A stretch of DNA of 64,000 nucleotides. Origin: Demequinaceae bacterium. GTDB taxonomy: Bacteria; Actinomycetota; Actinomycetes; Actinomycetales; Demequinaceae. Positions within the stretch are counted from its first letter, which is position 1, and each line of letters begins with the position of its first letter. The position numbers and the translations under genes were made by a program. A model generated the notes under the pieces. It searched no databases, had not been told where the DNA came from, and saw only the letters and a program-made list of their open reading frames with translations. The stretch is taken from positions 62,001-126,000 of the forward strand of contig JAFGBM010000012.1 of NCBI GenBank assembly GCA_016933155.1, in the 5' to 3' direction. Shown here piece after piece: positions 1 through 64,000 of this stretch.

Positions 1-438
1 CATGTATTCGTCGATGTCCCGGGGGTCGTCGGGCGCATGGACGACCGCCCACTTCACCACCCCGTCGGCGGCGATGAGGAAAGAGGCACGAACGGAGATG
101 CCGCGCCTCGGATTGAAGATCCCATACCAGCGGGCGACCTCCCCATGCGGCCAGAAGTCGGAGAGGAGGTCCCCCTGGTAATGGTGGATCTCGCCCCACA
201 ACTTGAGCGCGGGAAGGGATTCGCACGAGACGACGAGGATGTGGACGTTCCGCGCCTTCTTCAACTCCCCCGAGTCGCGGATCTCGCACAGTTCCTTGGT
301 GCAGTCCTCCGAGGTCGCCCAGGGGGCGAAGACGAGGAGGACCGGCGTGCCCCGGAGATCGGTGAGGGTGATCGGCTTTCCCTGGGTGTTCGTGAGGGTG
401 AAGTCCGGTGCGAGGCGACCGACCAGGGGATGGGTCAC
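1..438 (-). CDS. ahpE: AhpE-type peroxiredoxin, C-terminus beyond window
   Basis: One-cysteine peroxiredoxin that reduces peroxides in the cytosol. Reading from a GTG at 438, the product has the AhpE layout: APDFTLT near residue 11, then FAPWATSEDCTKEL, whose Cys aligns with the peroxidatic Cys of mycobacterial AhpE (FFPLAFTGICQGEL). A later block, LLSDFWPHGEVARWYGIFN, is nearly diagnostic of AhpE. The GTG overlaps the stop of the upstream DUF3052 gene (GTGA), so the two are translationally coupled. The 3' end lies outside the window. The order ahpE-DUF3052-aceE matches the mycobacterial neighbourhood, which supports the call. Confidence 0.85.
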   Translation of the reverse strand, partial: MTHPLVGRLAPDFTLTNTQGKPITLTDLRGTPVLLVFAPWATSEDCTKELCEIRDSGELKKARNVHILVVSCESLPALKLWGEIHHYQGDLLSDFWPHGEVARWYGIFNPRRGISVRASFLIAADGVVKWAVVHAPDDPRDIDEYM

Positions 439-857
439 TTCTGGCGACCCTTCTCGACCAGTTGAGTCGCCTTCCACACGGGGGAGATGACGAAGGTCGA
501 GGTGGCATGCAGCCCGGAGAGCGACGCTGCCTCCTCAATGTCCCGCTGCTCCACCTGGTTGGGGAGCCCGGCCTTCGGGGTGAGGAGCCAGATGGGGGCC
601 CCGTCGTCCAGGAGGGTCTGGACGTCGAGCAAGACGTCGGCCAGGTCGTCGTCCCCGTTCCGATACCAGACCAGGGCGGCGTCCGTGACGTCGCCATAGC
701 CGTCGTCAACGAGGGCCTGCCCCGTCACCCGTGCGATCGCGTTCCTCAACGCCTCATCGGCGTCAGCGTCGTAAAGAAACTCTTGGACGACCATGCCTTT
801 TACGAGGCCCAGCCGTGCCACACCCGCCTCGACGGCGTCCACCTCCGACTGCGCCAC
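435..857 (-). CDS. DUF3052 family protein
   Basis: A 140-residue acidic cytosolic protein of the actinobacterial DUF3052 family, which is consistently found between ahpE and aceE. The fold and role are unknown. The segment GAPIWLLTPKAGLPNQVEQRDIEEA is typical of the family. Its stop codon overlaps the start of the peroxiredoxin gene by four bases, so they form a two-gene unit read away from aceE. No catalytic motif is visible. I infer only a link to redox or central-carbon physiology from the conserved neighbourhood. Confidence 0.8.
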   Translation of the reverse strand: MAQSEVDAVEAGVARLGLVKGMVVQEFLYDADADEALRNAIARVTGQALVDDGYGDVTDAALVWYRNGDDDLADVLLDVQTLLDDGAPIWLLTPKAGLPNQVEQRDIEEAASLSGLHATSTFVISPVWKATQLVEKGRQK

Positions 858-1093
858 GGTGGCGATGCCCCTTTCTCGCTTCTCCGCACGCTTTGCGGCT
901 AGGTGTCCAGCCTAGAGCCCAAGCGCCGATACCCGCAATCGCTCCGGCAATCCTGGGGCACCCGGGCAGCCCTGGGGAATAGCCCGACGTGACATTCCCG
1001 TTGCATATGGCAAGAATGGCAGGGACAACGGCGCACCCGCCGGGCAGACTCGATCGGCGCCACCACCCCCGGCGCCGACAGGGAGGAACCAGA

Positions 1094-3789
<2,696 letters not shown>

Positions 3790-3793
<4 letters not shown>

Positions 3794-4704
3794 GTCGCGA
3801 GGGCTTTCCATCGGCGAGATTCAGGATCCCAACGATCGGATGGACTGGCACCATCGATGAGCGGGTCGGCGAACGTCACGACCTCCTCCACAACCTCGTC
3901 GAATCGTGTAGGAAGGCGATCGCCGTCTGGGCCAAGGCCTCTGCGGTAGGCGTCGTACGTTGAGAGCCGCAACTGCGCCAGCGCTCCGATGGCCGCAGAG
4001 AGCCGAACGAACGTTGTTCCACGGAACGCACATGTCGCTCGCAGAGCCTCACGGGCGGCGGCGCAGGTCACTGCTTGTGCGCCCGTCAGCACGTAGATGT
4101 CGGCCCAGTCACGCACTCGAGTACTTGCGGCGCCCAGCTCGATCGCGGTGGAGATCTTTTCCGCAAGCACCGTCTCGATCGGGTAGCCAAGCACCCGAAC
4201 CGGGGCTGTGCGGGGGCGTAGAGCGGGAAGTTCGATCATCTGCGGAGCAGGCGTCACGGGGTCGCCGAAACTGATGTCAAGCCGGAACCTGACCTGGGCG
4301 GTCGCGATACGCGCGGTCATGACCGCACGCACTCCCAGGTAGGCCGCATTCTCTCGGATCGTCGAAGTCGTCAATGTTCCAGCAACAAACTCGACGCCAT
4401 CATCCGGGTCGGGGAGTGCCGCGATCGATGCGATCCGCGTGGCCACGGAACCTTGATCGGCCGAGATGTTGCGGGCCAGCGTGTCGGCGTCCACGGTAGG
4501 GCGTCTGGTGCCGAAGGCCGCAAGGAGCATCCCGCCCTTGAGCACGAAATCATCGACGTAGGGAGACCTGCTCAGCCGTGCAAGCCAACGCTCGACCACG
4601 TACATGGTCAGCAGTTCCTGTGTTCCGCGCCGCTCACGACGAGCACGGTTCTGCAGGTCACGATAAGCGCGTCCTGCGGCCGTCTCGCGGGTCGGACCTC
4701 TCAA
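3790..4704 (-). CDS. abiEii: AbiEii/AbiGii-type nucleotidyltransferase toxin
   Basis: Probable toxin of a type IV (AbiE) toxin-antitoxin pair; family members are nucleotidyltransferases active on tRNA or nucleotides and cause growth arrest or abortive infection. The 304-residue product has the family signature: LKGGMLL at residues 55-61, PTVDAD with the two Asp at 72 and 74, RLDISFGDP further on, and [11 protein letters not shown]...[11 protein letters not shown] in the helical domain. The likely start is a TTG at 4704 that overlaps the antitoxin stop (TTGA), implying coupled translation. It converges on aceE with overlapping stop codons. Antitoxin-then-toxin order is standard for AbiE. Confidence 0.85.
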
Positions 4705-5291
4705 CGGGCGCTCGCGATGTCGAGGGCAGCGCGCATCGGCCCGAGCACACCGAGGGCTTGCGCGTAGTCGAGGAGGAGTGCCGGACGGGCTCCCGGCGCG
4801 GCGAGGAAGCGGTGGAGGGCGGAGTGGGCGGCGGGTTCTCCGAACCGGTGCCGGAGCCGCATGAGGTCCACCACGGTGCGTGCGGCGTCGTACACCCGCA
4901 CAGACTCGCCTGGTGCCGCCTCGAGACCGGTCAGTCCCAACTCGAAGGTGTCAGCTCGGAATCGGTACACGGTCGTCAAAGGCCGGTCGATCGTCGGCTT
5001 GTAGGTGCCCATCGGCACCGCGATGTGAACCGATCCCAGCAACTCGTCCGTAAGGTCGTGGATCGCGGCGGCTGATAGGCAGCACAGTATGGCCCGCGGT
5101 GCTCGGTATGCCACGGCGAGGACGTCGGGGTACGACGCGGGTGGGGCATCACCGCGCCGGAACACACCACGGGAGATTTCGACGATCTGTCCGCTGTCGC
5201 GCCATGCGTAAAGGTCCCGCGGGTGCACTCCGAAACCGCGCGCGTCCTTTGTCGTGAAGGTTGGCGGCAAGACGGAAGTCGTGACAGGCAT
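4701..5291 (-). CDS. abiEi: AbiEi-type antitoxin / transcriptional autorepressor
   Basis: Antitoxin partner of the adjacent AbiEii-like toxin. From the ATG at 5291, with AGGA upstream, it is 196 residues. The N-terminal 60 residues form a winged-helix region (FTTKDARGFGVHPRDLYAWRD, then IVEISRGVFRR) as in the AbiEi_4 family; the rest is the C-terminal antitoxin domain (PRAILCCLSAAAIHDLTDELL, VPMGTYKPTIDRP). AbiEi proteins repress their own promoter, so the AT-rich stretch at 5291-5320 is the likely operator and promoter. The upstream in-frame extension to 5552 has no ribosome binding site and is rejected as the start. Confidence 0.85.
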   Translation of the reverse strand: MPVTTSVLPPTFTTKDARGFGVHPRDLYAWRDSGQIVEISRGVFRRGDAPPASYPDVLAVAYRAPRAILCCLSAAAIHDLTDELLGSVHIAVPMGTYKPTIDRPLTTVYRFRADTFELGLTGLEAAPGESVRVYDAARTVVDLMRLRHRFGEPAAHSALHRFLAAPGARPALLLDYAQALGVLGPMRAALDIASAR

Positions 5292-5527
5292 GGATATAAT
5301 CCTATCACTGTCATACCTTTCGTGAGTGGTTTTGATCCATTCGATGCCCGCCCCGTCTTGTGCGCCCGAGCCAGCCCTGAAGGCTCTGATGGCGAGACGA
5401 ACGGATTTCAGGCAAGCACGACGATTCTGATTCGACACGAACGGCGACGCGCGGCCGACGGACAGCCGGGTGGACGGGTTGCCGCACGGTTGGACCTGGG
5501 GACACCACAACCGCCTGGCGCGTGCAG

Positions 5528-5551
5528 TGGAGCGCGATGGTGCGCGCTCCA
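5528..5551 (-). terminator. Stem-loop after the pRiA4b-type gene
   Basis: A perfect 9-bp stem (TGGAGCGCG at 5528-5536 with CGCGCTCCA at 5543-5551, loop ATGGTG) lies about 20 bases past the stop of the gene at 5571-7088. Position fits a terminator for that gene. No clear U tract follows on the minus strand, so termination is inferred. The rest of 5292-5570 shows no gene. Confidence 0.4.
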
Positions 5552-5570
5552 TGGGCTGATCCGTCGCCCC

Positions 5571-7088
5571 TCAGCGACCCGAAGACGACCGGTGCCGGGC
5601 GAGGTCGGCGGGGAGGGCGAGGATGTCGCGGGCGAAGGCGCGGCCGGCCTCGGTCGCGGCGCCGCGCCGGGTCCGGCTGTTACGCTCCCACGCGCCGAGT
5701 ATGTCAAACACGTCCAGCGCCAGGCGTCCGGCGTCCCGCGCCGTGAACGCGTCGATCTCCTCGCCCGACCGGGACGTCCACCCGACGATCTGGAGGGCGT
5801 CGGCGACGGCGTCGCCATACGGATCCCTCAGGCGGTCCCGCGGGTGGTCCCACGTGGAGTCGCGCCCGGCCGCCAACTCGACGGCGAACAACAGCGCCGC
5901 ATCCCGCTCCACGTCCGTCTTCGCCCTGTCCACCACCGCCCGGGCGAGGTGCCGCCAGAGGCCCAGGGCGTCGTCGGCCACCTTCCTCCCCGCAGGGGTC
6001 AGCAGGAGCATCCCCTTCTGGACGCGGAGGAGCCCGACGGCCATGGCCGTGTGGCGGAGGTCGAACACCGAATTGGTTTGGTTCTCCCGGTTGCCGGTGC
6101 CCACCTCGCGGTCCTGCCACCCCAACTCCGCGAGGGCGTCGACGACGACGGCGGGCGGGAGCCACCCGGCGGCGGTCAGCTTGAGCCCCGTGGGGCCGAC
6201 GCGGTGGAGGAGCCAGGCGAAGGGCCGGACGGCGGCTTGTATGACCGATGGGTCGACGGCGGGGTCGGTGACGGCGACGTCGAGGTCAACCCCGGCCCGG
6301 TCGAGGTAGATGCGGAACTCCGGCACCCAGCCGTCCACCATGATCTCTATGAGGGCGTCGATTGCGGTCGGCCGCCGGGGCGCCGCGTCGACGTCGGGGA
6401 ACTGCCGGGCCAGCTCCCGCGAGATGAGCCCGACGTCGGGGGGCGTGCCGTGGGGCCACACCCAGGGTCCCTGGAGGTCGTGGACCCAGCGGGCCGCGGG
6501 GAGGTGATCCTCGTGGGTCGGGTCGCCCGCCGCCTCCCGCATCTCCGCATACCCCGGAGGGCCGCCGGAGTCCTCCCAGGGGGTGTTCCCCTCCGCCCGA
6601 ACCAAGGTGGCGCGCGACTCACCCGGCTCGCCCGCGCAGGTGTCCACCCATTCGAGCGTGTGCACCCACCCGTCGCCGAAGTCGTACTCGTACTCGACCG
6701 GGGGGTGGGACTCGGCGAACACCTCCCCCACCTTCGCGTCCGCCTCTGGAATGCCGGTCATCCCCTCGGCGAGCGAGCGTTCGTCCCGCCAATACTTCCT
6801 GAGCCGCCTCTCCCCCATCGGCCCGTACTCGACGGACGTCCCGTGCCGGGTGGACGACGCCCCGCGCGCGTCGGCGGGCACCGTCACGTCCTTCGGCAGG
6901 TCCAGTTCCTGGGCGAAGGCGTGGAGGTGGTAGTCCCGCCACCCGAACGCGACCTGCAACGCCCGGTGGAGTTCCTCCAGGGTCATCTCGGCGTCGACGT
7001 CAAGCACCCTCCACACCTCGGGCTCGACCCATTGGAGCGCCGCGCGAATCCGCACCATCTGGCGCCCAGCGCCCGTCGACTCGCCCAT
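5571..7088 (-). CDS. pRiA4b ORF-3-like / IS1096 TnpR-passenger family protein, long form
   Basis: A 505-residue protein. The first ~190 residues are a plasmid pRiA4b ORF-3 domain: MVRIRAALQWVEPEVWRVLDV, LEELHRALQVAFGWRDYHLHAF, and YDFGDGWVHTLEWV. The C-terminal ~300 residues are a mostly helical domain often joined to it in actinobacteria, of unknown function. Despite the common IS1096 name there is no transposase or resolvase motif. Start ATG at 7088 has GGAGG eight bases upstream. It is read in the same direction as the defence genes upstream (7321-18748) and the AbiE pair downstream, so it sits inside the accessory region. Role unknown. Confidence 0.75.
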   Translation of the reverse strand: MGESTGAGRQMVRIRAALQWVEPEVWRVLDVDAEMTLEELHRALQVAFGWRDYHLHAFAQELDLPKDVTVPADARGASSTRHGTSVEYGPMGERRLRKYWRDERSLAEGMTGIPEADAKVGEVFAESHPPVEYEYDFGDGWVHTLEWVDTCAGEPGESRATLVRAEGNTPWEDSGGPPGYAEMREAAGDPTHEDHLPAARWVHDLQGPWVWPHGTPPDVGLISRELARQFPDVDAAPRRPTAIDALIEIMVDGWVPEFRIYLDRAGVDLDVAVTDPAVDPSVIQAAVRPFAWLLHRVGPTGLKLTAAGWLPPAVVVDALAELGWQDREVGTGNRENQTNSVFDLRHTAMAVGLLRVQKGMLLLTPAGRKVADDALGLWRHLARAVVDRAKTDVERDAALLFAVELAAGRDSTWDHPRDRLRDPYGDAVADALQIVGWTSRSGEEIDAFTARDAGRLALDVFDILGAWERNSRTRRGAATEAGRAFARDILALPADLARHRSSSGR

Positions 7089-7320
7089 GGCATTGACCTC
7101 CCGCAGTGCAGTCAGCCGCCGACGACCGGCCCGGCCGAATGCACACGACACTAGCAATCGACCGCGACGAGCGACCACAACCATCTGGTCCGGGACCATA
7201 TCCGCGCCTAGCCCCCCGGCGACTGTGAAGGTTCAAGATCTCATCGCGTTGTTCAACGCCCCACCAAAGAAGTAGCAGTGGAGAAAGGGGGCTGTTCTTA
7301 ATGTGCGCGGACGGAAATCC

Positions 7321-10300
7321 CTACTCCTCCTCGAATCCGTGATCCGAGAACTTCAGCGTTGTCGAGTTCTCGCGCACAGTGCGAATGGTCTCAGGCGTGA
7401 ATCCATCCGGGTTCCGCGCTGTGATCTCAACGCTGATCTCGAGTTCCGTGCCCTCTTGGGCTGCGAGACGCTCCAGCACCTCCTTCGTGATGTCACCAAA
7501 GTCGCGCGCGAATCGTTCGGGGTGGAGTGTCTTGGATCCGAAGTAACGGGTCTTGAGCGCAGGCTTTGATGGCTCTGGAGGAGTCGGGGCTATGGGTCCA
7601 GAACCCGATGAGGGTGACGGCTTGAGTCCAGGTGAAGCGTCGTGACCGGGAGGGGGAGTCTCCGCGGCTCGCTGTGCAAGGGCCAAGTCGGGTCGCACCA
7701 GTAGCCACGAGTCAGTGACACCCAGCGGCTCTTCGTCCATCGACGGAACACGGAGCCCAACGTAGCGGCCACCACCCTCGTCCCACCCCTCGGCGAGAGC
7801 GAAACCTTCCTTCTCCCACATGACGGTCCCGGACAGCCCGAACGCGTCCGTCACCGCGCGATCGAGCGTGGCGCGCCCAACCAGCCGGTCAAGGTAGGGG
7901 TACTGCGTGTACAGAGACCACAGCTCACCTACCGAGACGTGACCGCGTTTCCACAAGACCGCGAGGGGTCCGTCCAATGCCATCCGGATCCGGGCCGCCG
8001 AGTACACGGTCGAGAGCCGGTCACTCGTCCGGAGCTTCTTCGACACGCCAGTCCCGATCCCGGCCGTCGTGTCGGTCAGGCGTTCGGGAAGGATAGAAGC
8101 GGGCGCGGTGGGCGGGCTTTGGACGGGTACCAGAAGCCAGCAGAGCGCGCCGCGTAGACGGTCTACCACGGTCTGGTTCTCCTGCTTGAGTCGAGACGCC
8201 ACCTGCTCGGCCTGATTCGGCGGCAGGTTCAGAGACTTGTCCTCGGCGATCTCCTTCCAGGCCAGGTAGGAGCAGACGGCGCTTTCGACGTTGTCCACGT
8301 ACTGGGAGTCGTCGAACGCCGCGAAAGCCAGCATGTTGCCGTGCTTCCGGGCTCCGCTTCCGTGACGCTGGAACACCTCGAGGGCGAAGGCCATGGCCTC
8401 GGAGTCCTCGGCGCCCTTTCGATGCCTGAGACGTGGCGAGAGAAGCACGAGACGAGCGGTATCGACATCGGGCACGTCCCCGCTCGATTCGGGGGAGGGA
8501 TGAACCGCCGTGAAATCACCCCGATCGGAAGCAAGGGCGCGTAGCCGATCCTTGACCTCCTCCCACACCACCTCGGGAGACTCCCGTAGCCGATCGGCCC
8601 GATCTCGCGCACTCCGCCCGATCGAAGGAGAGGTGTCGAACCAATACCGGCCGTTGTCGGTGTAGATGTATGTAGCTCGCTGGGATAGAAGTTCTAGGGC
8701 CGAACCGAAGTTCCCCACGGTGTCGCCAGGGACCGCCACCCCCAGCCACAGGTACGGCCGCTCCACCCCCTTGTGCTCGGTCTTGACCGTAGGGGCGGTG
8801 TCGATGAAGACAGTCCGGGCGATGCGCCGGGTGAGGCTCCGTTTGCCGAAGACGGGACGCTCGTCATCGATCTTTCGGGGCGTGGCATCGTCACCGTCGA
8901 TGTCCCGGTCGATGATGGGCTTCCAGCTGTCCTCAAGGTAGTTGGTGAGTTCGCTGTGGGTCGCGTTCGAGAACAGCGGTACGGAACCGGGCATGATGAG
9001 CGGGCTTGGGTCCTGGTCGCGCCACAGCGTGTAGATGACCGTCGACATAAAGCGGAGCACCCCTCGCGTCCGTTGGAAGCGATCGAGAGTCGACCAGTCG
9101 GTGTAGAGACGGTCGAAGAGCTCGGGGTGGATGGGGTAGGCGGATTCGATTCGCTTCTGGTAGGCGGTGTCGTCGGTACCGCGGGGGAATTGCCCCTTGT
9201 TCTCTCGGTAGTAATCGACGAATGCCCGCGCTACGGCTCCGATGTCCCTCCTGGCCTCGGCTCCCGGCTCCTTGAAGAGGCGTCGCCTGACGATCTCGAA
9301 CGACTCCTCCTGGTTGGCGGGTTTCCAGTGGTCCGCCTTACGCCCCACGACGTTCTTGAGGGCCTCGAGCGCCTGGCGTCCTCGGGCTCCGCCTACCTCG
9401 ATGAGCGACCCCTCCTCCATCTTCGAGTTGCTGTCGGAGGCGGGGATGGAGATGATGAGCATCGCACCGGGGGTCGCGGAGACCGCCTCGGTCAGTTGCT
9501 GGGCGAAGGTGAATTGAGCCTCGAATCTGCCGCCCACGAGGGAGTCATCGTCATTGAGGTTCCTTGCGTAGGCGACCCACTCGTCGATGAGGATGAGGGC
9601 TGGGGAGTGGGCGGCGATGAGCTTGGTCATCGCGTCGCCGGGTGGGGTGCTGGTGCGGTCCGAGTCCGCGATGACGTCGTAGGCCGCGCGTCCCCCGAGT
9701 TGCCAGGCCAGTTCGCCCCACAGGGTGCGGACCTCGGTCCCATCGGATTTGTTGCGTGGCTGGTTCGCGCCCAGGTGGGTGCCGACTAGAGCCACCCGCC
9801 TTACCTTGAGGTCCTCGATCTTGACCTTTCCGACGACTTCCTGGACGGATTGGGGAAAGGCGCTCGCCTTGGTTCCGGAGAACAGGTGCCAGAGCGCGAG
9901 CATCGAGTGGGTCTTGCCTCCGCCGAAATTGGTTTGAAGGTTGACGACCGGGGAGGCGTTGCTGTCACCGGAAAGCCGACGCGTCGCCCGGTCTAGGAGG
10001 TCGCGGAGTCCCTCGGTGACATAGGTTCGGGCGAAGAACTTGATCGGGTCCGAATACTCGTCGTCTGTGGAGTCTCCGGAAGCCACCAGGTGCAAGTCAG
10101 CGGCAAACTCGGCTGCGTTGAAGTTGCCGCTCGCGACATCGTCATGGGGCTCGATGACCTCGCGCCACGATTTCAGACCCTTGCCGGGTGTGTCCGCTAC
10201 TCCCACGGCGGCCTGCTTGGTCTTGCGGGTACGGTCGTCAAAGGTGGTGCGCAGGTGGTCGTTGTAGGAGCGGTCGATCTCCTCGGCCTCGGACACCGCC

Positions 10301-10662
10301 CCGATGGCCCTCAGCAGCAGGCGAGCGGTATCGAGCGCCCGGGTGGTGTCGTCCGCCGTGAAGGTCTCGGTGTGTGCCCAGCGGTTCCGTATGTCGCGCA
10401 GTTCGGAGGCATAGTTCTGGTGGACTCGGTCGAGCGCGGGAAAGGCCCGCCACTCCTCGGTCAGGCATCGCAGCAGGATCTGCAGGTCGTTCTTCTTGTA
10501 TTGATGGGAGGTCCCGTGTCGCTGGTTGTCACGCGCCTGTAGCAGGGCGATCCAATCTTTACCAGGAGCGGCCGCGGACATCTTCTCGTCGACGTAGGGG
10601 AGTAGACCCGCCGCGATTATCTCAAGCGCTCGGCCGATGCGATCCCTGTTGTTGACGGCCAT
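7321..10662 (-). CDS. Swt1-type HEPN / DUF499 AAA-like ATPase (anti-phage associated)
   Basis: A 1113-residue protein. The N-terminus resembles the Swt1 HEPN domain and contains RNRWAH (R92-x4-H97), the Rx4-6H signature of HEPN ribonucleases. It is followed by a DUF499 ATPase: Walker A NFGGGKTH near residue 245 and a Walker B-like LILIDEWVAYA near 357. The C-terminus (LKTRYFGSKTLHPERFARDFGDI) is typical of DUF499. DUF499 proteins recur beside DUF1156 methyltransferases and large helicases in defence islands. The start has GGTGGAG upstream; the methyltransferase ends 33 bases before it, so the two are one operon. The mechanism is inferred: an ATP-driven sensor or motor with a possible RNase head. 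Confidence 0.85.
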   Translation of the reverse strand: MAVNNRDRIGRALEIIAAGLLPYVDEKMSAAAPGKDWIALLQARDNQRHGTSHQYKKNDLQILLRCLTEEWRAFPALDRVHQNYASELRDIRNRWAHTETFTADDTTRALDTARLLLRAIGAVSEAEEIDRSYNDHLRTTFDDRTRKTKQAAVGVADTPGKGLKSWREVIEPHDDVASGNFNAAEFAADLHLVASGDSTDDEYSDPIKFFARTYVTEGLRDLLDRATRRLSGDSNASPVVNLQTNFGGGKTHSMLALWHLFSGTKASAFPQSVQEVVGKVKIEDLKVRRVALVGTHLGANQPRNKSDGTEVRTLWGELAWQLGGRAAYDVIADSDRTSTPPGDAMTKLIAAHSPALILIDEWVAYARNLNDDDSLVGGRFEAQFTFAQQLTEAVSATPGAMLIISIPASDSNSKMEEGSLIEVGGARGRQALEALKNVVGRKADHWKPANQEESFEIVRRRLFKEPGAEARRDIGAVARAFVDYYRENKGQFPRGTDDTAYQKRIESAYPIHPELFDRLYTDWSTLDRFQRTRGVLRFMSTVIYTLWRDQDPSPLIMPGSVPLFSNATHSELTNYLEDSWKPIIDRDIDGDDATPRKIDDERPVFGKRSLTRRIARTVFIDTAPTVKTEHKGVERPYLWLGVAVPGDTVGNFGSALELLSQRATYIYTDNGRYWFDTSPSIGRSARDRADRLRESPEVVWEEVKDRLRALASDRGDFTAVHPSPESSGDVPDVDTARLVLLSPRLRHRKGAEDSEAMAFALEVFQRHGSGARKHGNMLAFAAFDDSQYVDNVESAVCSYLAWKEIAEDKSLNLPPNQAEQVASRLKQENQTVVDRLRGALCWLLVPVQSPPTAPASILPERLTDTTAGIGTGVSKKLRTSDRLSTVYSAARIRMALDGPLAVLWKRGHVSVGELWSLYTQYPYLDRLVGRATLDRAVTDAFGLSGTVMWEKEGFALAEGWDEGGGRYVGLRVPSMDEEPLGVTDSWLLVRPDLALAQRAAETPPPGHDASPGLKPSPSSGSGPIAPTPPEPSKPALKTRYFGSKTLHPERFARDFGDITKEVLERLAAQEGTELEISVEITARNPDGFTPETIRTVRENSTTLKFSDHGFEEE

Positions 10663-10695
10663 GCGGCTCCACCTCCATCGTTCGCCCGGCTAGCA

Positions 10696-13530
10696 CTACG
10701 ACTGGTCCAGTCTGTCCCATTCGAGGCCCGGTTGCGACTCCACGGGCCCGTGCCGCGCCACCTGGTCCGCACCAGCCGTGAGGTCGTGCCACGAGGTGGC
10801 GAGGGTGTTGAAGAGGATCGCGTCTTGCGCGCGTTCCTTCTCGGCGACTTTGTAGAGGCGGAGCGCCAGGGTCTGCACTTCGGCCCGGTCAATCACCCCT
10901 TGCGCCTTGGCCATGAGTGCGCTGGCGGCGTCCAAACCCAGGGAGTCGAGAAGCCGGATCAGGTGCATCGCTCCCTCCCACACGGATGTGTGCTTGTCGG
11001 TGGCTGGGTCCCAATCCGTGGGCATCAACCTGGGTTCGATCAGCTGCACCTTGCCAGCCTTGCTCGTGAGGACACCTCCGCGCGCGAGCCCTTCGACCGA
11101 AGTGTTCATGGCGCGGGCGAGCACGTCTGCTTGGCCGAAATCCTGGGCGGTCCACCCGTACTGCTCGTACCACTTGATGCAGAAGCGCGTGTCGCCGTCA
11201 AGGTTCGCGTCCTGTTCGGAGAGCACCTCGTCCAGTACCTGGTTGATGAGCGCGAGTGCGGTCTTGACGGTCATGGCCGCGCCGTCCGCCTCGACGACCT
11301 TGCTGTGGCGCGAGAAGATCGCCATACCCGGCCCGATGGTCGCCTGAGCAAGGTCAACGGCCGCGATCGCCCCCTGCTTCATTTCGGCAAGAGCATGAGG
11401 AAGGTCACGTTTCAGTTCCGCGATGAACGACCCCCTCGCGACGGCACCAGCCGTCGCCTCGCGCGGGCGGAGGGCGAGAACAATGGACGACGCGAGGGCG
11501 TTGGTTCCTGAGGCGATCATCCGGTTGCTCAGTTCGCTCCGCACCGGCCACGTCGCGGTGATGGCCCATCCCGAGCGGATCATTCCCTCAAGGAGCGTGG
11601 ACCACCCGGTCGAGGCGATGCCCTCGGCCTCGAGTTCAGCTTGCTTGAATGCGTAGTAGACGGTGATGGGGAAGTCATCGAGCGCGGTCTCCCGGGCACG
11701 CGCAAACACACGCTCGAATCCCTGCTCGAAGAACTTCGACGCGCCTTCCTTTCCGTCGTGGCGGTAGGGGTTCGCGACGAGTTCCTCCGCCTTCGGCACA
11801 AGGACGGTACTCAGGAGTTGCGGGTGGATGTCATGGATCGAGCGGCGGAGCCACACGTAGAAGAAGTCGGAGAGGTCTGAGTAACCAATGTTGTCGTAGT
11901 ACGGCGGGTCGGTCGAGAGGAGTGCGCCCCCAAACGAGCGCGTGGCCGCATCGGCCTGGGCGGCGTACGCAGTGATCTCTGCGCCGGGAAGAGCGTCGAG
12001 AACTCGCGTGACCCAACTGAGGTCTTCGACATAGCTGCCTGATGAACTCGCGAAAGGGTTGCTCTCCGCGTAGTCCCAGGTCATCGGGAGAGCCTGCCGA
12101 GCGAAGACGCCTCGCACCGCGTCCATCTTGGGGCTACTGTCCCAACTACATATGGATGATGCTTTGTTGGTAGTGCGGCTCAGGGCCATCGCGAGATAGG
12201 TGGCGACGGCGTCGGCATAGCCGGCGGCGTCGCTGCCGCCAGCTTCGAGGCGGTCACCCTTGGGTGCACCACCCGCAAGAGCATCCGCGAGCACCTGCGT
12301 CCGGGCTTCCATCACGAGGTCACTGAAAGTCGTGAGCGCTGTGAGCTGCCGGTTTGTGAAGGCATCGCTCCACCGAGGCATGCCATACATCGGCAAGCGG
12401 TCTACATCGTGGTTGGGGGTCGTGACGAGCTGATCTGGAGTATCGGCGGGCCGCTCGACCCGAAGTGCAGCGTCACGGTGAGCGGCATTGGGCTGAAGGT
12501 AGTCTCGTCGAGCAGTGCCTTCCGCGACGACTGTCATCAACTGGATGCCCAGCCCACTTCCGGTTGCCTGGCTACGAATGGCATCGTTTGTTGCCACAGA
12601 CCCGCACGCGAGGCACCTGCCCTTGCCGTGATCCATGGTCCCGCCCGCATCGTCCGTTGGCGCCCCGGCCGCATCGTGCCCGATGCTGAACTCGACACGT
12701 CGTCCGCCGCGAGCGCTGGCATCGTCCACAACCGTCGGGATCACGTACGCAGGGCGGTTCTTCTTCTTGCTCAGCCACCACGAGCGCACGAGCGGCATCT
12801 CAATGCCGCACGCCGGGTTGGGGCACGTGACCGTGCGGGCCCAGATCCATGCGATGACCGTCGCCTGCGACCCGTCGGCGAGTGTCGCCTTGGGGTAAAG
12901 GTGGCCGATGCGTTCCTCGGCACGGTCGCGCATCCACACGCCGTAGCGGCGGACGTCCTCGGCGAGGCCGGTCGCGCGCGGCCAGGCGCCCATCTTGGTC
13001 GCGGCCGCACCGGGGAACACCGGCGGGCGGCCCGCGAACTTGGGCGGGATCTCGATGAGCGCCTTGTTGATGAGCACCGCGACCGGGTTGAGGTCGCTCG
13101 CGTGGGCCTCGAGTCCGAGGCGCTGCGCTTCGAGCGGGATGGTGCCGCCGCCCGCGAACGGGTCGAGGATGGCGGGCGGGTGGCCTCCCGTGGAGTTCAG
13201 GATCTCCTGGTGCGCCTGCTTGAACAGGGCGGTGTCGTTGATGTTCTCCCACACCACGAGCTTGCGGATGATGTCGTGGAGGCGTTCACGTTCCTTCGCC
13301 TGATCCTCCTCGGTGGGGAAGCGGTCCGGGTGCGATGAGGGGTCGTCGACGAGCTGGGCGAAGAGGACAGCGCGGGCGGCGGCGAGGGGTCGTCGGGCCC
13401 ACCAGAGGTGCAAGGTGGACGGGTGGCCGTGGCGGATGGACTTCTCGCGCGCGGACTCGCGGTTGATGTCCTCGAGCGGGAGGGAGACCTCGATGAGTTT
13501 GCGCTTCAGAGCGGGGTCCATGCCCCCCAT
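10696..13530 (-). CDS. DUF1156 DNA methyltransferase (anti-phage associated)
   Basis: A 944-residue amino-methyltransferase. The DUF1156 N-terminus is unmistakable (KLIEVSLPLEDINRESAREK, then HGHPSTLHLWWARRPLAAAR). The SAM-binding motif I, DPFAGGGT, is at residues 123-130 and the catalytic DPPYYDNIGY near 539, so motif I precedes the DPPY. A zinc-ribbon-like insertion has CPNPACG near 236 and CLACG near 308. It probably methylates host DNA (N6-adenine or N4-cytosine) to mark self. ATG 13530 is given; ATG 13521 is an alternative with a better-spaced AGGA. It lies upstream of the DUF499 gene in one operon. No classical restriction endonuclease is adjacent. Confidence 0.9.
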   Translation of the reverse strand: MGGMDPALKRKLIEVSLPLEDINRESAREKSIRHGHPSTLHLWWARRPLAAARAVLFAQLVDDPSSHPDRFPTEEDQAKERERLHDIIRKLVVWENINDTALFKQAHQEILNSTGGHPPAILDPFAGGGTIPLEAQRLGLEAHASDLNPVAVLINKALIEIPPKFAGRPPVFPGAAATKMGAWPRATGLAEDVRRYGVWMRDRAEERIGHLYPKATLADGSQATVIAWIWARTVTCPNPACGIEMPLVRSWWLSKKKNRPAYVIPTVVDDASARGGRRVEFSIGHDAAGAPTDDAGGTMDHGKGRCLACGSVATNDAIRSQATGSGLGIQLMTVVAEGTARRDYLQPNAAHRDAALRVERPADTPDQLVTTPNHDVDRLPMYGMPRWSDAFTNRQLTALTTFSDLVMEARTQVLADALAGGAPKGDRLEAGGSDAAGYADAVATYLAMALSRTTNKASSICSWDSSPKMDAVRGVFARQALPMTWDYAESNPFASSSGSYVEDLSWVTRVLDALPGAEITAYAAQADAATRSFGGALLSTDPPYYDNIGYSDLSDFFYVWLRRSIHDIHPQLLSTVLVPKAEELVANPYRHDGKEGASKFFEQGFERVFARARETALDDFPITVYYAFKQAELEAEGIASTGWSTLLEGMIRSGWAITATWPVRSELSNRMIASGTNALASSIVLALRPREATAGAVARGSFIAELKRDLPHALAEMKQGAIAAVDLAQATIGPGMAIFSRHSKVVEADGAAMTVKTALALINQVLDEVLSEQDANLDGDTRFCIKWYEQYGWTAQDFGQADVLARAMNTSVEGLARGGVLTSKAGKVQLIEPRLMPTDWDPATDKHTSVWEGAMHLIRLLDSLGLDAASALMAKAQGVIDRAEVQTLALRLYKVAEKERAQDAILFNTLATSWHDLTAGADQVARHGPVESQPGLEWDRLDQS

Positions 13531-13607
13531 CCTATTGACCGCCCCGACAGGATGCTCGGCATGCGAGCGTCACCGACAACAACCAGCGGAGTGTCGGAGG
13601 GTGGCAC

Positions 13608-13613
13608 TAGCAT
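13608..13613 (+). promoter_or_regulatory. -10 element of a probable leaderless TAC transcript
   Basis: TAGCAT ends six bases before the ATG at 13620, so transcription would start at or next to the start codon. No Shine-Dalgarno sequence is spaced correctly. No convincing -35 is visible. The same TANNNT-N6/7-start layout occurs before several other genes here. Confidence 0.45.
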
Positions 13614-13619
13614 CCGGAC

Positions 13620-14081
13620 ATGACCATCTCGCGCTGCTGTCGGCCGCAGAACAGTCCGTACTTCTGGTACGACTTCATCGACACGGCCAACAAGTCGGTC
13701 GTACGCTTCAACGAATGGCTTGAAGGATTGCCGATCGCGTCCCGCCAAGACGTTGTGGGCATGATTCAGGTTCAAGAGGATCGGGCAACGAAGGGGCGCC
13801 TCCCCAAGGGCGCTCCATACCAGATTGAACCGGTGCACACCTACGAGCACATGTTCGAGATGAAGTGGGAAGTCACCGAACCGGGCACTCGAAGGGTCCG
13901 CTTGATCAGGCAGTACCACGCCGAACCCGAGGCGGAGAAGAAAGCCCTCGTACGCCTGCACCGCCACCTCAAGCGGGTTGATGATCGAGAGACGATTTGG
14001 GCTTGGCAACAGGATGAAATCAAGTTCGCCAAGATGCGCTTCGATGCCTGGCCAGGAGTCGGATCCACCACCTTGCGGTAA
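13620..14081 (+). CDS. HigB/RelE-like toxin of a TAC module
   Basis: A 153-residue protein I assign as the toxin of a toxin-antitoxin-chaperone system. It has a RelE/HigB-like pattern: VVRFNEWLEGLP (helix), YEHMFEMKWEV and RRVRLIRQY (strands), then a basic helix ending WQQDEIKFAKMRFDAW, resembling mycobacterial HigB1 in order and spacing. HigB toxins are ribosome-dependent or free mRNA endonucleases. The assignment rests mainly on context: an XRE antitoxin and a SecB-like protein follow on the same strand. It is divergent from the DUF1156 methyltransferase (89 bases between starts). Similarity to HigB is weak by eye, so the fold is not certain. Confidence 0.65.
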   Translation: MTISRCCRPQNSPYFWYDFIDTANKSVVRFNEWLEGLPIASRQDVVGMIQVQEDRATKGRLPKGAPYQIEPVHTYEHMFEMKWEVTEPGTRRVRLIRQYHAEPEAEKKALVRLHRHLKRVDDRETIWAWQQDEIKFAKMRFDAWPGVGSTTLR

Positions 14082-14083
14082 CG

Positions 14084-14105
14084 AATACAACCTAGAAGTT
14101 GTATT
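14084..14105. promoter_or_regulatory. Perfect inverted repeat upstream of higA: likely HigA operator
   Basis: AATACAAC (14084-14091) and GTTGTATT (14098-14105) form a perfect 8-bp inverted repeat with a 6-base spacer, three bases after the toxin stop and 28 bases before the antitoxin ATG. The AT-rich symmetric half-sites suit an XRE dimer. This suggests that the antitoxin and chaperone have their own autoregulated promoter inside the module. A weak terminator is the alternative reading. Confidence 0.6.
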
Positions 14106-14133
14106 GTAGGTACTCAGCGATTAGGGAGACGTC

Positions 14134-14520
14134 ATGGACGCGAAGTGCCAACAATGGCGTGCAACTGCACTTGCAGGCAACGACCTCGATATGCGGATCA
14201 AGCTCATCGAAATCAGGCGCGCCAACAACATCACCCAAGAGGATGTCGCCAAAGCGCTAGGGATCTCCCAGCAGGCCGTCTCGGCATTCGAACGCCTTGA
14301 GTCTGATCCGCGGCTCTCGACGATTCGTCAATACGCCAACGCCATCGGCGCCATGGTTCGACATGATGTCCGAGCTGATGGGGATCGTGATGACGACCTC
14401 GAGTGGTTCGACTTCAACCATGACATCGACGTTTCGGTGACACTCCCGGCAACCGGCCAGAGCGTCATCTCTCGCGAGGCGGTGACCGGCGCGAAGAACG
14501 ACTTCGCCCTGACATCGTGA
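14134..14520 (+). CDS. XRE-family antitoxin (HigA-like) of the TAC module
   Basis: A 128-residue DNA-binding antitoxin. Residues ~21-73 form a helix-turn-helix (IRRANNITQEDVAKALGISQ, QAVSAFERLESDPRLSTI). A ~50-residue tail follows (WFDFNHDIDVSVTLPATGQ...), which fits a chaperone-addiction segment as in mycobacterial HigA1. The ATG has GGGAG upstream. The stop overlaps the SecB-like gene start (GTGA), so antitoxin and chaperone are translationally coupled. It probably binds the 14084-14105 palindrome and represses the module. Confidence 0.8.
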   Translation: MDAKCQQWRATALAGNDLDMRIKLIEIRRANNITQEDVAKALGISQQAVSAFERLESDPRLSTIRQYANAIGAMVRHDVRADGDRDDDLEWFDFNHDIDVSVTLPATGQSVISREAVTGAKNDFALTS

Positions 14521-14999
14521 CCACCGCGAAAGGCATCGCAGACGCGAAGGCGCTTCTGGGTATCTGCGAACTCACGGGAATACGGTTCTGGGAGGAGTCT
14601 GTGCGTCGTCAGGCCACCGAGACTCCGGCCGACCCGACCGCGTCTTCCGACGCGCATGAAGCCGGGATCCGCATCAGCACGAAGATCGGTGCGAACGAGA
14701 CTGAACTCCACTTTCGATTTCGGCTCAACCTCGATGACGTTGACGCCAAGTACGTGTGTGATATCGAGACGATCTTCGCTCTTACCGAGCATTCAACCTC
14801 GGAGGTCACCGAAGAGGTACGCCGCGAGTTCGCCGAAAAGGTGGCGTTCATGGTCGCCTTCTCGCACATGCGGGCGTCAATTCTCGGCTCGGCTGGACGC
14901 CTGGGCATTGGGCAGCCGGTGCTCCCACTCATGCGCCTTGGGGAGTTCAGTATCGGGAGTCCCGTCACTCCCGAGAATGCCGAGACGGACTACTCCTAG
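14517..14999 (+). CDS. SecB-like chaperone of the TAC module
   Basis: A 160-residue SecB-fold protein. The strands alternate as in SecB (ISTKIGANETELHFRFRLNL, YVCDIETIFALTEH), then come two C-terminal helices containing FMVAFSHMRASILGSAGRLGIGQPVLPLMR, comparable to the SecB/Rv1957 block (YIREYVYDLTGRLALPPL). An actinobacterial SecB beside a HigBA-like pair is a hallmark of TAC systems, where the chaperone protects the antitoxin from aggregation and degradation. The GTG start overlaps the antitoxin stop. It converges on the helicase gene 56 bases later. Some TAC modules are anti-phage; that role here is inferred from the location. Confidence 0.75.
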   Translation: MTTAKGIADAKALLGICELTGIRFWEESVRRQATETPADPTASSDAHEAGIRISTKIGANETELHFRFRLNLDDVDAKYVCDIETIFALTEHSTSEVTEEVRREFAEKVAFMVAFSHMRASILGSAGRLGIGQPVLPLMRLGEFSIGSPVTPENAETDYS

Positions 15000-15055
15000 T
15001 AAGGGGGCCTCCCTAGTGGGAGAGACGAGGGGCTCGTGAGGAAAATGAGGGACGG

Positions 15056-18000
15056 CTAGAAGGGCAATGCTGCGGCGTCCCACAACGCCTTCCACCCGTA
15101 GGTGACGCGCGTGACCGTCGGGTCATCCATGGGCGTCGCGTCGAAGGGACGGGTGACGTAGCGCACCGCGTCCAGGTGGGGGCTATCCGGGTGGACGCTC
15201 ACGAGGGCGAGCCGGTAGTTATCCGCCGCGTTCTTCCCGAGGAGGACTTCGCTCTTGGTGACTGTCACCTCAGTTGCCCCCGCCAGGCGGCCCTTGACCT
15301 CGATGAAAATGGTAGGGCCGTCGGGCACCGAAGACTGGATGTCATACCCCTTGTTGGTGCGACGCATCTCAGTCGGGACGCGATCCAAGGCGCGTTCCGC
15401 GGCTAGCGTGGCATCCACGGCTCGGCGCTCGACCTCCTCCGTTTCCCGGGCATGCTCCGGAGGAAGCGCGACCTCGTCGGGCGGAAGGACCAAGGCCACG
15501 CCTGCGACGGTGGCGGGCAAGGCCGTGAGGCGCTCGGAAGCCTCGATCTGCTTGAGCCGCCGGTCCAGTCGCCCTTCGAGATCCCGCGACTTCTCCTCGG
15601 CGTACTCGGGGGAATAGCGCACACGAACCCCCCGCCTGCGCTTATCGAGAGCTTCGAGGCGATAGCTGTCCCAGTACTTCATCTCCTTGTTGAGGCGTCT
15701 AGAGACGAGCTCCCGGGTTTTGTCCGCCACAGCCGTCATCCGTCGTTCGACAGCATCGAGGTGAAGAGGAATCGAATGCTGGGCCGCCCACGCCCGAGCT
15801 GTAGCCTCCGGGCCCGCTACAAGCCAATCTTGTTGGGCGATTTCGCGGCCGCGAGTGGTCACGGCCTCAGAGGGCACGTCGAGGTCGAGGTAGGGCGTGG
15901 ATCCCGCGGATGTGGCCTCTCCGGAGGGATGGATATCCATGAATGAGAAGGCGCGGGAGATCGTATGCGGTTGAGGGGTGCTTCCGTCGCGGATTTCCTC
16001 GGTGAGCGCGACGAACAGGCGTGGCTCGCTACTATCGGGATCCGCCCAGATCGTTCCCCGGCGGAGGGTGTCGCCATACTTCTCCGTGATCATCGACCCC
16101 ACGGTGTCCAGCAAGGGATGGCCGGGGGCGAGCAGATCCGCCCGTGGGGGTCCCTCCACCTTGTCGAGGTCGAAGGTCACACGCTCGTAGTGGCTGATGA
16201 GGGGGGTGCGGGTGGGGGTGCGGCGGGATGCGTCGATCAATGCCGCCGGTACGCGGGTGATTTCGAAGCGCCTGGATTCCCGCTCGACCATGCGACCGCC
16301 GAGGTCCTCGAAAGCCGTCCGGAAGAAGGCTTGGATGTGGTGTGGCTGGAGGCGCCTCGCCTGAGCCTCGTCCATCTCCCTGCGAACCTTCTCCACATCC
16401 TCCGCTGGCATGTCGATGGAGTTGAGGGAGTTTTCCTTGATGAGTTCGGGGATGCCGAGACTGACCGCGGCGTCGATGACCATCTCCAGCCGGGCCCTGA
16501 CCTCGGGCTGATCGCCATACCGGATAGCCTCCATCATCAGCTTCTCCAAAGGTCGACCCTCGAAGGCGTTCCCGATGACATCGAAGACCTTTCCGCCGTA
16601 GGCCTCACGTTGGATGGCGATCTTCTCCAGGAGGGTCTGGTAGACCTGACCTTCGCGAGTCTCCGCGGCGACAAGGTTCCAGAGGTGACACACCTCCGTC
16701 TGACCGATGCGGTGGATGCGACCGAATCGTTGTTCGATCCGGTTGGGGTTCCAGGGCAGGTCGTAGTTGACCATAAGGTGCGCGCGCTGAAGGTTGATGC
16801 CCTCGCCAGCCGCGTCCGTCGCCACGAGGATCCGAACCTTTGGATCCTTCGAGAATGACTCCCGGATGGATCGTCGATCCTCCCTGCGCGTGCCGCCATG
16901 GATCGTCACAACCGCGTCGCCTCGGCCGAGGAAGTCGCCGATGCGTTTGACGAGGTAAGTGAGGGTGTCGCGGTGCTCGGTGAACACGATGAGCTTGTCC
17001 ACGTTAGGAGAGTCCGGCGCCGAAGCCACTTTGTCGCCCAAGATGGCGCTCAGCTGTTGCCACTTCGCGTCCGTTCCAGCGTGATAGACCCGCCTGGCGA
17101 GTTCGACCAAGCGCTCAAGACTGCTGATCTCGATGGCGAGTTCTTCGGCGGTCATGGCAGCGGTCGCCGAATCCATGATCTCTTCCTCGAGGACCTCCAC
17201 CTCGTCGCTCGTGAAGTCCTCCATTGCCTCATAGAAGGCACTCGGATCCATTGCGCTATCCAAGGACCGGATCTCATCCTCCATCCAGGACTCCAACACG
17301 GAACCCTGGGCGACCTTGCGCATCTTGTCGCGCTGGGACTCCAGGCGTGCCTTGCGACGCTCAAGGCTACGGAGAATGGCCTCCGGGCTAGATGCCAAAC
17401 GGCGCTGAAGGACGGTGAGGGCAAATCCCACCCTGTTGCCCCGTCGTCCCTCTCCCGCGTCCTTGAGCCGGTCGGCGCGGTTCATCTCGTCGCGCACGTA
17501 GGCGGAGACCTGCTCATAGAGGTCTCGCTCCGCGGGCGAGAGCATGTAGTTGGCCGTGTAGGCGAAACGCTCCGGAAAGAGGCGCTTGCCCTCCATGGTC
17601 AGGAGGTCCTCCTTGATCATCCGGCGCATGATGTCTCGAGCGTCGTCGCGGGCGGCCTTTGGATCATGGTGGCCCTCGAACCGATCGGGGTCGAGGAGGG
17701 AGAGAAAGAGCTGGTACGCCTGATCGTCGCCTGCGTGCGGGGTGGCGGTCATGAGCAAGAAGTGACGGGTGTTGGTGCTGAGGATCTGGCCGAGTTGGTA
17801 CCGGAGCGTGGTCTTGAGTTCGTTGCCGTAGTAGTTGGCGGACATACGGTGCGCTTCGTCGACGACGATGACGTCCCACTCAACCTGCTCCAGGAGGGGG
17901 TGAAGGTCGTCGCGTCGTGCGAGGTGGTCCATACGGGCAATGAGGTAGGGATGCTGATCGAAGACGTTGCCACCGGTGGCGTTCTCGATGAGGTCGTTGC

Positions 18001-18748
18001 TGAGTAGGTCGAAGTGGAGGCCGAACTTCTCGCGGAGTTCATCCTGCCACTGCTCGACGAGGCTCCCCGGGGGAACGATGAGGCAGCGGTCCAGGTCGCC
18101 CCGGAGCAGGAGCTCTTTGAGGTAGAGGCCAGCCATGATCGTCTTGCCGGCGCCGGGGTCGTCCGCGAGGAGGTAGCGGAGTGGGGTGCGCTGGAGCAGT
18201 TCGCCATACACGGCGCGGATCTGGTGCGGGAGGGGGTCGATCTGGCTGGTAGTGACGGCAAGCATGGGGTCGTAGAGCGCGGCGTTCTTAATCCGGAGGG
18301 CCTCCGCGGCGAGGCGCCAGGCGTGCGGGTCAGCGTCGAAGGTGGCCTGGCCGTTGCCGCCCGCGCCCGTGTGTTGGCGAAGACTGGCCTCGTCCTTGCG
18401 GAAAAGGAGGGCCTCGCCGGTCTTTCCCTCCGAATCCCGGTAAACGACGTTGACGACGTCAGCGCCGTGGCGTTCGATAGCGACGACCGTCACCACACCG
18501 GGGAGGCTGGGAGCGCTGACTCGTTGGCCCGGGGCGAGCGCTGCGAAAGCGTCCGGCTGCGGGGTCTCGAATTCGCTCACAGGCTCGATCCCCTCCTTCG
18601 GCGGGTAGCAAGTCGCCGCCTGCACCGAACCTATCGCACCGAGTAGGCGGGTGCCCTGAGAAATGGCAGGAAACCCTGTGCCGCCTTCTAGTAAGACGTC
18701 GGTCCCCGCCCACCCGTCGGCCGTCCTGACAATCCTGAGCGTCGTCAT
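15056..18748 (-). CDS. SNF2-family helicase with C-terminal DUF3883 (anti-phage associated)
   Basis: A 1230-residue superfamily 2 helicase/translocase. Motif I LLADDPGAGKT lies near residue 196, DEAH (VVDEAHRMS) near 299, and motif VI (QRFGRIHRIGQ) near 673. The C-terminus has a DUF3883 domain (KGYDIQSS...IFIEVKGRL near 1130-1160), a PD-(D/E)xK-like fold whose E-V-K looks nuclease-like. It is read in the same direction as the methyltransferase and DUF499 genes, but the TAC module separates them. The first ~70 residues look foreign to the family; the recognisable part begins near FAALAPGQRV. The reading frame stays open upstream to 18881 without a start codon, so the N-terminus is uncertain. 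Confidence 0.88.
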   Translation of the reverse strand: MTTLRIVRTADGWAGTDVLLEGGTGFPAISQGTRLLGAIGSVQAATCYPPKEGIEPVSEFETPQPDAFAALAPGQRVSAPSLPGVVTVVAIERHGADVVNVVYRDSEGKTGEALLFRKDEASLRQHTGAGGNGQATFDADPHAWRLAAEALRIKNAALYDPMLAVTTSQIDPLPHQIRAVYGELLQRTPLRYLLADDPGAGKTIMAGLYLKELLLRGDLDRCLIVPPGSLVEQWQDELREKFGLHFDLLSNDLIENATGGNVFDQHPYLIARMDHLARRDDLHPLLEQVEWDVIVVDEAHRMSANYYGNELKTTLRYQLGQILSTNTRHFLLMTATPHAGDDQAYQLFLSLLDPDRFEGHHDPKAARDDARDIMRRMIKEDLLTMEGKRLFPERFAYTANYMLSPAERDLYEQVSAYVRDEMNRADRLKDAGEGRRGNRVGFALTVLQRRLASSPEAILRSLERRKARLESQRDKMRKVAQGSVLESWMEDEIRSLDSAMDPSAFYEAMEDFTSDEVEVLEEEIMDSATAAMTAEELAIEISSLERLVELARRVYHAGTDAKWQQLSAILGDKVASAPDSPNVDKLIVFTEHRDTLTYLVKRIGDFLGRGDAVVTIHGGTRREDRRSIRESFSKDPKVRILVATDAAGEGINLQRAHLMVNYDLPWNPNRIEQRFGRIHRIGQTEVCHLWNLVAAETREGQVYQTLLEKIAIQREAYGGKVFDVIGNAFEGRPLEKLMMEAIRYGDQPEVRARLEMVIDAAVSLGIPELIKENSLNSIDMPAEDVEKVRREMDEAQARRLQPHHIQAFFRTAFEDLGGRMVERESRRFEITRVPAALIDASRRTPTRTPLISHYERVTFDLDKVEGPPRADLLAPGHPLLDTVGSMITEKYGDTLRRGTIWADPDSSEPRLFVALTEEIRDGSTPQPHTISRAFSFMDIHPSGEATSAGSTPYLDLDVPSEAVTTRGREIAQQDWLVAGPEATARAWAAQHSIPLHLDAVERRMTAVADKTRELVSRRLNKEMKYWDSYRLEALDKRRRGVRVRYSPEYAEEKSRDLEGRLDRRLKQIEASERLTALPATVAGVALVLPPDEVALPPEHARETEEVERRAVDATLAAERALDRVPTEMRRTNKGYDIQSSVPDGPTIFIEVKGRLAGATEVTVTKSEVLLGKNAADNYRLALVSVHPDSPHLDAVRYVTRPFDATPMDDPTVTRVTYGWKALWDAAALPF

Positions 18749-18880
18749 CGAGCCTACGAGCGCGGCCGCACCACCCGTCTGGACGAGGGCGACGAGGGAG
18801 GATTTGTCGGACTCGGCGATCAGTTTCGGCGAGGCGACCGCTTCGACGTCACCGTCGAGCCACGAACGAATCCCCGGTCA
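18749..18880 (-). other. Open frame without start codon upstream of the helicase
   Basis: The helicase frame continues upstream for 44 codons to a TGA at 18881-18883 without ATG, GTG or TTG, and reads like a protein (SWLDGDVEAVASPKLIAE, then SDKSSLVALVQTGGAAALVG). Either the helicase starts from a rare codon such as CTG, or its N-terminal ~70 residues are the tail of another gene joined to it by recombination. I do not recognise the family. Confidence 0.4.
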
Positions 18881-18912
18881 TCCGTGACACACCACCCATC
18901 GGGATGCCACAC

Positions 18913-18996
18913 GAGGAGGCATCTGCGTCGCGGTGCACACCCTCGCGTAGAAAGCGCGAAGCCCGGCAAGTCGTCCATCCGGACGCCAGCCGGGCT
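18913..18996 (+). pseudogene. 3' remnant plus terminator of a second DUF3800-like gene
   Basis: This stretch reads GGICVAVHTLA-stop at 18950 and continues into a hairpin. It matches the last codons (RGICVEVHTLA) and terminator of the gene ending at 19654. The hairpin arms are AGCCCGG (18960-18966) and CCGGGCT (18990-18996). In the intact copy they are AGCCTGG and CCAGGCT, a compensated pair change that supports a real RNA stem. The body of this second copy is missing. Confidence 0.65.
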
Positions 18997-19099
18997 CACT
19001 TCGCCGCGCTACTGCACGGCGCTCCATCAGTGTCCCACGGTCGATGGTGAGAGGAAAGCCCCGGGCCGCGAGGCCCCACTCCTGGAAGTACGCCCCGGA

Positions 19100-19654
19100 T
19101 TGGCCCTGTGGCAGGGTCCCGGGGCCTCTGCATTCATTGATGAGTCGAAAGCACGCGGATTCCGATTTGCCGGTGCACGAATCGAAAACGATGAAGTCGA
19201 CAACGTACGGAAGACTGTCAGACGAATCGCAGCACCCCACGCGCGGCGTTTCCACGCGACACACGAATCGGCCGCAGCCAAACGGCGCGCTCTCGACATC
19301 CTCGCCACACTCCCGGTCACGTATCTCATCGTCGACGTGCCGCATGGTCGCCTGTGGCCTGCTCCACGGGAAGACGGCGTCGCCTGGGTCATGGCCCACG
19401 CCTGTACCACGGCGGTGTCTCGCGTCGTGTTCGAGCGGGACGACGCGAACCTCGACCGGGATCGACGCACCGCTTCCCGAATCCTGAAACCCATTCCCGA
19501 GTCTCAGCGTCCTACTTTCGTCCACCTGCGAGCGCACGAGGAGCCGCTGCTCTGGATACCGGATCTCGTCGTCGGGGCGTGGTCCAAGCCGACGACGTGG
19601 CGGCGGGCTTTGGAGGAGCGCGGCATCTGCGTCGAGGTACACACCCTCGCCTAG
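19100..19654 (+). CDS. DUF3800-like (RNase H-fold type) protein
   Basis: The body starts with SAFIDESKARGFRFAGARI, the FIDES opening typical of DUF3800-like proteins, and includes RRFHATHESAAAKRRALDIL and a C-terminal LRAHEEPLLWIPDLVVGAW found in a widespread actinobacterial family of unknown role. The acidic residues of FIDES and the conserved HE fit an RNase H-like fold, but catalysis is not shown. The start is uncertain: TTG 19100 gives ~184 residues, close to family length; an in-frame GTG at 18884 falls inside the remnant of another copy and is unlikely. Codon use is less GC-biased than in neighbours, suggesting transfer. Confidence 0.55.
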   Translation: MALWQGPGASAFIDESKARGFRFAGARIENDEVDNVRKTVRRIAAPHARRFHATHESAAAKRRALDILATLPVTYLIVDVPHGRLWPAPREDGVAWVMAHACTTAVSRVVFERDDANLDRDRRTASRILKPIPESQRPTFVHLRAHEEPLLWIPDLVVGAWSKPTTWRRALEERGICVEVHTLA

Positions 19655-19663
19655 AAAGCGCGA

Positions 19664-19700
19664 AGCCTGGCGGGCCGACCGTCCGGAAGGCCACCAGGCT
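19664..19700 (+). terminator. Terminator after the DUF3800-like gene
   Basis: Stem AGCCTGG (19664-19670) with CCAGGCT (19694-19700), starting ten bases after the stop. The same structure with compensating base changes follows the truncated copy at 18960-18996. It is followed by CACTTCTC rather than a pure U run. Confidence 0.5.
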
Positions 19701-19819
19701 CACTTCTCAGGGCGAGCGCCCTTTGCTCTTCCATTGTGCACCGCCCAAATGGCAACCGCAACGGTCCGCGACCCCTGCGGTCGGGCGCGGCCAGCAGGCC
19801 AACGACTAGGGTCATCCCC

Positions 19820-20629
19820 ATGAGCCCTCTCGCCCTCGCCCTGTGGATCTCGGTCGCCGTGACCGCCGGATGCTGGCTGGCCTCCGTCCTGACCCGCGAG
19901 TACTCCTGGACGGACCGCGTCTGGTCCATCGCCCCCGTCGTCTACGCGTGGGTGTTGGCCGGGGGTGCCGATGACGGGGCCGGCGCCCGTGCGACCCTCG
20001 TCGCCGTCCTCGTCACCCTCTGGGGCGCACGCCTGACGTTCAACTTCGCCCGCAAGGGCGGCTACGCCCCCGGAGGAGAGGACTACCGCTGGGGGATCCT
20101 GCGCGGCCTCCTGCCCGGGTGGCGGTTCGCCGCGTTCAACCTCCTCTTCATCGCGGCCTACCAGAACGCCCTCCTGCTCCTTGTGACGCTGCCCGTGTGG
20201 ACCGTCGCCCAGAACCCCGGGGGGCTCGGGGCGGCCGACGCCGTTCTGGCCGTCCTCTTCGTGGGGTTTCTGGTTGGGGAGACGGTTGCGGACCAGCAGC
20301 GCTGGGACTTCCACCGGGGGCGCGAGGGTGGGGCGTCTGGGATAGGCGGCGGTGCTCGGAAGGGTGGCGTCCTCCGGACCGGCCTGTTCCGCTACAGCCG
20401 ACACCCCAACTACTTTTTCGAGATCGCGCAGTGGTGGGTGGTGTTCGCCTTCGCGGCCCTCGCCGCCGGCACCCCCTGGCTCCCGACCGCGGCCGGAGCC
20501 ATCCTCCTCACGCTCCTGTTCGTCGGCTCGACCCTGTTCACCGAGTGGATCTCCATGCGGCGCCACCCCGAGTACGCCGACTACCGTCGCACCACCTCGA
20601 TGCTCATCCCCTGGCGGCCTTCCCGCTGA
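19820..20629 (+). CDS. DUF1295 / steroid 5-alpha-reductase-like membrane protein
   Basis: A 269-residue integral membrane protein with about seven hydrophobic segments. The C-terminal half carries the DUF1295 signature: GLFRYSRHPNYFFEIAQWW and RRHPEYADYRRTTSMLIPW. The family resembles steroid 5-alpha reductases and isoprenylcysteine methyltransferases; the substrate is unknown. ATG 19820 follows TAGGGT by seven bases with only a weak ribosome site, so a leaderless transcript is possible. Its last ~69 bases are duplicated after the first and second NYN genes, meaning the NYN duplication unit was cut out from inside this gene's 3' end. Confidence 0.85.
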   Translation: MSPLALALWISVAVTAGCWLASVLTREYSWTDRVWSIAPVVYAWVLAGGADDGAGARATLVAVLVTLWGARLTFNFARKGGYAPGGEDYRWGILRGLLPGWRFAAFNLLFIAAYQNALLLLVTLPVWTVAQNPGGLGAADAVLAVLFVGFLVGETVADQQRWDFHRGREGGASGIGGGARKGGVLRTGLFRYSRHPNYFFEIAQWWVVFAFAALAAGTPWLPTAAGAILLTLLFVGSTLFTEWISMRRHPEYADYRRTTSMLIPWRPSR

Positions 20630-20719
20630 CCCCCGCCCTCCCGCCTGCCACTGATGTCCCCAAGGCCTGACCCTAAGTGTCGTCTCCACCGCCTCGTCGT
20701 CGGTCATCGTTACCGCCCA

Positions 20720-20746
20720 TTGCTCCCTCCAGGCTGGTGTTATGAT
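20720..20746 (+). promoter_or_regulatory. Promoter of NYN gene 1
   Basis: TTGCTC (20720-20725) and TATGAT (20741-20746), 15 bases apart. The same pair recurs at the same place in the other two units, while flanking bases vary. The predicted start point near 20753 puts the hairpin at the very 5' end of the transcript. Confidence 0.6.
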
Positions 20747-20759
20747 GAATCCACTAGTC

Positions 20760-20790
20760 CCCGCCATGCGAGTTCGCTCGCATCGGCGGG
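20760..20790 (+). promoter_or_regulatory. UUCG-tetraloop leader hairpin of NYN gene 1
   Basis: CCCGCC-ATGCGAG, loop TTCG, CTCGCAT-C-GGCGGG: a 13-bp stem with one bulge, followed by ATTATTCTTT. It lies between promoter and start codon, 21 bases before the ATG. It looks like an intrinsic terminator or attenuator placed in the leader, or a cleavage or binding target of the encoded RNase. Confidence 0.65.
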
Positions 20791-20811
20791 ATTATTCTTT
20801 CCAGGCCTAGC

Positions 20812-21429
20812 ATGCCTGATCGTGTCATGGTCTTCCTCGACTACCAGAACGTCTACTGGTCCGCCCGTGCGGCATTCCATGGGACGAGGCCTTCACCAGG
20901 AAGATACGGCGACGTCGACCCCGCGAAGCTGGGTGCCATCCTGAACGACATGGGTCCGGGCGCTCGCACCCTCGCCGGAGTGAGGATCTACCGCGGAAGG
21001 CCCTCGCCCAAGCTGGATCCAAGAAGCCACCGCACCTGGCAACGTCAGGCGGCGGCATGGCAAGCTTCCGGAGCAACGGTTGTGACCCAAGCCATCTGGT
21101 ACCCCGTCGGCTGGCCAAACGTCGACGCCGGGCAGCGACCCAAGGAGAAGGGCATCGACGTAGCCCTCGCCGTCGACCTCGTCGACCTCGCCCATCGACG
21201 GGAGTACGACATCGCGATCGTCTTCTCCCTCGATGCCGACCTGATCCCTGCCCTCGAACGGGTCCAGACCATTGGACTTGGGAAGGGTCGGCCGCGGATC
21301 GAAGTCGCGGCATGGTCAGGAGGAACGACGGACACCCACCGTCTCAGGACCTCTCGCAACACCTGGTGCCACTGGCTGAACGAGACGGTGTACAGGCAGG
21401 TCCAGGACCTCACCGACTACACGCGGTAG
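20812..21429 (+). CDS. NYN-domain (PIN-like) ribonuclease-type protein 1
   Basis: A 205-residue NYN-domain protein, a PIN-like fold of metal-dependent RNases. Acidic positions are intact: VFLDYQNVYW (first Asp with the family Asn), EKGIDVALAVDLV (middle Asp), and IVFSLDADLIPAL (S-x-D-x-D). No extra RNA-binding domain is attached. The ATG has no good ribosome binding site, and a strong hairpin precedes it. It is one of three paralogues in tandem; the C-terminal ~100 residues are nearly identical to copy 2. The target RNA is unknown; self-regulation through the leader hairpin is a testable inference. Confidence 0.8.
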   Translation: MPDRVMVFLDYQNVYWSARAAFHGTRPSPGRYGDVDPAKLGAILNDMGPGARTLAGVRIYRGRPSPKLDPRSHRTWQRQAAAWQASGATVVTQAIWYPVGWPNVDAGQRPKEKGIDVALAVDLVDLAHRREYDIAIVFSLDADLIPALERVQTIGLGKGRPRIEVAAWSGGTTDTHRLRTSRNTWCHWLNETVYRQVQDLTDYTR

Positions 21430-21607
21430 CGCGGCCACGACGGCGCCACCCCGAGTACGCCGACTACCGTCGCACCACCTCGATGCTCATCCCCTGGCGC
21501 CCCTCCCGCTGACCTCAAACGCTCCCCACCGCTTACCACTGATGTCCCAAGCGCCTTACCTGAAGCATCGTCTCCACAGCCTGATCGTCGGTCATCGCTA
21601 AACCCGA

Positions 21608-21634
21608 TTGCCCCCTCCAGGCTGATGCTATGAT
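21608..21634 (+). promoter_or_regulatory. Promoter of NYN gene 2
   Basis: TTGCCC (21608-21613) and TATGAT (21629-21634), spacing 15, in the same position relative to the hairpin and gene as in unit 1. Confidence 0.6.
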
Positions 21635-21647
21635 GAACCCAATAGTC

Positions 21648-21678
21648 CCCGCCATGCGAGTTCGCTCGCATCGGCGGG
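21648..21678 (+). promoter_or_regulatory. UUCG-tetraloop leader hairpin of NYN gene 2
   Basis: The stem and TTCG loop are identical to unit 1, followed by ATTATTCATTTC. It lies 21 bases before the GTG start. Sequence outside the hairpin has begun to diverge. Confidence 0.65.
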
Positions 21679-21699
21679 ATTATTCATTTCGGGCCTTGC

Positions 21700-22317
21700 G
21701 TGCCTGACCGCATCGTGGTCTTTCTCGACTACATGAACATCTACTGGTCGGCCCGCTCGTCGTTCCACCTGGCATCGCCCGCACCTCGAAGATTCGGCGG
21801 TATCGACCCCGCGAAGCTGGGTGCCATCCTGACCGACATGGGTCCGAAAGCTCGCACTCTCGCCGAGGTGAGGGTCTATCGCGGGATGCCCTCTCCCACG
21901 TTGGACCCCAGAAGCCATCGGGCTTGGCAACGCCAGGTGGCGTCATGGCGGGCTTCCGGGGTGAAGGTTGTGACCCAAGCCATCTGGTACCCCGTCGACT
22001 GGCCGAACGTCGATGTTGAGCAACGCCCCAAGGAAAAGGGCATCGACGTGGCCCTCGCCGTCGACCTCGTCGACCTCGCTCACCGCAGGGAGTACGACAT
22101 CGCGATCGTCTTCTCCCTCGATGCCGACCTGATCCCTGCCCTCGAACGGGTCCAGACCATTGGACTTGGGACGGGTCGGCCGCGGATCGAAGTCACCGCG
22201 TGGTCACCGGGAACGACGGACACCCACCGTCTCAGGACCTCTCGCAACACGTGGTGCCACTGGCTGGACGAGGCGGTGTACAGGCAGGTCCAGGACCTCA
22301 CCGACTACTCGCGGTAG
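21700..22317 (+). CDS. NYN-domain (PIN-like) ribonuclease-type protein 2
   Basis: A 205-residue paralogue of the gene at 20812, with the same acidic motifs (VFLDYMNIYW, EKGIDVALAVDLV, FSLDADLIPAL). The GTG start aligns with the ATG of copy 1. The C-terminal half is almost identical to copy 1, whereas residues ~20-45 differ more (SSFHLASPAPRRFGGID against AAFHGTRPSPGRYGDVD). This indicates recent duplication or local gene conversion of the 3' half with faster change in the N-terminal segment, a pattern that could reflect target specificity. It has its own promoter and hairpin. Confidence 0.8.
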   Translation: MPDRIVVFLDYMNIYWSARSSFHLASPAPRRFGGIDPAKLGAILTDMGPKARTLAEVRVYRGMPSPTLDPRSHRAWQRQVASWRASGVKVVTQAIWYPVDWPNVDVEQRPKEKGIDVALAVDLVDLAHRREYDIAIVFSLDADLIPALERVQTIGLGTGRPRIEVTAWSPGTTDTHRLRTSRNTWCHWLDEAVYRQVQDLTDYSR

Positions 22318-22490
22318 CGCGCGGAATGCGCCGCCACCCCGAGTACGCCGACTACCGTCGCACAACCTCGATGCTCATCCCCTGGCGGCCTTCCCGCTGA
22401 CCCCCGCCCTCCCGCCAGCGACTGATGTCCCCAAGGCCTGACCCTAAGTGTCGTTTCCACCGCCTCATCGTCGGTCACCGCTACGCCCCA

Positions 22491-22518
22491 TTGGCCCCGC
22501 CAGGCTGGGTGATATGAT
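22491..22518 (+). promoter_or_regulatory. Promoter of NYN gene 3
   Basis: TTGGCC (22491-22496) and TATGAT (22513-22518), spacing 16. The -10 hexamer is unchanged in all three units. Confidence 0.6.
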
Positions 22519-22530
22519 GAATCCGCTACT

Positions 22531-22563
22531 CCCCGCCGTCCGGGTTCGCCCGCACTGGCGGGG
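22531..22563 (+). promoter_or_regulatory. UUCG-tetraloop leader hairpin of NYN gene 3, diverged stem
   Basis: Outer stem CCCCGCC (22531-22537) with GGCGGGG (22557-22563); inner stem CGGG-TTCG-CCCG; a small internal loop separates them. TTTATCTTTTT follows, a good terminator tail. The inner stem sequence differs from units 1 and 2 while pairing and the TTCG loop are kept, so the structure appears to be under selection. Confidence 0.65.
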
Positions 22564-22580
22564 TTTATCTTTTTCTCAAG

Positions 22581-23201
22581 ATGCCTGACCGCGTCGTCGT
22601 CTTCATCGACTATGAGAACGTCTACTGGGGAGCGCGCGAGGCATTTCACCCTGGTGCTCAGGTGTCGGGCCGAATGGGCCACATCGATCCAGTACGGCTT
22701 GCCAAGGTGATCGTCGGGAAATCGCTTACGCTCCGGCACCTCGAAGCCACGCGAATCTACCGGGGTATGCCTTCTCCTTCCCTAGACCCGCGGGGGTATC
22801 GAGCCTGGCGGGCTCGGACTGCGAGGTGGGAGAAGTCGGAAGCCACGGTCGTCGCGCGCATGCTCCGGTATCCATCCATCTGGCCGAACCCTGCCCCTGG
22901 CAAACGCCCGCACGAAAAGGGAATCGACGTGGCGCTGGCCTTGGATGTAATCGACCATGCTCATCGCGGCGCCTACGACGTGGCGATCATCGTCTCGACG
23001 GACACGGACCTCCTGCCGACCATCGAGATGCTCCAGCGCATGAGGGCCACCACCGGCAAGCCAAGGGTCGAGGTCGCGGCCTGGGACGCAGCCGTCGGCT
23101 ATTCCCCGCGCCTCAGGATTCCCGGCTCCAATGTCTGGTGTCACTGGCTCCACGAAGCCGACTACCGCCAGGTCCAGGACCTCACCGACTACACGCGGTG
23201 A
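22581..23201 (+). CDS. NYN-domain (PIN-like) ribonuclease-type protein 3
   Basis: A 206-residue NYN paralogue, more diverged than copies 1 and 2. It retains VFIDYENVYW, EKGIDVALALDVI and IIVSTDTDLLPTI, so the acidic metal site is intact. The start ATG is close after the U-rich tail of its leader hairpin. Its C-terminal RQVQDLTDYTR is shared with copy 1. The 3' end overlaps the convergent membrane-protein gene by 13 bases. Having three intact, separately promoted copies argues against simple decay. Confidence 0.8.
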   Translation: MPDRVVVFIDYENVYWGAREAFHPGAQVSGRMGHIDPVRLAKVIVGKSLTLRHLEATRIYRGMPSPSLDPRGYRAWRARTARWEKSEATVVARMLRYPSIWPNPAPGKRPHEKGIDVALALDVIDHAHRGAYDVAIIVSTDTDLLPTIEMLQRMRATTGKPRVEVAAWDAAVGYSPRLRIPGSNVWCHWLHEADYRQVQDLTDYTR

Positions 23202-23770
23202 GGCGAGCGCAGGTAGACGGTCGACGCCGCGACGAGCACCAGCGCCGACGCGACCAAGGCCGTGAGGACCGGCCCCACCCAGGCCACCGGGATGAGGAAG
23301 AAGACATCGCGGTCCATGACGGAAGTGGGCCAACCATTGAGCACCCACAGGAACAGGTAGTAGGTCAGGTCCCACACGGTGAAGGCGACGAAGAACGCCG
23401 CGACCCGACGGCGCCACGTCGTCGCCGCAATCCAGGCGACGGCCCCGAGCATGAGAATGGTCGCCGCCTCCCGAACGGTCTCGACGCGCGTCAGGCCGGG
23501 GTCGACGAGCACCGACCTCTCCGGCTGAACGAAGGCGATGAATCCAAGGTCAAGATAGGTCTTGGCCACTTCGATGTCGGTGGAGAGGCCACCGATGATC
23601 TCCCGCAGGTAGTGCACCACGGCCGCCTCGACATACCCGAAGCCCACGCCGAAAGCCACCAGCGTCGCCCACCGCCCCCACACCGCTCGCTCAATCCGTC
23701 CCGTCTGCTCAGTGCGCCCCACCCGTTCCGCCAGCCTCATCCGCTCAGTCGGCTCCGCCCGCTTCGCCAT
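23189..23770 (-). CDS. Hypothetical membrane protein
   Basis: A 193-residue protein with a basic N-terminus and about four hydrophobic segments (WATLVAFGVGFGYVEAAVVHYL; AATILMLGAVAWIAAT; VAAFFVAFTVWDLTYYLFLWVL; FLIPVAWVGPVLTALVASALVLV). I do not recognise the family. It converges on NYN gene 3 with a 13-base overlap and follows the GH130 gene on the same strand after a 70-base gap, so it may be the last gene of the carbohydrate operon. Confidence 0.6.
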   Translation of the reverse strand: MAKRAEPTERMRLAERVGRTEQTGRIERAVWGRWATLVAFGVGFGYVEAAVVHYLREIIGGLSTDIEVAKTYLDLGFIAFVQPERSVLVDPGLTRVETVREAATILMLGAVAWIAATTWRRRVAAFFVAFTVWDLTYYLFLWVLNGWPTSVMDRDVFFLIPVAWVGPVLTALVASALVLVAASTVYLRSPHRV

Positions 23771-23840
23771 CGTGACCTCCGTCGCCTGCCCTCATCGTCG
23801 CACGACGACGTGCCCGAGCCGATAGCACCGCGGCACTGGA

Positions 23841-25322
23841 CTACGCGGGAGCCATCTCATCGAGCAGGTCCTCGACCACGACCGACGCCACCCGCACCCG
23901 GGCGTCGCCCACGCCATAAGGCAGCCACAACACCCCGTCGTGCACCACGCCCCCGCACGAATACACCACGTTCGGGACGTAGCCGTCGCGGAGCGTCCCC
24001 TCCGGCTCGATGAGGGGACGGTCGAGGCTAGCGATGACGATATCCGGATAGTCGAGGTCGAGGAGAATCGCCCCGATGCAGTAACGCCTCATCGGCCCCA
24101 CGCCATGGGTGAGGACCAGCCATCCGCGCTCGGTCTCGATCGGCGAGCCGCAATTGCCCGCCTGCACGATCTCCCACAGCCGCCGCGGCGAGTGCACCGG
24201 CGTCTCGTTGTTCCAAATTCGTCCCTTCTTCGACCGCGCGAGACGAAGGCTCTCGCCGTCCGTCCGGGTCAGCGACAGGATCTCGCCGTTGACGAGGCGC
24301 GGGAAGAGGGCCATCCCCTTGTTTTTCACGGCCGACCCCGAGAGCCGATGCACGTCGAACGAGACAAGGTCGGGCGAGACGATGAGGCGGGGAGCGATGC
24401 CGTGCCCGTCATACGCGGTGTAGGTGGCACGGTAGCCCGTGGAGCCGTCGGGGTAGGTGATGAGGACGAACCGGGCATCCTCCATCCCGCTCGCCTCCTC
24501 GGGGGCGACCGGCTGGAGCACCCGCTGAGAGAGCTCGCTCGTGGCAGGGAAGCCCGCGACGTAGGCCGACGCCTGGGTTGTCCGGATGATCTCGAGGTCA
24601 AGCCGCGCGTCGTGCCGCTGCGCCAGTTCGGAGGGAAGGCTTCGGATCGCATACTCAAGGTCGTGGTCGTCGAAGGTTTCTGGAAGCGACCGAGCCACGG
24701 CACGCATGAGTTCCGTGAGGTGGCCGTCGGATTCGAGTGCCCGGAGGAAGTGTTCGCGCGACCAGCGGAGCTCCGAAATGGTCGGCCGGACGAGCGGGAA
24801 CTCGCGCCGGGCGAATTCCCACGTGCGCCCGGGCCCGATGACCGCGGTCGCGAACCCGATCGAGGAGATATGCCCCTCGCCGATCCCCCGAAGGGCCACG
24901 GCGACCCGCATCTGGCCGTCCTCTAGCCCGGTCTGGTCGGGGTGAGGCACGGCGCTCGGGTTGCACAACGCCGCGCCCTCGACCGCGTATTCCGACGTGA
25001 ACGCCGCCCCGAGCACCAGCTTCCGGCTGTGGCTCAGCGGCTCGGTGCGCGTCTGGTGAAAGCCCACGGTCGCGGCATGGTCGAGCAGCGCCCCCACCAG
25101 GCTGTCGGTGCGGGGACCAAAGGACGCGAGGATCTCATCCGCCGCCTCCTCCAAGCCATCCTCGGGAAGGGCCAGGATGCGCTCGACGATCTCCCGGACC
25201 CTTGAGCCGCGATCGTGAGGATCCTCGCCGGGCAAGAAGAGGCGAATCGCCACCCGGGAGGGGTCGGGAACCAGTTCGTCGGCGCTCGTCCTCACCTCAA
25301 GTCTCTTCACCAGACCGGTCAT
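23841..25322 (-). CDS. Glycoside hydrolase family 130-like (mannoside phosphorylase type)
   Basis: A 493-residue cytosolic protein of the GH130 type, five-bladed beta-propellers that phosphorolyse or hydrolyse beta-mannosides. The blades are recognisable: GMEDARFVLITYPDGSTGYRATYTAYDG, KNKGMALFPRLVNGEILSLTR, GNCGSPIETERGWLVLTHGVGPMRRY, YVPNVVYSCGGVVHDGVLWLPYG. The N-terminal ~130 residues are an extension often seen in this subfamily. Its start overlaps the stop of the upstream gene (ATGA-type), so it is coupled to the (alpha/alpha)6 protein and GT4. The exact substrate cannot be read from sequence. Confidence 0.8.
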   Translation of the reverse strand: MTGLVKRLEVRTSADELVPDPSRVAIRLFLPGEDPHDRGSRVREIVERILALPEDGLEEAADEILASFGPRTDSLVGALLDHAATVGFHQTRTEPLSHSRKLVLGAAFTSEYAVEGAALCNPSAVPHPDQTGLEDGQMRVAVALRGIGEGHISSIGFATAVIGPGRTWEFARREFPLVRPTISELRWSREHFLRALESDGHLTELMRAVARSLPETFDDHDLEYAIRSLPSELAQRHDARLDLEIIRTTQASAYVAGFPATSELSQRVLQPVAPEEASGMEDARFVLITYPDGSTGYRATYTAYDGHGIAPRLIVSPDLVSFDVHRLSGSAVKNKGMALFPRLVNGEILSLTRTDGESLRLARSKKGRIWNNETPVHSPRRLWEIVQAGNCGSPIETERGWLVLTHGVGPMRRYCIGAILLDLDYPDIVIASLDRPLIEPEGTLRDGYVPNVVYSCGGVVHDGVLWLPYGVGDARVRVASVVVEDLLDEMAPA

Positions 25323-26392
25323 CGTCGCGCCCCGGACGTCACGCGGGATTGGGGGGCGAGGATCCGATGGGCGAGTTGGCAGGTCGTGAGGGCGGCCAAG
25401 GTGGACTCCGCCCCCCTGTTCTCATTGCGCCCCTTGGGTGTCAGTCCGTCGAACCCGGCTCCGGTCTCGTGGTCGATCATCGGCGTTCGGCTGTCGTTGT
25501 CGCCCAGGAACCACTCCCAGGCCAACCACAGGCCCTTGAGCCATCCGGAGTCGCCGGTCGTCTCGAACGCCTGGGCGCATGCCTTCGCCAGAGACGCGAC
25601 CTCGATGGGCTGCTGGTCGAATTGCGGACCCGCCTCACCCGGCCCGCGGCCGTCGGAACCCGTCACAGAAAGGTGTCCGCCGTCCGTCTCGATGTCGAGA
25701 AGGAACGTCAACAGCGCAAGGCCTCGATCGGTGATCTCGGGCTCCCCGAGGGCTCTGCCGGCGAGGATGAGCATCTCGGGGATCGATCCGTTGCTGTAAC
25801 GGAGGCGCGGCTCGGGCCACGGCCACACAGACCCGGCCGGCGCCGTCGGGATCATGGCGACCGCATCGCGGACGAGGCGAACCGCGCCAGCGGGAGGTGG
25901 GGTGCCCAGTGCGTGGGCGGTGCCCAAGATGAACTCGGCGGCTCCGCTCGCTGCAAACGTCATCGCGTGCAGATCGGGAGACCTCTGCGCGGACACGCCG
26001 AAGAACGCCCGCATCGCTCGCTCACGCGTGGAGGGGAGAGGGGCACGGACCGTGGCGACCCCGAAGGCCCGAACGGCTCGCCCCCACCAATCACCGCACG
26101 AGGCGACGTCCGTCCACCTGCCGTTCTCGTCCATCCTGTTGTGCACCGTGCCGTCGGCCTCAACCGCATCCTCGAGGAACCCGAGGTACGTCTCAGTCAG
26201 GTATGCGACCTCGGGGGTGGGCTCCGCCTCCAAGAGCGTCACGAGGAGGGCGCGGGCGACGTCGTCCACGCAGTACCCCTGATCGCGGCGGGGGATGTCG
26301 TGGTCGGCGTGTTCGAACAGCCCACGCCCGTCCGTCATGCGGAGCAGGTGCGCGTATGAAGGGCCCGCCTTGAACGGAAAGGCGTTCGTCAT
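25319..26392 (-). CDS. (alpha/alpha)6-barrel glycosidase-like protein of a GT4/GH130 operon
   Basis: A 357-residue helical protein of a family commonly seen beside or fused to GT4 glycosyltransferases and often mislabelled as one. Motifs: GYCVDDVARALLVTLL near residue 39, GTVHNRMDENGRWTD, WPWPEPRLRYSNGSIPEMLI, and FDQQPIEVASLAKA. No Rossmann fold is present; the repeated helices fit an (alpha/alpha)6 barrel of glucuronyl-hydrolase or cellobiose-epimerase type. It overlaps both neighbours by four bases, so three proteins are made in step. Activity unassigned. Confidence 0.65.
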   Translation of the reverse strand: MTNAFPFKAGPSYAHLLRMTDGRGLFEHADHDIPRRDQGYCVDDVARALLVTLLEAEPTPEVAYLTETYLGFLEDAVEADGTVHNRMDENGRWTDVASCGDWWGRAVRAFGVATVRAPLPSTRERAMRAFFGVSAQRSPDLHAMTFAASGAAEFILGTAHALGTPPPAGAVRLVRDAVAMIPTAPAGSVWPWPEPRLRYSNGSIPEMLILAGRALGEPEITDRGLALLTFLLDIETDGGHLSVTGSDGRGPGEAGPQFDQQPIEVASLAKACAQAFETTGDSGWLKGLWLAWEWFLGDNDSRTPMIDHETGAGFDGLTPKGRNENRGAESTLAALTTCQLAHRILAPQSRVTSGARR

Positions 26393-27516
26393 GCGGCCAC
26401 AGTCTGGTGGAGCCTGACCGCCAGGCGGCGATACCGGGCTCCGATGGCGGGCCAGGCGGTCTCCTTCGAGATCGCCCGAGAGGCCTGCGCCATGCCGTCC
26501 GCGACGCCCGGCTCATCGAGGATCGCGCGCACGGCGGCGGCGATGGCCGACGGGTTCTCGTGGGCGACGACGGTGCCCGCCCCGGTCGAGAGCAGCTCGA
26601 CGGCGTGGGGGAAGGCGGTCGCGACCACGGGCTTGGATGCGGCGACGGCCTCGGCGAGCACGCCCGACGTGACCTGGGTGCGGGAGTCGTACGGAAGCAA
26701 CACGACATCGGCGGCGAGGATGCTCCGCGCGAGGCCCTCCGAACTCAAGTACCGCCCGTCGATGGTGACGCTCTTGGCGAGCTTGAGCGAGGCGACGATC
26801 GCGTGGAGCCGGTCGCGGTAGGCGTCGCCGTCCTGTGCGAGCACCTTCGGGTGGGTCTGCCCGAGCACGACGTATCGGGGGCGAGGGCGCAGGTCGGAGA
26901 GCTCGGCGAAGGCCCGGATGCCCCATTCGACGCCCTTGCCGGGGCCGAGGAGGCCCCACGTGAGGACGACGGGGCGGATGTGCGGGAGGTGCGGCACCGC
27001 GGGCGGCAGCATGGGCACGCCGTGGGCGATGACGGTGACGGTGGACGGGTCCACGGTGTAGCGGTCTACGAGGAGTGCACGTGCCGTTTCGGTCATGACG
27101 ACTGTCGCGGACGCGAGGGCCACCACCCGTTCGAGGACGCGTCTTTGGCCCGGGGTCGGCTCAGCGAGCACGGTGTGAAGCACGACCAGACTGGGGATGG
27201 TGAGGCCTTCGAGGATTCCGAGCACCTCGTCCCCGTTCGGGCCGCCGTAGATGCCATATTCGTGTTGGATCACGGCGATGTCGGCCGTGTTGAGCATCCG
27301 GGTGGCGGCGGCGATGCTCGCGGGGTCGCCGTTGCGCATCTCCGATACGGCGATGCGGCGTTTGCCGCGTGGGGCCGGAGGAGATTGCTCGTCCATGACG
27401 CGAACGACGAACGCGTCGTCGCTGGAGAGAACCATGGCGGTGGCCAGCGCGTCGGTGAACGTCGCCAAGCCACATCGCGTTGGTGGGAATGTGCTGAGGA
27501 ATCCAAAACGTGCCAT
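26389..27516 (-). CDS. Glycosyltransferase family 4
   Basis: A GT-B fold glycosyltransferase, 375 residues from ATG 27516, chosen because GAGGG lies eight bases upstream; an in-frame ATG at 27537 lacks a ribosome site. The N-terminal domain opens with FGFLSTFPPTRCGLATFTDAL. The C-terminal donor domain has VVLTWGLLGPGKGVEWGIRAF, LAADVVLLPYDSRTQVTSGVLAEAVA and a GAGTVVAHENPSAIA stretch, matching GT4. It heads the operon with the (alpha/alpha)6 and GH130 proteins. Together they could build and recycle a mannose-containing glycan, which is inference. Confidence 0.85.
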   Translation of the reverse strand: MARFGFLSTFPPTRCGLATFTDALATAMVLSSDDAFVVRVMDEQSPPAPRGKRRIAVSEMRNGDPASIAAATRMLNTADIAVIQHEYGIYGGPNGDEVLGILEGLTIPSLVVLHTVLAEPTPGQRRVLERVVALASATVVMTETARALLVDRYTVDPSTVTVIAHGVPMLPPAVPHLPHIRPVVLTWGLLGPGKGVEWGIRAFAELSDLRPRPRYVVLGQTHPKVLAQDGDAYRDRLHAIVASLKLAKSVTIDGRYLSSEGLARSILAADVVLLPYDSRTQVTSGVLAEAVAASKPVVATAFPHAVELLSTGAGTVVAHENPSAIAAAVRAILDEPGVADGMAQASRAISKETAWPAIGARYRRLAVRLHQTVAA

Positions 27517-27705
27517 CCGGCAACCCTCGCTCGACATGAAGCGTTACGCCGCTTCTGGGCATTCGGGACGTCTGCCGATTGGCATCTCCCGCGGGCTTGG
27601 CCGTTGTTCGGCCATCCGGTTCACTCCCCGCGCGCCACTCCCACGCGGAGGGATTGGGGCAAGTCTAGCACCCTGACCCTTTTTGGGCTTGGTGGGGCCT
27701 GGTGG

Positions 27706-27760
27706 CGCCACCCCGACAACACCGACTGCCCGCGGGTTGAGGACCTCACCGACTACTCGT
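27706..27760 (+). repeat. Internally deleted fourth NYN unit
   Basis: CGCCACCCCGACAACACCGA resembles the DUF1295 tail that opens each NYN unit, and within 25 bases it is followed by GAGGACCTCACCGACTACTC, the last codons of the NYN genes. Order and strand match a unit whose leader and gene body were deleted. It lies 4.5 kb from the array. The rest of 27517-27850 holds no gene I can support. Confidence 0.7.
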
Positions 27761-27850
27761 CGTCATCGCCCCAGCAGTTGCTGACTTCAGCGTCGCACGA
27801 CGCCGCACCCCGAGCCGATCGCGGCCGGCGCGAGCCGGGATACTTGAGTT

Positions 27851-28237
27851 GTGACCGACCTACGCGCCCTCCTGTCCCCCACGTGGCCGGATGCCTCCTC
27901 TCCCAGCGATGCCCCCGTCGTCCTCCTGCTCCATGGCCTGGGTTCCGACGAGCACGATCTTCCCTCGCTCACGCCGTGGCTTCCCGACGGAATGGCGTGG
28001 GCGTCCCTGCGCGCGCCCCTCGACCTGGAGTTCGGCGGGGCGACGTGGTTCCCCCTCAACCTGCCCTTCGTCCCGGACGAGGAGCCGGACGAGCCGGAGC
28101 AGGCCGGCATCGACGCCGCGCTCACGGCGCTGGTCTACCCGGGGCTCGGGCACGGGGTCCGCGAGGAGGAACTGGACGACGTTCGGGCGTTCCTGTCCGC
28201 ACACCTCGTGCCCGGCGCTACGCCCCCATCCCTCTGA
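27851..28237 (+). pseudogene. Phospholipase/carboxylesterase-family gene with internal in-frame deletion
   Basis: A 128-codon frame starting at GTG 27851. The N-terminal ~85 residues match the alpha/beta hydrolase opening (VVLLLHGLGSDEHDLPSL, WASLRAPL, GATWFPL) and the last ~45 match its end (LVYPGLGHGVREEELDDVRAFL), with the catalytic-type His in GHG. The middle ~80 residues, which should carry the GFSQGG nucleophile and the catalytic Asp, are absent. The two halves join at AGIDAALTALVYPGLGH. Catalysis is therefore not expected, although the frame is intact. It converges on the TetR gene with a 20-base overlap. Confidence 0.7.
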
Positions 28238-28919
28238 GCAGGGTCCGGATGATCGCCCGCACCCGCTCCCCTGACTCCACCTCGGCCCGTCCCGTCATCG
28301 TCCCCTGGAGAGCGAGAGCAGCCATCGAGCCCACGAACGTCGTCACAGCCGCCTCCACGTCGAAATCTCCGAGCCTTCCCAGCCCCTGTTCCGCCGTCAG
28401 ATATCCCGCGATACGGTCGAACGCCCGCTGCATCCCTCGCCCCTCGTCGTGGATCTCCTCAAGGAACAGGTGCATCAGGTCGGGCTCGGACATCAGGCCC
28501 ACGACCGTCGGCATCGTGGTGGTCGCGAGCCCCCGCCACGCCCGCGCATACGCGACGAGATTCTCCTCGACCTCCCCTTCCCCCGACTCCGGCAGGCCCC
28601 GCTCGAACTCCGTGAGTTGCGCGTCGAAGCGTCGAACCAGCGCCGCCACCACGAGGTCGTTCTTGGTGGCGAAGTAGTTGTAGAGCACACCATCCGACAG
28701 TCCCGCCTCCCGGGCGATGTCCCGCGACGTGATCGCCGACACCTGGCGCTCCGCCAGGAGTCGATCGACCGCGTCGATCAGCTTCTCCCGGATCTCGGGC
28801 GAAGACCCCGTCGGGCCCTCGCCCCGCGCCCTGGCCTTGTGCGCGTTAAGGGCCTGCTTGTGCGCGTCGGCGATCCGCCGGTGCGCGGAGGCGAGGTGGT
28901 CGAACGGGCTAGGTGACAT
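28218..28919 (-). CDS. TetR-family repressor of the adjacent ABC exporter
   Basis: A 233-residue TetR protein with a 45-residue basic N-terminal extension before the HTH (EIREKLIDAVDRLLAE, then ITSRDIAREAGLSDGVLYNYF). The ligand domain is unassigned. Start ATG 28919 has GAGG a few bases upstream; a GTG lies three bases earlier. It overlaps the permease gene and is the last gene of the ATPase-permease-TetR operon. It probably represses that operon at the two TGAGC...GTTCA sites at 30413-30440. Confidence 0.85.
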   Translation of the reverse strand: MSPSPFDHLASAHRRIADAHKQALNAHKARARGEGPTGSSPEIREKLIDAVDRLLAERQVSAITSRDIAREAGLSDGVLYNYFATKNDLVVAALVRRFDAQLTEFERGLPESGEGEVEENLVAYARAWRGLATTTMPTVVGLMSEPDLMHLFLEEIHDEGRGMQRAFDRIAGYLTAEQGLGRLGDFDVEAAVTTFVGSMAALALQGTMTGRAEVESGERVRAIIRTLLRGMGA

Positions 28920-29670
28920 CACGCCTCATGCTAGTGGCGAGAGCGACAGCGACGAAGGTCCCCGCGTACGCCACGAGCACAAGCCCACCCGACACCTGCG
29001 ATAACTGCTCCCCGCCGTTCATCGAGGGAAGCCCCTGCATCGCCGAACCCGCCCGGAACGGCAACCACCTGGAGGCGTCCTCGACGAGCTGTCCGACCAT
29101 GCCCTCGACGATCGCGATCCACACCAGCGCCCCGGCCACGGCCCCGCTGAGGTTGCGGACGAAGGCCCCCACCCCCACACCGACGGCAGCGAAGCAGACG
29201 TTCCACACGAGGCAGCCGAGGACGGTCCGCCCGAGGCCGGGCATGCCGATATCGAGGCTCGTGCCCTTGGCATCGAGCCAGATGGCGGTCGCGGCCGACG
29301 CGGTCAGGGTGGCAAGCAGGCCAAGCCCGACGCCGACGACGGCATACGCGACGATCTTCGCCCCGACGACCCGGCCGCGTGACGGCGTCGCGAGGTACGT
29401 GTCGGTGACGGTCTTGTTCCGGTACTCCCCCGCCACCGCCGTGATCCCGAGCATGAGGGAGAAGATCGAGACGATGCCGATGTGGCTGAACGCGAGGAGC
29501 ACGGTCTCGGAGTCGAAGGGATCCCGGCCGCTGACGAACACACCGCTGATCCCAAGGATCACGACGAGCTGGGCGGCGCCGATGATGACGAACGGGCTTC
29601 GCGTGGTGCGGAGTTTGAGGTATTCGTCGCCGATGAGGCGGTGGAAGGTGCGCATCGCGGTGCTGCTCAT
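28909..29670 (-). CDS. ABC-2 type transporter permease
   Basis: Membrane subunit of an ABC exporter, 253 residues from ATG 29670. A GTG at 29688 overlaps the ATPase stop but lacks its own ribosome site, while AAAGG precedes the ATG. About six hydrophobic segments are visible, e.g. PFVIIGAAQLVVILGISGVF, GIVSIFSLMLGITAVAGEY, YAVVGVGLGLLATLTASAA and GAVAGALVWIAIVEGMVG. The AGEYRNKTVTDTYL stretch is typical of this permease class. The cargo is unknown. Confidence 0.85.
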   Translation of the reverse strand: MSSTAMRTFHRLIGDEYLKLRTTRSPFVIIGAAQLVVILGISGVFVSGRDPFDSETVLLAFSHIGIVSIFSLMLGITAVAGEYRNKTVTDTYLATPSRGRVVGAKIVAYAVVGVGLGLLATLTASAATAIWLDAKGTSLDIGMPGLGRTVLGCLVWNVCFAAVGVGVGAFVRNLSGAVAGALVWIAIVEGMVGQLVEDASRWLPFRAGSAMQGLPSMNGGEQLSQVSGGLVLVAYAGTFVAVALATSMRRDVT

Positions 29671-29684
29671 GCCTGGGGTGCCTT

Positions 29685-30383
29685 TCACTTGGCTGCGGTT
29701 AGGGAGAGGAACGCGTCCTCAAGGGACGGTCCGGGGAGGTCGGCGAGGGCGCCGGAGTAGCGGAGCGTGCCGGTTTGGATGATGACAACGTTCGTCGCGA
29801 TCTGCTGGACTTCACTCAGGACATGACTGGAGACGAGGACGGTTCGACCCTCGGAGGCGAGGTTTCGGAGCAAGCCCCGGAGCCACGCCATACCGGCGGG
29901 ATCGAGGCCATTCGCGGGTTCATCGAGAACCAAGACCTCGGGGTCGCCGAGGAGCGCGGCGGCCAAGCCGAGACGCTGCTTCATGCCGAGGGAGTAGGTG
30001 CGGACGCGGTCGCCGGCCGCAGGCCCGAGGTCGACGAGGGTGAGGACCTCGTCGATGCGGAATGCCGACGTGCCGGCGACCTGGGCGAGGACGCGGAGGT
30101 GGTCGCGGCCGCTGCGCCCGGGATGGAAGCCCGTGGCCTCCAGCAGGGCGCCGACAACTCGACGCGGTTCCTCGAGGTCACCGTAGGGACGGCCGCCGAT
30201 GAGGGCGCGCCCGGCAGTGGGTGTGACGAGCCCGAGCGCCATGCGGAGCGTGGTGGTCTTCCCGGCCCCGTTCGGGCCGAGGAATCCCGTAATGGTTCCC
30301 GAGGGGACCTCGAAGGTCACGTCATCCACCACCCGGTGAACGCCGAAGTCCTTCGTCAGTCCCTCGATCGATATCGCTGTCAT
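29685..30383 (-). CDS. ABC transporter ATP-binding protein
   Basis: Nucleotide-binding subunit, 232 residues. Walker A GPNGAGKTTTL, signature LGMKQRLGLAAALL, Walker B VLVLDEPANGLDP and the switch His region (VSSHVLSE) are all intact. Start ATG 30383 is preceded by AAAGGA; the upstream in-frame extension to 30413 runs through the operator region. It is the first gene of the ATPase-permease-TetR operon. Such small exporters often confer resistance to antibiotics or peptides; the substrate here is unknown. Confidence 0.9.
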   Translation of the reverse strand: MTAISIEGLTKDFGVHRVVDDVTFEVPSGTITGFLGPNGAGKTTTLRMALGLVTPTAGRALIGGRPYGDLEEPRRVVGALLEATGFHPGRSGRDHLRVLAQVAGTSAFRIDEVLTLVDLGPAAGDRVRTYSLGMKQRLGLAAALLGDPEVLVLDEPANGLDPAGMAWLRGLLRNLASEGRTVLVSSHVLSEVQQIATNVVIIQTGTLRYSGALADLPGPSLEDAFLSLTAAK

Positions 30384-30412
30384 GTCCGTCCTTTCGTGAC
30401 TTCGCCACTTCA

Positions 30413-30440
30413 TGAGCGCTTGTTCATGAGCGCTTGTTCA
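30413..30440 (-). promoter_or_regulatory. Two tandem TetR-type operators
   Basis: TGAGCGCTTGTTCA occurs twice back to back (30413-30426 and 30427-30440). Each is an imperfect palindrome with half-sites TGAGC and GTTCA. They sit right at the predicted transcription start of the ABC exporter operon, so a bound repressor would block initiation. Confidence 0.65.
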
Positions 30441-30442
30441 CG

Positions 30443-30470
30443 AGAATACCCCAAACCACCGAAGATTCAA
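30443..30470 (-). promoter_or_regulatory. Promoter of the ABC exporter-TetR operon
   Basis: On the minus strand, TTGAAT (30465-30470) and TATTCT (30443-30448) are separated by 16 bases. The operators follow directly downstream. Confidence 0.6.
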
Positions 30471-30518
30471 GTCGCCTGCCCCTAGCCCGCCCCCGTCGTC
30501 TGGACTAGCGTCCAGTAC

Positions 30519-31019
30519 ATGAACACCTCGGACGAGGTCCTATGCGTCGCGGCGGCGCACCACCTTGGAGCACTCCCCTGGAAGGACTGGCCCAGGGTCG
30601 CCGCCCAACTCGTGGCGATCGGATGCGAAGGGAACGACCTCTTCACGCTCTCGAGCCTCCCTGGATCCTCAAGCGAGTGGGTCATCGAGGAACTCGTGCC
30701 CGGCGCTCTCGCCGACGCCGGGGTGCCGTCACTGACCGACGAGCAAGCCGCCGAGGCGATCGCGCGCCTCGTCTCCCAGGTCACTCCCCCTGGGGGTCAC
30801 CCGATCATCGCGAGCCTCGCCAAGATCGCCGATCGAAGGCCGGACCCCGGCTCGGGGCTGATCGGCCAAGCCCACACCATGCGAGCACACCTGAAAGTCA
30901 GCAACGACGCGACCCCGACCGGGCACCAGGCCGCCGACGCCTTCGAGGCGCGCCTCCGGAGCCTGCCGCCGATGAACCTACCCCTATCCCTCGCCCAGAT
31001 TCTGGCGAGATCCCTCTAG
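30519..31019 (+). CDS. Hypothetical protein, 166 residues
   Basis: A soluble, largely helical protein beginning MNTSDEVLCVAAAHHLGALP and containing GNDLFTLSSLPGSSSEWVIEELVPGAL. I do not recognise the family. There is no ribosome binding site; TAGCGT ends seven bases before the ATG, consistent with leaderless expression. It is followed after 35 bases by another small unknown gene. These two are the last accessory genes before the conserved fatty-acid block. Confidence 0.6.
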   Translation: MNTSDEVLCVAAAHHLGALPWKDWPRVAAQLVAIGCEGNDLFTLSSLPGSSSEWVIEELVPGALADAGVPSLTDEQAAEAIARLVSQVTPPGGHPIIASLAKIADRRPDPGSGLIGQAHTMRAHLKVSNDATPTGHQAADAFEARLRSLPPMNLPLSLAQILARSL

Positions 31020-31054
31020 CCCGCTGGGACAAGAACCAAAGAAAAGGAGTCCCG

Positions 31055-31327
31055 ATGAGTGGACAGCCACAGGAACTGATGAATGTCCTTGAAGAACGAC
31101 TCATGCTTGAGATGCGCCACATGGGAGGGGAAATCAGTGCCCAGGCGGCGATGCCCCAGGCTCAGCGTCTCAATCAGAAGATTGAGAGCCTCGTCGAAGC
31201 CATCGGAGACGAGGATCTCTCCACGACCTGGGCCAAGTACCTGAGCGCCTCGTCCAGCAACTCTCCAGAGGCGTTTCCTCATATGAGGAGCCTGGTGAAT
31301 CGAGCCGACACCCTGAACCAAGCCTGA
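31055..31327 (+). CDS. Hypothetical small protein, 90 residues
   Basis: A 90-residue helical protein (MSGQPQELMNVLEERLMLEM, then QRLNQKIESLVEAIGDEDLS). The start is clear: AAAAGGAG lies eight bases before ATG 31055. No known domain. It is probably co-transcribed with the 166-residue protein just upstream; no function can be inferred. Confidence 0.6.
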   Translation: MSGQPQELMNVLEERLMLEMRHMGGEISAQAAMPQAQRLNQKIESLVEAIGDEDLSTTWAKYLSASSSNSPEAFPHMRSLVNRADTLNQA

Positions 31328-31367
31328 CCCCGACGTCCTAGACACCCGCGTTCCGGCGTCCTGCAAT

Positions 31368-31384
31368 TTGTGGGCATCCCACAA
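31368..31384. promoter_or_regulatory. Palindrome before fasR: likely autoregulatory site
   Basis: TTGTGGG-CAT-CCCACAA, a perfect 7-bp inverted repeat. It closely resembles the palindrome before fabD (32565-32583). It overlaps the -35 region of the regulator's own promoter. Confidence 0.55.
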
Positions 31385-31392
31385 CGCGGCCG

Positions 31393-31398
31393 TATAGT
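31393..31398 (+). promoter_or_regulatory. -10 element of fasR, probable leaderless start
   Basis: TATAGT ends six bases before ATG 31405, and no Shine-Dalgarno sequence is present, so the mRNA probably begins at or beside the start codon. Confidence 0.5.
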
Positions 31399-31404
31399 GG
31401 CGTC

Positions 31405-32571
31405 ATGGCAGGCGACACCCGCGCTGAGACGCTCAAGCGCCTCAAGGCCGGCACCGGCAGGCTCGCGACGGCCGCCATCAAGAGCCTCGACGCCGAGCAC
31501 CCCTGGTTCCGCGACCTCCCCGCCCGCGAGCGCTCCTGGGTCGGCACCGTCGCCCAGGCCGGCATCCACGCCTTCGTCCAGTGGTACGCCAACCCCGAGG
31601 CCGTCCAGCGCGGAGCCGCCGAGGTCTTCGCCGCCGCGCCCCCCGAACTCACCCGATCCGTCTCCCTTCAACACACGCTCTCCATCGTCCGGACTGTCGT
31701 CAAAGTCGTCGAGAGCCACAGCGACGAATTCGCGTCCCCCGGAGCCGAGGCGGAACTCCGGGAAGCCATCCTCCGCTACTCCCGAGAGATCGCCTTCAGC
31801 GCCGCCGAGGTCTACGCCCGAGCCGCCGAATCCCGCGGCGCCTGGGATGCCCGGCTCGAGGCCCTCGTCGTCGACGCCCTCGTCAGGGGCCAGGTGGACG
31901 ACGACCTTCCCTCCCGGGCGGCTGCCCTCGGCTGGAAGACGGGGCCGACTCTGGTTATGGTGGGGGTGACGAACGGGCCGCTGGGTGAGGTCGAATCGGC
32001 CGAATTGCGGCGATCCATCCGGAGGGCGGCGCGAGGAGCCCTCGTGGGGATCCACGGCGAGGACCTCATCATCATCGCCAGGAGCGATGTCGACCTAGAT
32101 GAACTCTCTCAGGCCCTGCTCGTGAACTTCGGCCCCGGGCCAGTGGTCATCGGGCCGACGGCCACGAGCCTCGTCGAGGTCGCCCGCGCCACCCGCGCAG
32201 CCCTCGCCGGGGTTGAGGCCGCCCCCGCCTGGGCCCTGACCCCGCGCCCCGTCCAAGCCGACGACCTCCTCCCCGAACGGGTCCTCATCGGCGACGAAAG
32301 CGCGAGAGACCGACTCCTGGCCCTCGCCTATGACCCCATCGCCAAGGCCGGAGGTGCCCTCAAGGAGACCGTCGGCATGTTCCTCGCCTGCGGACGCTCC
32401 CTCGAGTTGTGTTCCAAGACGATGTTCGTCCACCCCAACACCGTCCGGTACCGGCTCAAGAAGGTCACCGAGTTGACGGGCTGGGACGCGCTCGACGCCC
32501 GGGACGCCGCAGTGCTGTCGACCGCCTTCGCGCTCGGGCAACTCCGGGAATCCGGCCGCGCGCCTTTGTAG
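31405..32571 (+). CDS. fasR: PucR-family regulator of fatty-acid synthesis (FasR type)
   Basis: A 388-residue regulator with a C-terminal PucR helix-turn-helix: SLELCSKTMFVHPNTVRYRLKKVTELTG near residues 333-360. The N-terminal region is the conserved RsbRD-like/GGDEF-like part. In Streptomyces the orthologue directly upstream of fabD activates the fab operon; the mycobacterial equivalent holds the same position. Gene order (regulator, fabD, fabH, acpP, fabF) fixes the call. Its TAG stop lies inside the 19-bp palindrome before fabD. Normally it follows aceE closely; here 27.6 kb intervene. Confidence 0.88.
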   Translation: MAGDTRAETLKRLKAGTGRLATAAIKSLDAEHPWFRDLPARERSWVGTVAQAGIHAFVQWYANPEAVQRGAAEVFAAAPPELTRSVSLQHTLSIVRTVVKVVESHSDEFASPGAEAELREAILRYSREIAFSAAEVYARAAESRGAWDARLEALVVDALVRGQVDDDLPSRAAALGWKTGPTLVMVGVTNGPLGEVESAELRRSIRRAARGALVGIHGEDLIIIARSDVDLDELSQALLVNFGPGPVVIGPTATSLVEVARATRAALAGVEAAPAWALTPRPVQADDLLPERVLIGDESARDRLLALAYDPIAKAGGALKETVGMFLACGRSLELCSKTMFVHPNTVRYRLKKVTELTGWDALDARDAAVLSTAFALGQLRESGRAPL

Positions 32572-32583
32572 GATTCCTACAAA
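32565..32583. promoter_or_regulatory. 19-bp palindrome before fabD: likely FasR operator
   Basis: TTTGTAGGATTCCTACAAA is a perfect 9-bp inverted repeat around one central base. It overlaps the fasR stop codon and lies 48 bases before fabD. With the fasR site it suggests a consensus TTGTRGG-N3/5-CCYACAA. Confidence 0.65.
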
Positions 32584-32630
32584 CGCGCCGGTGCACTTTG
32601 GTCGGCCCCAGGCCACCCGGAGGGCCGGCG

Positions 32631-33572
32631 ATGCGGCACCCTAGTGAGGTGCTTGCGATCGTGTGCCCCGGACAGGGCGCCCAGTCCCCGGGGATGCTGT
32701 CCCCGTGGCTGGAACTCCCGTTCGTCACCCGGCGCCTCAGAGCCCTCTCGGAGGCCGCGGGCGTCGACCTCATCCGCCACGGCACCACCTCCGATGCGGA
32801 CACCATCCGGGACACCGCCGTCGCCCAGCCCCTGCTCGTCGCGACCGCCCTCGCCACGGCACGCGAACTGCTCGGAGACCTCCCTGCCCACGCGACCCCC
32901 GGCCTGACCGCCGGCCACTCCGTCGGCGAGTTCGCCGCCGCCGCCCTCGCGGGCGTCCTCACCGACGAGGAGGCCCTGCACCTGGTGGCCGTCCGCGGAA
33001 CCGCCATGGCCGAAGCCGCCGCTGCCGCCGGACCCGGCTCCATGGCCGCCGTCCTCGGCGGAGACCCCAGCGACGTCGCGTCCGTCCTCACCGCCCTCGG
33101 CCTCACTCCTGCGAACATGAACGGCGGCGGCCAGATCGTCGCCGCCGGGAGCAAGGACGCCATCGCCGCCCTCGTCGCCTCCCCCCCATCCGGGACGCGC
33201 GTCATCGAACTCCAGGTCGCCGGAGCCTTCCACACCTCCGACATGCTCCCCGCCGTCGACCGCCTCGCCGAGGCCGCCTCCGGTGTCGCGCCCCACGACC
33301 CCACCCCTATCCTCCTGTCCAATGCCGACGGCGCCTCCGTGCCCACCGGCCGGGAAGCCCTCGACCGTCTCATCGGGCAGGTGGCCAAGCCCGTGCGGTG
33401 GGACCTGTGCCAAGCGGCTATGGTGGACCGTGGCGTGACCGCCCTCATCGAGGTCGCGCCCGGCGGCGTCCTCACCGGACTCGCCAAGCGCACGATGAAG
33501 GGGATACCCTCAGTTGCCCTCAAGACCCCCGCGGACCTCGACGCCGCCCGAGAACTGATGGAGAAGTCATGA
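32631..33572 (+). CDS. fabD: Malonyl-CoA:ACP transacylase
   Basis: Transfers malonyl from CoA to acyl carrier protein, supplying extender units to FAS II. The 313-residue product has the PGQGAQSPGM N-terminal motif, the nucleophile elbow AGHSVGEFAA, and a conserved His in GAFHTSDM. Start ATG 32631 has GGAGGG nine bases upstream. The stop overlaps the fabH ATG (ATGA), giving coupled translation. First gene of the operon downstream of the FasR-like palindrome. Confidence 0.95.
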   Translation: MRHPSEVLAIVCPGQGAQSPGMLSPWLELPFVTRRLRALSEAAGVDLIRHGTTSDADTIRDTAVAQPLLVATALATARELLGDLPAHATPGLTAGHSVGEFAAAALAGVLTDEEALHLVAVRGTAMAEAAAAAGPGSMAAVLGGDPSDVASVLTALGLTPANMNGGGQIVAAGSKDAIAALVASPPSGTRVIELQVAGAFHTSDMLPAVDRLAEAASGVAPHDPTPILLSNADGASVPTGREALDRLIGQVAKPVRWDLCQAAMVDRGVTALIEVAPGGVLTGLAKRTMKGIPSVALKTPADLDAARELMEKS

Positions 33573-34567
33573 CCGTCATCCGCACCACCAAAGGACCCGA
33601 GTACGCCCGACTCATGGGCCTCGGGGTCGCCCGCGGCGAGGTCACCGTCACCAACGACGACGTCGCCGGGCCCATCGACTCGTCCGACGAGTGGATTCAG
33701 CAGCGGACGGGCATCGTCACGCGGATGCGGGCCAAGCCCGAGACCTCCGTCCTCGACCTCGCAGAACGCGCCTCACGCGACGCCCTCATCGCTGCGGGCA
33801 TCGAGGGAAGAGCGATCGACACCGTCATCTTCTCGACGATCACCCACCCCCAAATGACCCCTGCCGCCGCTCCGGAGCTCGGAGCCCGCCTCGGGTGCCC
33901 CACGGCCGCCGCCTTCGACATCTCGGCCGCGTGCGCGGGCTACTGCTACGGCATCGCCCAGGCCGACGCCCTCGTCCGGTCCGGTCAGAGCACGTACGTC
34001 CTCGTCGTCGGTGCGGAGAAGATGAGCGACTTCGTCGATCCCACCGACCGGTCCATCTCGTTCCTCCTCGGCGACGGGGCGGGCGCGGTCGTCGTCGGCC
34101 CGTCCGACGCCCCCGCCATCGGCCCGACCGTCTGGGGGTCCAAGGACGGCGCCGAGTTCGTCCGCATGACCCATTCCTGGCTGGAGGTCCGAGACGACCC
34201 CACCACCCCCTTCCCGACCCTGGTCCAAGAGGGACAGACGGTCTTCAAATGGGCGTCGTTCGAAATGCCCGACGCCGCGGCGAAGGCCATCGAGGCCGCG
34301 GGCCTGACCCCCGCCGACATCCAGGCCTTCATCCCCCACCAGGCGAACATCCGGATCATCGACCAGATGGCGAAACGCATCGGCCTGCCGGACACGGTGG
34401 CCATCGGCCGCGACATCGTGGACTCGGGGAACACGTCCGCCGCCTCCATCCCCCTGGCCACGGAACGCCTGTTCCGTGACGGCCAGGTGAAATCGGGCGA
34501 CCTCGCCCTCCAGATCGGCTTCGGTGCCGGTCTGGTCTTTGCGGCTCAGGTGGTCGCGCTTCCCTAG
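33569..34567 (+). CDS. fabH: Beta-ketoacyl-ACP synthase III
   Basis: Condenses acyl-CoA primers with malonyl-ACP to start FAS II. Of the thiolase-fold triad, Cys lies in FDISAACAGYCYGI, His in FIPHQANIRII and Asn in DSGNTSAAS, all present. 332 residues, slightly N-terminally extended as in other actinobacteria. Its ATG overlaps the fabD stop. Primer preference (branched or straight) cannot be read reliably from the sequence. Confidence 0.95.
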   Translation: MTVIRTTKGPEYARLMGLGVARGEVTVTNDDVAGPIDSSDEWIQQRTGIVTRMRAKPETSVLDLAERASRDALIAAGIEGRAIDTVIFSTITHPQMTPAAAPELGARLGCPTAAAFDISAACAGYCYGIAQADALVRSGQSTYVLVVGAEKMSDFVDPTDRSISFLLGDGAGAVVVGPSDAPAIGPTVWGSKDGAEFVRMTHSWLEVRDDPTTPFPTLVQEGQTVFKWASFEMPDAAAKAIEAAGLTPADIQAFIPHQANIRIIDQMAKRIGLPDTVAIGRDIVDSGNTSAASIPLATERLFRDGQVKSGDLALQIGFGAGLVFAAQVVALP

Positions 34568-34641
34568 CCAATTGACCGCGCTTCCGTAATCTGGGAGTGC
34601 TCAGAACCGGCACCAGCCGGACCTATACAAGGAGAAGAACC

Positions 34642-34890
34642 ATGGCATTGTCCGAGAAGGAGGTCCTCGCGGGCCTCGCGGAGATTGTTGCTGAAGAGAC
34701 CGGGCTCGACGCCGCCGAGGTGACCGGCCCCAAGTCGTTCACCGACGACCTCGACATCGACTCGCTGTCGATGATGACGATCGTCACCCTGGCGGAGGAG
34801 AAGTTCAGCGTCAGGATCCCGGACGAGGACGTCAAGAACCTCGTCACCGTCGCCGACGCCGTCGCCTATATGACGAAGGCACAGAGTTAG
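34642..34890 (+). CDS. acpP: Acyl carrier protein
   Basis: An acidic 82-residue carrier protein holding growing acyl chains on a 4'-phosphopantetheine arm. The attachment Ser is in DDLDIDSLSMM. AAGGAG precedes ATG 34642. It lies between fabH and fabF as in Streptomyces. Confidence 0.95.
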   Translation: MALSEKEVLAGLAEIVAEETGLDAAEVTGPKSFTDDLDIDSLSMMTIVTLAEEKFSVRIPDEDVKNLVTVADAVAYMTKAQS

Positions 34891-34958
34891 CCCCACCCGC
34901 ATGTGATCGGAATTCACCCACGTTTGACCCCTGTTTTACCCAACCTCATGGAGAGATC

Positions 34959-36194
34959 ATGACCACCGTCGTCGTCACGGGATTGGGGGCGACCACGCCT
35001 CTGGGCGGAGACGTCGCCTCGACCTGGGAGGCCGCGCTCGCCGGCCGCTCGGGGATACGAATCCTCGAAAACGATTGGGCCGAGAAGTACGGGCTCGAGG
35101 TCCGGATCGCAGGCCAGATCGCGGTCCGGCCCGAGGAGGTCCTGACGCGCCCGGAAACGAAGCGTATGGACCCCTCGGCCCAGTTGGCGATCGTTGCCAC
35201 CCGCGAGGCTTGGGCGGACGCCGGATCCCCCGAGGTCGACCCCGAACGCCTCGGGGTTGCCGTCTCCTCGGGGATCGGCGGGGTCTGGACCCTGCTCGAC
35301 TCGTGGGACACCCTCCGTGAGAAGGGCGCGTCCCGCGTCCTGCCCATGACCGTGCCGATGCTCATGCCGAACTCCCCGTCTGCTTACGTGGAACTCGAGA
35401 TGGGTGCCCGCGCGGGGGCGCATGCGCCGGTCTCGGCGTGCGCGTCCGGAGCGGAGGCGATCGCCACCGCGTACACGATGATCCAATTGGGCCGCGCGGA
35501 CGTGGTCGTGGCCGGGGGGACGGAGGCCGCGACGCATCCCATCTGCCTGGCCGCCTTCGATGCCATGCGGGCCCTGTCCCGCCGCAACGACGACCCGGCG
35601 GGGGCTTCCCGGCCGTACGACGTGACCCGCGACGGCTTCGTCATGGGCGAGGGCTCCAGCGTGCTCATCCTGGAGTCGGAGGAGCACGCCAAAGCCAGGG
35701 GTGCGAAGATCTACGCCCGCCTCTCCGGGGTGGGCATGACGTCGGACGCCCACCACATCGCTGCCCCCGAGCCGAACGGTGCGGAACAGTCGCGGGCGAT
35801 GCGTCTCGCGCTCGAAAGCGCCGGTCTTGCGATCACGGATGTGGTCCACATCAACCCGCATGCGACATCCACCGTCGTGGGGGACATGATCGAGGCCCGG
35901 GCCATCCGGGGCCTGCTCGGCTCCCACGCGGACAACGTGTTGCTCAGCGCGACCAAGTCGATGACGGGGCACCTGCTCGGCGGCGCCGGCGCGGTGGAGG
36001 CCCTCTTCACCGTCAAGGCCCTCCACCACCGGAAGGCACCACCGACCATCAATGTCACGCAGCCCGATCCCGAGCTCGAGGTGGACCTCGTCCGCGACGT
36101 GCCGCGGGATCTTCCCGCCGGGGACGGGGTGGCGCTCAGCAACTCCTTCGGATTCGGCGGCCACAACGTGGCGCTGGCCTTCACGAACGCCTAG
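34959..36194 (+). CDS. fabF: Beta-ketoacyl-ACP synthase II
   Basis: Chain-elongating condensing enzyme of FAS II, 411 residues. The catalytic Cys is in PVSACASGAEA. The first His is in NPHATSTVVGD, where most homologues read HGTST, and the second in KSMTGHLLGGAG. The GFGGHN C-terminal loop is present. It is the last gene of the cluster and is followed immediately by a strong terminator. Confidence 0.95.
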   Translation: MTTVVVTGLGATTPLGGDVASTWEAALAGRSGIRILENDWAEKYGLEVRIAGQIAVRPEEVLTRPETKRMDPSAQLAIVATREAWADAGSPEVDPERLGVAVSSGIGGVWTLLDSWDTLREKGASRVLPMTVPMLMPNSPSAYVELEMGARAGAHAPVSACASGAEAIATAYTMIQLGRADVVVAGGTEAATHPICLAAFDAMRALSRRNDDPAGASRPYDVTRDGFVMGEGSSVLILESEEHAKARGAKIYARLSGVGMTSDAHHIAAPEPNGAEQSRAMRLALESAGLAITDVVHINPHATSTVVGDMIEARAIRGLLGSHADNVLLSATKSMTGHLLGGAGAVEALFTVKALHHRKAPPTINVTQPDPELEVDLVRDVPRDLPAGDGVALSNSFGFGGHNVALAFTNA

Positions 36195-36199
36195 ACAAA

Positions 36200-36234
36200 G
36201 ACGGACGGGCTCCCCTTGGGGAAGCCCGTCCGTC
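36200..36234 (+). terminator. Strong terminator after fabF
   Basis: A 12-bp perfect stem, GACGGACGGGCT (36200-36211) with AGCCCGTCCGTC (36223-36234), begins six bases after the fabF stop. It can also serve the convergent gene ending at 36252. Confidence 0.75.
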
Positions 36235-36251
36235 CTACCTACTCGACCCGT

Positions 36252-37394
36252 CTACTCAGTCGGCCACCAAAGCATTTCGAGCTCAATGCTGAGACCGAGA
36301 AGGACCTCGGCAGCCAGATCCTCGGAGTTGCATGAGATGGCGAGGGTGGTCGAATGATCAGGACTCATGCTCACGTTGGTGAGGTGACCCGCCCATTGCC
36401 CACTGTGGGTGATCCTCCCGTTGGGGAACACCATGATCCCCGCCCCATAGGCACCACCGTATGCACCTGGCATCTCGACGGCATCCGCGACCATCTCATC
36501 CTGAATGGTGGGATGATCCGGCAAGCCGGTCCTGAAGACGTCAAACCAGGCGGCCAGTTCGCTCGGGGTGGCCACAATCGCACCATCCCCGACCACGTCG
36601 ATATTCACCTCGATCTCGCCATCGGCACCGGCGATGTCGGAGTACCGGGCAGCGATCTCGGGGAACTTGGCAAGGGGATCGACACGAAGATTCGAGCCCG
36701 CAGGCGTGAAGAGCCGTTCTTCCGCGAAGTCCGAGAACGGCTGACCGGAGACGACCTCAACGAGGCGCGCCAGGACGATGTAGTTCGAATTGGAGTACAC
36801 CCAAGGCGCTGGCGTTGCGGTACCAGGGATATCACTCAGCAAATCCAGGGCCATGTCCATGGTGACGTGGTCAGAGAAGGACGCACCAGCCTCCACCGCG
36901 ATGTCGATGTAGTCCGGCAGCCCGGAGGTGTGGGTCAGCAACTGAGAGACGGTAGTGGTCTCGGCCCAAGGGCCGATGTCCGGAAGGTAGGTTGCCACTG
37001 CAGCATCGAGGTCGACCAGCCCATCCTCAACGAGGAGGAGGGTGGCCATCCCGGTGACGTGCTTGGAGACGGATCCAATATCGAACGCTGTCTCAAGCGT
37101 GATCGGGGTCGAGGATGAGACCTGAGCGGAACCCGCTGCTCCGGCCCAAATCACTTCGCCGTTCCTGGCGACGGCCGCCGAACACCCTGGTCCTTCGGGA
37201 TTCGATACCAGCCTCTCAATGACCTGATCGGACGCAGCCGCTCGTTCGGCGTCGGTGCCAGGGGAAGGGTCGGGATCGGCACCAGTGGAGCAGGCGCCGA
37301 GGGAGAGGACGATGCATGACGCTAGAGCGGTCTTGGCCCAAAGCGTGCGATTGAGCCGAATCGTTGCCGAAGTCCTGTGTGGGGCAGAAGTCAT
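36252..37394 (-). CDS. Beta-lactamase-family serine hydrolase lipoprotein
   Basis: An exported lipoprotein of the beta-lactamase/DD-peptidase-like serine hydrolase family (380 residues from ATG 37394, with GAGG seven bases upstream). The signal peptide ends in LSLGACSTG, a lipobox with its Cys. Catalytic motifs: SxxK as GSVSKHVTGM, YxN as YSNSNY, and a C-terminal HSGQWAGH box. The family includes esterases, D-amino-acid peptidases and lactamase-like proteins; the substrate is unknown. It converges on fabF across a shared terminator. Confidence 0.85.
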   Translation of the reverse strand: MTSAPHRTSATIRLNRTLWAKTALASCIVLSLGACSTGADPDPSPGTDAERAAASDQVIERLVSNPEGPGCSAAVARNGEVIWAGAAGSAQVSSSTPITLETAFDIGSVSKHVTGMATLLLVEDGLVDLDAAVATYLPDIGPWAETTTVSQLLTHTSGLPDYIDIAVEAGASFSDHVTMDMALDLLSDIPGTATPAPWVYSNSNYIVLARLVEVVSGQPFSDFAEERLFTPAGSNLRVDPLAKFPEIAARYSDIAGADGEIEVNIDVVGDGAIVATPSELAAWFDVFRTGLPDHPTIQDEMVADAVEMPGAYGGAYGAGIMVFPNGRITHSGQWAGHLTNVSMSPDHSTTLAISCNSEDLAAEVLLGLSIELEMLWWPTE

Positions 37395-37563
37395 TTCCAT
37401 ACCTCGACGGTAGGGTGACGGCTTGTCCCGTCACTATTGGGGAAGCCCCTGGTTCTGCGGGGGCCGACCTAAGGGTTTCCCCGGAACAGTTCGCCCTCCC
37501 CCTCTCTGATCTGAATGTCAGCCGGTTCTCAGGTCCGGTGACCCTCGACGACCATTCGGGGGT

Positions 37564-37737
37564 CCCTGCCGACACCCAGGGCCGGTTCCCGGCCCGTTTC
37601 CGGCACTCACCGTCGGCAGGCGCGCTTCAGGCCTCCCTGCCGACACCCAGTGCTGGTTCCCGGCCCGTTTCCGGCACTCACCGTCGGCAGGCGCGCTTAA
37701 GGCCTCCCTGCCGACACCCAGTGCCGGTTCCCGGCCC
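37564..37737. repeat. 71-bp palindromic tandem repeat, 2.5 copies
   Basis: Units start at 37564, 37635 and 37706 (period 71). Each full unit is a long inverted repeat: outer arms CCTGCCGAC and GTCGGCAGG, inner arms AGTGCCGG-like and CCGGCACT, separated by a 14-base core. The third copy stops within the core. The units lie between a lipoprotein gene and DUF3145 with no coding potential. They resemble bacterial extragenic palindromic elements. Confidence 0.75.
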
Positions 37738-37745
37738 GAAGCCCC

Positions 37746-38243
37746 CTACCCGACCCGGTGGAGCCAGCGCACGGGAGCGCCGTGCCCCGCATACCGGAAG
37801 GGCTCGAGCTCCTCGTCCCAAGCGGTCCCGAGCGCGAGGTCCAGGGCCCGCTTGAGGTCGGCCGCGTTCCCCCCGGAGTCGAGGGCGGCCCTGATGCGGT
37901 CCTCCGGGACGACGATGTTCCCGGCGACATCCGTCACGGCGTGGAAGATACCCAGCCCCGGGGTATGCGACCACCGTCCGCCGTCGCAGCCGAAGGAGGC
38001 ATCCTCGGTCACCTCGTACCGGACGTGTTCCCACCCGCGGAGGGCGGAGGCCAGCCGGGCGCCGGTCCCCTGCACCCCCTGCCACGACACCTCGCAGCGC
38101 AACAGGTTCACTCCGGCGGGTTGCTCGGTCCAGTCGAACGTGGCCCGCGATCCCAACACGTTTCCTGCGGCCCATTCGATGTGCGGGCACATGGCACGGG
38201 TGGCGGAGTGCACGAAAAGGACACCGCGAGTAATGGCAGCCAT
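37746..38243 (-). CDS. DUF3145 family protein
   Basis: A 165-residue cytosolic protein (MAAITRGVLFVHSATRAMCP, then HIEWAAGNVLG and GRWSHTPGLGIFHAVTDVAGN). DUF3145 is an actinobacterial family habitually found beside the FAS II genes, as here. Function unknown. Start ATG 38243 has AAAGGAAGG upstream. An in-frame extension to 38312 lacks a ribosome site. Confidence 0.85.
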   Translation of the reverse strand: MAAITRGVLFVHSATRAMCPHIEWAAGNVLGSRATFDWTEQPAGVNLLRCEVSWQGVQGTGARLASALRGWEHVRYEVTEDASFGCDGGRWSHTPGLGIFHAVTDVAGNIVVPEDRIRAALDSGGNAADLKRALDLALGTAWDEELEPFRYAGHGAPVRWLHRVG

Positions 38244-38421
38244 AGCCCTTCCTTTCTGTCTAGGTGCGTCTTCCCCAACGACCTCGACAGTCGGAACCAG
38301 CTGGCACGCCACGCGTGTGTCTACTATCGTGCCTCACGGCAGCGAATTACGCCAGTGTGATCCTACCCGGGCGAGTCGTGACCCGGGGCCGCCGACCGCA
38401 CCGCGACCCTAGAATGGGGCC

Positions 38422-38946
38422 ATGATCCTGACGACCGAGCGGCTCACCCTGCGCCCCCTGACCGTCGAGGACGCCGCCGCTGTCCATGCCTTCATGTCGG
38501 ACCCCGAAGTGTGCCGGTACACCTTTGACGGCCCGTGGTCCTTGGAGGAAACCACGGCGTTCCTCACCACGATCGACCCCCCGCACGCCGGCCACGAAGA
38601 GTACGCGGTCATCGAACGGGCGACGGGCGACGTGATCGGAGTTGCCGGGTGCGAGCCGTACGGGGCGGGGCAATCCGAGGTGGGGTGGATCCTCGGACGG
38701 GATCGGTGGCGGCAGGGATACGGGAAGGAGGCCGCCCGGGCGATCATCGCCTACGCGTCCGGCCTGCCGGGCATCACCGAGATCGTCGGGCGCTGTCACG
38801 TCGAGAACGCAGCCTCCGCGGCGCTCATGGCGCGCGTGGGCATGACCTTCATCCGCATCATCCAGGGGGACACCAGGAGGGGAACCGTGCGGGATTCCCG
38901 GCTGTACTCGATTCCCGCGGCTGCGGCGAGCCGCGACGATGGGTAG
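38422..38946 (+). CDS. GNAT acetyltransferase, RimJ/RimL type (copy 1 of 3)
   Basis: A 174-residue N-acetyltransferase. RimJ/RimL-type opening (LTTERLTLRPLTVEDAAAVH), the acetyl-CoA loop RQGYGKEAARAI and the VGRCHVENAASAALMARVGM block are all present. It shares the unusual SDPEVCR motif with two neighbours (39055, 40160), so the three are paralogues. TAGAAT ends six bases before the ATG with no ribosome site, suggesting a leaderless mRNA. The substrate may be a small molecule or a protein N-terminus. Confidence 0.85.
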   Translation: MILTTERLTLRPLTVEDAAAVHAFMSDPEVCRYTFDGPWSLEETTAFLTTIDPPHAGHEEYAVIERATGDVIGVAGCEPYGAGQSEVGWILGRDRWRQGYGKEAARAIIAYASGLPGITEIVGRCHVENAASAALMARVGMTFIRIIQGDTRRGTVRDSRLYSIPAAAASRDDG

Positions 38947-39054
38947 TTTCCTCCTCTGACGTCCCCATTAGTCCGTTTTCGGTGTGTCGCAGGTCACATC
39001 CGGATCGAGGCCGGGGCCATCGACTCCCCTCGCCCGCCGTCCTACCATGGAAAT

Positions 39055-39603
39055 GTGATCCTCCACACAGACCGTTTGATTCTCCGTGTTGCCGCCCCCC
39101 ACGATCTCGACGCCGTCCACTCCTACATGTCGGACCCCGAGGTCTGCCGCCTTACGGCCGCCGGCCCGTTCAAGAAACGCGACACCGTCACCTTCCTCGA
39201 AGGTCTTTGCCAACGCGATGACGAGCATCGGGGGTACGCGATCGTCGAGCGCGACACCGGGGAGGTGATCGGCCACGTCCGTTGCCAGCCCTACGACAAG
39301 CAGGTGTCCGAGGTGGGATGGATCCTCCGGCGGGATCGCTGGGGTCGGGGATACGGCACGGAGGCCGGGCGGGCCATCGCCGCGATCGCGGCCAAACTGC
39401 CGAACGTCGCCCGGGTCTCGGCCCGCTGCCGCCCGGAGAACACCGCCTCCAAACGGATCATGGAGAAACTCGGGATGGAGTTCGTCCGGGAGATCGAGGA
39501 CGACGTCCTGATGGACGGCCAGCCGGCGCCCTCCCTGCTCTATGCGATGTCCGCCGAGCACATCCTGCCCAAGGAACTGGTCGGCGCCGTCGCCGCGTCG
39601 TAG
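39055..39603 (+). CDS. GNAT acetyltransferase, RimJ/RimL type (copy 2 of 3)
   Basis: A 182-residue paralogue of the gene at 38422: LILRVAAPHDLDAVHSYMSD, SDPEVCR, and the acetyl-CoA loop GRGYGTEAGRAI. The start is a GTG at 39055; TACCAT ends six bases before it and there is no ribosome site. It converges on the deformylase gene. Function as for copy 1; the best-conserved part is the CoA-binding half. Confidence 0.85.
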   Translation: MILHTDRLILRVAAPHDLDAVHSYMSDPEVCRLTAAGPFKKRDTVTFLEGLCQRDDEHRGYAIVERDTGEVIGHVRCQPYDKQVSEVGWILRRDRWGRGYGTEAGRAIAAIAAKLPNVARVSARCRPENTASKRIMEKLGMEFVREIEDDVLMDGQPAPSLLYAMSAEHILPKELVGAVAAS

Positions 39604-39618
39604 GCAGGGGCCCGGCGG

Positions 39619-40107
39619 CTAGAGCCGCTCCCGCATCTCCTTCATCGCGCGCTTCCGCACGTCCTTCTTGAGCCGGTCGATGAAGACCTTGCCGACCAGG
39701 TGATCGGTCTCGTGCTGGATGAGCCTGGCCCAGATCTCGCCGCCCTCGACGACGACGGGATTGCCGTCGAGGTCCGTGCCCTCGCATTTGCCGTAAGCCG
39801 GCCGCTCGCAGGGATACCAGAGGTCGGGAATCGACAGGCACCCCTCCTCCCCCAACTCCTGGAACTCCTCGCTCATCTCCGTGATCACGGGGTTGAGGAT
39901 GTATCCGACGTTCCCGTCGATGTTCCAGCTGAACGCCCGCAGGCTGACCCCGATCTGATTGGCCGACACCCCGGCCCGACCCTCGGCGTCGACGGTGTCG
40001 AGGAGGTCCTGGACCAGGGACCGCACGCGGTCGTCGATCTCGGTGATGGGTTCGCAGGGTGTGCGGAGGACGGGGTCGCCGATTATCCGGATGTCTCGCA
40101 TAGGCAT
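39619..40107 (-). CDS. def: Peptide deformylase
   Basis: Removes the N-terminal formyl group from new proteins, using a metal ion. 162 residues. All three motifs are present: GVSANQIG (usual GxGxAAxQ, here with Ser-Ala), EGCLSIP with the metal-binding Cys, and QHETDHL with two metal His and the catalytic Glu. Start ATG 40107 is used; a second ATG lies two codons later. It is surrounded by three GNAT paralogues. Confidence 0.93.
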
Positions 40108-40159
40108 GGAGGTATTGTTCCATGCCGACGCCCTCCCTCCGGACCCCTACGATGTCTCC

Positions 40160-40681
40160 ATGATCATCGAGACCGACCGCCTCGTCCTCCGTCCGTACTC
40201 GACGTCCGACGCGGAGGACGTCCACGCCTACGGCTCTGATCCCGAGGTGTGCCGGACCGCCGACTTCGGCCCGAACACCTGGGAGGAAACGGTCGCGTTC
40301 CTCGCGTCCGTCACGGACCCCGCGAACTCCGCCATCGACCTGGCGATCACGCTCGCCGGACGGGTCGTCGGGGGGATCTCCGCGCGGCCCGGGGACGAGG
40401 GGCGGTACGAACTCGGCTGGGTGATGCGCCGGGACCTGTGGGACCAGGGATATGCGACGGAGGCGGCGAGGGCCCTCGTCGCGCATGTCCTGACGCTCGA
40501 CGGTGTGACGACGATCTCAGCCCGCTGCCGTCCGGACAACCCCGCGTCGGCCCGCGTCATGGAGAAGGCCGGCCTGAGGTTCGTGACAAGGATCGAGCGG
40601 GATCGGGAGGTCAGGGGCGAATGGGTCGACTCCCTCCTCTACGAGATGGATGTCAATCCTGTCGGAGGTGTGCCAGCCTAG
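40160..40681 (+). CDS. GNAT acetyltransferase, RimJ/RimL type (copy 3 of 3)
   Basis: A 173-residue paralogue of copies 1 and 2: IETDRLVLRPYSTSDAEDVH, SDPEVCR, and DQGYATEAARALVAH for CoA binding. It is divergent from def with 52 bases between starts. TACGAT ends six bases before the ATG, again leaderless-like. It is followed four bases later by the NAD(P)HX repair gene on the same strand, so the two may be co-transcribed. Confidence 0.85.
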   Translation: MIIETDRLVLRPYSTSDAEDVHAYGSDPEVCRTADFGPNTWEETVAFLASVTDPANSAIDLAITLAGRVVGGISARPGDEGRYELGWVMRRDLWDQGYATEAARALVAHVLTLDGVTTISARCRPDNPASARVMEKAGLRFVTRIERDREVRGEWVDSLLYEMDVNPVGGVPA

Positions 40682-40685
40682 GGGC

Positions 40686-42230
40686 ATGAACGACTCCGAG
40701 TCCTGGGCAGCGGCGACGGCCAACCAGATCCGCGCGGTCGAGGACGACGTCCTGGCGCGGGTCGGCGAGGACCCTCTCATGGATCGCGCGGCCGACGCCG
40801 TTGCGGCCGAGGCGCGGACGATGCTTGGGGACAGGGGGGCCGCCAGGGTCGTCCTCCTGGTCGGGACGGGGAACAACGGCGGGGACGCCCTCCTGGCCGG
40901 AGCCCGGCTCGCGAACGACGGGGCTTCGGTCACCGCGGTCCTTCTTGGGGACAGCGCGCACCCGCGGGGGCTCGAATGGCTCCGGGTGGCCGGAGGCGAG
41001 GTCATCCAGGTCGCGGGCTCGTCGGCCAACGGTGGTGTCGCGGCCGCCGCCGCGGCCATCGAGGCCGCCGACCTCGTCGTCGACGGGATCGTCGGCATCG
41101 GCGCGAGCCCCGGGTTGCGGGAGCCCTCCGCAACCCTGGTGGGGGCGATACCCGCCAGAACTCCCGTCCTCGCCGTCGACCTGCCCAGCGGGATGGACCC
41201 GGACGGAGGCTCCGTCACCCTCCCCCACGTCCATGCGACCGTGACCGTCACCTTCACTTCACCCAAACCCTGCCTCCTCCTCCCCCCGGCCGCGCTCGAC
41301 GCCGGCCGTATCGTCGTGGCGAGCGTCGGCATCCCGCTGCCCAAGCCCCTCGCAGAGGCCCCTCGCCGCCTGACCCCGGAGGGGGCCGCCGCCTGGTGGC
41401 CGGTCCCCGGGCCGGGGGACGACAAGTACTCCCGCGGCGTCGTCGGCGTTGTCGCTGGGTCCGACCGCTATCCGGGCGCCGCGATCCTCGCATGCTCGGC
41501 CGCAGTCCGCGTCGGGGCCGGCCTCGTCCGGTACCTCGGCCCACGGCGGGTGCAGGACCTGGTGCTCACCGCCCGCCCCGAGGTGGTCGCGGCCGAAGCG
41601 CCAGCCGAGGCCGACGCCCTCCCCCGGGTGGGCGCCTGGGTCCTCGGCCCAGGGGTGGCGGACGAACCCGGTCAGGAGGCGGCGATCGAGGCCGCGCTCG
41701 CGTCCGGCCTTCCCGCCGTCGTCGACGCCGGAGCGATCGAGGCCTGCGTCCGGGCGCGGGTGGGGGGAGGGCGGGCCACCCCGTTCGGCCGGTTGCTCCT
41801 GACTCCCCACGCGGGCGAGCTGGCCCGAGCCCTGGCCGCGGCGGGTGAGACCGCGAACGCCGAGGCCGTCGAGGCCGATCCCGCCGAGGCGGCTCGGCTC
41901 CTCGCGCACCTATCCGACGCGACCGTCCTGCTCAAGGGTGCGGTCACCCTGGTCGTCTCCCCCGGCGGCCCCGTCTGGAGCCAGGCGGACGCTCCCCCTT
42001 GGTTGGCGACCGCTGGAGCCGGGGACGTCCTGGCCGGGATCGCCGGGGTCCTGCTGGCCTCAGGCCTCGAGGCCGATGAGGCCGGCGCCCTGGCGGCCCT
42101 TGTCCACGGACGCGCGGCCACCCTCGCCTCGGGCGGGGGCCCCATCGCGGCTCTGGACGTCGCCGATGCCCTTCCCGCGACCGTCGATGCCCTCCGCGAG
42201 ACGGTCAAGGAAGTGCTGAAAGGGCGCTAG
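40686..42230 (+). CDS. nnr: Bifunctional NAD(P)HX epimerase / ADP-dependent dehydratase
   Basis: Repairs hydrated NADH/NADPH. 514 residues with two fused domains: an N-terminal YjeF_N epimerase (VGTGNNGGDALLAGARL, VDLPSGMDPDGG) and a C-terminal YjeF_C dehydratase (GVVGVVAGSDRYPGAAILAC, LLTPHAGELARAL, TAGAGDVLAGIAG). ATG 40686 begins five bases after the GNAT stop. Its stop overlaps the stop region of the convergent ABC permease gene. Confidence 0.93.
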   Translation: MNDSESWAAATANQIRAVEDDVLARVGEDPLMDRAADAVAAEARTMLGDRGAARVVLLVGTGNNGGDALLAGARLANDGASVTAVLLGDSAHPRGLEWLRVAGGEVIQVAGSSANGGVAAAAAAIEAADLVVDGIVGIGASPGLREPSATLVGAIPARTPVLAVDLPSGMDPDGGSVTLPHVHATVTVTFTSPKPCLLLPPAALDAGRIVVASVGIPLPKPLAEAPRRLTPEGAAAWWPVPGPGDDKYSRGVVGVVAGSDRYPGAAILACSAAVRVGAGLVRYLGPRRVQDLVLTARPEVVAAEAPAEADALPRVGAWVLGPGVADEPGQEAAIEAALASGLPAVVDAGAIEACVRARVGGGRATPFGRLLLTPHAGELARALAAAGETANAEAVEADPAEAARLLAHLSDATVLLKGAVTLVVSPGGPVWSQADAPPWLATAGAGDVLAGIAGVLLASGLEADEAGALAALVHGRAATLASGGGPIAALDVADALPATVDALRETVKEVLKGR

Positions 42231-43855
42231 GCGGCGATGGCGAGGTCTCTTTGCCGGAACCTCCATACCGCGAGTGAGGAGAGTCCGGCCGCGCACACGA
42301 GCAAGATGATGAGGGGCAGGGCCGTGAAGGCCTCGGCCGGCACCTTCGGCGCATGAGTGAAGGGAGAGGCGTTGAGCACGGCCTGGGGGAACTTGAGGAG
42401 CTCACCCAGCTGCCCCATGACGAGGCTCATGACCAAGGCCCCCCAGCCGATGAGGGAAGCCCAGCGGGGAAGCAGGGCGAAGGCCAACAGGACGAAGGCC
42501 CCTAGGGTGAGGACCGATGGGATGAACACAACGGCGGCCTGAAACTGGCCCCATCCCCCGGCAAGGTCGCCGCCTCCCGTGAGGTAGCCGAGCATCCCCG
42601 CCATCCCCATGGCCCCCAGGATGGCGGCGGTGCCCACCCCCGCGATCACGCCGTGGCTGGCGAGCCACACCCGGCGATCGACGGCGGTCGCGAGGATCGG
42701 TTCGAGTCGCCCGGACGCTTCCTCTGCCCGCATCCTGAGAAGGGCTTGGAGGGTGAAGCCCGCGGCGGCGATCGCCAGCATCGCCATGAGGAACGTCGAG
42801 AAGATATCGATGAGGTCGGCCCCTGGGTAGAGGTCCTCCAGGAACTCGACGAACTGGGGGCTGACTTCCTCGAAGTCGTCGACGCTTCTTCCCACGATTC
42901 CGAAGGCATAGGCCATCACGGACATCCCGATTCCCCACGCCAGGAGGCCGCCACGGTGAATCCGAAGGGCGAGCCCCAACGGGCTGAGGAGGGAGGATGA
43001 GGCCCGATCACTCCCCACCTTGTCTTGGAGCAGACCGGCCCCGAGGTCGCGGGCTCTCGAGAGACGGTACGCGATACCGATGAGCACCGCCGACAACCCG
43101 AGGTACAGCAGCCCGATCTCCCAGTTGTCCTGGTAAAAGGGCCGGGCCTGATGGCCCCAGCCGAGGGGCGACAGCCAGGACGGCCACAGGCTGATGACCT
43201 CGACCCCGTTCGGACCCACCGTCCCCAACGCATCGCCGACAGCCCGGAGGAAGAACGCCACCCCGATGACGAGGGCGACGAGGCCGTTCGCCCCCCTCTG
43301 AGTGGTGGACACCTGGGAGGTCAGGGCGGCGACGCTCGCGAACGTCATGCCGACCCCGGCCATCGCCATCGAGGCGACAAGCGATCCTCGGAGGTCGAGC
43401 CCGCTGCCCACCATGACCAGCGTGGTGGCCAGGGCGACGACGGCGTTGGCGATCGCGGCGACGACGAGGGCCGCGGTCAGGCGCGCATGGCGCCCGACGA
43501 CGCTGGATTCGATCATCTCTGCGCGGCCGGTCTCCTCGTCGAGCCTCGTGTGCCGGACGACCGCCTGGCCGCTCATGATGGCGACGAGCACGGCGAGGAC
43601 GATGTAGGCCTCGACCCAGGACATGGCTCCCAGGGAAGTCCCGGAGGCAGGCCCGTCGAAGATCCGCGCCATGACGTTCTGGGCGCCGAAGCTCGCCCCG
43701 GCAAGTCTCTGGGCTTCATCGACGTAGAGGGCAACCTCGGCGGAGATCACCCCGTAGATGAGTCCTGAGATGGCGACAAGCCAGACGGTGAGGATCACCC
43801 GATCCCGGCGGAGGGCGAGTCGGACCAGGCGGGGCGTACCAGTCCAGGCGCTCAT
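42227..43855 (-). CDS. ABC exporter permease, tetronasin/antibiotic type
   Basis: A 542-residue polytopic membrane protein with about twelve hydrophobic segments in two similar halves, as in TnrB3-like antibiotic exporters. Landmarks: RHTRLDEETGRAEMIESSVVGR in the first half and RAEEASGRLEPILATAVDRR in the second, the repeated E-GR-E loop diagnostic of this class. Its ATG overlaps the stop of the ATPase gene by four bases. Probable role: drug or lipid-like compound efflux. Confidence 0.88.
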   Translation of the reverse strand: MSAWTGTPRLVRLALRRDRVILTVWLVAISGLIYGVISAEVALYVDEAQRLAGASFGAQNVMARIFDGPASGTSLGAMSWVEAYIVLAVLVAIMSGQAVVRHTRLDEETGRAEMIESSVVGRHARLTAALVVAAIANAVVALATTLVMVGSGLDLRGSLVASMAMAGVGMTFASVAALTSQVSTTQRGANGLVALVIGVAFFLRAVGDALGTVGPNGVEVISLWPSWLSPLGWGHQARPFYQDNWEIGLLYLGLSAVLIGIAYRLSRARDLGAGLLQDKVGSDRASSSLLSPLGLALRIHRGGLLAWGIGMSVMAYAFGIVGRSVDDFEEVSPQFVEFLEDLYPGADLIDIFSTFLMAMLAIAAAGFTLQALLRMRAEEASGRLEPILATAVDRRVWLASHGVIAGVGTAAILGAMGMAGMLGYLTGGGDLAGGWGQFQAAVVFIPSVLTLGAFVLLAFALLPRWASLIGWGALVMSLVMGQLGELLKFPQAVLNASPFTHAPKVPAEAFTALPLIILLVCAAGLSSLAVWRFRQRDLAIAA

Positions 43856-44796
43856 CGGCGCCGCCCGCGCTTGACGACGCCGTTCGTGGCGCCGTTGCCC
43901 GAAAGCGCCGCCAACTCGTCACCGTAGTGACGGAGGAACAGGTCCTCGAGCGTCGGCGGGGTGCTCTCCAGGTCGAGGATGCCGAAACCGGTGAGATGGG
44001 TGAGGGCCGCGCCGAGGTGTTCGGAGTCGACCTCGAAGGCCCCGCCGTCGTGGTGGGCTTCGAAGTCGTGCACGCCCATGAGGCGGCTGATCCCCGTGAG
44101 GGGGCGCTCCGTTCTGACATGGATCGAGGTGCGGGTGAGGTGCCGCATGTCGTCGAGCGTCCCGGTCTCGACGATGCGGCCCTCGCGGATGATGCTGACC
44201 CGGTCACACAGGGCCTCCGCCTCGGCGAGGATGTGGCTTGAGAGGAGCGCGGTCTTTCCCTGGCCCACCCGTTCTTTGACGACGTCCTGGAAGACGGTCT
44301 CCATGAGGGGGTCGAGGCCGGAGGTCGGCTCGTCGAGGAGGTACAGTTCGACGTCGGAGGCGAAGGCGGCCACGATGGCGACCTTCTGTCGGTTGCCCTT
44401 CGAGTAGCTTGAGCAGCGCTTCCGAGGGTCAAGTTGGAATCGTTCGATCATCTCGTCTCGGAGGCGGGGGTCGAGGCCGCAGCGGAGGCTGGCGAGCAGG
44501 TCGATCGCCTCGCCGCCCGAGAGAGTGGGCCAGAGGTTGACGTCGCCTGGCACGTAGGCGAGCCGACGGTGGAGGTCGACGGCGTCGTGCCAGGGGTCGC
44601 CTCCGAGCAAGCTCGCCTTCCCGGCGTCGGCCCGGAGCAACCCGAGTAGGATGCGCACGGTGGTGGACTTCCCGGCGCCGTTGGGCCCGAGGAAGCCGTG
44701 GATCTCACCGGTCGCCACGGACAGGTCCAATCCGTCTAGTGCCAAGGTCGTGCCGTAGCGCTTGACCAGCCCCTCGGTGCGTATCGCCTCAGTCAT
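43852..44796 (-). CDS. ABC exporter ATP-binding protein
   Basis: A 314-residue ATPase. Walker A GPNGAGKSTTV, signature YSKGNRQKVAIVAAF, Walker B LYLLDEPTSGLDP and switch LLSSHILAEAE are intact; a ~90-residue C-terminal domain follows. Start ATG 44796 has AAGGGAA upstream; the frame to 44841 lacks such a site. It pairs with the permease and is divergent from a TetR gene, with repeated operator half-sites between. Confidence 0.9.
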   Translation of the reverse strand: MTEAIRTEGLVKRYGTTLALDGLDLSVATGEIHGFLGPNGAGKSTTVRILLGLLRADAGKASLLGGDPWHDAVDLHRRLAYVPGDVNLWPTLSGGEAIDLLASLRCGLDPRLRDEMIERFQLDPRKRCSSYSKGNRQKVAIVAAFASDVELYLLDEPTSGLDPLMETVFQDVVKERVGQGKTALLSSHILAEAEALCDRVSIIREGRIVETGTLDDMRHLTRTSIHVRTERPLTGISRLMGVHDFEAHHDGGAFEVDSEHLGAALTHLTGFGILDLESTPPTLEDLFLRHYGDELAALSGNGATNGVVKRGRRR

Positions 44797-44873
44797 CGCG
44801 TTTCCCTTCGTCTTGTCCAACATAGGCCCGGTGCCCGCCAAGGTTCCTCATCCTCCGGAACGACCCGGCCGAA

Positions 44874-44937
44874 TGACAGTCACTCTCAACTGACGGTAAC
44901 TCCTATGGAAGTAACTGTCAAGTGCGCGTAACTGTCA
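44874..44937. promoter_or_regulatory. Four TetR-type half-sites between the ABC exporter and tetR
   Basis: TGACAGTCAC (44874), TGACGGTAAC (44891), GTAACTGTCA (44911) and GTAACTGTCA (44928). The first two point one way and the last two the other, each pair spaced 17 bases, so the arrangement is symmetric. Likely shared operator for both divergent transcripts. TAGCCT at 44945-44950 ends six bases before the tetR ATG. Confidence 0.65.
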
Positions 44938-44956
44938 TCGATGTTAGCCTGATGCC

Positions 44957-45562
44957 ATGAGTGAGGGTGACCATACCGTCGGCCTTCGGGAACGCAAGCG
45001 CCTAGCGGCGATGAGGCGGATCCAGGAGGTCGCCTTCGACCTCTTCGAGCGCGAGGGTTTCGGCGCCGTGACCATCGAACGCATCGCGGCCGAGGCGGAG
45101 GTCTCCCCCAGTTCTGTCTACCGGTACTTCAAAACGAAGGAGCAGCTCGTCCTGTGGGACGAGTATGACCCGGTCTGGATCGAGCAGTTCTTCGAGGAGA
45201 TCAAGACCCGACCACCGCTCGAGTCACTTCGACGCGCAGCAGAAGCCCTGATCATCGGCCCCTTGACCACCGACGAGGAGTACGTCCGGCGGCGCACCAA
45301 ACTGATCATGGAAGAACCCTCCATCGAGGCGGCATCTGCCCTCGCCCTCTACGAGGCCGCCGAACTGATCGGGAACACGCTGAGCGAGGCGCTCGGTCGC
45401 GAACACGGAGACCTCGATGTTCAACTCCTCTCCCATGCGCTCGTCGGTGCGGTGACCGGCGCGATCCACCACTGGTACGAGAGCGGGTTCGCCACATCCC
45501 TTGGCTCGGTCCTGCAGCGGGCGATGGACGCCCTCGACAGAGGTTTCAGAATCCCCGAGTAA
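44957..45562 (+). CDS. TetR-family regulator divergent from the ABC exporter
   Basis: A 201-residue repressor. The HTH spans residues ~15-60 (RRIQEVAFDLFEREGFGAVT, IERIAAEAEVSPSSVYRYFKTKE). The C-terminal ligand domain is of the AcrR-C type common in actinobacteria. It lies back to back with the ABC exporter genes across the 44874-44937 repeats, so it very likely controls exporter expression and its own. Confidence 0.88.
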   Translation: MSEGDHTVGLRERKRLAAMRRIQEVAFDLFEREGFGAVTIERIAAEAEVSPSSVYRYFKTKEQLVLWDEYDPVWIEQFFEEIKTRPPLESLRRAAEALIIGPLTTDEEYVRRRTKLIMEEPSIEAASALALYEAAELIGNTLSEALGREHGDLDVQLLSHALVGAVTGAIHHWYESGFATSLGSVLQRAMDALDRGFRIPE

Positions 45563-45567
45563 CGGGG

Positions 45568-45873
45568 TCAACCCAGGTCGGGGATCTCGATCGCGACGGT
45601 CACGGTCGAACCCTCGTCGAGGCCCTCCGCCTCCCGCACGGCGCGCTTGATCCCCATGATGAAGATACCCGTCGAGCGATTCGGGAAGACCGATGTCCCC
45701 CACTCGGTCCTACCGATCCGGGCGACTACCCGCACCGCCCCGAATCCACGCTTGGGTCCGACGTACCGGACGTCGATCTCATCGGAGAGGTCCTCGGGGA
45801 GGGACACCATGTGCCACGCCCCGTCACCCGTTCCGGCGAAAACCCGCGCAGTGAAGGTGAAGGTCTCGGCCAC
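45568..45873 (-). CDS. DUF1905 domain protein
   Basis: A 101-residue single-domain protein: FTFTARVFAGTGDGAWHMVSLP, VRYVGPKRGFGAVRVVARIG and TEWGTSVFPNRSTGIFIMGIK are the DUF1905 signature. Small beta-barrel fold; biochemical role not established. It converges on the TetR gene, with five bases between stops. Confidence 0.85.
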   Translation of the reverse strand: MAETFTFTARVFAGTGDGAWHMVSLPEDLSDEIDVRYVGPKRGFGAVRVVARIGRTEWGTSVFPNRSTGIFIMGIKRAVREAEGLDEGSTVTVAIEIPDLG

Positions 45874-45916
45874 GATCGGACGCTACCACGGACGGTTGGT
45901 CGCCGCCGACGACCGA

Positions 45917-46945
45917 TCAGGCGTCGGCCGCGAGCAGCTCGTTGACCTTGGCCATCACCTCGAAGGCGTCCGCAACATAGAGCACGTCGGCCTTGCCCTG
46001 GGCCCAGCCGCAGGTCTCGTCGAGGTTGATCGCCCGACGCTCGGAGACGAAGCGCCAGCCGACGACGTGCGGCTCCTCGCCGTGGCAGCAGGTCGCGAGT
46101 CCCTTGCGGTGGCGCGGCGTCGAGCCGGTCTGGCCCACCTGGTTGAGGTGGCTCATGAACGACATGACCTCGGCTCCCTCGGCGCCCTGGTCGACGAGCG
46201 ACTTGGTGCTACCGAGCGAAGCGCGGGCGAGCTCGAGGAAGCCGAGGACCAGGCTCGAGGCGTCATTGACGTGGGTCGCCCCATCCTTCTGCTTCTTGTT
46301 CCAGCCGGCGCCGGCAACCAACAGGATGTCGGCGTCGGGCCGGATGGTCTGGGCCTCGGTGGTGGCGGCCTCGATCCCCGTCACCTTCGTACGAAGCTTC
46401 GCCGGGAGGTCAACCGACACGGCTTCCAAGGTGGCCTTGCCTGCCTCGGCCGACGCGGGCTCAAACGCTCCCGGGCTCGTGAGCAGGAACCACGGGCGTT
46501 GGCTGCGGCTGAACTTGGCCACGATGCGCTGACGGTAGAACCAACGCTCAGCCTCGACGGCGTCGCCCTCGGCCGAGATCGCGGTGACCTGCGTCTCGAT
46601 CCGGCCATCGAGCCTCGCGGCCGCGCCGGGCAGCGCCCGGCAGAACCTCGGCGTCGCCGGGGCAACGATTATCGTCGCGTCGGACGTCGAGACGAGGGCC
46701 GCGGCCGCGGCGACGTCGCTGGAGTAGCGCGAAACAGCGAATTCGGGGCCGCTCACGCCCAGGACCCGCTCGATCCCCGTCAGGGTATCCGCCACCTGGG
46801 CAACATCCGCGCCGATCAGGCCAGCGACAAGGGTCGCCCCTTGGAGGTCGCCAGCCAGGTTCTTCGCCGCGGTCAGCGCCTCGTACGCGGCCTTGGGCAG
46901 CGTGCCATCCGCCTCGGTGTGGGCCAGGAAAAGAATCTTGTCCAT
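45917..46945 (-). CDS. etfA: Electron transfer flavoprotein alpha subunit, divergent
   Basis: EtfA/FixB-like subunit, 342 residues, last gene of the acyl-CoA dehydrogenase operon. QVGQTG of the FAD-binding domain is present, but the usual SGAIQH loop is replaced by a Cys/His-containing LATCCHGEEPHVVGW, and the APIF region by INLDETCGWAQGKADV. The FAD site is therefore noncanonical. GAGGAGG precedes the ATG; 14 bases separate it from etfB. Partner of the EtfB upstream; redox tuning or altered cofactor binding is inferred. Confidence 0.8.
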   Translation of the reverse strand: MDKILFLAHTEADGTLPKAAYEALTAAKNLAGDLQGATLVAGLIGADVAQVADTLTGIERVLGVSGPEFAVSRYSSDVAAAAALVSTSDATIIVAPATPRFCRALPGAAARLDGRIETQVTAISAEGDAVEAERWFYRQRIVAKFSRSQRPWFLLTSPGAFEPASAEAGKATLEAVSVDLPAKLRTKVTGIEAATTEAQTIRPDADILLVAGAGWNKKQKDGATHVNDASSLVLGFLELARASLGSTKSLVDQGAEGAEVMSFMSHLNQVGQTGSTPRHRKGLATCCHGEEPHVVGWRFVSERRAINLDETCGWAQGKADVLYVADAFEVMAKVNELLAADA

Positions 46946-46959
46946 GGTGTGTAGCCTCC

Positions 46960-47769
46960 TCAGCCCTTGATCCAGGTGACGATCTCCTGCGCGATCTCAT
47001 CCGCGGAGGAGTCCTTCACGACGCGTGTCTCACGCCGCTGTTGCGGCACCTCGGCCGTCAGCCAGGTCGTGCCCTCCCCGCCGAGCGTCGCAGGCCCCGC
47101 CTTCGCCAGCGCCGGCATGATCGTCCGCATGTTCTGCATGCCGACCTGCGGGCTGTTGGGCGGTTCGGGCAGCGAGCCAGTCGCCCAGGCCGCTACGAGC
47201 GGTGCGCCCTCGCAGACCGAGGCCAGATACCGACCGCCCTCGACACGCTCAAGCACCCGGATCGATCCGCCGTCCTCGACCTTCAGCTCATCTACCGCAA
47301 GGAACTGGTCGTGAATACCGAGCCGCTCGCCGACCATCTGCACCGTGACGCCGGCATCGCGAGAGGCCGAGGCGCAGCCGCCGAAGAGCAGGAGCCTGGA
47401 CCGATCGAGCCCGTCGATCCCCTCGATCGCCTGGGCGAGGGCCACGGCGACCTCGAAGGAGTCGGTGAAGCCGCTGGCCGGGCCATCAAGGGCGACCAAC
47501 TCGAACGGCACCTTCTGCGCCACCCGCATCATGAGCTGCTGCAGCTGGGCCTTGGGACCGAGGCTGACCAGCCACACCTTGCTCCCCGGGGTCTTGGCGG
47601 CGAGGTGCGCGGCCTCGTAGAGCGCATGCCCAGCCCAGGGGTCGAGCACCGAGGGCAGCATCGCCTCGTTCTTCAGCGCGGGCCGGTCACCACCGGGCAC
47701 CGGCTCCAGGGTCTGGATCGGGTCGGGCACGAGGCTGCCGCACACGACGATGTGGAATCCGTCAGTCAT
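46960..47769 (-). CDS. etfB: Electron transfer flavoprotein beta subunit
   Basis: EtfB/FixA-like subunit, 269 residues: IVVCGSLVPDPIQTLEPVPGG at the start, then LYEAAHLAAKTPGSKVWLVSLGP and SRLLLFGGCASASRDAG. Adenine-nucleotide-binding half of the heterodimer that passes electrons from the acyl-CoA dehydrogenase to the quinone oxidoreductase encoded upstream. GGAG precedes the ATG. Co-transcribed with the three flanking genes. Confidence 0.85.
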   Translation of the reverse strand: MTDGFHIVVCGSLVPDPIQTLEPVPGGDRPALKNEAMLPSVLDPWAGHALYEAAHLAAKTPGSKVWLVSLGPKAQLQQLMMRVAQKVPFELVALDGPASGFTDSFEVAVALAQAIEGIDGLDRSRLLLFGGCASASRDAGVTVQMVGERLGIHDQFLAVDELKVEDGGSIRVLERVEGGRYLASVCEGAPLVAAWATGSLPEPPNSPQVGMQNMRTIMPALAKAGPATLGGEGTTWLTAEVPQQRRETRVVKDSSADEIAQEIVTWIKG

Positions 47770-47792
47770 CAGTCATCTCCATGGTCGGTCGA

Positions 47793-49646
47793 TCAGTTCT
47801 CTGCGGAATGCAGGCCCCCGGCGCCCGCCTCCAAAGCGATGGCGGCGGCGTCGTGGCCCGGTTGGCGTGGCGCAGGACAACTCCACTGGCAAGCGCCGCA
47901 GTGGATGCATTTCTCACGGTCGAAGAGGGGAACACCGTCCTCCCCGCCGAGGGTCAAGGCCTGCCCGGAGCAGATGGCGATGCACGGCTTGGTCTCACAG
48001 GCCGCGCACGCCGCCGGGTCGAGGAACACGACATGGTCGGCATAGCCGGGCGGCGCCTGGACCTTGCCGCCGAGCAGCAGGGCATCTTGGTGGGAGACCA
48101 GGAGCTCGCCGTCGAACGGAATCGCGGGCCAGCCAACGCGGTCCATGTACACGTCCTGGAGCGGCCGCTGCGAGGCGCTAGCCTCGGCCTCGATGCGTTC
48201 GATCTCGCTGGCGGGGATCCTGCCCTTGAAGTGCTCGGCCAGGGTCTTGATCTCGCGGTGCTTCGTCCCCAGGCCGCCGGGTGCGTTGAGCCGGCCGCGC
48301 GTCAGGCCCGTCAATCCCGTGCCGATCACGCCACGGACGAAACCCCGTCGGAACCCGACCCGCGCCTTGGCCGCGACCTTGCTCTCCTTGTCAAGCGTGC
48401 TTTCCCGGCGGCGCTTGACGTAGGTCCGCTCGAGGTTGTCGCGGGTGAACGGCTGCTTGCTCTTGAGCAGTTCGAGCACCGCCTCGGCGAGTTGCGCCCC
48501 GGTCGCCCAGGCCTCGTCGACACCGGAATTGGTGAGGATGTTGGTGCTGCCCGAACCCTCGCCGATCCGCGCGTAGCCGTCGCCCACCAGGTGGGGCTCC
48601 CCCTGGCGACCGGATTCCTGCAGCGTTTTGGCCCCCCACGAGCGCAGCTTGCCGCCCTTCAGGTGCTTCCAAAGGTAGGGGTGCTGCATCCAGTGCTGCA
48701 GGTAGCGATAGCTGGCGCGCACCGGGCTGTCGAGGGACGACGGCACGAAGATCCCGAGCGAGGCGAGACCCGGCTGGTTGACGTACAGGAAACCGAAGAC
48801 CTCCGGCTCGGGGTAGCCCATCGTGTGCAGCACGGTGCCCGGTTCGAGCGCGCAATCCTCGGGCAGGTCCACGACCAACTTCATGCCGACCGCCCAGTCG
48901 CGCCTCTCATGGCCCTCGGGCAACCCGAAGTGCTCGTCGAGCTTCCGGCCGATCGGGCCGACGGGGCCGTCGGCGACGACGGTCAGCGCCGCCTTGATGT
49001 CCATGCCGGGGAGGTAGCCGACGTCGGGCTCGCCCTTCAGATCCGTGCCCTGGTCGACGAGTCGCACGCCGACGACCGCGTCGTCTTCGATCAGCGGCTC
49101 GGCGACCGGGGTTCCCGGCCAAAGTTGGACCTGCGCCTCGGCCATCAGTTGGCTGGCGACCCATTGGTGGAACTGGCCGATGCCGAGCACCAGCCCGCCG
49201 TCCTTGTGCAGGAACTTCGGGATGAAGGGGAGCGTGAAGGCTTCGTCACGCACCCGAAACACGAAGCGCAGTCCGCGCAGCATCGCGTCGGCGAACCGCA
49301 CCGCCAAGCCGCGCCGGCTCGCGCCGATCGGGTCGAGCAGGTAGACGACCTTCTCGCTCGTGACCGGAGCTGTCATCGGAATGGACGCTGAATCGAGGTC
49401 GGGGTACGTCTCACGGATGGCGGTCGCCCGCGTGACGACACCGGACACCCCGAAACCAAGGTCGTCGGCCCGCTCATAACACACCACCTGCGGCGGGAGT
49501 CCCGGCATCGCACTGCTCTCAAACTCGCCCTGCGCCTCGGTTAGTCCGCGCGAGAGTGTCGTCAGGAAGCCGCCGCTCGCCGGGCCGAACCCGACGCATG
49601 CGATGTCGACCTCCAGGCACTGTCGTTCTACCGTGTTGTCGTGCAT
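47793..49646 (-). CDS. ETF:quinone oxidoreductase (FixC-FixX-like fusion)
   Basis: A 617-residue membrane-associated flavoprotein that moves electrons from ETF to quinone. N-terminal FAD motif VDIACVGFGPASGGFLTTL; the middle domain contains KDGGLVLGIGQFHQWVASQL; and a C-terminal ferredoxin-like part has two Cys clusters (CAACETKPCIAIC and CIHCGACQWSCP), enough for 4Fe-4S binding. This equals FixC plus FixX in one chain. It starts five bases after the dehydrogenase gene. Confidence 0.88.
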   Translation of the reverse strand: MHDNTVERQCLEVDIACVGFGPASGGFLTTLSRGLTEAQGEFESSAMPGLPPQVVCYERADDLGFGVSGVVTRATAIRETYPDLDSASIPMTAPVTSEKVVYLLDPIGASRRGLAVRFADAMLRGLRFVFRVRDEAFTLPFIPKFLHKDGGLVLGIGQFHQWVASQLMAEAQVQLWPGTPVAEPLIEDDAVVGVRLVDQGTDLKGEPDVGYLPGMDIKAALTVVADGPVGPIGRKLDEHFGLPEGHERRDWAVGMKLVVDLPEDCALEPGTVLHTMGYPEPEVFGFLYVNQPGLASLGIFVPSSLDSPVRASYRYLQHWMQHPYLWKHLKGGKLRSWGAKTLQESGRQGEPHLVGDGYARIGEGSGSTNILTNSGVDEAWATGAQLAEAVLELLKSKQPFTRDNLERTYVKRRRESTLDKESKVAAKARVGFRRGFVRGVIGTGLTGLTRGRLNAPGGLGTKHREIKTLAEHFKGRIPASEIERIEAEASASQRPLQDVYMDRVGWPAIPFDGELLVSHQDALLLGGKVQAPPGYADHVVFLDPAACAACETKPCIAICSGQALTLGGEDGVPLFDREKCIHCGACQWSCPAPRQPGHDAAAIALEAGAGGLHSAEN

Positions 49647-49651
49647 GGACG

Positions 49652-51718
49652 CTAGGCCGGGTAGTCGAGCGCTTCGGGGATCATGACGCCGGTGAGCGAG
49701 CGCGCGGCGCGGTCCTTGGCCAGGCGCGCCTCGGCGATCGATTCATCGAGCTCGCTGCGCAGTGCCTGGAAGGTCGCGAGAGCCTCCCCGCTTGGCTGCC
49801 GCTGGTAGCCGTAGACGAGTTCAGCGCACATCCGCCCGACTTCGCCCGCGGCCCGGGCCGCCTGCACGCGGCACAAGTCGGTGAAGAACTGCACGGTGCC
49901 GGGCAGGCTCTCCGCAAGCTCCGGCCGCTCTTTGCCCTTGCTCTCGAGTTCGAGCACGTCGAGCATCTGGTAGCGGGAGGCGACCAGCCAGGAAAGCGCG
50001 TCACCCATCGGGAACGTCACACCCTGCCGGTTGTCGCGGAAGAGCGGCTTCCCGTCGGCGTCCTTGGTCTCGCGGAGGTGATCGAGCGTCCACCGCCACA
50101 GTTTCATCGCGCTGGCGAGCGTTGAGGCGCCGAGGCCCGCCTTGTTGCCGGCGATCTGGCCCAACTCGACGATCCAGTCGTCGAACTGGCGCAGGAACAC
50201 CGGGTTCGCCATCGTGATGGAAAGTTGCCGACGCTGCACCGCCTCGGGCCCCTCATACGTGGCCTCGAGCTGGGCATCCATCCACTTCTGGCCGAGGAAG
50301 CCGGGGCAGTCCTCGGTGATGCCGTAGCCGCCGACCAGGGAGACCGCCTCGCGCATCACGGTCGCTCCGTAGCCGGTGTTCCACAGTTTGGTCGCCGGGC
50401 AGAGCACACTCGTGAGCGAGTCATCGATGACGAAGCGAATCAACGGATCTTCGCCTGGTACTGCGCCGCTCGACGTCTCGCCGCTGGCTCGGCCGTCGAG
50501 GAATTCGAGCGCCGCCTTCTCGATCGTCTTGAGTTCGCCCATCATGGCGCGGATGCCGGTGACCCCGCGCTCGGCGAAGATCCTGTCCTTTTCCCTCTTG
50601 AGGGGGTCGTACTCGTCGAACAGCCGCGCCGTCGCCAGGCCGAGCGACGTCATGGCCTCGCCCGTCGCCCAGACGTCGATCAGCCGATGCAGCGCGTCTT
50701 CCTTCTGCTGCAGTCCGAGGTCGTGACGCGGCGTGCCGGGCTTTCCTTCGCCGCCGCGGAAGCGGCCGCGCTGGTAGCGGATGATCGGCTCGACGGCAGA
50801 GAGGAGCTTGGCGGACGTCATGAGGCCGACCGGCACGCGGGTGTGTCGGAAGACGTCGTTGAGAACCTCGCTGTGGCTGACGTTCGGCGTGAGGACGCCG
50901 TCCTTGATCGTGTAACCGCCGACGATGCGGCTCGCAGGGACCTTGAGGTTGAAGATCGGATCGCGGGTTGACGACAACTGGTGCACGAGTTTGAGGGTCG
51001 GCGCGCCGCGGTCGAACATGCCCTCGTCCCCCTCCTCCAGGATGACGAAAAAGCTGCCATTGATCCGCTCGTCGGCACTGTCGACCGCGGCCGTGACCAT
51101 GTTCGCGAAGTCCATGCCCGTGATGAACCGTCCGCGCTTGTCGATCTGCAGGATGGGTTCCTCGCCGTCGTTCCACTCGGCGATCTTGGCCTTGCCGGAG
51201 AGCACGCCGGTGTCGACTCCGACGTATGGCAGCGGCTCGGTGAGCGCGAACGCCCCGCGACAGATGTCGCCGTCGTTGGTGGGCACGGCGCGGGACAGGT
51301 AGGTCTGCTTCTGCTCGGGTGTTCCGTGTTCGTGAATCGGCGACAGCCCGAGGTGACTGGCGAGGCTGCTCGTCGCCGCCCCGGCGTCGACCCACGACAG
51401 CTCGAAGGCGGCCAGCGCCATGGCAAGGTTCTGGGGCCCCTCAAGGTAGCCGCCGTGCTCGGGCTCGGCGCCCAGTGCGGTGATCCCGGACTCGTCGAAC
51501 GCTGCGAGGAGGGCGTTCTTCTCGTCGGTCCAGTCGTGGGAATTGCGTCCACCGCCGGCGACCAGCCGGGCGACCGGCCCGCGGGCAACCGCACGAACCG
51601 ACTGCACGACCATCTGCAGGTCAAAGCGGTCGGCGAACCGCCACATGATTTGCCGCACGTCGTCCCCGGGCAGCGTGCGCAGCGTGTCGGGTTCTTGTCT
51701 ATCCGTCGTGGCGCTCAT
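49652..51718 (-). CDS. Acyl-CoA dehydrogenase, long form
   Basis: A 688-residue FAD-dependent acyl-CoA dehydrogenase, much longer than the usual ~380. Domain marks: FALTEPLPYVGVD (FAD/substrate loop), DDSLTSVLCPATKLWNTGYGATVMREAVSLVGGYGITEDC, and the catalytic Glu in EATYEGPEAVQRRQL. A ~180-residue C-terminal extension is helical. First gene of the operon with ETF:QO, EtfB and EtfA, so its electrons probably go to the quinone pool. The substrate is unknown. Confidence 0.85.
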   Translation of the reverse strand: MSATTDRQEPDTLRTLPGDDVRQIMWRFADRFDLQMVVQSVRAVARGPVARLVAGGGRNSHDWTDEKNALLAAFDESGITALGAEPEHGGYLEGPQNLAMALAAFELSWVDAGAATSSLASHLGLSPIHEHGTPEQKQTYLSRAVPTNDGDICRGAFALTEPLPYVGVDTGVLSGKAKIAEWNDGEEPILQIDKRGRFITGMDFANMVTAAVDSADERINGSFFVILEEGDEGMFDRGAPTLKLVHQLSSTRDPIFNLKVPASRIVGGYTIKDGVLTPNVSHSEVLNDVFRHTRVPVGLMTSAKLLSAVEPIIRYQRGRFRGGEGKPGTPRHDLGLQQKEDALHRLIDVWATGEAMTSLGLATARLFDEYDPLKREKDRIFAERGVTGIRAMMGELKTIEKAALEFLDGRASGETSSGAVPGEDPLIRFVIDDSLTSVLCPATKLWNTGYGATVMREAVSLVGGYGITEDCPGFLGQKWMDAQLEATYEGPEAVQRRQLSITMANPVFLRQFDDWIVELGQIAGNKAGLGASTLASAMKLWRWTLDHLRETKDADGKPLFRDNRQGVTFPMGDALSWLVASRYQMLDVLELESKGKERPELAESLPGTVQFFTDLCRVQAARAAGEVGRMCAELVYGYQRQPSGEALATFQALRSELDESIAEARLAKDRAARSLTGVMIPEALDYPA

Positions 51719-51811
51719 CTCCGGGAAGAACTCCGCTCTTCTATACCGATCCCTAACGTCCGGGAAAGAGTATCAGGCTGGGCAAGCCGGGTGCACGTCC
51801 GTGCGGCCGGC

Positions 51812-51839
51812 TTGACTTTCCGATCGTTCGTGCTATTTT
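51812..51839 (+). promoter_or_regulatory. Promoter of the small ORF-tetR unit
   Basis: TTGACT (51812-51817) and TATTTT (51834-51839) with 16 bases between. The intergenic region is shared with the divergent acyl-CoA dehydrogenase operon, where TATAGA on the minus strand near 51743 is a possible -10. Confidence 0.6.
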
Positions 51840-51892
51840 TAGCGATGGGGTCGCCGTCGAGACCTCCAACGATCCACAGAACGGGAGCCCCC

Positions 51893-52111
51893 ATGTCCGA
51901 CGCCGCCGTCTCCAGAAGCCGACCCCTGAGCATCCCCACCGCCCACCGTCAGGCCGCTCGAGCCCCAGGCGACTCCACCGTCAAGCTCGAATCGAAATGG
52001 CGCCGCCTCACCCGCCCCCTGCGTACCATGGGCAGGGTAGATTTCCGCGGGCTCGAGATCGACCCCGCACCTGCGGAGATACGTGAGGACCTCGACTACG
52101 GACGGAACTGA
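51893..52111 (+). CDS. Small basic hypothetical protein upstream of tetR
   Basis: A 72-residue frame (MSDAAVSRSRPLSIPTAHRQ, then WRRLTRPLRTMGRVDFRGLE) with GGGAG before the ATG. Its stop overlaps the tetR start by one base (TGATG), so translation is coupled. No known domain. It may be a leader peptide or a small regulator; context links it to the TetR gene and the divergent ETF operon. Confidence 0.55.
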   Translation: MSDAAVSRSRPLSIPTAHRQAARAPGDSTVKLESKWRRLTRPLRTMGRVDFRGLEIDPAPAEIREDLDYGRN

Positions 52112-52725
52112 TGCCGGAAACCACGCCGACGGGCACCAAAGGGCAGAAGACCCGTGAGGAGATCCTCCGTCTGGCACTCGAGTTAGCGTGCACGACCGGC
52201 CTCGAGGGTATGTCCATCGGGGCTCTCGCGACGGTGGCGGGCATGTCCAAGAGCGGACTCTATGCGCACTTCTCCTCGAAAGAGGACCTGCAATGCGCCG
52301 TCATCGATGCAGCCAAGGAACGATTCATCAACGCCGTCCTCATACCCGCCTTCCAGGCCCCCCGCGGAATCCCCCGCATCGAGCAACTCTGCAGGCTGTG
52401 GACCATGTGGGAGGACGAGAAGAGCAAGGCGGGATGCTCCCTCATGGCGGCAGCGACGGACTTCGACGACCGCCCCGGGCCCGTCCACGACAAGGTCGCG
52501 GCCATGATCGACGAGATCATCAACACCTTCTCCCGAGCCGCGGAGATCGCGGTCGAGGAGGGCCAGTTCTCCGCCGACCTCGACACCCGGAGGTTCGGCT
52601 ATGAGGCCTGGGGCATTCTGCTGGCCCGCCAGCAACTCCGTCGACTCCTGAACGCCCAGGACGCTGACTCTCTCGCGGTGGCGTCCTACACGGCCCTCAT
52701 CGATCGTTCCCGCACCACCGAGTAG
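52111..52725 (+). CDS. TetR-family regulator, likely of the acyl-CoA dehydrogenase/ETF operon
   Basis: A 204-residue TetR protein. HTH: REEILRLALELACTTGLEGM, SIGALATVAGMSKSGLYAHFSSKEDL. The C-terminal region (AGCSLMAAATDFDDRPGPVHD) is typical of a TetR subgroup near redox and fatty-acid genes. It is coupled to a 72-residue ORF and divergent from the ETF operon, making it the obvious regulator; this is inferred from position. Confidence 0.85.
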   Translation: MPETTPTGTKGQKTREEILRLALELACTTGLEGMSIGALATVAGMSKSGLYAHFSSKEDLQCAVIDAAKERFINAVLIPAFQAPRGIPRIEQLCRLWTMWEDEKSKAGCSLMAAATDFDDRPGPVHDKVAAMIDEIINTFSRAAEIAVEEGQFSADLDTRRFGYEAWGILLARQQLRRLLNAQDADSLAVASYTALIDRSRTTE

Positions 52726-52768
52726 ATCACCTGACTGTCGATGAGATCGAGCGGCTCACCGGGGTCTC

Positions 52769-53128
52769 CTAGAAGAACAGTTGGATGAGCCCCACCGACG
52801 CCCACGCAATCATGACGGAGGTGAGCAGAATTCCCATCATGGAGGTCCCCCTGTTTGTGGCAAGCCCCCTCTTCGAAGCCTTGTATCCACGCACACCGTA
52901 AGAGAATCCCTTCACTGCGAGATACAGAAGGCCTCCGACAACCCCCAGAAACAGGGCTCCACCGAACATGACCCACTGAGGATAGAAACCCCCCGCCAGG
53001 AGCGAGGCGGCGGGGACGAGGGAGACGCCCAACCCCATGAGTATCGAATACTGGCCGCAGTGGTTGAACTCCATCGTCCTGACCTTCGCCGAACGGACCT
53101 GCCGCTCGGCTGGACCCATGTCCGACAT
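52769..53128 (-). CDS. Hypothetical membrane protein
   Basis: A 119-residue protein with three hydrophobic segments (YSILMGLGVSLVPAASLLAGG; WVMFGGALFLGVVGGLLYLAV; MMGILLTSVMIAWASVGLIQLFF). Family not recognised. ATG 53128 has GAGGG eight bases upstream; GTG 53137 and ATG 53119 are alternatives. It lies between tetR and a tRNA gene. Confidence 0.6.
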   Translation of the reverse strand: MSDMGPAERQVRSAKVRTMEFNHCGQYSILMGLGVSLVPAASLLAGGFYPQWVMFGGALFLGVVGGLLYLAVKGFSYGVRGYKASKRGLATNRGTSMMGILLTSVMIAWASVGLIQLFF

Positions 53129-53181
53129 CTCCACCACCCTCTTTCGTCACCCTCCCGCGCCGACAGGTCCCCGCTCCAGGG

Positions 53182-53255
53182 TGGGCCAGGTGGGGCTCGA
53201 ACCCACGACCGACGGATTATGAGTCCGTTGCTCTAACCGGCTGAGCTACTGGCCC
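53182..53255 (-). tRNA. tRNA with CAT anticodon (Met elongator or lysidine-modified Ile)
   Basis: A full cloverleaf: acceptor GGGCCAG/CTGGCCC, D arm GCTC...GAGC, anticodon stem ACGGA/TCCGT with loop CTCATAA, T arm GTGGG-TTCGAGC-CCCAC, discriminator A. The anticodon is CAT and the loop fits both elongator tRNA-Met and tRNA-Ile2. C4-G69 and C5-G68 pairs are those favoured by E. coli TilS, which leans to tRNA-Ile2. CCA is not fully encoded (ACCC follows). Confidence 0.9.
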
Positions 53256-53309
53256 CTGTCCCAGCCTACTTGTCCACCGGTGGGGGACGACAACACCCCG
53301 TCACCCCGA

Positions 53310-54545
53310 CTAGATCTGGATCTCGTATGCGCTCTCGCCGTGTTGGGCGTAGTCGATGCCGGCAACCTCATCGGCCTCCTGCACCCGGATGTCCATCACC
53401 CTCTTAACGAGCCACGCCAGAAGCAGGCTCATGCCGAAGGCGAACACCGCCGCCGCAACGATCGCAACCGTCTGCCTGCCCAATTGCGTCGCGTCTCCCC
53501 CCGCAAGAAGCCCGAGGCCCGCACCGCCATTGGCGAATAGGGCCCGCGCGAAGAACCCGAGGAAGAGCATCCCGACGACACCCCCGAAGAAGTGGATGGC
53601 GAGCACGTCCAGTGAGTCGTCGACTCGGAGTCTGAACTTGATCTTGACGGCGAGCATGCACACAGCCCCGGCCACGACTCCAAGAAGCAGCGCGGGGAGA
53701 GGATCGAGGAATCCCGCCGCCGGGGTGATCGCGACGAGCCCCGCAACAGCACCCGAGGCGGCTCCCAGGGCGGTCGGTTTCCCGACAAGACGTCGCTCGA
53801 GAACGAGCCAGCCGATGACTCCTCCGACGCCCGACAGGTGCGTTCCCAAGGCGGCGGAAGCGGCATCAGCCCCCGCCGACAGGGCCGACCCGGCGTTGAA
53901 CCCGATCCAGCCGAACCACAGGAGACCAGCACCGAGAATCGTGAGCGGCAGGTTGTGGGGAGGCATGGGCTCCCTCGGCCAACCCAGACGCCGCCCTAGG
54001 ACGATGGCAAGGGCGAACGCAGAGGCGCCGGAGCATATCTCGACCACCGTGCCACCCGCGAAGTCCAGCACTCCCCACTTCGCCATCCACCCCTCGGGCC
54101 CCCAAGCCCAGTGGGCGATGATCGGGTACACCAACACCGACCAGAGCGCCAGGAAAGCGACCATCGCCGGGAATCTCATCCGATCGGCGGCGGCGCCGGT
54201 GATGAGAGCGCCCGTGATGACGGCGAACATCATCTGGAAGAGGACGAATGCGGCCGGCGGGAAACTGTACGAAAATGCGCCGGGGTCGTTGATATTCGCC
54301 AACCCCGAGTAGTCCAATCCACCGACGAGCCCGTTGCCGGCATCGGGGCCGAACGCGAGGCTGAATCCAACCAACACCCAAGTCACGGATATCACCACGA
54401 GGGCGCTCAGGTTGTACATGATCATCGACAGGACGTGACGTGACCGCACCATCCCTGCGTAGAAGACCGCGAGCCCCGGGGACATCAGGAGCACCAAGGC
54501 GGTGCACAGGATCATCCAAGCGGTGTCGCCAGTGTCGAAGGCCAC
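53310..54545 (-). CDS. amt: Ammonium transporter, AmtB family
   Basis: An eleven-helix ammonium channel, 411 residues. Signature segments: GDTAWMILCTALVLLMSPGLAVFYAGM at the N-terminus, AHWAWGPEGWMAKWGVLDFAGGTVVEICSGASA, and IHFFGGVVGMLFLGFFARALF with a pore His. A GTG start at 54545 follows GGGAG. No PII (glnK) gene is adjacent, unlike many amt loci. Confidence 0.92.
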   Translation of the reverse strand: MAFDTGDTAWMILCTALVLLMSPGLAVFYAGMVRSRHVLSMIMYNLSALVVISVTWVLVGFSLAFGPDAGNGLVGGLDYSGLANINDPGAFSYSFPPAAFVLFQMMFAVITGALITGAAADRMRFPAMVAFLALWSVLVYPIIAHWAWGPEGWMAKWGVLDFAGGTVVEICSGASAFALAIVLGRRLGWPREPMPPHNLPLTILGAGLLWFGWIGFNAGSALSAGADAASAALGTHLSGVGGVIGWLVLERRLVGKPTALGAASGAVAGLVAITPAAGFLDPLPALLLGVVAGAVCMLAVKIKFRLRVDDSLDVLAIHFFGGVVGMLFLGFFARALFANGGAGLGLLAGGDATQLGRQTVAIVAAAVFAFGMSLLLAWLVKRVMDIRVQEADEVAGIDYAQHGESAYEIQI

Positions 54546-54738
54546 GGGTGTCTCCCATCACTTGTCGCACGCGGCAAGGTCGACCGGCAAACCCAGACCC
54601 GAGGAGCGCGTCGAGCCGACCGTAGCGATGCCGGATTTCGATCGCGTTTCTCGCCGATTTCCGGCGGGGGAAGATCTGGTTTCGAGTTCATGACGTGATC
54701 GACCAGGGAGTGCGATCCGGTAAAGTGAGGGGTCGCGA

Positions 54739-54811
54739 TCCCGCGTAGCTCAATTGGCAGAGCATCCGACTGTTAATCGGAGGGTTACTGGTTCGAGTCC
54801 AGTCGCGGGAG
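54739..54811 (+). tRNA. tRNA-Asn (GTT)
   Basis: A cloverleaf with acceptor TCCCGCG/CGCGGGA, D arm GCTC...GAGC, anticodon stem TCCGA/TCGGA with loop CTGTTAA (anticodon GTT), T arm ACTGG-TTCGAGT-CCAGT, discriminator G. TAAAGT at 54721-54726 is a likely -10 element. No encoded CCA. Confidence 0.95.
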
Positions 54812-54829
54812 CCCACCCCGATCGCAATA

Positions 54830-56731
54830 TCAGCCCTCGGCACGCCTCGCCCGGCCGGCGACCTTGCCCCTCTCCTGACGATCGAGGATCACCTTGCGGA
54901 TCCTCACCGCCTCCGGGGTCACCTCGACGCACTCGTCCTCCCGGGCGAAATCCAGGCACTCCTCGAGGGTCAGGCGACGCGGCGGCGTCAGACGCTCCAA
55001 CTCGTCGGCCGTCGACGACCGCATGTTGGTGAGCTTTTTCTCCTTGGTGATGTTGACGTCCATGTCCTCGCCCCGGGAGTTCTCCCCGACGATCATGCCC
55101 TCGTAGACCTCCTCCGTCGGCGAGACGAAGAACGCCCCGCGATCCTGGAGGGCGATGAGTGCGAAGGGGGTCGCAGGTCCGGGACGGTCGGCCACGAGCG
55201 ACCCCGTGGTCCGGTACTCGATCGGCCCGCACCAGGGCTCGTAGCCGTGGGCGATGGACGAGGCTATCCCCGTGCCCCTGGTGTCCGTCAGGAACTGCGA
55301 CCGGAATCCGATGAGACCCCGGGCCGGGACGACGAATTCCATCCTGACCCATCCGGAGCCGTGATTCGACATCGTCGCCATCCGGCCCTTTCGGGACGCC
55401 ATCAACTGGGTCACCGTGCCCAGGTGCGTCTCCGGCACATCGACGGTCAGGTGCTCCATCGGCTCCATCACCCGCCCGTCGACCGTTCGCGTGACCACCT
55501 GGGGCTTGCCGACGGTCAACTCGAACCCCTCCCGGCGCATCTGCTCGACCAGGATGGCGAGCGCGAGCTCCCCCCGCCCCTGGACCTCCCAGGCGTCGGG
55601 GCGGCCCGTTGGGAGGACGCGGATCGAGACGTTCCCGACCAACTCGCGGTCGAGGCGGTCCTTGACCTGGCGGGCCGTGACCTTGGCGCCCTTGACCCGC
55701 CCGGCCAGCGGCGACGTGTTGATGCCGATGGTGACGGAGATCGCGGGGTCGTCGACGGTGATGAGGGGAAGCGGCCGGGGGTCCTCGAGGTCGGTCAGGG
55801 TCTCGCCGATGGTGATCTCCTCGATCCCGGCGACCGCGACGATGTCCCCGGGCCCCGCCTCGTCCATCGGAACCCGCTCCAGACCCTTCGTCTCGAAGAG
55901 TTCAGTGACCTTGACGGGGGCGACGGTGCCGTCGCGTCGGGCCCACGCGACCGTCTGGCCCTTGCGGAGGGTGCCGTTGAAGACGCGGAGGAGCGCGAGG
56001 CGTCCGAGGAATGGGGAGGCGTCGAGGTTGGTGACGTGGGCCTGGAGGGGGGCGCCGTCGGTGTACGTCGGGGCCGGGACGCTCTCGAGGATCACCCGGA
56101 AGAGGGGTTCAAGGCTGTCGCTTTCGGGCATCTCGCCGTCGGCGGGCTGACTGAGCGACGCGCGCCCGGCCCGGGCCGAGGCATAGACGACGGGGACTGT
56201 GAGGACGGCGTCGATGTCGAGGTCGGGGATGTCGTCGTGGAGGTCGGAGGCGAGCCCAAGCAGGAGGTCGTAGGTTTCGTCGACGACGGCGGTGATCCGG
56301 GAATCGGTCCGGTCGGTCTTGTTGACGACGATGATGACGGGCAGGCGGGCGGCGAGGGCCTTGCGGAGGACGAAACGGGTCTGCGGGAGGGGGCCCTCGG
56401 AGGCGTCGACCAACAGGAGGACACCGTCGACCATGGACAGTCCGCGCTCGACCTCGCCCCCGAAGTCGGCGTGCCCGGGGGTGTCGATGACGTTGATGGT
56501 CACCCCGCCGGGCCCGGCCGCCTCTCCCGTGTAGTGGATGGCGGTGTTCTTCGCGAGGATCGTGATGCCCTTCTCGCGCTCGAGGTCGCCGGTGTCCATG
56601 GCGCGCTCGGCGACGTGGGCGTGAGCACCGAACGCCCCGCCCTGCCAGAGCATGGCGTCCACGAGGGTGGTCTTGCCGTGGTCGACGTGCGCGACGATGG
56701 CGACGTTGCGGAGGTTGGCGCGCGCGGGCAT
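54830..56731 (-). CDS. typA: Translational GTPase TypA/BipA
   Basis: Ribosome-associated GTPase involved in ribosome assembly and stress response. 633 residues from ATG 56731. G1 [10 protein letters not shown], switch [20 protein letters not shown] ([11 protein letters not shown]), EF-G-like domains III/V ([20 protein letters not shown]) and the TypA-specific C-terminus ([34 protein letters not shown]) are all visible. The frame extends upstream to 56803 without a better start. Confidence 0.95.
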
Positions 56732-56869
56732 GCGGTCTCGCTTCTGTGGAGGGGATCGCCGACCATGCCGGGTCGGCTCCCCAAGTGTACCCGTGTGCCG
56801 CATGGGGCGTTTCGCCTCGATCTCGGTACCGCATCGAGGCCGATCACCCCATAGCAGGGGGGACGACCC

Positions 56870-57703
56870 CTACGGAGGCGGCCAGATGCCCTTCTGGACG
56901 GCCTCCTTGACGAAGGTGTCGAAGTCCCTGGGCGAATGCCCCAGCAGGCGCCTGAACCCTTCGGACGTGTAGTCATTGTCCCCCTTGGCGATGGGGCGAT
57001 AGGCCGATGCGTGGAGTCGGGCTACATCATCTGGACTGCCCAAAGACTTGAGGCGCTCGAGGTAGGCTTCCTCGGTGATCGGCTGATATCGGACGGTCAG
57101 CCCGGTGAGTGCGCTGATTCGTTCTGTCGCCTCCCGGAAGGAGAGGGGATCCGGGCCCGAGAGCTCGTAGACCTTCTCGTCGTGGCCGTGCATGGTGAGC
57201 GCTTGAAACGCGACCTCCGCGACGTCATCCGCGTCGATGAAGGGGTCACGCCCCTCCCCCGCGGGCAATTCCAGTAAGCCCGCGCGGATCTCCTTGTCGT
57301 AGTGGGAGTGGAAGTTCTGACTGAACCAACTCGGGCGGAGGATCGTCCAACCCGTCCCGGCGTCGATGATGGCGTCCTCGATCTCCAGGAAGCTCTCGTA
57401 CCCGTCATACTCGGCCTCGCGGGTCGAGAGAAGGACGAGTTGGGCCAGCCCTTCCTCGACTGCGGCCTGGCAGAACGCCTCCATGGTCGCGACGTCGGGG
57501 CAGCCCTCGGGGACGATGTAGACGGAGCGCATCCCGGCCAGGGCGGGTTTCCACGTGTCGGGTTGGGCCCAGTCGAATCGGGTCTCGCTCGAGCGGGACG
57601 CCGCCCGTACCTCCACGTCCTCACGACGCACGCGTTCGACTACCCGGCGTCCAGTCGTTCCCTTGGCACCGGTGACAAGGACTGGCCCCTGTACGGCCAA
57701 CAT
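56870..57703 (-). CDS. NmrA-like NAD(P)-binding oxidoreductase
   Basis: A 277-residue atypical short-chain reductase. Nucleotide motif VLVTGAKGTTGRRVVERV at the N-terminus, ILRPSWFSQNFHSHY and LSGPDPLSFREATERIS as in NmrA/QOR2-type proteins. No Tyr-x3-Lys catalytic pair is visible, so it may be a redox sensor or quinone-type reductase. A 6-bp palindrome, CGTGAG-N4-CTCACG at 57750-57765, lies upstream and might be its operator. Confidence 0.8.
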   Translation of the reverse strand: MLAVQGPVLVTGAKGTTGRRVVERVRREDVEVRAASRSSETRFDWAQPDTWKPALAGMRSVYIVPEGCPDVATMEAFCQAAVEEGLAQLVLLSTREAEYDGYESFLEIEDAIIDAGTGWTILRPSWFSQNFHSHYDKEIRAGLLELPAGEGRDPFIDADDVAEVAFQALTMHGHDEKVYELSGPDPLSFREATERISALTGLTVRYQPITEEAYLERLKSLGSPDDVARLHASAYRPIAKGDNDYTSEGFRRLLGHSPRDFDTFVKEAVQKGIWPPP

Positions 57704-57821
57704 GGTGTCGAGTTTACTAGTCAGGGCCTGTTTGCGGTCGATATCCCCGCGTGAGTTTGCTCACGTCGAAACGTTACGATCCCATCCCGCAGGTCCACCA
57801 ACCGTCCCTCAGGTCGACGGG

Positions 57822-59750
57822 CTACTCCTCTCGGAGGGCCCGCCTCTCCCCCTCCAGGCGTACGAGTTCGGCGAACGCCTCTTGATATCCAACGTTTCCC
57901 TCGCCGATTCGTTGCATCCGGCCCCGGGCCTCCGCGATCCGCCGGGTCAGGGCCAGGTCCCGCACCCCGGCCAGGACGCTCCTCGCGTAGCGGGGCATCT
58001 CGGCCGGGCGGTCCTGCGACATGGGCGACACGGCTAGTTCGGAGACGACAGGCGCAACGGCCGTCCCCACCTCGTCGGCGACCCGATTGACCCAGGCGCC
58101 CCCCAATCCGCCCGCAGCGGCGATTCCGCCCGCGGCGACGATCCCATCCCACACCGCCCGGTACTGGGGCACGGTGAACGCCTCCGCCTCCAGCGCCGCG
58201 GCCCAGGCGGCGTCGACGCTCGCCGGGGCCTGGAGGAGAACCTCGAGCGCCAGGCGTTCGGCCCGGACGACGGGGTCCTTGGGGTTGAGGGCCGGGACCT
58301 CTGGCGAGGAGGGGGGCGCCGACGTGGTATCGGGCCCGGGGCGGGAGGGGCCACCCGGCCGTCCGGCCGAACCCTTCACCATCGCCTTCCCGGCCGACAT
58401 CACGGCGGACCGCACCCGGTCGACCTCCACCCCGAGCCACCCGGCGAGCCGCCTCGCGTACTCGGGCCGGAGCGCCTCGTCCCGGATCTGCGCCACGACC
58501 GGCGCCGCCGCCCGGAGCGCCGCGACCCGACCCTCAGCGGATTCCAGATCGTTCCCCGCGAGGGCCGCCTTGATGACGAACTCGAACAGGGGCACCCGGG
58601 AATCGATCAACTCCTCGACCGACTTGTCCCCCCGCTGGAGCCTGAGATCGCACGGGTCGAGCCCGTCCGGGCCGATCGCCACGAACGTCTGCGACAGGAA
58701 CTCCGACTCCAACTGGAACGCCTTGAGTGCGGCATTCTGGCCGGCCTCGTCGGCATCGAACGTGAACACGACCTCCGCCCGGGACATCCCGACCTTCGTG
58801 GGGGCCGCCGTCTGCCCGCCGAGGAGGCGGCGCAGCATCCGGGCGTGCTCCTCCCCGAACGCCGTCCCGCAAGTGGCGACGGCCGTCGGGACCCCCGCGA
58901 GGTGGCACGCCATGACATCGGTGTAGCCCTCGACGACGACGACCCGGCGGGAGGACGCGATGGCCTTCTTCGCGAGGTCGAGGCCGTACAACACCTGGGA
59001 TTTCTTGTACAACGGGGTTTCAGGGGTGTTGAGGTACTTGGGGCCGTCGTCGTCCTCGTACAGCCTGCGGGCCCCGAAGCCGACGACCTCCCCCGTGACC
59101 GCACGGATCGGCCAGACTAACCTGCCCCGGAACCGGTCGAAGAGCCGGGCGTCCCGGCCCGAGGCCTGCTGACCCCGCGAGGCGAGCCCGGACGCCTCGA
59201 TCTCCGGCTCGGTGAAGCCCTTGTTCCGGAGATGCTCCACGAGGCCGGTCCAGCCCTTGGGGGCGTATCCGATGCCGAACGTCTCGGCCGCCTGTTTGTC
59301 GAAGCCCCTCCCCGTCAGGAAGTCGCGACCGGGCTTGGCCTCCGGGCTCTCGAGCGCCGCAACGTAGAACTCGGCTGCCACGCGGTTGGCGTCGACGAGC
59401 CTCCTCCTCCCGCTGCCGTCGCCGGATCCCGCCCGCTTGCCCCCCGACTCATACCGGAGCGAAATCCCGACCCTGCCCGCGAGGTACTCGACCGCCTCGG
59501 CGAACGGCAGCCCGTCGGCCTTCATGAGGAACGAGATGACGTCCCCACCCTCCCCGCAACCGAAGCAGTGCCAGCGGCCGATGCTCGGACGGACGTGGAA
59601 GGACGGCGTCTTCTCGTCGTGGAAGGGGCACAGGCCCTTGAGGGAGCCGACGCCGCCGGACTTGAGGGCGACGCGCTCGCCGACGATGTCCTCGATGCGG
59701 GTCTTCTCCCGCACCGCTTCGATGTCGTCCCTGACGATGCTGCCTGCCAC
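57822..59750 (-). CDS. dnaG: DNA primase
   Basis: Makes RNA primers at replication forks. 642 residues. CHC2 zinc finger C41, H44, C62, C65 (CPFHDEKTPSFHV, CFGCGEGGD); TOPRIM motifs EGYTDVMACHLAG near 272 and FTFDADEAGQ near 331. The C-terminal helicase-interaction domain is the variable last ~180 residues. The dnaG-dgt neighbourhood is typical of actinobacteria. Confidence 0.95.
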   Translation of the reverse strand: MAGSIVRDDIEAVREKTRIEDIVGERVALKSGGVGSLKGLCPFHDEKTPSFHVRPSIGRWHCFGCGEGGDVISFLMKADGLPFAEAVEYLAGRVGISLRYESGGKRAGSGDGSGRRRLVDANRVAAEFYVAALESPEAKPGRDFLTGRGFDKQAAETFGIGYAPKGWTGLVEHLRNKGFTEPEIEASGLASRGQQASGRDARLFDRFRGRLVWPIRAVTGEVVGFGARRLYEDDDGPKYLNTPETPLYKKSQVLYGLDLAKKAIASSRRVVVVEGYTDVMACHLAGVPTAVATCGTAFGEEHARMLRRLLGGQTAAPTKVGMSRAEVVFTFDADEAGQNAALKAFQLESEFLSQTFVAIGPDGLDPCDLRLQRGDKSVEELIDSRVPLFEFVIKAALAGNDLESAEGRVAALRAAAPVVAQIRDEALRPEYARRLAGWLGVEVDRVRSAVMSAGKAMVKGSAGRPGGPSRPGPDTTSAPPSSPEVPALNPKDPVVRAERLALEVLLQAPASVDAAWAAALEAEAFTVPQYRAVWDGIVAAGGIAAAGGLGGAWVNRVADEVGTAVAPVVSELAVSPMSQDRPAEMPRYARSVLAGVRDLALTRRIAEARGRMQRIGEGNVGYQEAFAELVRLEGERRALREE

Positions 59751-59858
59751 GAAGCAACCCTATGCCCCTGGCCCCACCTGCGTCGGCCCTATGCCCACCG
59801 CGAACACCCCTTCACGCGTCGGCCGCCACCGCTACGCTGGAGGCGGACAAGGAGAACG

Positions 59859-60308
59859 ATGAGGGTCGACGCATTCCTCGCGGACACCGCCGAGGTCATC
59901 AACAACAAGATCTACGCCTTGGGCATGGGCTGGAACACCATCTACGCCCGCGGCTTTCCGGTCGTGCACCGGAGGCTCGCCCTCGCCCTGACCGTCCACG
60001 TCCCGTTCACGGACACCAACTCGACCCACAAGCTCGAGGTTCGCCTCGTCACGGAGGACGGCCAGGAGCACCCCATCGGGATGCGCGCCGACGCGGAGGG
60101 CAAGCCCGCCGTCCTCACGGCCATGGGGGGCGAGTTCACGCTGGGGCGCCCGCCTGCGTTGGTCGACGGCGACGAGCAGCTCGCGTGCTTCGCTTTCGTA
60201 GTCGAGGCGATGCGGTTCGAGGCCGCCGGGAAGTTCGAATGGGTGGTCACGATCGACGACGTCGAGGCGACCCGCCTCCCGATGCGCGTCCAGACCCAGC
60301 GCGCCTAG
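59859..60308 (+). CDS. DUF6941-like small protein
   Basis: A 149-residue beta-rich protein, start ATG 59859 with AAGGAG. FLADTAEVINNKIYALGMGWN at the N-terminus and HVPFTDTNSTHKLEVRLVTEDG follow the DUF6941 pattern, a family of unknown role. It is inserted between dnaG and dgt, divergent from dnaG, and its last ~60 bases overlap the convergent dgt frame. Confidence 0.7.
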   Translation: MRVDAFLADTAEVINNKIYALGMGWNTIYARGFPVVHRRLALALTVHVPFTDTNSTHKLEVRLVTEDGQEHPIGMRADAEGKPAVLTAMGGEFTLGRPPALVDGDEQLACFAFVVEAMRFEAAGKFEWVVTIDDVEATRLPMRVQTQRA

Positions 60309-61623
60309 CCCCCGCCGGGCCCGTCCCAGCCCGGGTGGGACCCGGCCGCGTCGTCCCCTCCCCCGCTTTTCGGCAGTACTTGTGGTGGAGGTCGTACGCG
60401 CTCTTGTCCGTCAACGACGCCACCTGGTCGACGGCGACCCTGAATCGCGTGGCGTCGTCGGCCGCCTCCCGCCAAGCCGCCGCGAAGTGCGGGTGCAACC
60501 AGTCCTCCCCGCGGTGGTCGATCGCCAGCACCAACTCGGCCAGCCGCTCCCGCTGGGCCTTGTGGCCCCGCGCCTTCTCCCTCGGCGCCATGAGGAAGTG
60601 GACGGCGATCCCCTTGAGGACGAGGATCTCGTCGGCCGTGTCCTCGGGGATGATGAGGCCGGCGCCGTGCCGGGTGAGGGGTCCGGGTCCGTGGACCTCC
60701 CTCGTCGCTTGGGTCACGGCGTCGCAGAAGCGCCCGATGAGCTGGCTCGTGAGGTCCTTGAGGCCGGCGAGGGAACGGATGGAGCCGTCGTAGTCGGGGA
60801 CCCAGAAGGGCAGGTTCCGCACCCGTGTGAGCGCGGCCAGGAGGGACTCCTCCTCTCCCTTGCCGTACCACTCGCGGACGTGGGCTACGACCGCTCTCGC
60901 CTGGCCCGGGTCGGCGAGGACGCTGAGCGACACGTCGTTGTGGACCACGGAGTCCTCGACGTCGTGCACCGAGTAGGAGATGTCGTCGGCGAGGTCCATC
61001 ACCTGCGCCTCGAATGAGATCGACCCCGCCGGGATCCCCTTGCGGAGCCAACGGAACACGTCGAGGTCGTCGTCGTAGACCCCGAACTTGCGGGTAAGCC
61101 GCCCGCTCATGGTCGCGGGAGCGTCGGCGAGAGTCCACGGGTACTTGAGGCTCGCGTCGAGGGAGGCGCGGGTGAGGTTGAGGCCGACGCCCCGACCGGT
61201 CTTGGGGTCGGCGGACTTGGGTTCGAGGCGGGTGAGGACGCGGAGGGTCTGGGCGTTGGCCTCGAATCCGCCGATGTGGCCGGCGACCTCGTTGAGGGCG
61301 CGTTCGCCGTTGTGGCCGAAGGGGGGATGGCCCAGGTCGTGGGCGAGGCAGGCCGTGTCGACGACGTCGGGGTCGCACCCGAGGGCCTTGCCGAGTTCCC
61401 GGCCGATCTGGGCGACCTCAAGCGTGTGGGTGAGGCGGGTGCGAACGAAGTCCCCCGTGCCCGCGCCGAGGACCTGGGTCTTGGCCCCGAGGCGGCGGAG
61501 GGCGCTGCTGTGGACGATGCGCGCTCGGTCCCGTTCGAAGGCGGTGCGGCCGACGCTCTTGGGGGACTCCTGCACCCAGCGTTCGGCGTCTGCCTCGGAG
61601 TAGCCGGATGCTGGGGTTCCCAC
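60247..61623 (-). CDS. dgt: dGTPase-like HD triphosphohydrolase
   Basis: Hydrolyses dNTPs to nucleosides plus triphosphate. 458 residues. HD motif H...HD...D: RTRLTHTLEVAQIGREL, DTACLAHDLGHPPFGHNGE, and DLADDISYSVHDVED. ALRRLGAKTQV at the N-terminus is typical. A GTG start at 61623. The last ~20 residues are low-complexity Arg/Gly/Ala and lie inside the overlap with the DUF6941-like gene, so the tail may be nonessential. Confidence 0.92.
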   Translation of the reverse strand: MGTPASGYSEADAERWVQESPKSVGRTAFERDRARIVHSSALRRLGAKTQVLGAGTGDFVRTRLTHTLEVAQIGRELGKALGCDPDVVDTACLAHDLGHPPFGHNGERALNEVAGHIGGFEANAQTLRVLTRLEPKSADPKTGRGVGLNLTRASLDASLKYPWTLADAPATMSGRLTRKFGVYDDDLDVFRWLRKGIPAGSISFEAQVMDLADDISYSVHDVEDSVVHNDVSLSVLADPGQARAVVAHVREWYGKGEEESLLAALTRVRNLPFWVPDYDGSIRSLAGLKDLTSQLIGRFCDAVTQATREVHGPGPLTRHGAGLIIPEDTADEILVLKGIAVHFLMAPREKARGHKAQRERLAELVLAIDHRGEDWLHPHFAAAWREAADDATRFRVAVDQVASLTDKSAYDLHHKYCRKAGEGTTRPGPTRAGTGPAGARRAGSGRASGGGSPRRRRS

Positions 61624-61650
61624 GTGACGATGGTACTGGGGCGGGACGTC

Positions 61651-62997
61651 CTACGACGCGACTAGGTCCTGGAAGGCCGCGAACACGGTCATCATGGCGT
61701 CGATCGCGTACAGTTCGCTGAACTCGTTCTCGGGGTCGTTGAGAAAGGCCGCCACGACGTACTCACGGCCGTCCGCCCCGACGAGGCGCCAGGTCATGGC
61801 AAACACGCCGGGCTCCGATCCACCCTTGTACCAGACCTCGGGCCAGCGCGCCGCGTCGATTTCGAGGCCGGGATTGGCGGTCAGTGCCGCCGTCGCGGAC
61901 GCCGCGTCGCCGGGCTCGGACGCGGCGATCAAGGCTTCAAGCCGAAGCCATGTGTGGCACATGTCCTCGGCTGAGGCGAACCACTCGAGCCGGTCGATCC
62001 TCCACGGAGCGTCCGGCAGGGTCTCGAGGTCGACTTCGTCGAGTGTCACGCCAGCGAGCTCGTCGTCCAGGTATGCGGCGCGTTCGGGGGCCGATAGATC
62101 CGGCCATCCCCCGTGCTCGGGCATGAGCTTCAGGAGGAAGATCTCCCGGGTCGACAGGAAGGGGTTGTTTCGCTCGGGTTCGACGATACCGGCGTCGCGC
62201 ATCGCCTCCCATGCGCGATCCCGCCCGACGCGGTCGAGCAGCAAATCGGTCGCCGTGTTGTCGGAGATCGAGATCATGAGGAGCGCAAGCTCGTCGATCG
62301 TCATCTCCGTCCCGTCGGGTTTGGCATACACCTGACCGTCGGATGTCGACTTGAGTCCGTCTCGCACCGTGACCGTGTCCGACCACGAGAGCAGCCCGTC
62401 GTTGACGTCTTCGAGGATCGCCGCGAGGATCCACAGTTTGAACTCGGAGCCGATGGCATATGGGGTGCGTGCGTTGGCCTCGTACAACGCTTCACACGTC
62501 CCCCCCGTGGTGTCGTAGACCGCCCAACCGCCCTGGGCCGCGACCGTCGCGAGAGCCTCGTCCGCATCCACCGCAGAGACGGACCCCGCATCCGGATCCG
62601 GCCCCGCCGGTTGGAAGAGCAGTTCGGTGATCTTGCCGGACCCCGAATCGATCCCGAAGAAGAATGCGATCCGCACGCCATCGGCGCTCATGATCCCCGT
62701 CCGCCGGAGCGCGGTGTCGGTCTCCATCTCGTCGACGACGTAGTCGCCCTGGAGCGTCTCCAGGACGGCGACGAGCGTGTCCGCAGGCACTTGAGCGAGG
62801 AAGACCGGGTGGAACCGTTCCCCGATCTCCGTCGTATCCGCGCTGTCTGGATCCGCGAGGAGGTCGAGCACGTACTCCCACTGCTCCCCGATGGCGTAGG
62901 ACGCGCCGGAAGAAGGTTCGGGAGACGCCTCCCCGCCCGGGGAACAGGCGGTCAGGAGAAGGACGAGGGGGAGGGCCACACGGACGATAACGGACAC
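61651..62997 (-). CDS. Class A beta-lactamase-fold lipoprotein (ORF12-like)
   Basis: A 448-residue lipoprotein with lipobox LLLTACSPG. An N-terminal ~120-residue alpha/beta domain resembles that of clavulanate-cluster ORF12, then comes a class A serine hydrolase domain: SxxK in IGSEFKLWIL, SDN in ISDNTATDLLL and KGG (WYKGGSEPG) in place of KTG. The Glu166-type loop is not obvious, so strong lactamase activity is doubtful; esterase-like or regulatory roles are possible. Confidence 0.8.
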   Translation of the reverse strand: MSVIVRVALPLVLLLTACSPGGEASPEPSSGASYAIGEQWEYVLDLLADPDSADTTEIGERFHPVFLAQVPADTLVAVLETLQGDYVVDEMETDTALRRTGIMSADGVRIAFFFGIDSGSGKITELLFQPAGPDPDAGSVSAVDADEALATVAAQGGWAVYDTTGGTCEALYEANARTPYAIGSEFKLWILAAILEDVNDGLLSWSDTVTVRDGLKSTSDGQVYAKPDGTEMTIDELALLMISISDNTATDLLLDRVGRDRAWEAMRDAGIVEPERNNPFLSTREIFLLKLMPEHGGWPDLSAPERAAYLDDELAGVTLDEVDLETLPDAPWRIDRLEWFASAEDMCHTWLRLEALIAASEPGDAASATAALTANPGLEIDAARWPEVWYKGGSEPGVFAMTWRLVGADGREYVVAAFLNDPENEFSELYAIDAMMTVFAAFQDLVAS

Positions 62998-63123
62998 ACC
63001 GCCACGCTACCAGTCCTCCCAATCCGGGATTCAAGGCGTCCACGTTGCCGACGTCATTACGCTGAGACCCAACCGATCCGTGCGCCGTCTCGTTCTATGA
63101 GCAAGACACGCTGAAAGGGTGGC

Positions 63124-63669
63124 ATGGCCCAGTGGGAGCCACTGCTCGAGGAGGTCGTGACGGCACGCCATCACGACCTGCTGGGGTATGCCCAGATGCT
63201 CACCCGTGATCGACAAGAGGCGGAGGACCTGGTGCAGACGGCGCTCATCGAGACTTTCGGGAAGCCGCGGTCCTTTCCGAATGCCATCGTGGCCGAGACG
63301 TACGTGCGGAAGGTCATCGCCTCCCGTTTCATCGACGGGTGTCGCAAGGCGAGCGCCGAACGTCGGGCGCTCAGGAAGGTCGGGGCCACGGAGGCGGACC
63401 CTGCGGCCGGGCCCCATCTCCGCGCCGAACACTCAACCGATGTGGGGGCAGCCCTGGCACAGCTGTCCCCCAGGGAACGCGCCTGCATCATGCTCCGCTA
63501 CCTCGACCACCTGTCCACCCACGAGGTCGCCCAGGCCCTGGGTCTGAGCGACGGAGCGGTCAAGCGCTACGTCTCCGACGCCGTCGCGAGACTCAACGGC
63601 CTCCTCGGCACCGACGCCGACGCCGAGCGCGACGAATGGTCCGACGTGACGACGGGGGGTGCCCCATGA
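63124..63669 (+). CDS. ECF sigma factor, SigE-like family
   Basis: A 181-residue extracytoplasmic-function sigma factor. Region 2: LLGYAQMLTRDRQEAEDLVQTALIE; region 4: LSPRERACIMLRYLDHLSTHEVAQALGLSDGAVKRY. Short linker, no C-terminal extension. Its stop overlaps the next gene start (ATGA), the usual arrangement with an anti-sigma partner. Confidence 0.9.
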   Translation: MAQWEPLLEEVVTARHHDLLGYAQMLTRDRQEAEDLVQTALIETFGKPRSFPNAIVAETYVRKVIASRFIDGCRKASAERRALRKVGATEADPAAGPHLRAEHSTDVGAALAQLSPRERACIMLRYLDHLSTHEVAQALGLSDGAVKRYVSDAVARLNGLLGTDADAERDEWSDVTTGGAP

Positions 63670-64000
63670 ACGACCTTGCCGCCCTCCTCCGGGCCGAGAT
63701 GGCCCACGAGGCCACCGGCTCCCGCGATGGCTTCGATCCGGCCGCGCTCCTGGACACCATCCGCCGCAAAGCCCGAGGCAAGCGTCGCGTTCGCGCGACG
63801 GTCCAGGCCTTCGGGGGACTGGCCTTGTTGGCGCTCACTGGGGGCCTCGCGTGGCTAACCCTTGGGCACCAGGGCGAGCCCGTTCCCGGCGCCAGCCCGA
63901 ACCCGTCAGGATCGATTCCCGTCTCACCTTCGCCGTCCCCATCCGCCACCCCGAGCCCATCGGCATCCGGGACGATACCGGAACCCTGGGACGTCCCTCG
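63666..64000 (+). CDS. Probable membrane anti-sigma factor, truncated by window end
   Basis: The visible 111 residues have a short cytosolic N-terminus (MNDLAALLRAEMAHEATGSR), one membrane segment (FGGLALLALTGGLAWLTLG near residues 50-68) and a Pro/Ser-rich extracytosolic stretch. Coupling to the ECF sigma gene suggests it regulates that sigma factor. No zinc-binding HxxxCxxC motif is present. The 3' end is outside the window. Confidence 0.7.
   Translation, partial: MNDLAALLRAEMAHEATGSRDGFDPAALLDTIRRKARGKRRVRATVQAFGGLALLALTGGLAWLTLGHQGEPVPGASPNPSGSIPVSPSPSPSATPSPSASGTIPEPWDVP

What the first reader, a model, noticed from the sequence alone, without database searches (positions are those of the whole stretch)
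7321..18748. Defence cassette (DUF499 ATPase, DUF1156 methyltransferase, SNF2/DUF3883 helicase) with a TAC module inside it
Seen: three large genes on the minus strand of families that co-occur in anti-phage loci, interrupted by a plus-strand HigB-HigA-SecB module placed exactly between methyltransferase and helicase. Known: DUF499 and DUF1156 proteins are recurrent defence-island partners, and some TAC systems (e.g. CmdTAC) sense phage proteins. Inference: the TAC may guard the cassette (toxin released if the cassette or the chaperone's client balance is disturbed) or be a second independent layer. No classical restriction endonuclease is adjacent, so the killing activity may lie in the HEPN or DUF3883 domains.
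Basis: partly seen in the sequence, partly recalled or inferred. Interest (0 to 1): 0.78.

Follow-up and report, generated by a model that had tools for sequence, protein, structure and literature searches.

The report
Toxin–antitoxin–chaperone module inside a Hma cassette
A known three-gene bacterial phage-defence cassette carries, between two of its genes and on the opposite strand, a separate chaperone-controlled toxin–antitoxin module whose antitoxin ends in a peptide resembling the cell's own 'destroy me' tag.

Summary
The three minus-strand genes form a Hma system (PADLOC HmaA/B/C), also called a 'Type-1 BREX-related' cassette. A plus-strand toxin–antitoxin–chaperone (TAC) module fills the hmaA–hmaB junction. 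The chaperone is SecB-like: best sequence and fold match Rv1957, the mycobacterial TAC chaperone. The toxin is a very divergent, probably HigB/Gp49-type protein (weaker label). Both lie in a 27.7-kb stretch missing at this place in a same-genus genome. The TAC has lower GC than its surroundings; relatives sit on plasmids, phages and other chromosomes, none beside Hma in the 22 stretches read. Among 80 other Hma loci, 6 hold recognisable toxin–antitoxin genes inside or directly beside the cassette, including a TAC in Thermus and a TAC remnant in Meiothermus; one more has a relative of this TAC about 9 kb away. So TAs nest in Hma repeatedly, most simply as cargo. The 'guard' idea has no positive support. 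The best new observation: several TAC antitoxin tails resemble the host tmRNA (ssrA) tag (window ...NDFALTS, own tag ...TDFALAA), suggesting a chaperone-masked ClpXP-type degron. New variant of a known kind.

The parts
7321..10662 (-). hmaC: Swt1-like HEPN fused to DUF499 AAA+ ATPase
   Evidence: Pfam HEPN_Swt1 1.7e-29, DUF499 4.3e-31; PADLOC HmaC 873.8 bits; HEPN motif RNRWAH at residue 92
10696..13530 (-). hmaB: DUF1156 DNA methyltransferase (amino-methyltransferase-type motifs DPFAGGG, DPPY)
   Evidence: Pfam DUF1156 1.9e-32; PADLOC HmaB 1077.5 bits, 'DNA-adenine methylase'; motifs
13531..13619 (.). 89-bp divergent gap between the hmaB and toxin start codons; the likely place of a local promoter for hmaBC
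   Evidence: ORF coordinates; sequence; no sigma-70-like match and no copy of the 14084-14105 palindrome in it; one 80% inverted repeat overlaps it (13519-13533/13549-13563)
13620..14081 (+). TAC toxin, divergent, probably HigB/Gp49-like (153 aa)
   Evidence: No Pfam hit itself; family of 12, 2 of which match Gp49 (best 5.4e-4); invariant or nearly so: E80, R97, E102, H116, K118, Q130, A137
14084..14105 (.). Perfect inverted repeat AATACAAC-N6-GTTGTATT in the toxin-antitoxin gap; likely antitoxin operator (inferred)
   Evidence: the only exact TACAAC-N6-GTTGTA in the 64 kb
14134..14520 (+). TAC antitoxin: XRE/HTH_3 domain plus about 50-residue tail ending KNDFALTS (ssrA-tag-like)
   Evidence: HTH_3 2.3e-12; tail against own tmRNA tag ANSNRTDFALAA
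14517..14999 (+). SecB-like TAC chaperone; start overlaps the antitoxin stop by 4 bases
   Evidence: Profile of 11 sequences hits PDB 5mtw_C Rv1957 E 3.1e-6; AF2 model mean pLDDT 66.5; Foldseek top 4 hits all 5mtw
15056..18748 (-). hmaA: SNF2-family helicase with C-terminal NOV_C domain (PD-(D/E)XK-like motif)
   Evidence: HmaA 1318.3 bits; GAGKT, DEAH, D-x13-EVK
3790..5552 (-). Neighbouring AbiE (AbiEii 3790-4704, AbiEi 4701-5552), in the same variable stretch
   Evidence: Pfam/PADLOC
3715..31411 (.). 27.7-kb stretch without counterpart at this place in the same-genus genome G396, which has about 1 kb there
   Evidence: blastn of window against G396:C170; HmaB not found anywhere in G396 (genome 94% complete)

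Best explanation
A complete Hma (Type-1 BREX-related) restriction-like cassette carries an independently acquired TAC as cargo, forming a second, abortive defence layer. Shown by sequence: hmaA–hmaB–hmaC order with catalytic motifs; a probable HigB-like toxin, an HTH antitoxin and a SecB-like chaperone in the hmaA–hmaB junction on the other strand; an antitoxin tail resembling the genome's own ssrA tag. Inferred: Hma methylates self DNA and its helicase-nuclease attacks unmodified DNA, with HEPN as a suicide reserve. The TAC antitoxin represses at the palindrome upstream of its gene. Its tail is a ClpXP-type degron kept buried by the chaperone. When a phage protein draws the chaperone away (as capsid protein does for CmdTAC), the tail is exposed, the antitoxin is degraded and the RNase toxin stops translation.
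For: Hma identity. SecB-like chaperone. Module seen as three genes on one Clavibacter and one Curtobacterium plasmid and a viral contig; as HTH plus chaperone on 4 Rhodococcus plasmids and in 4 Gordonia phages near the integrase. Chaperone in 13 of 248 genomes of the order, this one included. Separate origin: GC 0.587, below all 627 stepped windows; no Hma gene in 22 stretches around relatives. Hma junctions as insertion sites: 32 of 64 loci have over 700 bp between the aligned parts of A and B, filled with AAA_21/SMC-type ATPases, Schlafen, NYN, TA genes and others; recognisable TA genes at 6 of 80 loci. Tail: the window antitoxin shares 4 of its last 8 residues with its own tag, reached by 0 of 767 control C-termini; over 12 antitoxin/tag pairs 33 matches, reached by 0 of 100,000 random draws; 4 chaperone-less HTH antitoxins score 1, 1, 1, 2. 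Literature, passages only: Septu in Hma, and DarTG2 inside a Type I RM system (PMC12255303); Mtb HigA1 carries a ClpX degron within the chaperone-binding tail (PMC8165232); phage capsid frees CmdT (PMC11618068).
Against: The window tail ends in TS, not the AA of the tag, so it may be a poor degron. 6 of 12 antitoxins share only 1 or 2 of 8 residues with their tag; of 14 further antitoxins, Curtobacterium, Agueybana, Thermus and Meiothermus also show little likeness. The antitoxins are related, so the draws overstate independence. The window toxin has no family hit of its own and its structure model failed (pLDDT 35.6). TACs at Hma loci in Actinomycetota and Thermaceae, and a relative of this TAC 9 kb from hmaB in Propioniciclava, could mean more than cargo. 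No phage assay exists.
Confidence: 0.6

Rival explanations
1. Selfish addiction cargo: the TAC stabilises the 27.7-kb stretch (its loss kills the cell) and gives no phage protection of its own.
For: Stretch missing at this place in the same-genus genome; relatives on plasmids and in phage integrase regions; TA genes of several kinds sit in Hma loci.
Against: TACs tested in E. coli (CmdTAC, MqsRAC) protect against phages (PMC9519451, PMC11618068, passages), so a defence role is the default expectation.
Confidence: 0.2
2. Guard: the TAC monitors Hma and releases toxin when a phage inhibits or degrades the cassette, in the manner of CreTA guarding CRISPR-Cas (abstracts in listing).
For: Exact placement between hmaA and hmaB; TAC genes recur beside hmaB in Thermus and Meiothermus; a relative of this TAC lies about 9 kb from hmaB in Propioniciclava.
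Against: No Hma gene in 22 stretches around relatives of this TAC; none of 80 other Hma loci has a relative of it inside the cassette; the TAs found at Hma loci are of unrelated families.
Confidence: 0.08
3. Regulatory coupling: the TAC antitoxin also represses hmaBC from the shared 89-bp divergent gap, so antitoxin loss switches on both toxin and restriction genes.
For: hmaBC is cut off from hmaA by an opposite-strand insert, so its promoter is probably in or near 13531-13619 (inferred).
Against: The perfect palindrome lies between toxin and antitoxin (14084-14105) and has no copy within 3 mismatches in the shared gap.
Confidence: 0.06

Closest known systems
Hma system (PADLOC) / Type-1 DUF499-centred BREX-related system
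   Same: All three proteins, order A-B-C, HEPN-fused ATPase, DUF1156 methyltransferase, SNF2 helicase with C-terminal nuclease-type domain.
   Different: hmaA and hmaBC are separated by a 1.5-kb opposite-strand TAC. Embedding of another system (Septu) in Hma is already in print (PMC12255303, passage).
HigBA1-SecB(TA) TAC of Mycobacterium tuberculosis (Rv1956 antitoxin, Rv1957 chaperone; toxin number Rv1955 recalled)
   Same: Toxin, HTH antitoxin and SecB-like chaperone; chaperone matches the Rv1957 structure best; C-terminal antitoxin tail; hydrophobic C-terminal ClpX degron reported for HigA1.
   Different: Chaperone 12-15% identical to Rv1957 in the structural alignments; window toxin too divergent for Pfam; tail resembles the ssrA tag itself.
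CmdTAC / MqsRAC of E. coli
   Same: TAC architecture with tested phage defence (passages).
   Different: Different toxins and antitoxins; the passages read do not describe them as embedded in a restriction-like cassette.
RRDM island (DarTG2 embedded in a Type I RM system, EPEC)
   Same: A toxin-antitoxin module inside a restriction locus (PMC12255303, passages).
   Different: DarTG2 lies between hsdS and hsdR in an RptR-regulated island; here the TAC is on the opposite strand and the host is Hma.

Membership tests
Hma / Type-1 BR system | HmaA, HmaB and HmaC homologues together, in that order | tested here: met
   PADLOC 1318 / 1077 / 874 bits; order
Hma / Type-1 BR system | Helicase with C-terminal PD-(D/E)XK nuclease (present in 79% of taxa in PMC12839542) | tested here: met
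   NOV_C 1.6e-18, D-x13-EVK; by sequence only, activity not tested
Hma / Type-1 BR system | Uninterrupted three-gene operon | tested here: not met
   TAC interrupts hmaA|hmaB; long gaps are common in the family (32 of 64 loci over 700 bp), so I do not treat this as a defining feature failed
Hma / Type-1 BR system | Phage protection and DNA methylation | not testable with these tools
   No wet-lab data
NCBIfam DUF499 and DUF1156 anti-phage equivalogs | Score above curated cut-off | tested here: not met
   145.9 of 1200 and 122.6 of 1000 bits
DISARM (DrmD) | DrmD equivalog score above cut-off | tested here: not met
   386.4 of 610 bits
TAC system | SecB-like chaperone in the TA operon | tested here: met
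   4-base overlap with the antitoxin. Pfam SecB does not hit the window protein
TAC system | Antitoxin with C-terminal extension beyond the HTH | tested here: met
   about 50 residues after the HTH; tail likeness in part of the family
TAC system | Toxin neutralised only when antitoxin and chaperone are both present | not testable with these tools
   Needs expression tests
HigB / Gp49 (PF05973) toxin | Match to the family profile | tested here: inconclusive
   Window toxin: none; 2 of 12 members match at E up to 10, best 5.4e-4; hhalign against 4 Gp49 proteins colinear but probability 3%, E 0.015; structure model unusable

The most novel reading that the evidence does not exclude
The antitoxin tail is a genuine ssrA-tag mimic and the chaperone reads that peptide. 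The TAC then senses trans-translation: when a phage wrecks mRNAs, a surge of ssrA-tagged peptides (or a changed ClpXP load) competes for the chaperone or protease, and the toxin is switched on by ribosome stalling rather than by one phage protein. Hma damage to infecting DNA could feed the same signal, which would explain why TACs lodge in such cassettes.
Probability: 0.1. Interest if true: 0.85.

Novelty: new variant of a known kind. Interest (0 to 1): 0.5.

Why it matters
It extends the known habit of defence systems lodging inside one another to chaperone-controlled toxins. TA genes of at least four kinds sit in or beside Hma cassettes, and TAC genes do so in two phyla. The ssrA-like antitoxin tails give a concrete, testable switch for TACs (chaperone masks a ClpXP-type degron) and raise the possibility that some TACs read the state of trans-translation.

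Tried and rejected
Guard model: looked for Hma genes beside relatives of this TAC. None by BLAST (E up to 1e-3) in 11 chromosomal stretches (8.3-19.9 kb), 10 plasmid/phage stretches (6.2-6.4 kb) and 1 viral contig stretch (4.6 kb); the short ones would miss Hma further off. Looked for the TAC in 80 HmaB loci: BLAST found one relative of the antitoxin, at the edge of L117 (Propioniciclava); profiles added its toxin, about 9 kb upstream of hmaB, and a weak chaperone match in Thermus (L083, E 0.016). L083 proved to hold a Gp49 toxin, an HTH antitoxin and the SecB-like protein, and Meiothermus (L066) an HTH antitoxin plus a C-terminal piece of the same chaperone. No hmaC is visible before the L083 contig ends, so that TAC is shown to lie beside hmaB, not between B and C.

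Toxin identity: PDB phmmer, PDB profile searches, a structure model (pLDDT 35.6, not searched further) and hhalign gave nothing decisive. Only Pfam hits of relatives and the Thermus analogue (Gp49 2.5e-8) support HigB.

Wider scans: close toxin relatives in genome contigs, none; viral contigs, none with single proteins, the same 3 loci with two alignments; toxin in the phage collection, no match. Phylum search for the chaperone: 3 of 396 genomes with the single protein (G000, G325 and a weak G358), 2 of 396 with the profile (G358 not confirmed).

Pfam SecB in 50 of the 80 Hma genomes: 26 of 50 have a match at E up to 1, 21 over the cut-off, mostly strong and so probably ordinary SecB. I matched only the weak Thermus hit (E 0.12; its contig number and coordinates fit L083) to a Hma locus and did not map every hit.

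hmaB–toxin gap as a shared antitoxin operator: no copy of the palindrome there.

Literature for TAC in Hma or ssrA-like antitoxin tails: the listings of searches showed neither. The library lacks most subscription papers and nearly all preprints. The embedding preprint (Payne 2024) and Mets 2024 were seen only as references in other papers.
Full report
WHAT IS THERE. The three minus-strand genes at 7321-18748 are a Hma system: PADLOC HmaA 1318, HmaB 1077 and HmaC 874 bits. Pfam finds HEPN_Swt1+DUF499, DUF1156, and SNF2/Helicase_C+NOV_C. Motifs: HEPN RNRWAH, MTase DPFAGGG and DPPY, helicase GAGKT and DEAH, and D-x13-EVK in NOV_C. The ATPase has a GGGKT stretch in its translation, but the strict Walker A pattern was not found. 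Sources differ on HmaB: 'm5c' in PMC8565338 (passages), adenine in PADLOC-DB and in PMC12839542; the motifs fit an amino-methyltransferase. PMC12839542 (section 29) describes the same set as the 'Type-1 BREX-related system', with an often present HEPN fusion and, in 79% of taxa, a C-terminal REase on the helicase. It is not the NCBIfam DUF499/DUF1156 antiphage equivalog nor DISARM DrmD, all below cut-off.

THE INSERT. Between hmaA (stop at 15056) and hmaB (start at 13530), 1,525 bp hold three plus-strand genes. The chaperone shows no Pfam family (one chance-level match) and no SecB in a single-sequence PDB search. A profile of 11 sequences (the window's and 10 relatives) finds the Mtb SecB-like chaperone Rv1957 (5mtw_C, E 3.1e-6) as best PDB sequence, the next match at E 0.63. 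An AlphaFold2 model from 4 sequences (mean pLDDT 66.5, moderate) has four strands followed by a long helix. Its top four Foldseek matches are all 5mtw (E 8e-4 to 1.3e-3), then SecB of Haemophilus and E. coli. The antitoxin is an HTH_3 protein. The toxin has no family hit, but 2 of 12 family members match Gp49. A perfect palindrome AATACAAC-N6-GTTGTATT precedes the antitoxin gene.

WHERE THE MODULE LIVES ELSEWHERE. Toxin relatives occur in 16 plasmid records (10 Curtobacterium, 6 Clavibacter); I read one of each, both with toxin-HTH-chaperone order. Chaperone relatives occur in 7 Rhodococcus plasmid records; of the 4 read, all have a preceding HTH-type protein and 2 lie next to TniQ/TniB genes. 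They occur in 12 Gordonia phage records; of the 4 read, all have HTH+chaperone near the integrase, 2 with an annotated immunity repressor. A viral contig carries all three genes. In the order, 13 of 248 genomes have the chaperone and 6 of 248 the toxin, this genome included; in the phylum, 2 of 396 by profile. None of 22 stretches around such relatives holds a Hma gene (plasmid and phage stretches only about 6 kb). The TAC's GC (0.587) is lower than that of each of 627 stepped windows of its size.

THE VARIABLE STRETCH. In the same-genus genome G396, window 115-3714 (aceE side) and 31412 onward align on one contig with about 1 kb between them. So 27.7 kb, including AbiE, a pRiA4 ORF3-like gene, Hma, the TAC and three NYN genes, has no counterpart there; HmaB was not found elsewhere in G396. 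Whether it was gained here or lost there is not decided.

IS A TAC INSIDE HMA SPECIAL? I took 80 HmaB loci (the best 80 of 125 relatives). Of 64 with HmaA found, 32 have more than 700 bp between the aligned parts of A and B; of 70 with HmaC found, 15 have more than 1,400 bp between B and C. Of 132 insert ORFs I scanned as a set the 114 of 80 aa or more: AAA_21 in 19, SMC_N in 19, Schlafen AlbA_2 in 9, NYN in 5, PIN in 3, HTH_3 in 3, AbiEi_4 in 2, and others. Only 32 of the 132 were scanned singly, plus the Thermus ORFs. TA genes occur at 6 of 80 loci, a lower bound: HipBA on the opposite strand between A and B (L100); PIN+MazE-type on the opposite strand between B and C (L057); FitA-like RHH+PIN between B and C (L103); AbiEi/DUF6088 with a short partial AbiEii match, just below cut-off, between B and C (L114); Gp49 toxin + HTH + SecB-like protein directly after hmaB in Thermus tenuipuniceus (L083; contig ends before any hmaC); and HTH antitoxin + C-terminal piece of the SecB-like protein between B and C in Meiothermus luteus (L066). 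The SecB label of the Thermus protein rests on E 0.016 with a profile that did not contain it and E 0.12 with Pfam SecB, on gene order and on the alignment; a single-sequence PDB search found only its HTH part. Septu in Hma is already in print, as is DarTG2 inside a Type I RM system (PMC12255303, passages). Nesting is thus a known habit; the TAC is a new kind of occupant, seen in two phyla and in different orientation.

THE ANTITOXIN TAIL. The genome's tmRNA encodes the tag ANSNRTDFALAA; the antitoxin ends ...TGAKNDFALTS. I paired TAC antitoxins with the tmRNA tag of the same genome. Of 16 genomes, 12 gave a pair; G451 and G570 gave no antitoxin by profile, G623 and G488 no readable tag. Matches in the last 8 positions were 4 (window), 5, 3, 3, 5, 6, 1, 2, 1, 1, 1, 1; total 33. 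Control C-termini of 767 ORFs (150 aa or more) from the Hma loci average 0.63; none reaches the scores of the four best pairs, and none of 100,000 random draws of 12 reaches 33. Ten toxin and chaperone C-termini of the same modules score 0-2. Four chaperone-less HTH antitoxins score 1, 1, 1, 2. Of 14 further chaperone-linked antitoxins without their own tag read, the viral-contig one ends RTDFALAA, identical to the last 8 residues of the window genome's tag; Azula scores 5 and Horus 4 against that tag; four Rhodococcus plasmid antitoxins end SYALAV or SYALAI, 5 of 8 against a YALAA-type tag from another genome of the class (G325); Clavibacter and Suerte score 3; Curtobacterium 1, Agueybana 0 and 2, Thermus 2 and Meiothermus 2. 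Against: half of the 12 pairs show little resemblance, the antitoxins are related to each other, and the window tail lacks the final AA. In Mtb HigA1 a hydrophobic C-terminal ClpX degron lies in the same tail as the chaperone site (PMC8165232, passages), so a chaperone-masked degron is a known idea. The likeness to the ssrA tag itself was not in anything I found.

HOW IT MOST LIKELY WORKS. Shown: gene content, order, motifs, chaperone fold, tail likeness, variability of the stretch. Inferred: Hma as a restriction-like first layer; the TAC as an abortive second layer triggered by loss of chaperone from the antitoxin, with ClpXP clearing the exposed antitoxin. CmdTAC provides the tested precedent, where phage capsid displaces the antitoxin from the chaperone (PMC11618068, passages), and MqsRAC also protects (PMC9519451, passages). 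Guarding of Hma by the TAC is not excluded but nothing found favours it.

Noticed in passing
window 20812-23201 (+): Three tandem NYN-domain paralogues of about 205 aa, E 1.1e-12 to 6.5e-12, beyond hmaA in the variable stretch; NYN proteins are also among the inserts of other Hma loci (5 of 114).
   Followed up: partly
L135 206-1650 (IMG/VR viral contig): Toxin-antitoxin-chaperone module beside a large repetitive ORF on a viral contig; its antitoxin ends RTDFALAA, identical to the last 8 residues of the window genome's ssrA tag.
   Followed up: partly
L128-L131 (Gordonia phages Azula, Suerte, Horus, Agueybana): HTH + SecB-like pair near the integrase; by eye, the ORF before it in Azula (gp43) shares an AEP...L..H-K...Q pattern with the window toxin, but the toxin profile did not match it.
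   Followed up: partly
L043, L047, L050, L053, L117: Actinobacterial HmaB-HmaC loci without a BLAST-detectable HmaA, four of them with ORFs of about 505, 330-350 and 1,000-1,060 aa downstream, L117 with the 504- and 1,056-aa ones; possibly a different BREX-related subtype.
   Followed up: no
L117 1-844 (Propioniciclava tarda): Antitoxin (48% identical) and toxin relatives of the window TAC about 9 kb upstream of hmaB, next to a 1,425-aa ORF that looks like a conjugative relaxase by eye.
   Followed up: partly
window 5571-7199 (-): 542-aa protein with N-terminal plasmid pRiA4b ORF-3-like domain between AbiE and hmaC, with higher GC (0.723) than its defence neighbours.
   Followed up: no
L083 13637-14209 (Thermus): The SecB-like protein has an N-terminal resolvase-type HTH fused to it, an unusual chaperone architecture.
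   Followed up: partly

Follow-up and report, generated by a model that had tools for sequence, protein, structure and literature searches.

Three NYN-domain genes that lie head to tail on a contig of a Demequinaceae bacterium are each preceded by a short hairpin with its own promoter, and the explanation that we consider probable, on comparative grounds, is that hairpin and gene form a pair of RNA antitoxin and RNase toxin, which would resemble type III toxin-antitoxin (TA) systems but differ from them in toxin fold and in having an RNA of one hairpin, and which would be imitated by phages. The broader claim, that this is an undescribed class of RNA-neutralised toxin, in which an NYN RNase is held off by a single bulged hairpin that is also its own terminator, is widespread in Actinomycetota and Chloroflexota and has been repeatedly countered by hairpin-only phage mimics, seems to us about evenly balanced. 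Comparison of sequences brings out the association of the hairpin with NYN genes, its covarying structure and fixed promoter, free-standing and 3′ hairpins, hairpins beside dead NYN genes, and phage copies with no NYN gene.

The unit would be a two-part conflict module made of a hairpin RNA of ~40–50 nt and an NYN-fold RNase. Transcription would start ~6 nt before the hairpin and, if termination is as efficient as we suppose, would mostly end at the T-rich tail, yielding abundant hairpin RNA, while occasional read-through would give the NYN mRNA. The hairpin RNA would then bind the NYN protein directly, in trans, and keep the putative RNase off; loss of the short RNA, as might follow the shutdown of host transcription by a phage, would free the RNase, and its toxicity would stop growth, a presumed anti-phage role to which hairpin-only phage copies would respond as decoys.

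The array and its proteins

The window analysed is a stretch of 64,000 nt, and the three genes in it (Table 1) all match PF01936, the NYN family, with E values of 1e-12 to 7e-12 and lengths of 205–206 codons. The original prediction described each gene as lying behind a common TATGAT −10 box, a 5′-proximal hairpin, a U-rich tail and a poor ribosome site, and this is what all three units contain: every box follows a TGn, a T-rich tail, best developed in unit 3, stands behind each hairpin, and none of the three NYN starts has a clear Shine-Dalgarno sequence before it. Promoter spacing puts the predicted transcription starts ~6 nt before the hairpins, and that of unit 1 falls exactly where a 5′ end had been expected. 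The hairpins have folding energies of about −25 kcal/mol each, with z scores of −4.1, −2.6 and −4.4 for units 1, 2 and 3, nearly all shuffles being worse. It had also been noticed that the stem of unit 3 is altered while its pairing and a better T run are kept, which is correct save for one C·C mismatch. As for the UUCG loop on which the prediction laid weight, it is indeed present in the window, but there a G-C pair closes it, unlike in the extra-stable C(UUCG)G, and loops vary among family copies, so that UUCG was rejected as the key feature.

Table 1. Features of the array and of the nearby defence operon in the window
Feature	Position	Strand	Basis and remarks
Hma-type defence operon, complete	7321-18748 (HmaC 7321-10662, HmaB 10696-13530, HmaA 15056-18748)	-	about 2 kb from the array
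Extended -10 promoter TGT-TATGAT, unit 1	20738..20746	+	TATGAT box 20741; spacing equals logo of 87 family hairpins
Predicted hairpin RNA, unit 1	20753..20790	+	start A20753, stem 20760-20790, bulged C20784; 38.2 bits
T-rich tail, terminator-like, unit 1	20791..20802	+	sequence
NYN RNase gene (predicted), unit 1, 205 aa	20812..21429	+	PF01936 E 1e-12; AlphaFold2 pLDDT 94.9, NYN fold
Duplicated 3′ end of DUF1295 gene	21441..21514	+	97% identical to native copy 20558-20631
Extended -10 promoter TGC-TATGAT, unit 2	21626..21634	+	TATGAT box 21629
Predicted hairpin RNA, unit 2	21641..21678	+	start A21641, stem 21648-21678; 37.0 bits
NYN RNase gene (predicted), unit 2, GTG start, 205 aa	21700..22317	+	PF01936; 83% identical to unit 1
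Second duplicated 3′ end of DUF1295 gene	22329..22402	+	97% identical
Extended -10 promoter TGA-TATGAT, unit 3	22510..22518	+	TATGAT box 22513
Predicted hairpin RNA, unit 3	22525..22563	+	start G22525, stem 22531-22563, bulged T22556; 43.5 bits
T-rich tail (TTTATCTTTTT), unit 3	22564..22574	+	sequence
NYN RNase gene (predicted), unit 3, 206 aa	22581..23201	+	PF01936; 54% identical to unit 1

The array consists of tandem units of 888 and 884 nt, and with every added unit comes a copy of the final ~74 nt of the upstream DUF1295 gene; because the units are tandem copies that include this end, the resemblance of unit 2 to unit 1 does not count as independent evidence. Between these two, Ka is 0.096 and Ks 0.33, which suggests that both proteins are still selected. 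The three copies of the DUF1295 end are 97% identical while the NYN genes have diverged more, suggesting gene conversion or selection on the copies. The idea that the hairpin is purely an artefact of duplication was rejected, since the element belongs to the NYN family across phyla, as seen on a tree of 95 proteins. About 2 kb from the array stands the Hma defence system, and farther along, on the reverse strand (4701-5552 and 5571-7199), an AbiEi-like antitoxin gene (E 2e-83) lies beside a 542-aa open reading frame with no PADLOC match.

AlphaFold2 models the unit 1 protein with an NYN/PIN-like fold, and the nearest solved folds are the LabA-like protein VPA0982 (2qip, Z 16) and the NYN domain of MARF1 (Z 13); we know of no cognate hairpin gene for LabA-like NYN proteins or for MARF1. 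Matching PF01936 above the cut-off, the protein also has the conserved acidic active site of the family: D10, N13, D116, D141 and D143 are invariant among 54 aligned proteins, a pattern to be expected of an active NYN nuclease. PADLOC gave a weak match to the NYN core only (HEC-09). RNase activity is suggested by the fold and by analogy with the CRISPR-associated NYN protein of Bacteroides fragilis, for which Mn2+-dependent cleavage of single-stranded RNA has been shown and crRNA trimming proposed (PMC11346440).

A covarying hairpin that accompanies NYN genes

A covariance model was built from 20 hairpins and applied to 80 loci that had been chosen, out of 84,980 species genomes, solely for the similarity of their NYN proteins, and which come from Actinomycetota, Chloroflexota, Dormiibacterota and one alphaproteobacterium. 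A match is present in each of the 80 (E <= 0.5, most far below), and the hairpin adjoins 64 of the 65 intact NYN genes: for 59 of them the 400 nt on the 5′ side contain between one and three copies, five have a copy on the 3′ side only, and the last (L093 in our numbering of loci) has none on its strand, in a genome where another NYN locus has two. The original prediction had proposed looking for the hairpin upstream of other NYN genes, and the absence that would have spoken against it is not what was found. Within the host genome the model finds exactly four hairpins for four NYN genes, one on the 5′ side of each; the fourth gene lies on another contig, is 31–36% identical and has the same kind of hairpin. 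Of 396 genomes of the host order, 18 have this NYN gene and 16 of these have the hairpin, as against 9 of the other 378 (odds ratio 328, p 2e-20); the nine comprise three with a cut or degraded NYN gene or a contig edge, five orphans and one that is plain-terminator-like.

The association is not absolute. The family is patchily spread, with relatives on plasmids, and besides L093 an active-looking NYN gene stands with no recognised hairpin in L022 and in the plasmid genes L190 and L199; intact genes with no hairpin in their own genome or plasmid (the latter three) are rare but real, and a strict rule that every NYN gene has a hairpin was rejected on their account. Most of the few hairpin-less members of the 95-protein tree fall inside hairpin-bearing groups, so that the hairpin appears ancestral and occasionally lost. 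Weak model matches that do not have the bulged U (L141, L144, L146–L148, L280, L283 and L286) were set aside as ordinary terminators. On two Rhodococcus plasmids (L194 and L198), a distant hairpin-less NYN gene overlaps by 4 nt a second small gene, whose product may be a protein that takes the place of the RNA as partner.

The stem covaries strongly. When 66 diverse copies were aligned by sequence, 94.3% of stem cells were paired, a figure that falls to ~54% when the partner is slid by one column, and two-sided changes numbered 108 cells versus 29.9 in shuffles. What is conserved is a lower stem (CCCCGYC/GGCGGGG) whose letters hardly vary and, after it, a bulged U (replaced by C in units 1 and 2), beyond which the upper stem and loop are variable; this is the pattern expected if the lower stem and bulge are read by a protein. 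Promoter distance is also fixed: three elements keep constant spacing among 87 copies, namely a TTG near −33, an extended −10 (TGn TAnnnT) and an A where transcription is expected to start. No Rfam family was matched above its gathering score by the hairpins of the window, those of relatives or those of five diverse loci, and a literature search, with most subscription journals outside its scope, returned neither the letters of the hairpin nor a link between NYN and type III systems. Taken together, the family association, the covarying stem and the fixed promoter give strong comparative support to the idea of an RNase with a cognate RNA element that could release a short structured RNA.

Hairpins apart from the gene

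Several arrangements separate the hairpin from the leader of an NYN mRNA. In four Acidimicrobiia loci (L080, L088, L089 and L091), two or three hairpin units ~115 nt apart precede one NYN gene, and in L080 and L088 each unit has its own −10-like box, with only the last unit standing directly before the gene. Four species of Herbidospora have 5′ hairpins that decayed in differing ways and have kept a copy 3′ of the NYN gene, near-identical in three species and re-paired with other letters in L045; a fifth species keeps both. Because it faces a convergent hydrolase gene, this 3′ hairpin leads no gene, and the Herbidospora NYN genes are under purifying selection (Ka/Ks 0.07–0.23). A 3′ hairpin is also present in L079 and G175. 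It is important to stress that the Herbidospora and tandem-hairpin cases represent few lineages.

Hairpins are also kept beside NYN genes that break off some twelve codons in or carry internal deletions (L182, L180, L184 and L186), and there are orphans with no NYN gene nearby (L181, L183, L185, L188 and L189); several of the hairpins beside dead or absent genes retain a −10-like box. Loss of the gene with retention of the hairpin is partly expected, because the gene is the larger mutation target, and some of the frame breaks may be assembly errors. Two of the orphans, L188 (genome G219) and L189 (G073), lie ~270–300 nt 5′ of tRNA genes, and several NYN loci are also near tRNAs, which are possibly integration sites.

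Separate units, 3′ copies and orphans argue against a purely cis-acting leader, and so bear on cis autoregulation, in which the hairpin would be an attenuator or a site of NYN cleavage in its own mRNA leader, such that the RNase limits its own expression. The usual place of the hairpin between promoter and start codon, and its terminator-like tail, are what such a mechanism would look like, and stem-loop control is known for the PIN-like RNase Regnase-1. However, cis autoregulation does not predict units with their own promoters, relocation to the 3′ side with loss of the 5′ copy, orphans, or phage hairpins with no NYN gene, and we regard it as unlikely, without being far-fetched, as the main explanation; it may coexist with the RNA antitoxin. 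The attenuator of the original prediction thus finds no support as the main function, given the own-promoter units, 3′ copies, gene-less copies and phages, but since the hairpin resembles a terminator, some attenuation may come about as a secondary effect.

Phage copies and known systems

A strict pattern of the hairpin occurs in 50 IMG/VR stretches that form 13 clusters with unrelated flanks (at least 13 lineages), and no NYN gene was found in their fetched flanks. Most of the clusters examined have terminase, portal, major head/capsid, DNA polymerase, DnaB or integrase genes nearby. When two permuted hairpins of matched composition and shape were sought in the same collection, they gave 0 and 0 matches. 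Among cultured phages, the hairpin lies between genes or at their edge in the Gordonia phages Holliday, Birdsong and GAL1 and the Microbacterium phage Footloose, as it does in one mycobacterial prophage, and a profile search of 18 phage records with the hairpin (five of them complete cultured or prophage genomes, and no positive control among the records) found no NYN gene. Relaxed patterns recover more phage copies, in which upper stems have changed yet remain paired, mixed with plain terminators that have no bulge. Other viral contigs hold an NYN gene together with the hairpin: a search of viral contigs with a single window protein found nothing, and one with the 54-protein alignment found 22 contigs. 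The Acidimicrobiia subtype of the hairpin was not found in viral contigs, nor the window's own subtype in cultured phages.

One way to read the hairpin RNA is as a required cofactor, guide or sensor, the NYN protein being active when loaded with it and, for example, trimming or recognising phage RNA. The conserved sequence and bulge suggest protein binding, and the proposed crRNA trimming by the CRISPR-associated NYN protein (PMC11346440) would be a parallel, but a cofactor leaves unexplained why phages maintain hairpins and why hairpins occur with no NYN gene, and some NYN genes have no hairpin; we think it rather doubtful. The phage hairpins could instead be triggers or mere terminators, which the bacterial hairpin would resemble as a decoy or regulator. 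The family promoter is retained in a minority of phage copies and most of them end a phage gene, in the position of a 3′ terminator, so that a terminator role in the phage is possible, and some relaxed-pattern matches with no bulge do look like plain terminators. Selection, however, would remove a trigger, which does not fit the presence of the hairpin in 13 unrelated lineages, and mere terminators are at odds with the absence of composition-matched permuted hairpins, which together make this reading improbable. That the hairpins are ordinary intrinsic terminators duplicated with the gene, with no special function, agrees with the tandem origin of the three window copies but is contradicted by cross-phylum conservation and covariation, fixed promoter distance and near-exclusive association, and is very improbable indeed.

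For an RNA antitoxin imitated by phages, the closest relatives among known systems are the type III TA systems (ToxIN, CptIN and TenpIN), where a small structured RNA gene and a terminator stand directly 5′ of an RNase gene under one promoter, and which by published criteria have a toxin of the ToxN fold and, ahead of the terminator, an array of tandem RNA repeats (PMC5086642). A predicted terminator, hairpin plus T-rich tail, is what precedes the NYN gene in the case of 59 of the 65 intact genes. The fold here, however, is NYN/PIN-like and not the Kid/MazF-like one of ToxN, and where type III systems have tandem pseudoknotted repeats and a separate terminator, the NYN module usually has one hairpin that is itself the terminator, with two or three units in few loci; because the ToxN fold and the tandem RNA array are both lacking, the module is not a member of type III. 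Phage mimicry by pseudo-ToxI has been proven for type III TA and is a direct precedent for the phage hairpins (PMC3475682). AbiF, a HEPN-type toxin neutralised by RNA, likewise has a conserved non-coding RNA motif, RCd22, adjoining the accessory toxin gene, which acts in cis and in trans (PMC12373285); both the protein fold and the RNA differ from ours, in which the scans matched no Rfam motif. The B. fragilis CRISPR-associated NYN protein shares the domain family, but crRNA trimming is proposed for it, and the abstract of that study does not mention a linked hairpin (PMC11346440).

If the RNA-antitoxin reading is true, RNA-based TA and abortive-infection systems would gain a new toxin fold and a minimal antitoxin made of one hairpin, and the phage copies would be a ready set of natural counter-defence RNAs; since some of these are in cultured actinobacterial phages, the idea of an arms race is directly testable. 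Many genes whose annotation says no more than "NYN domain-containing protein" would also acquire a cognate RNA. One phage contig (L243, IMG/VR 2795385734) carries two hairpins that differ from each other and lie back to back, with a HicB-like antitoxin gene nearby.
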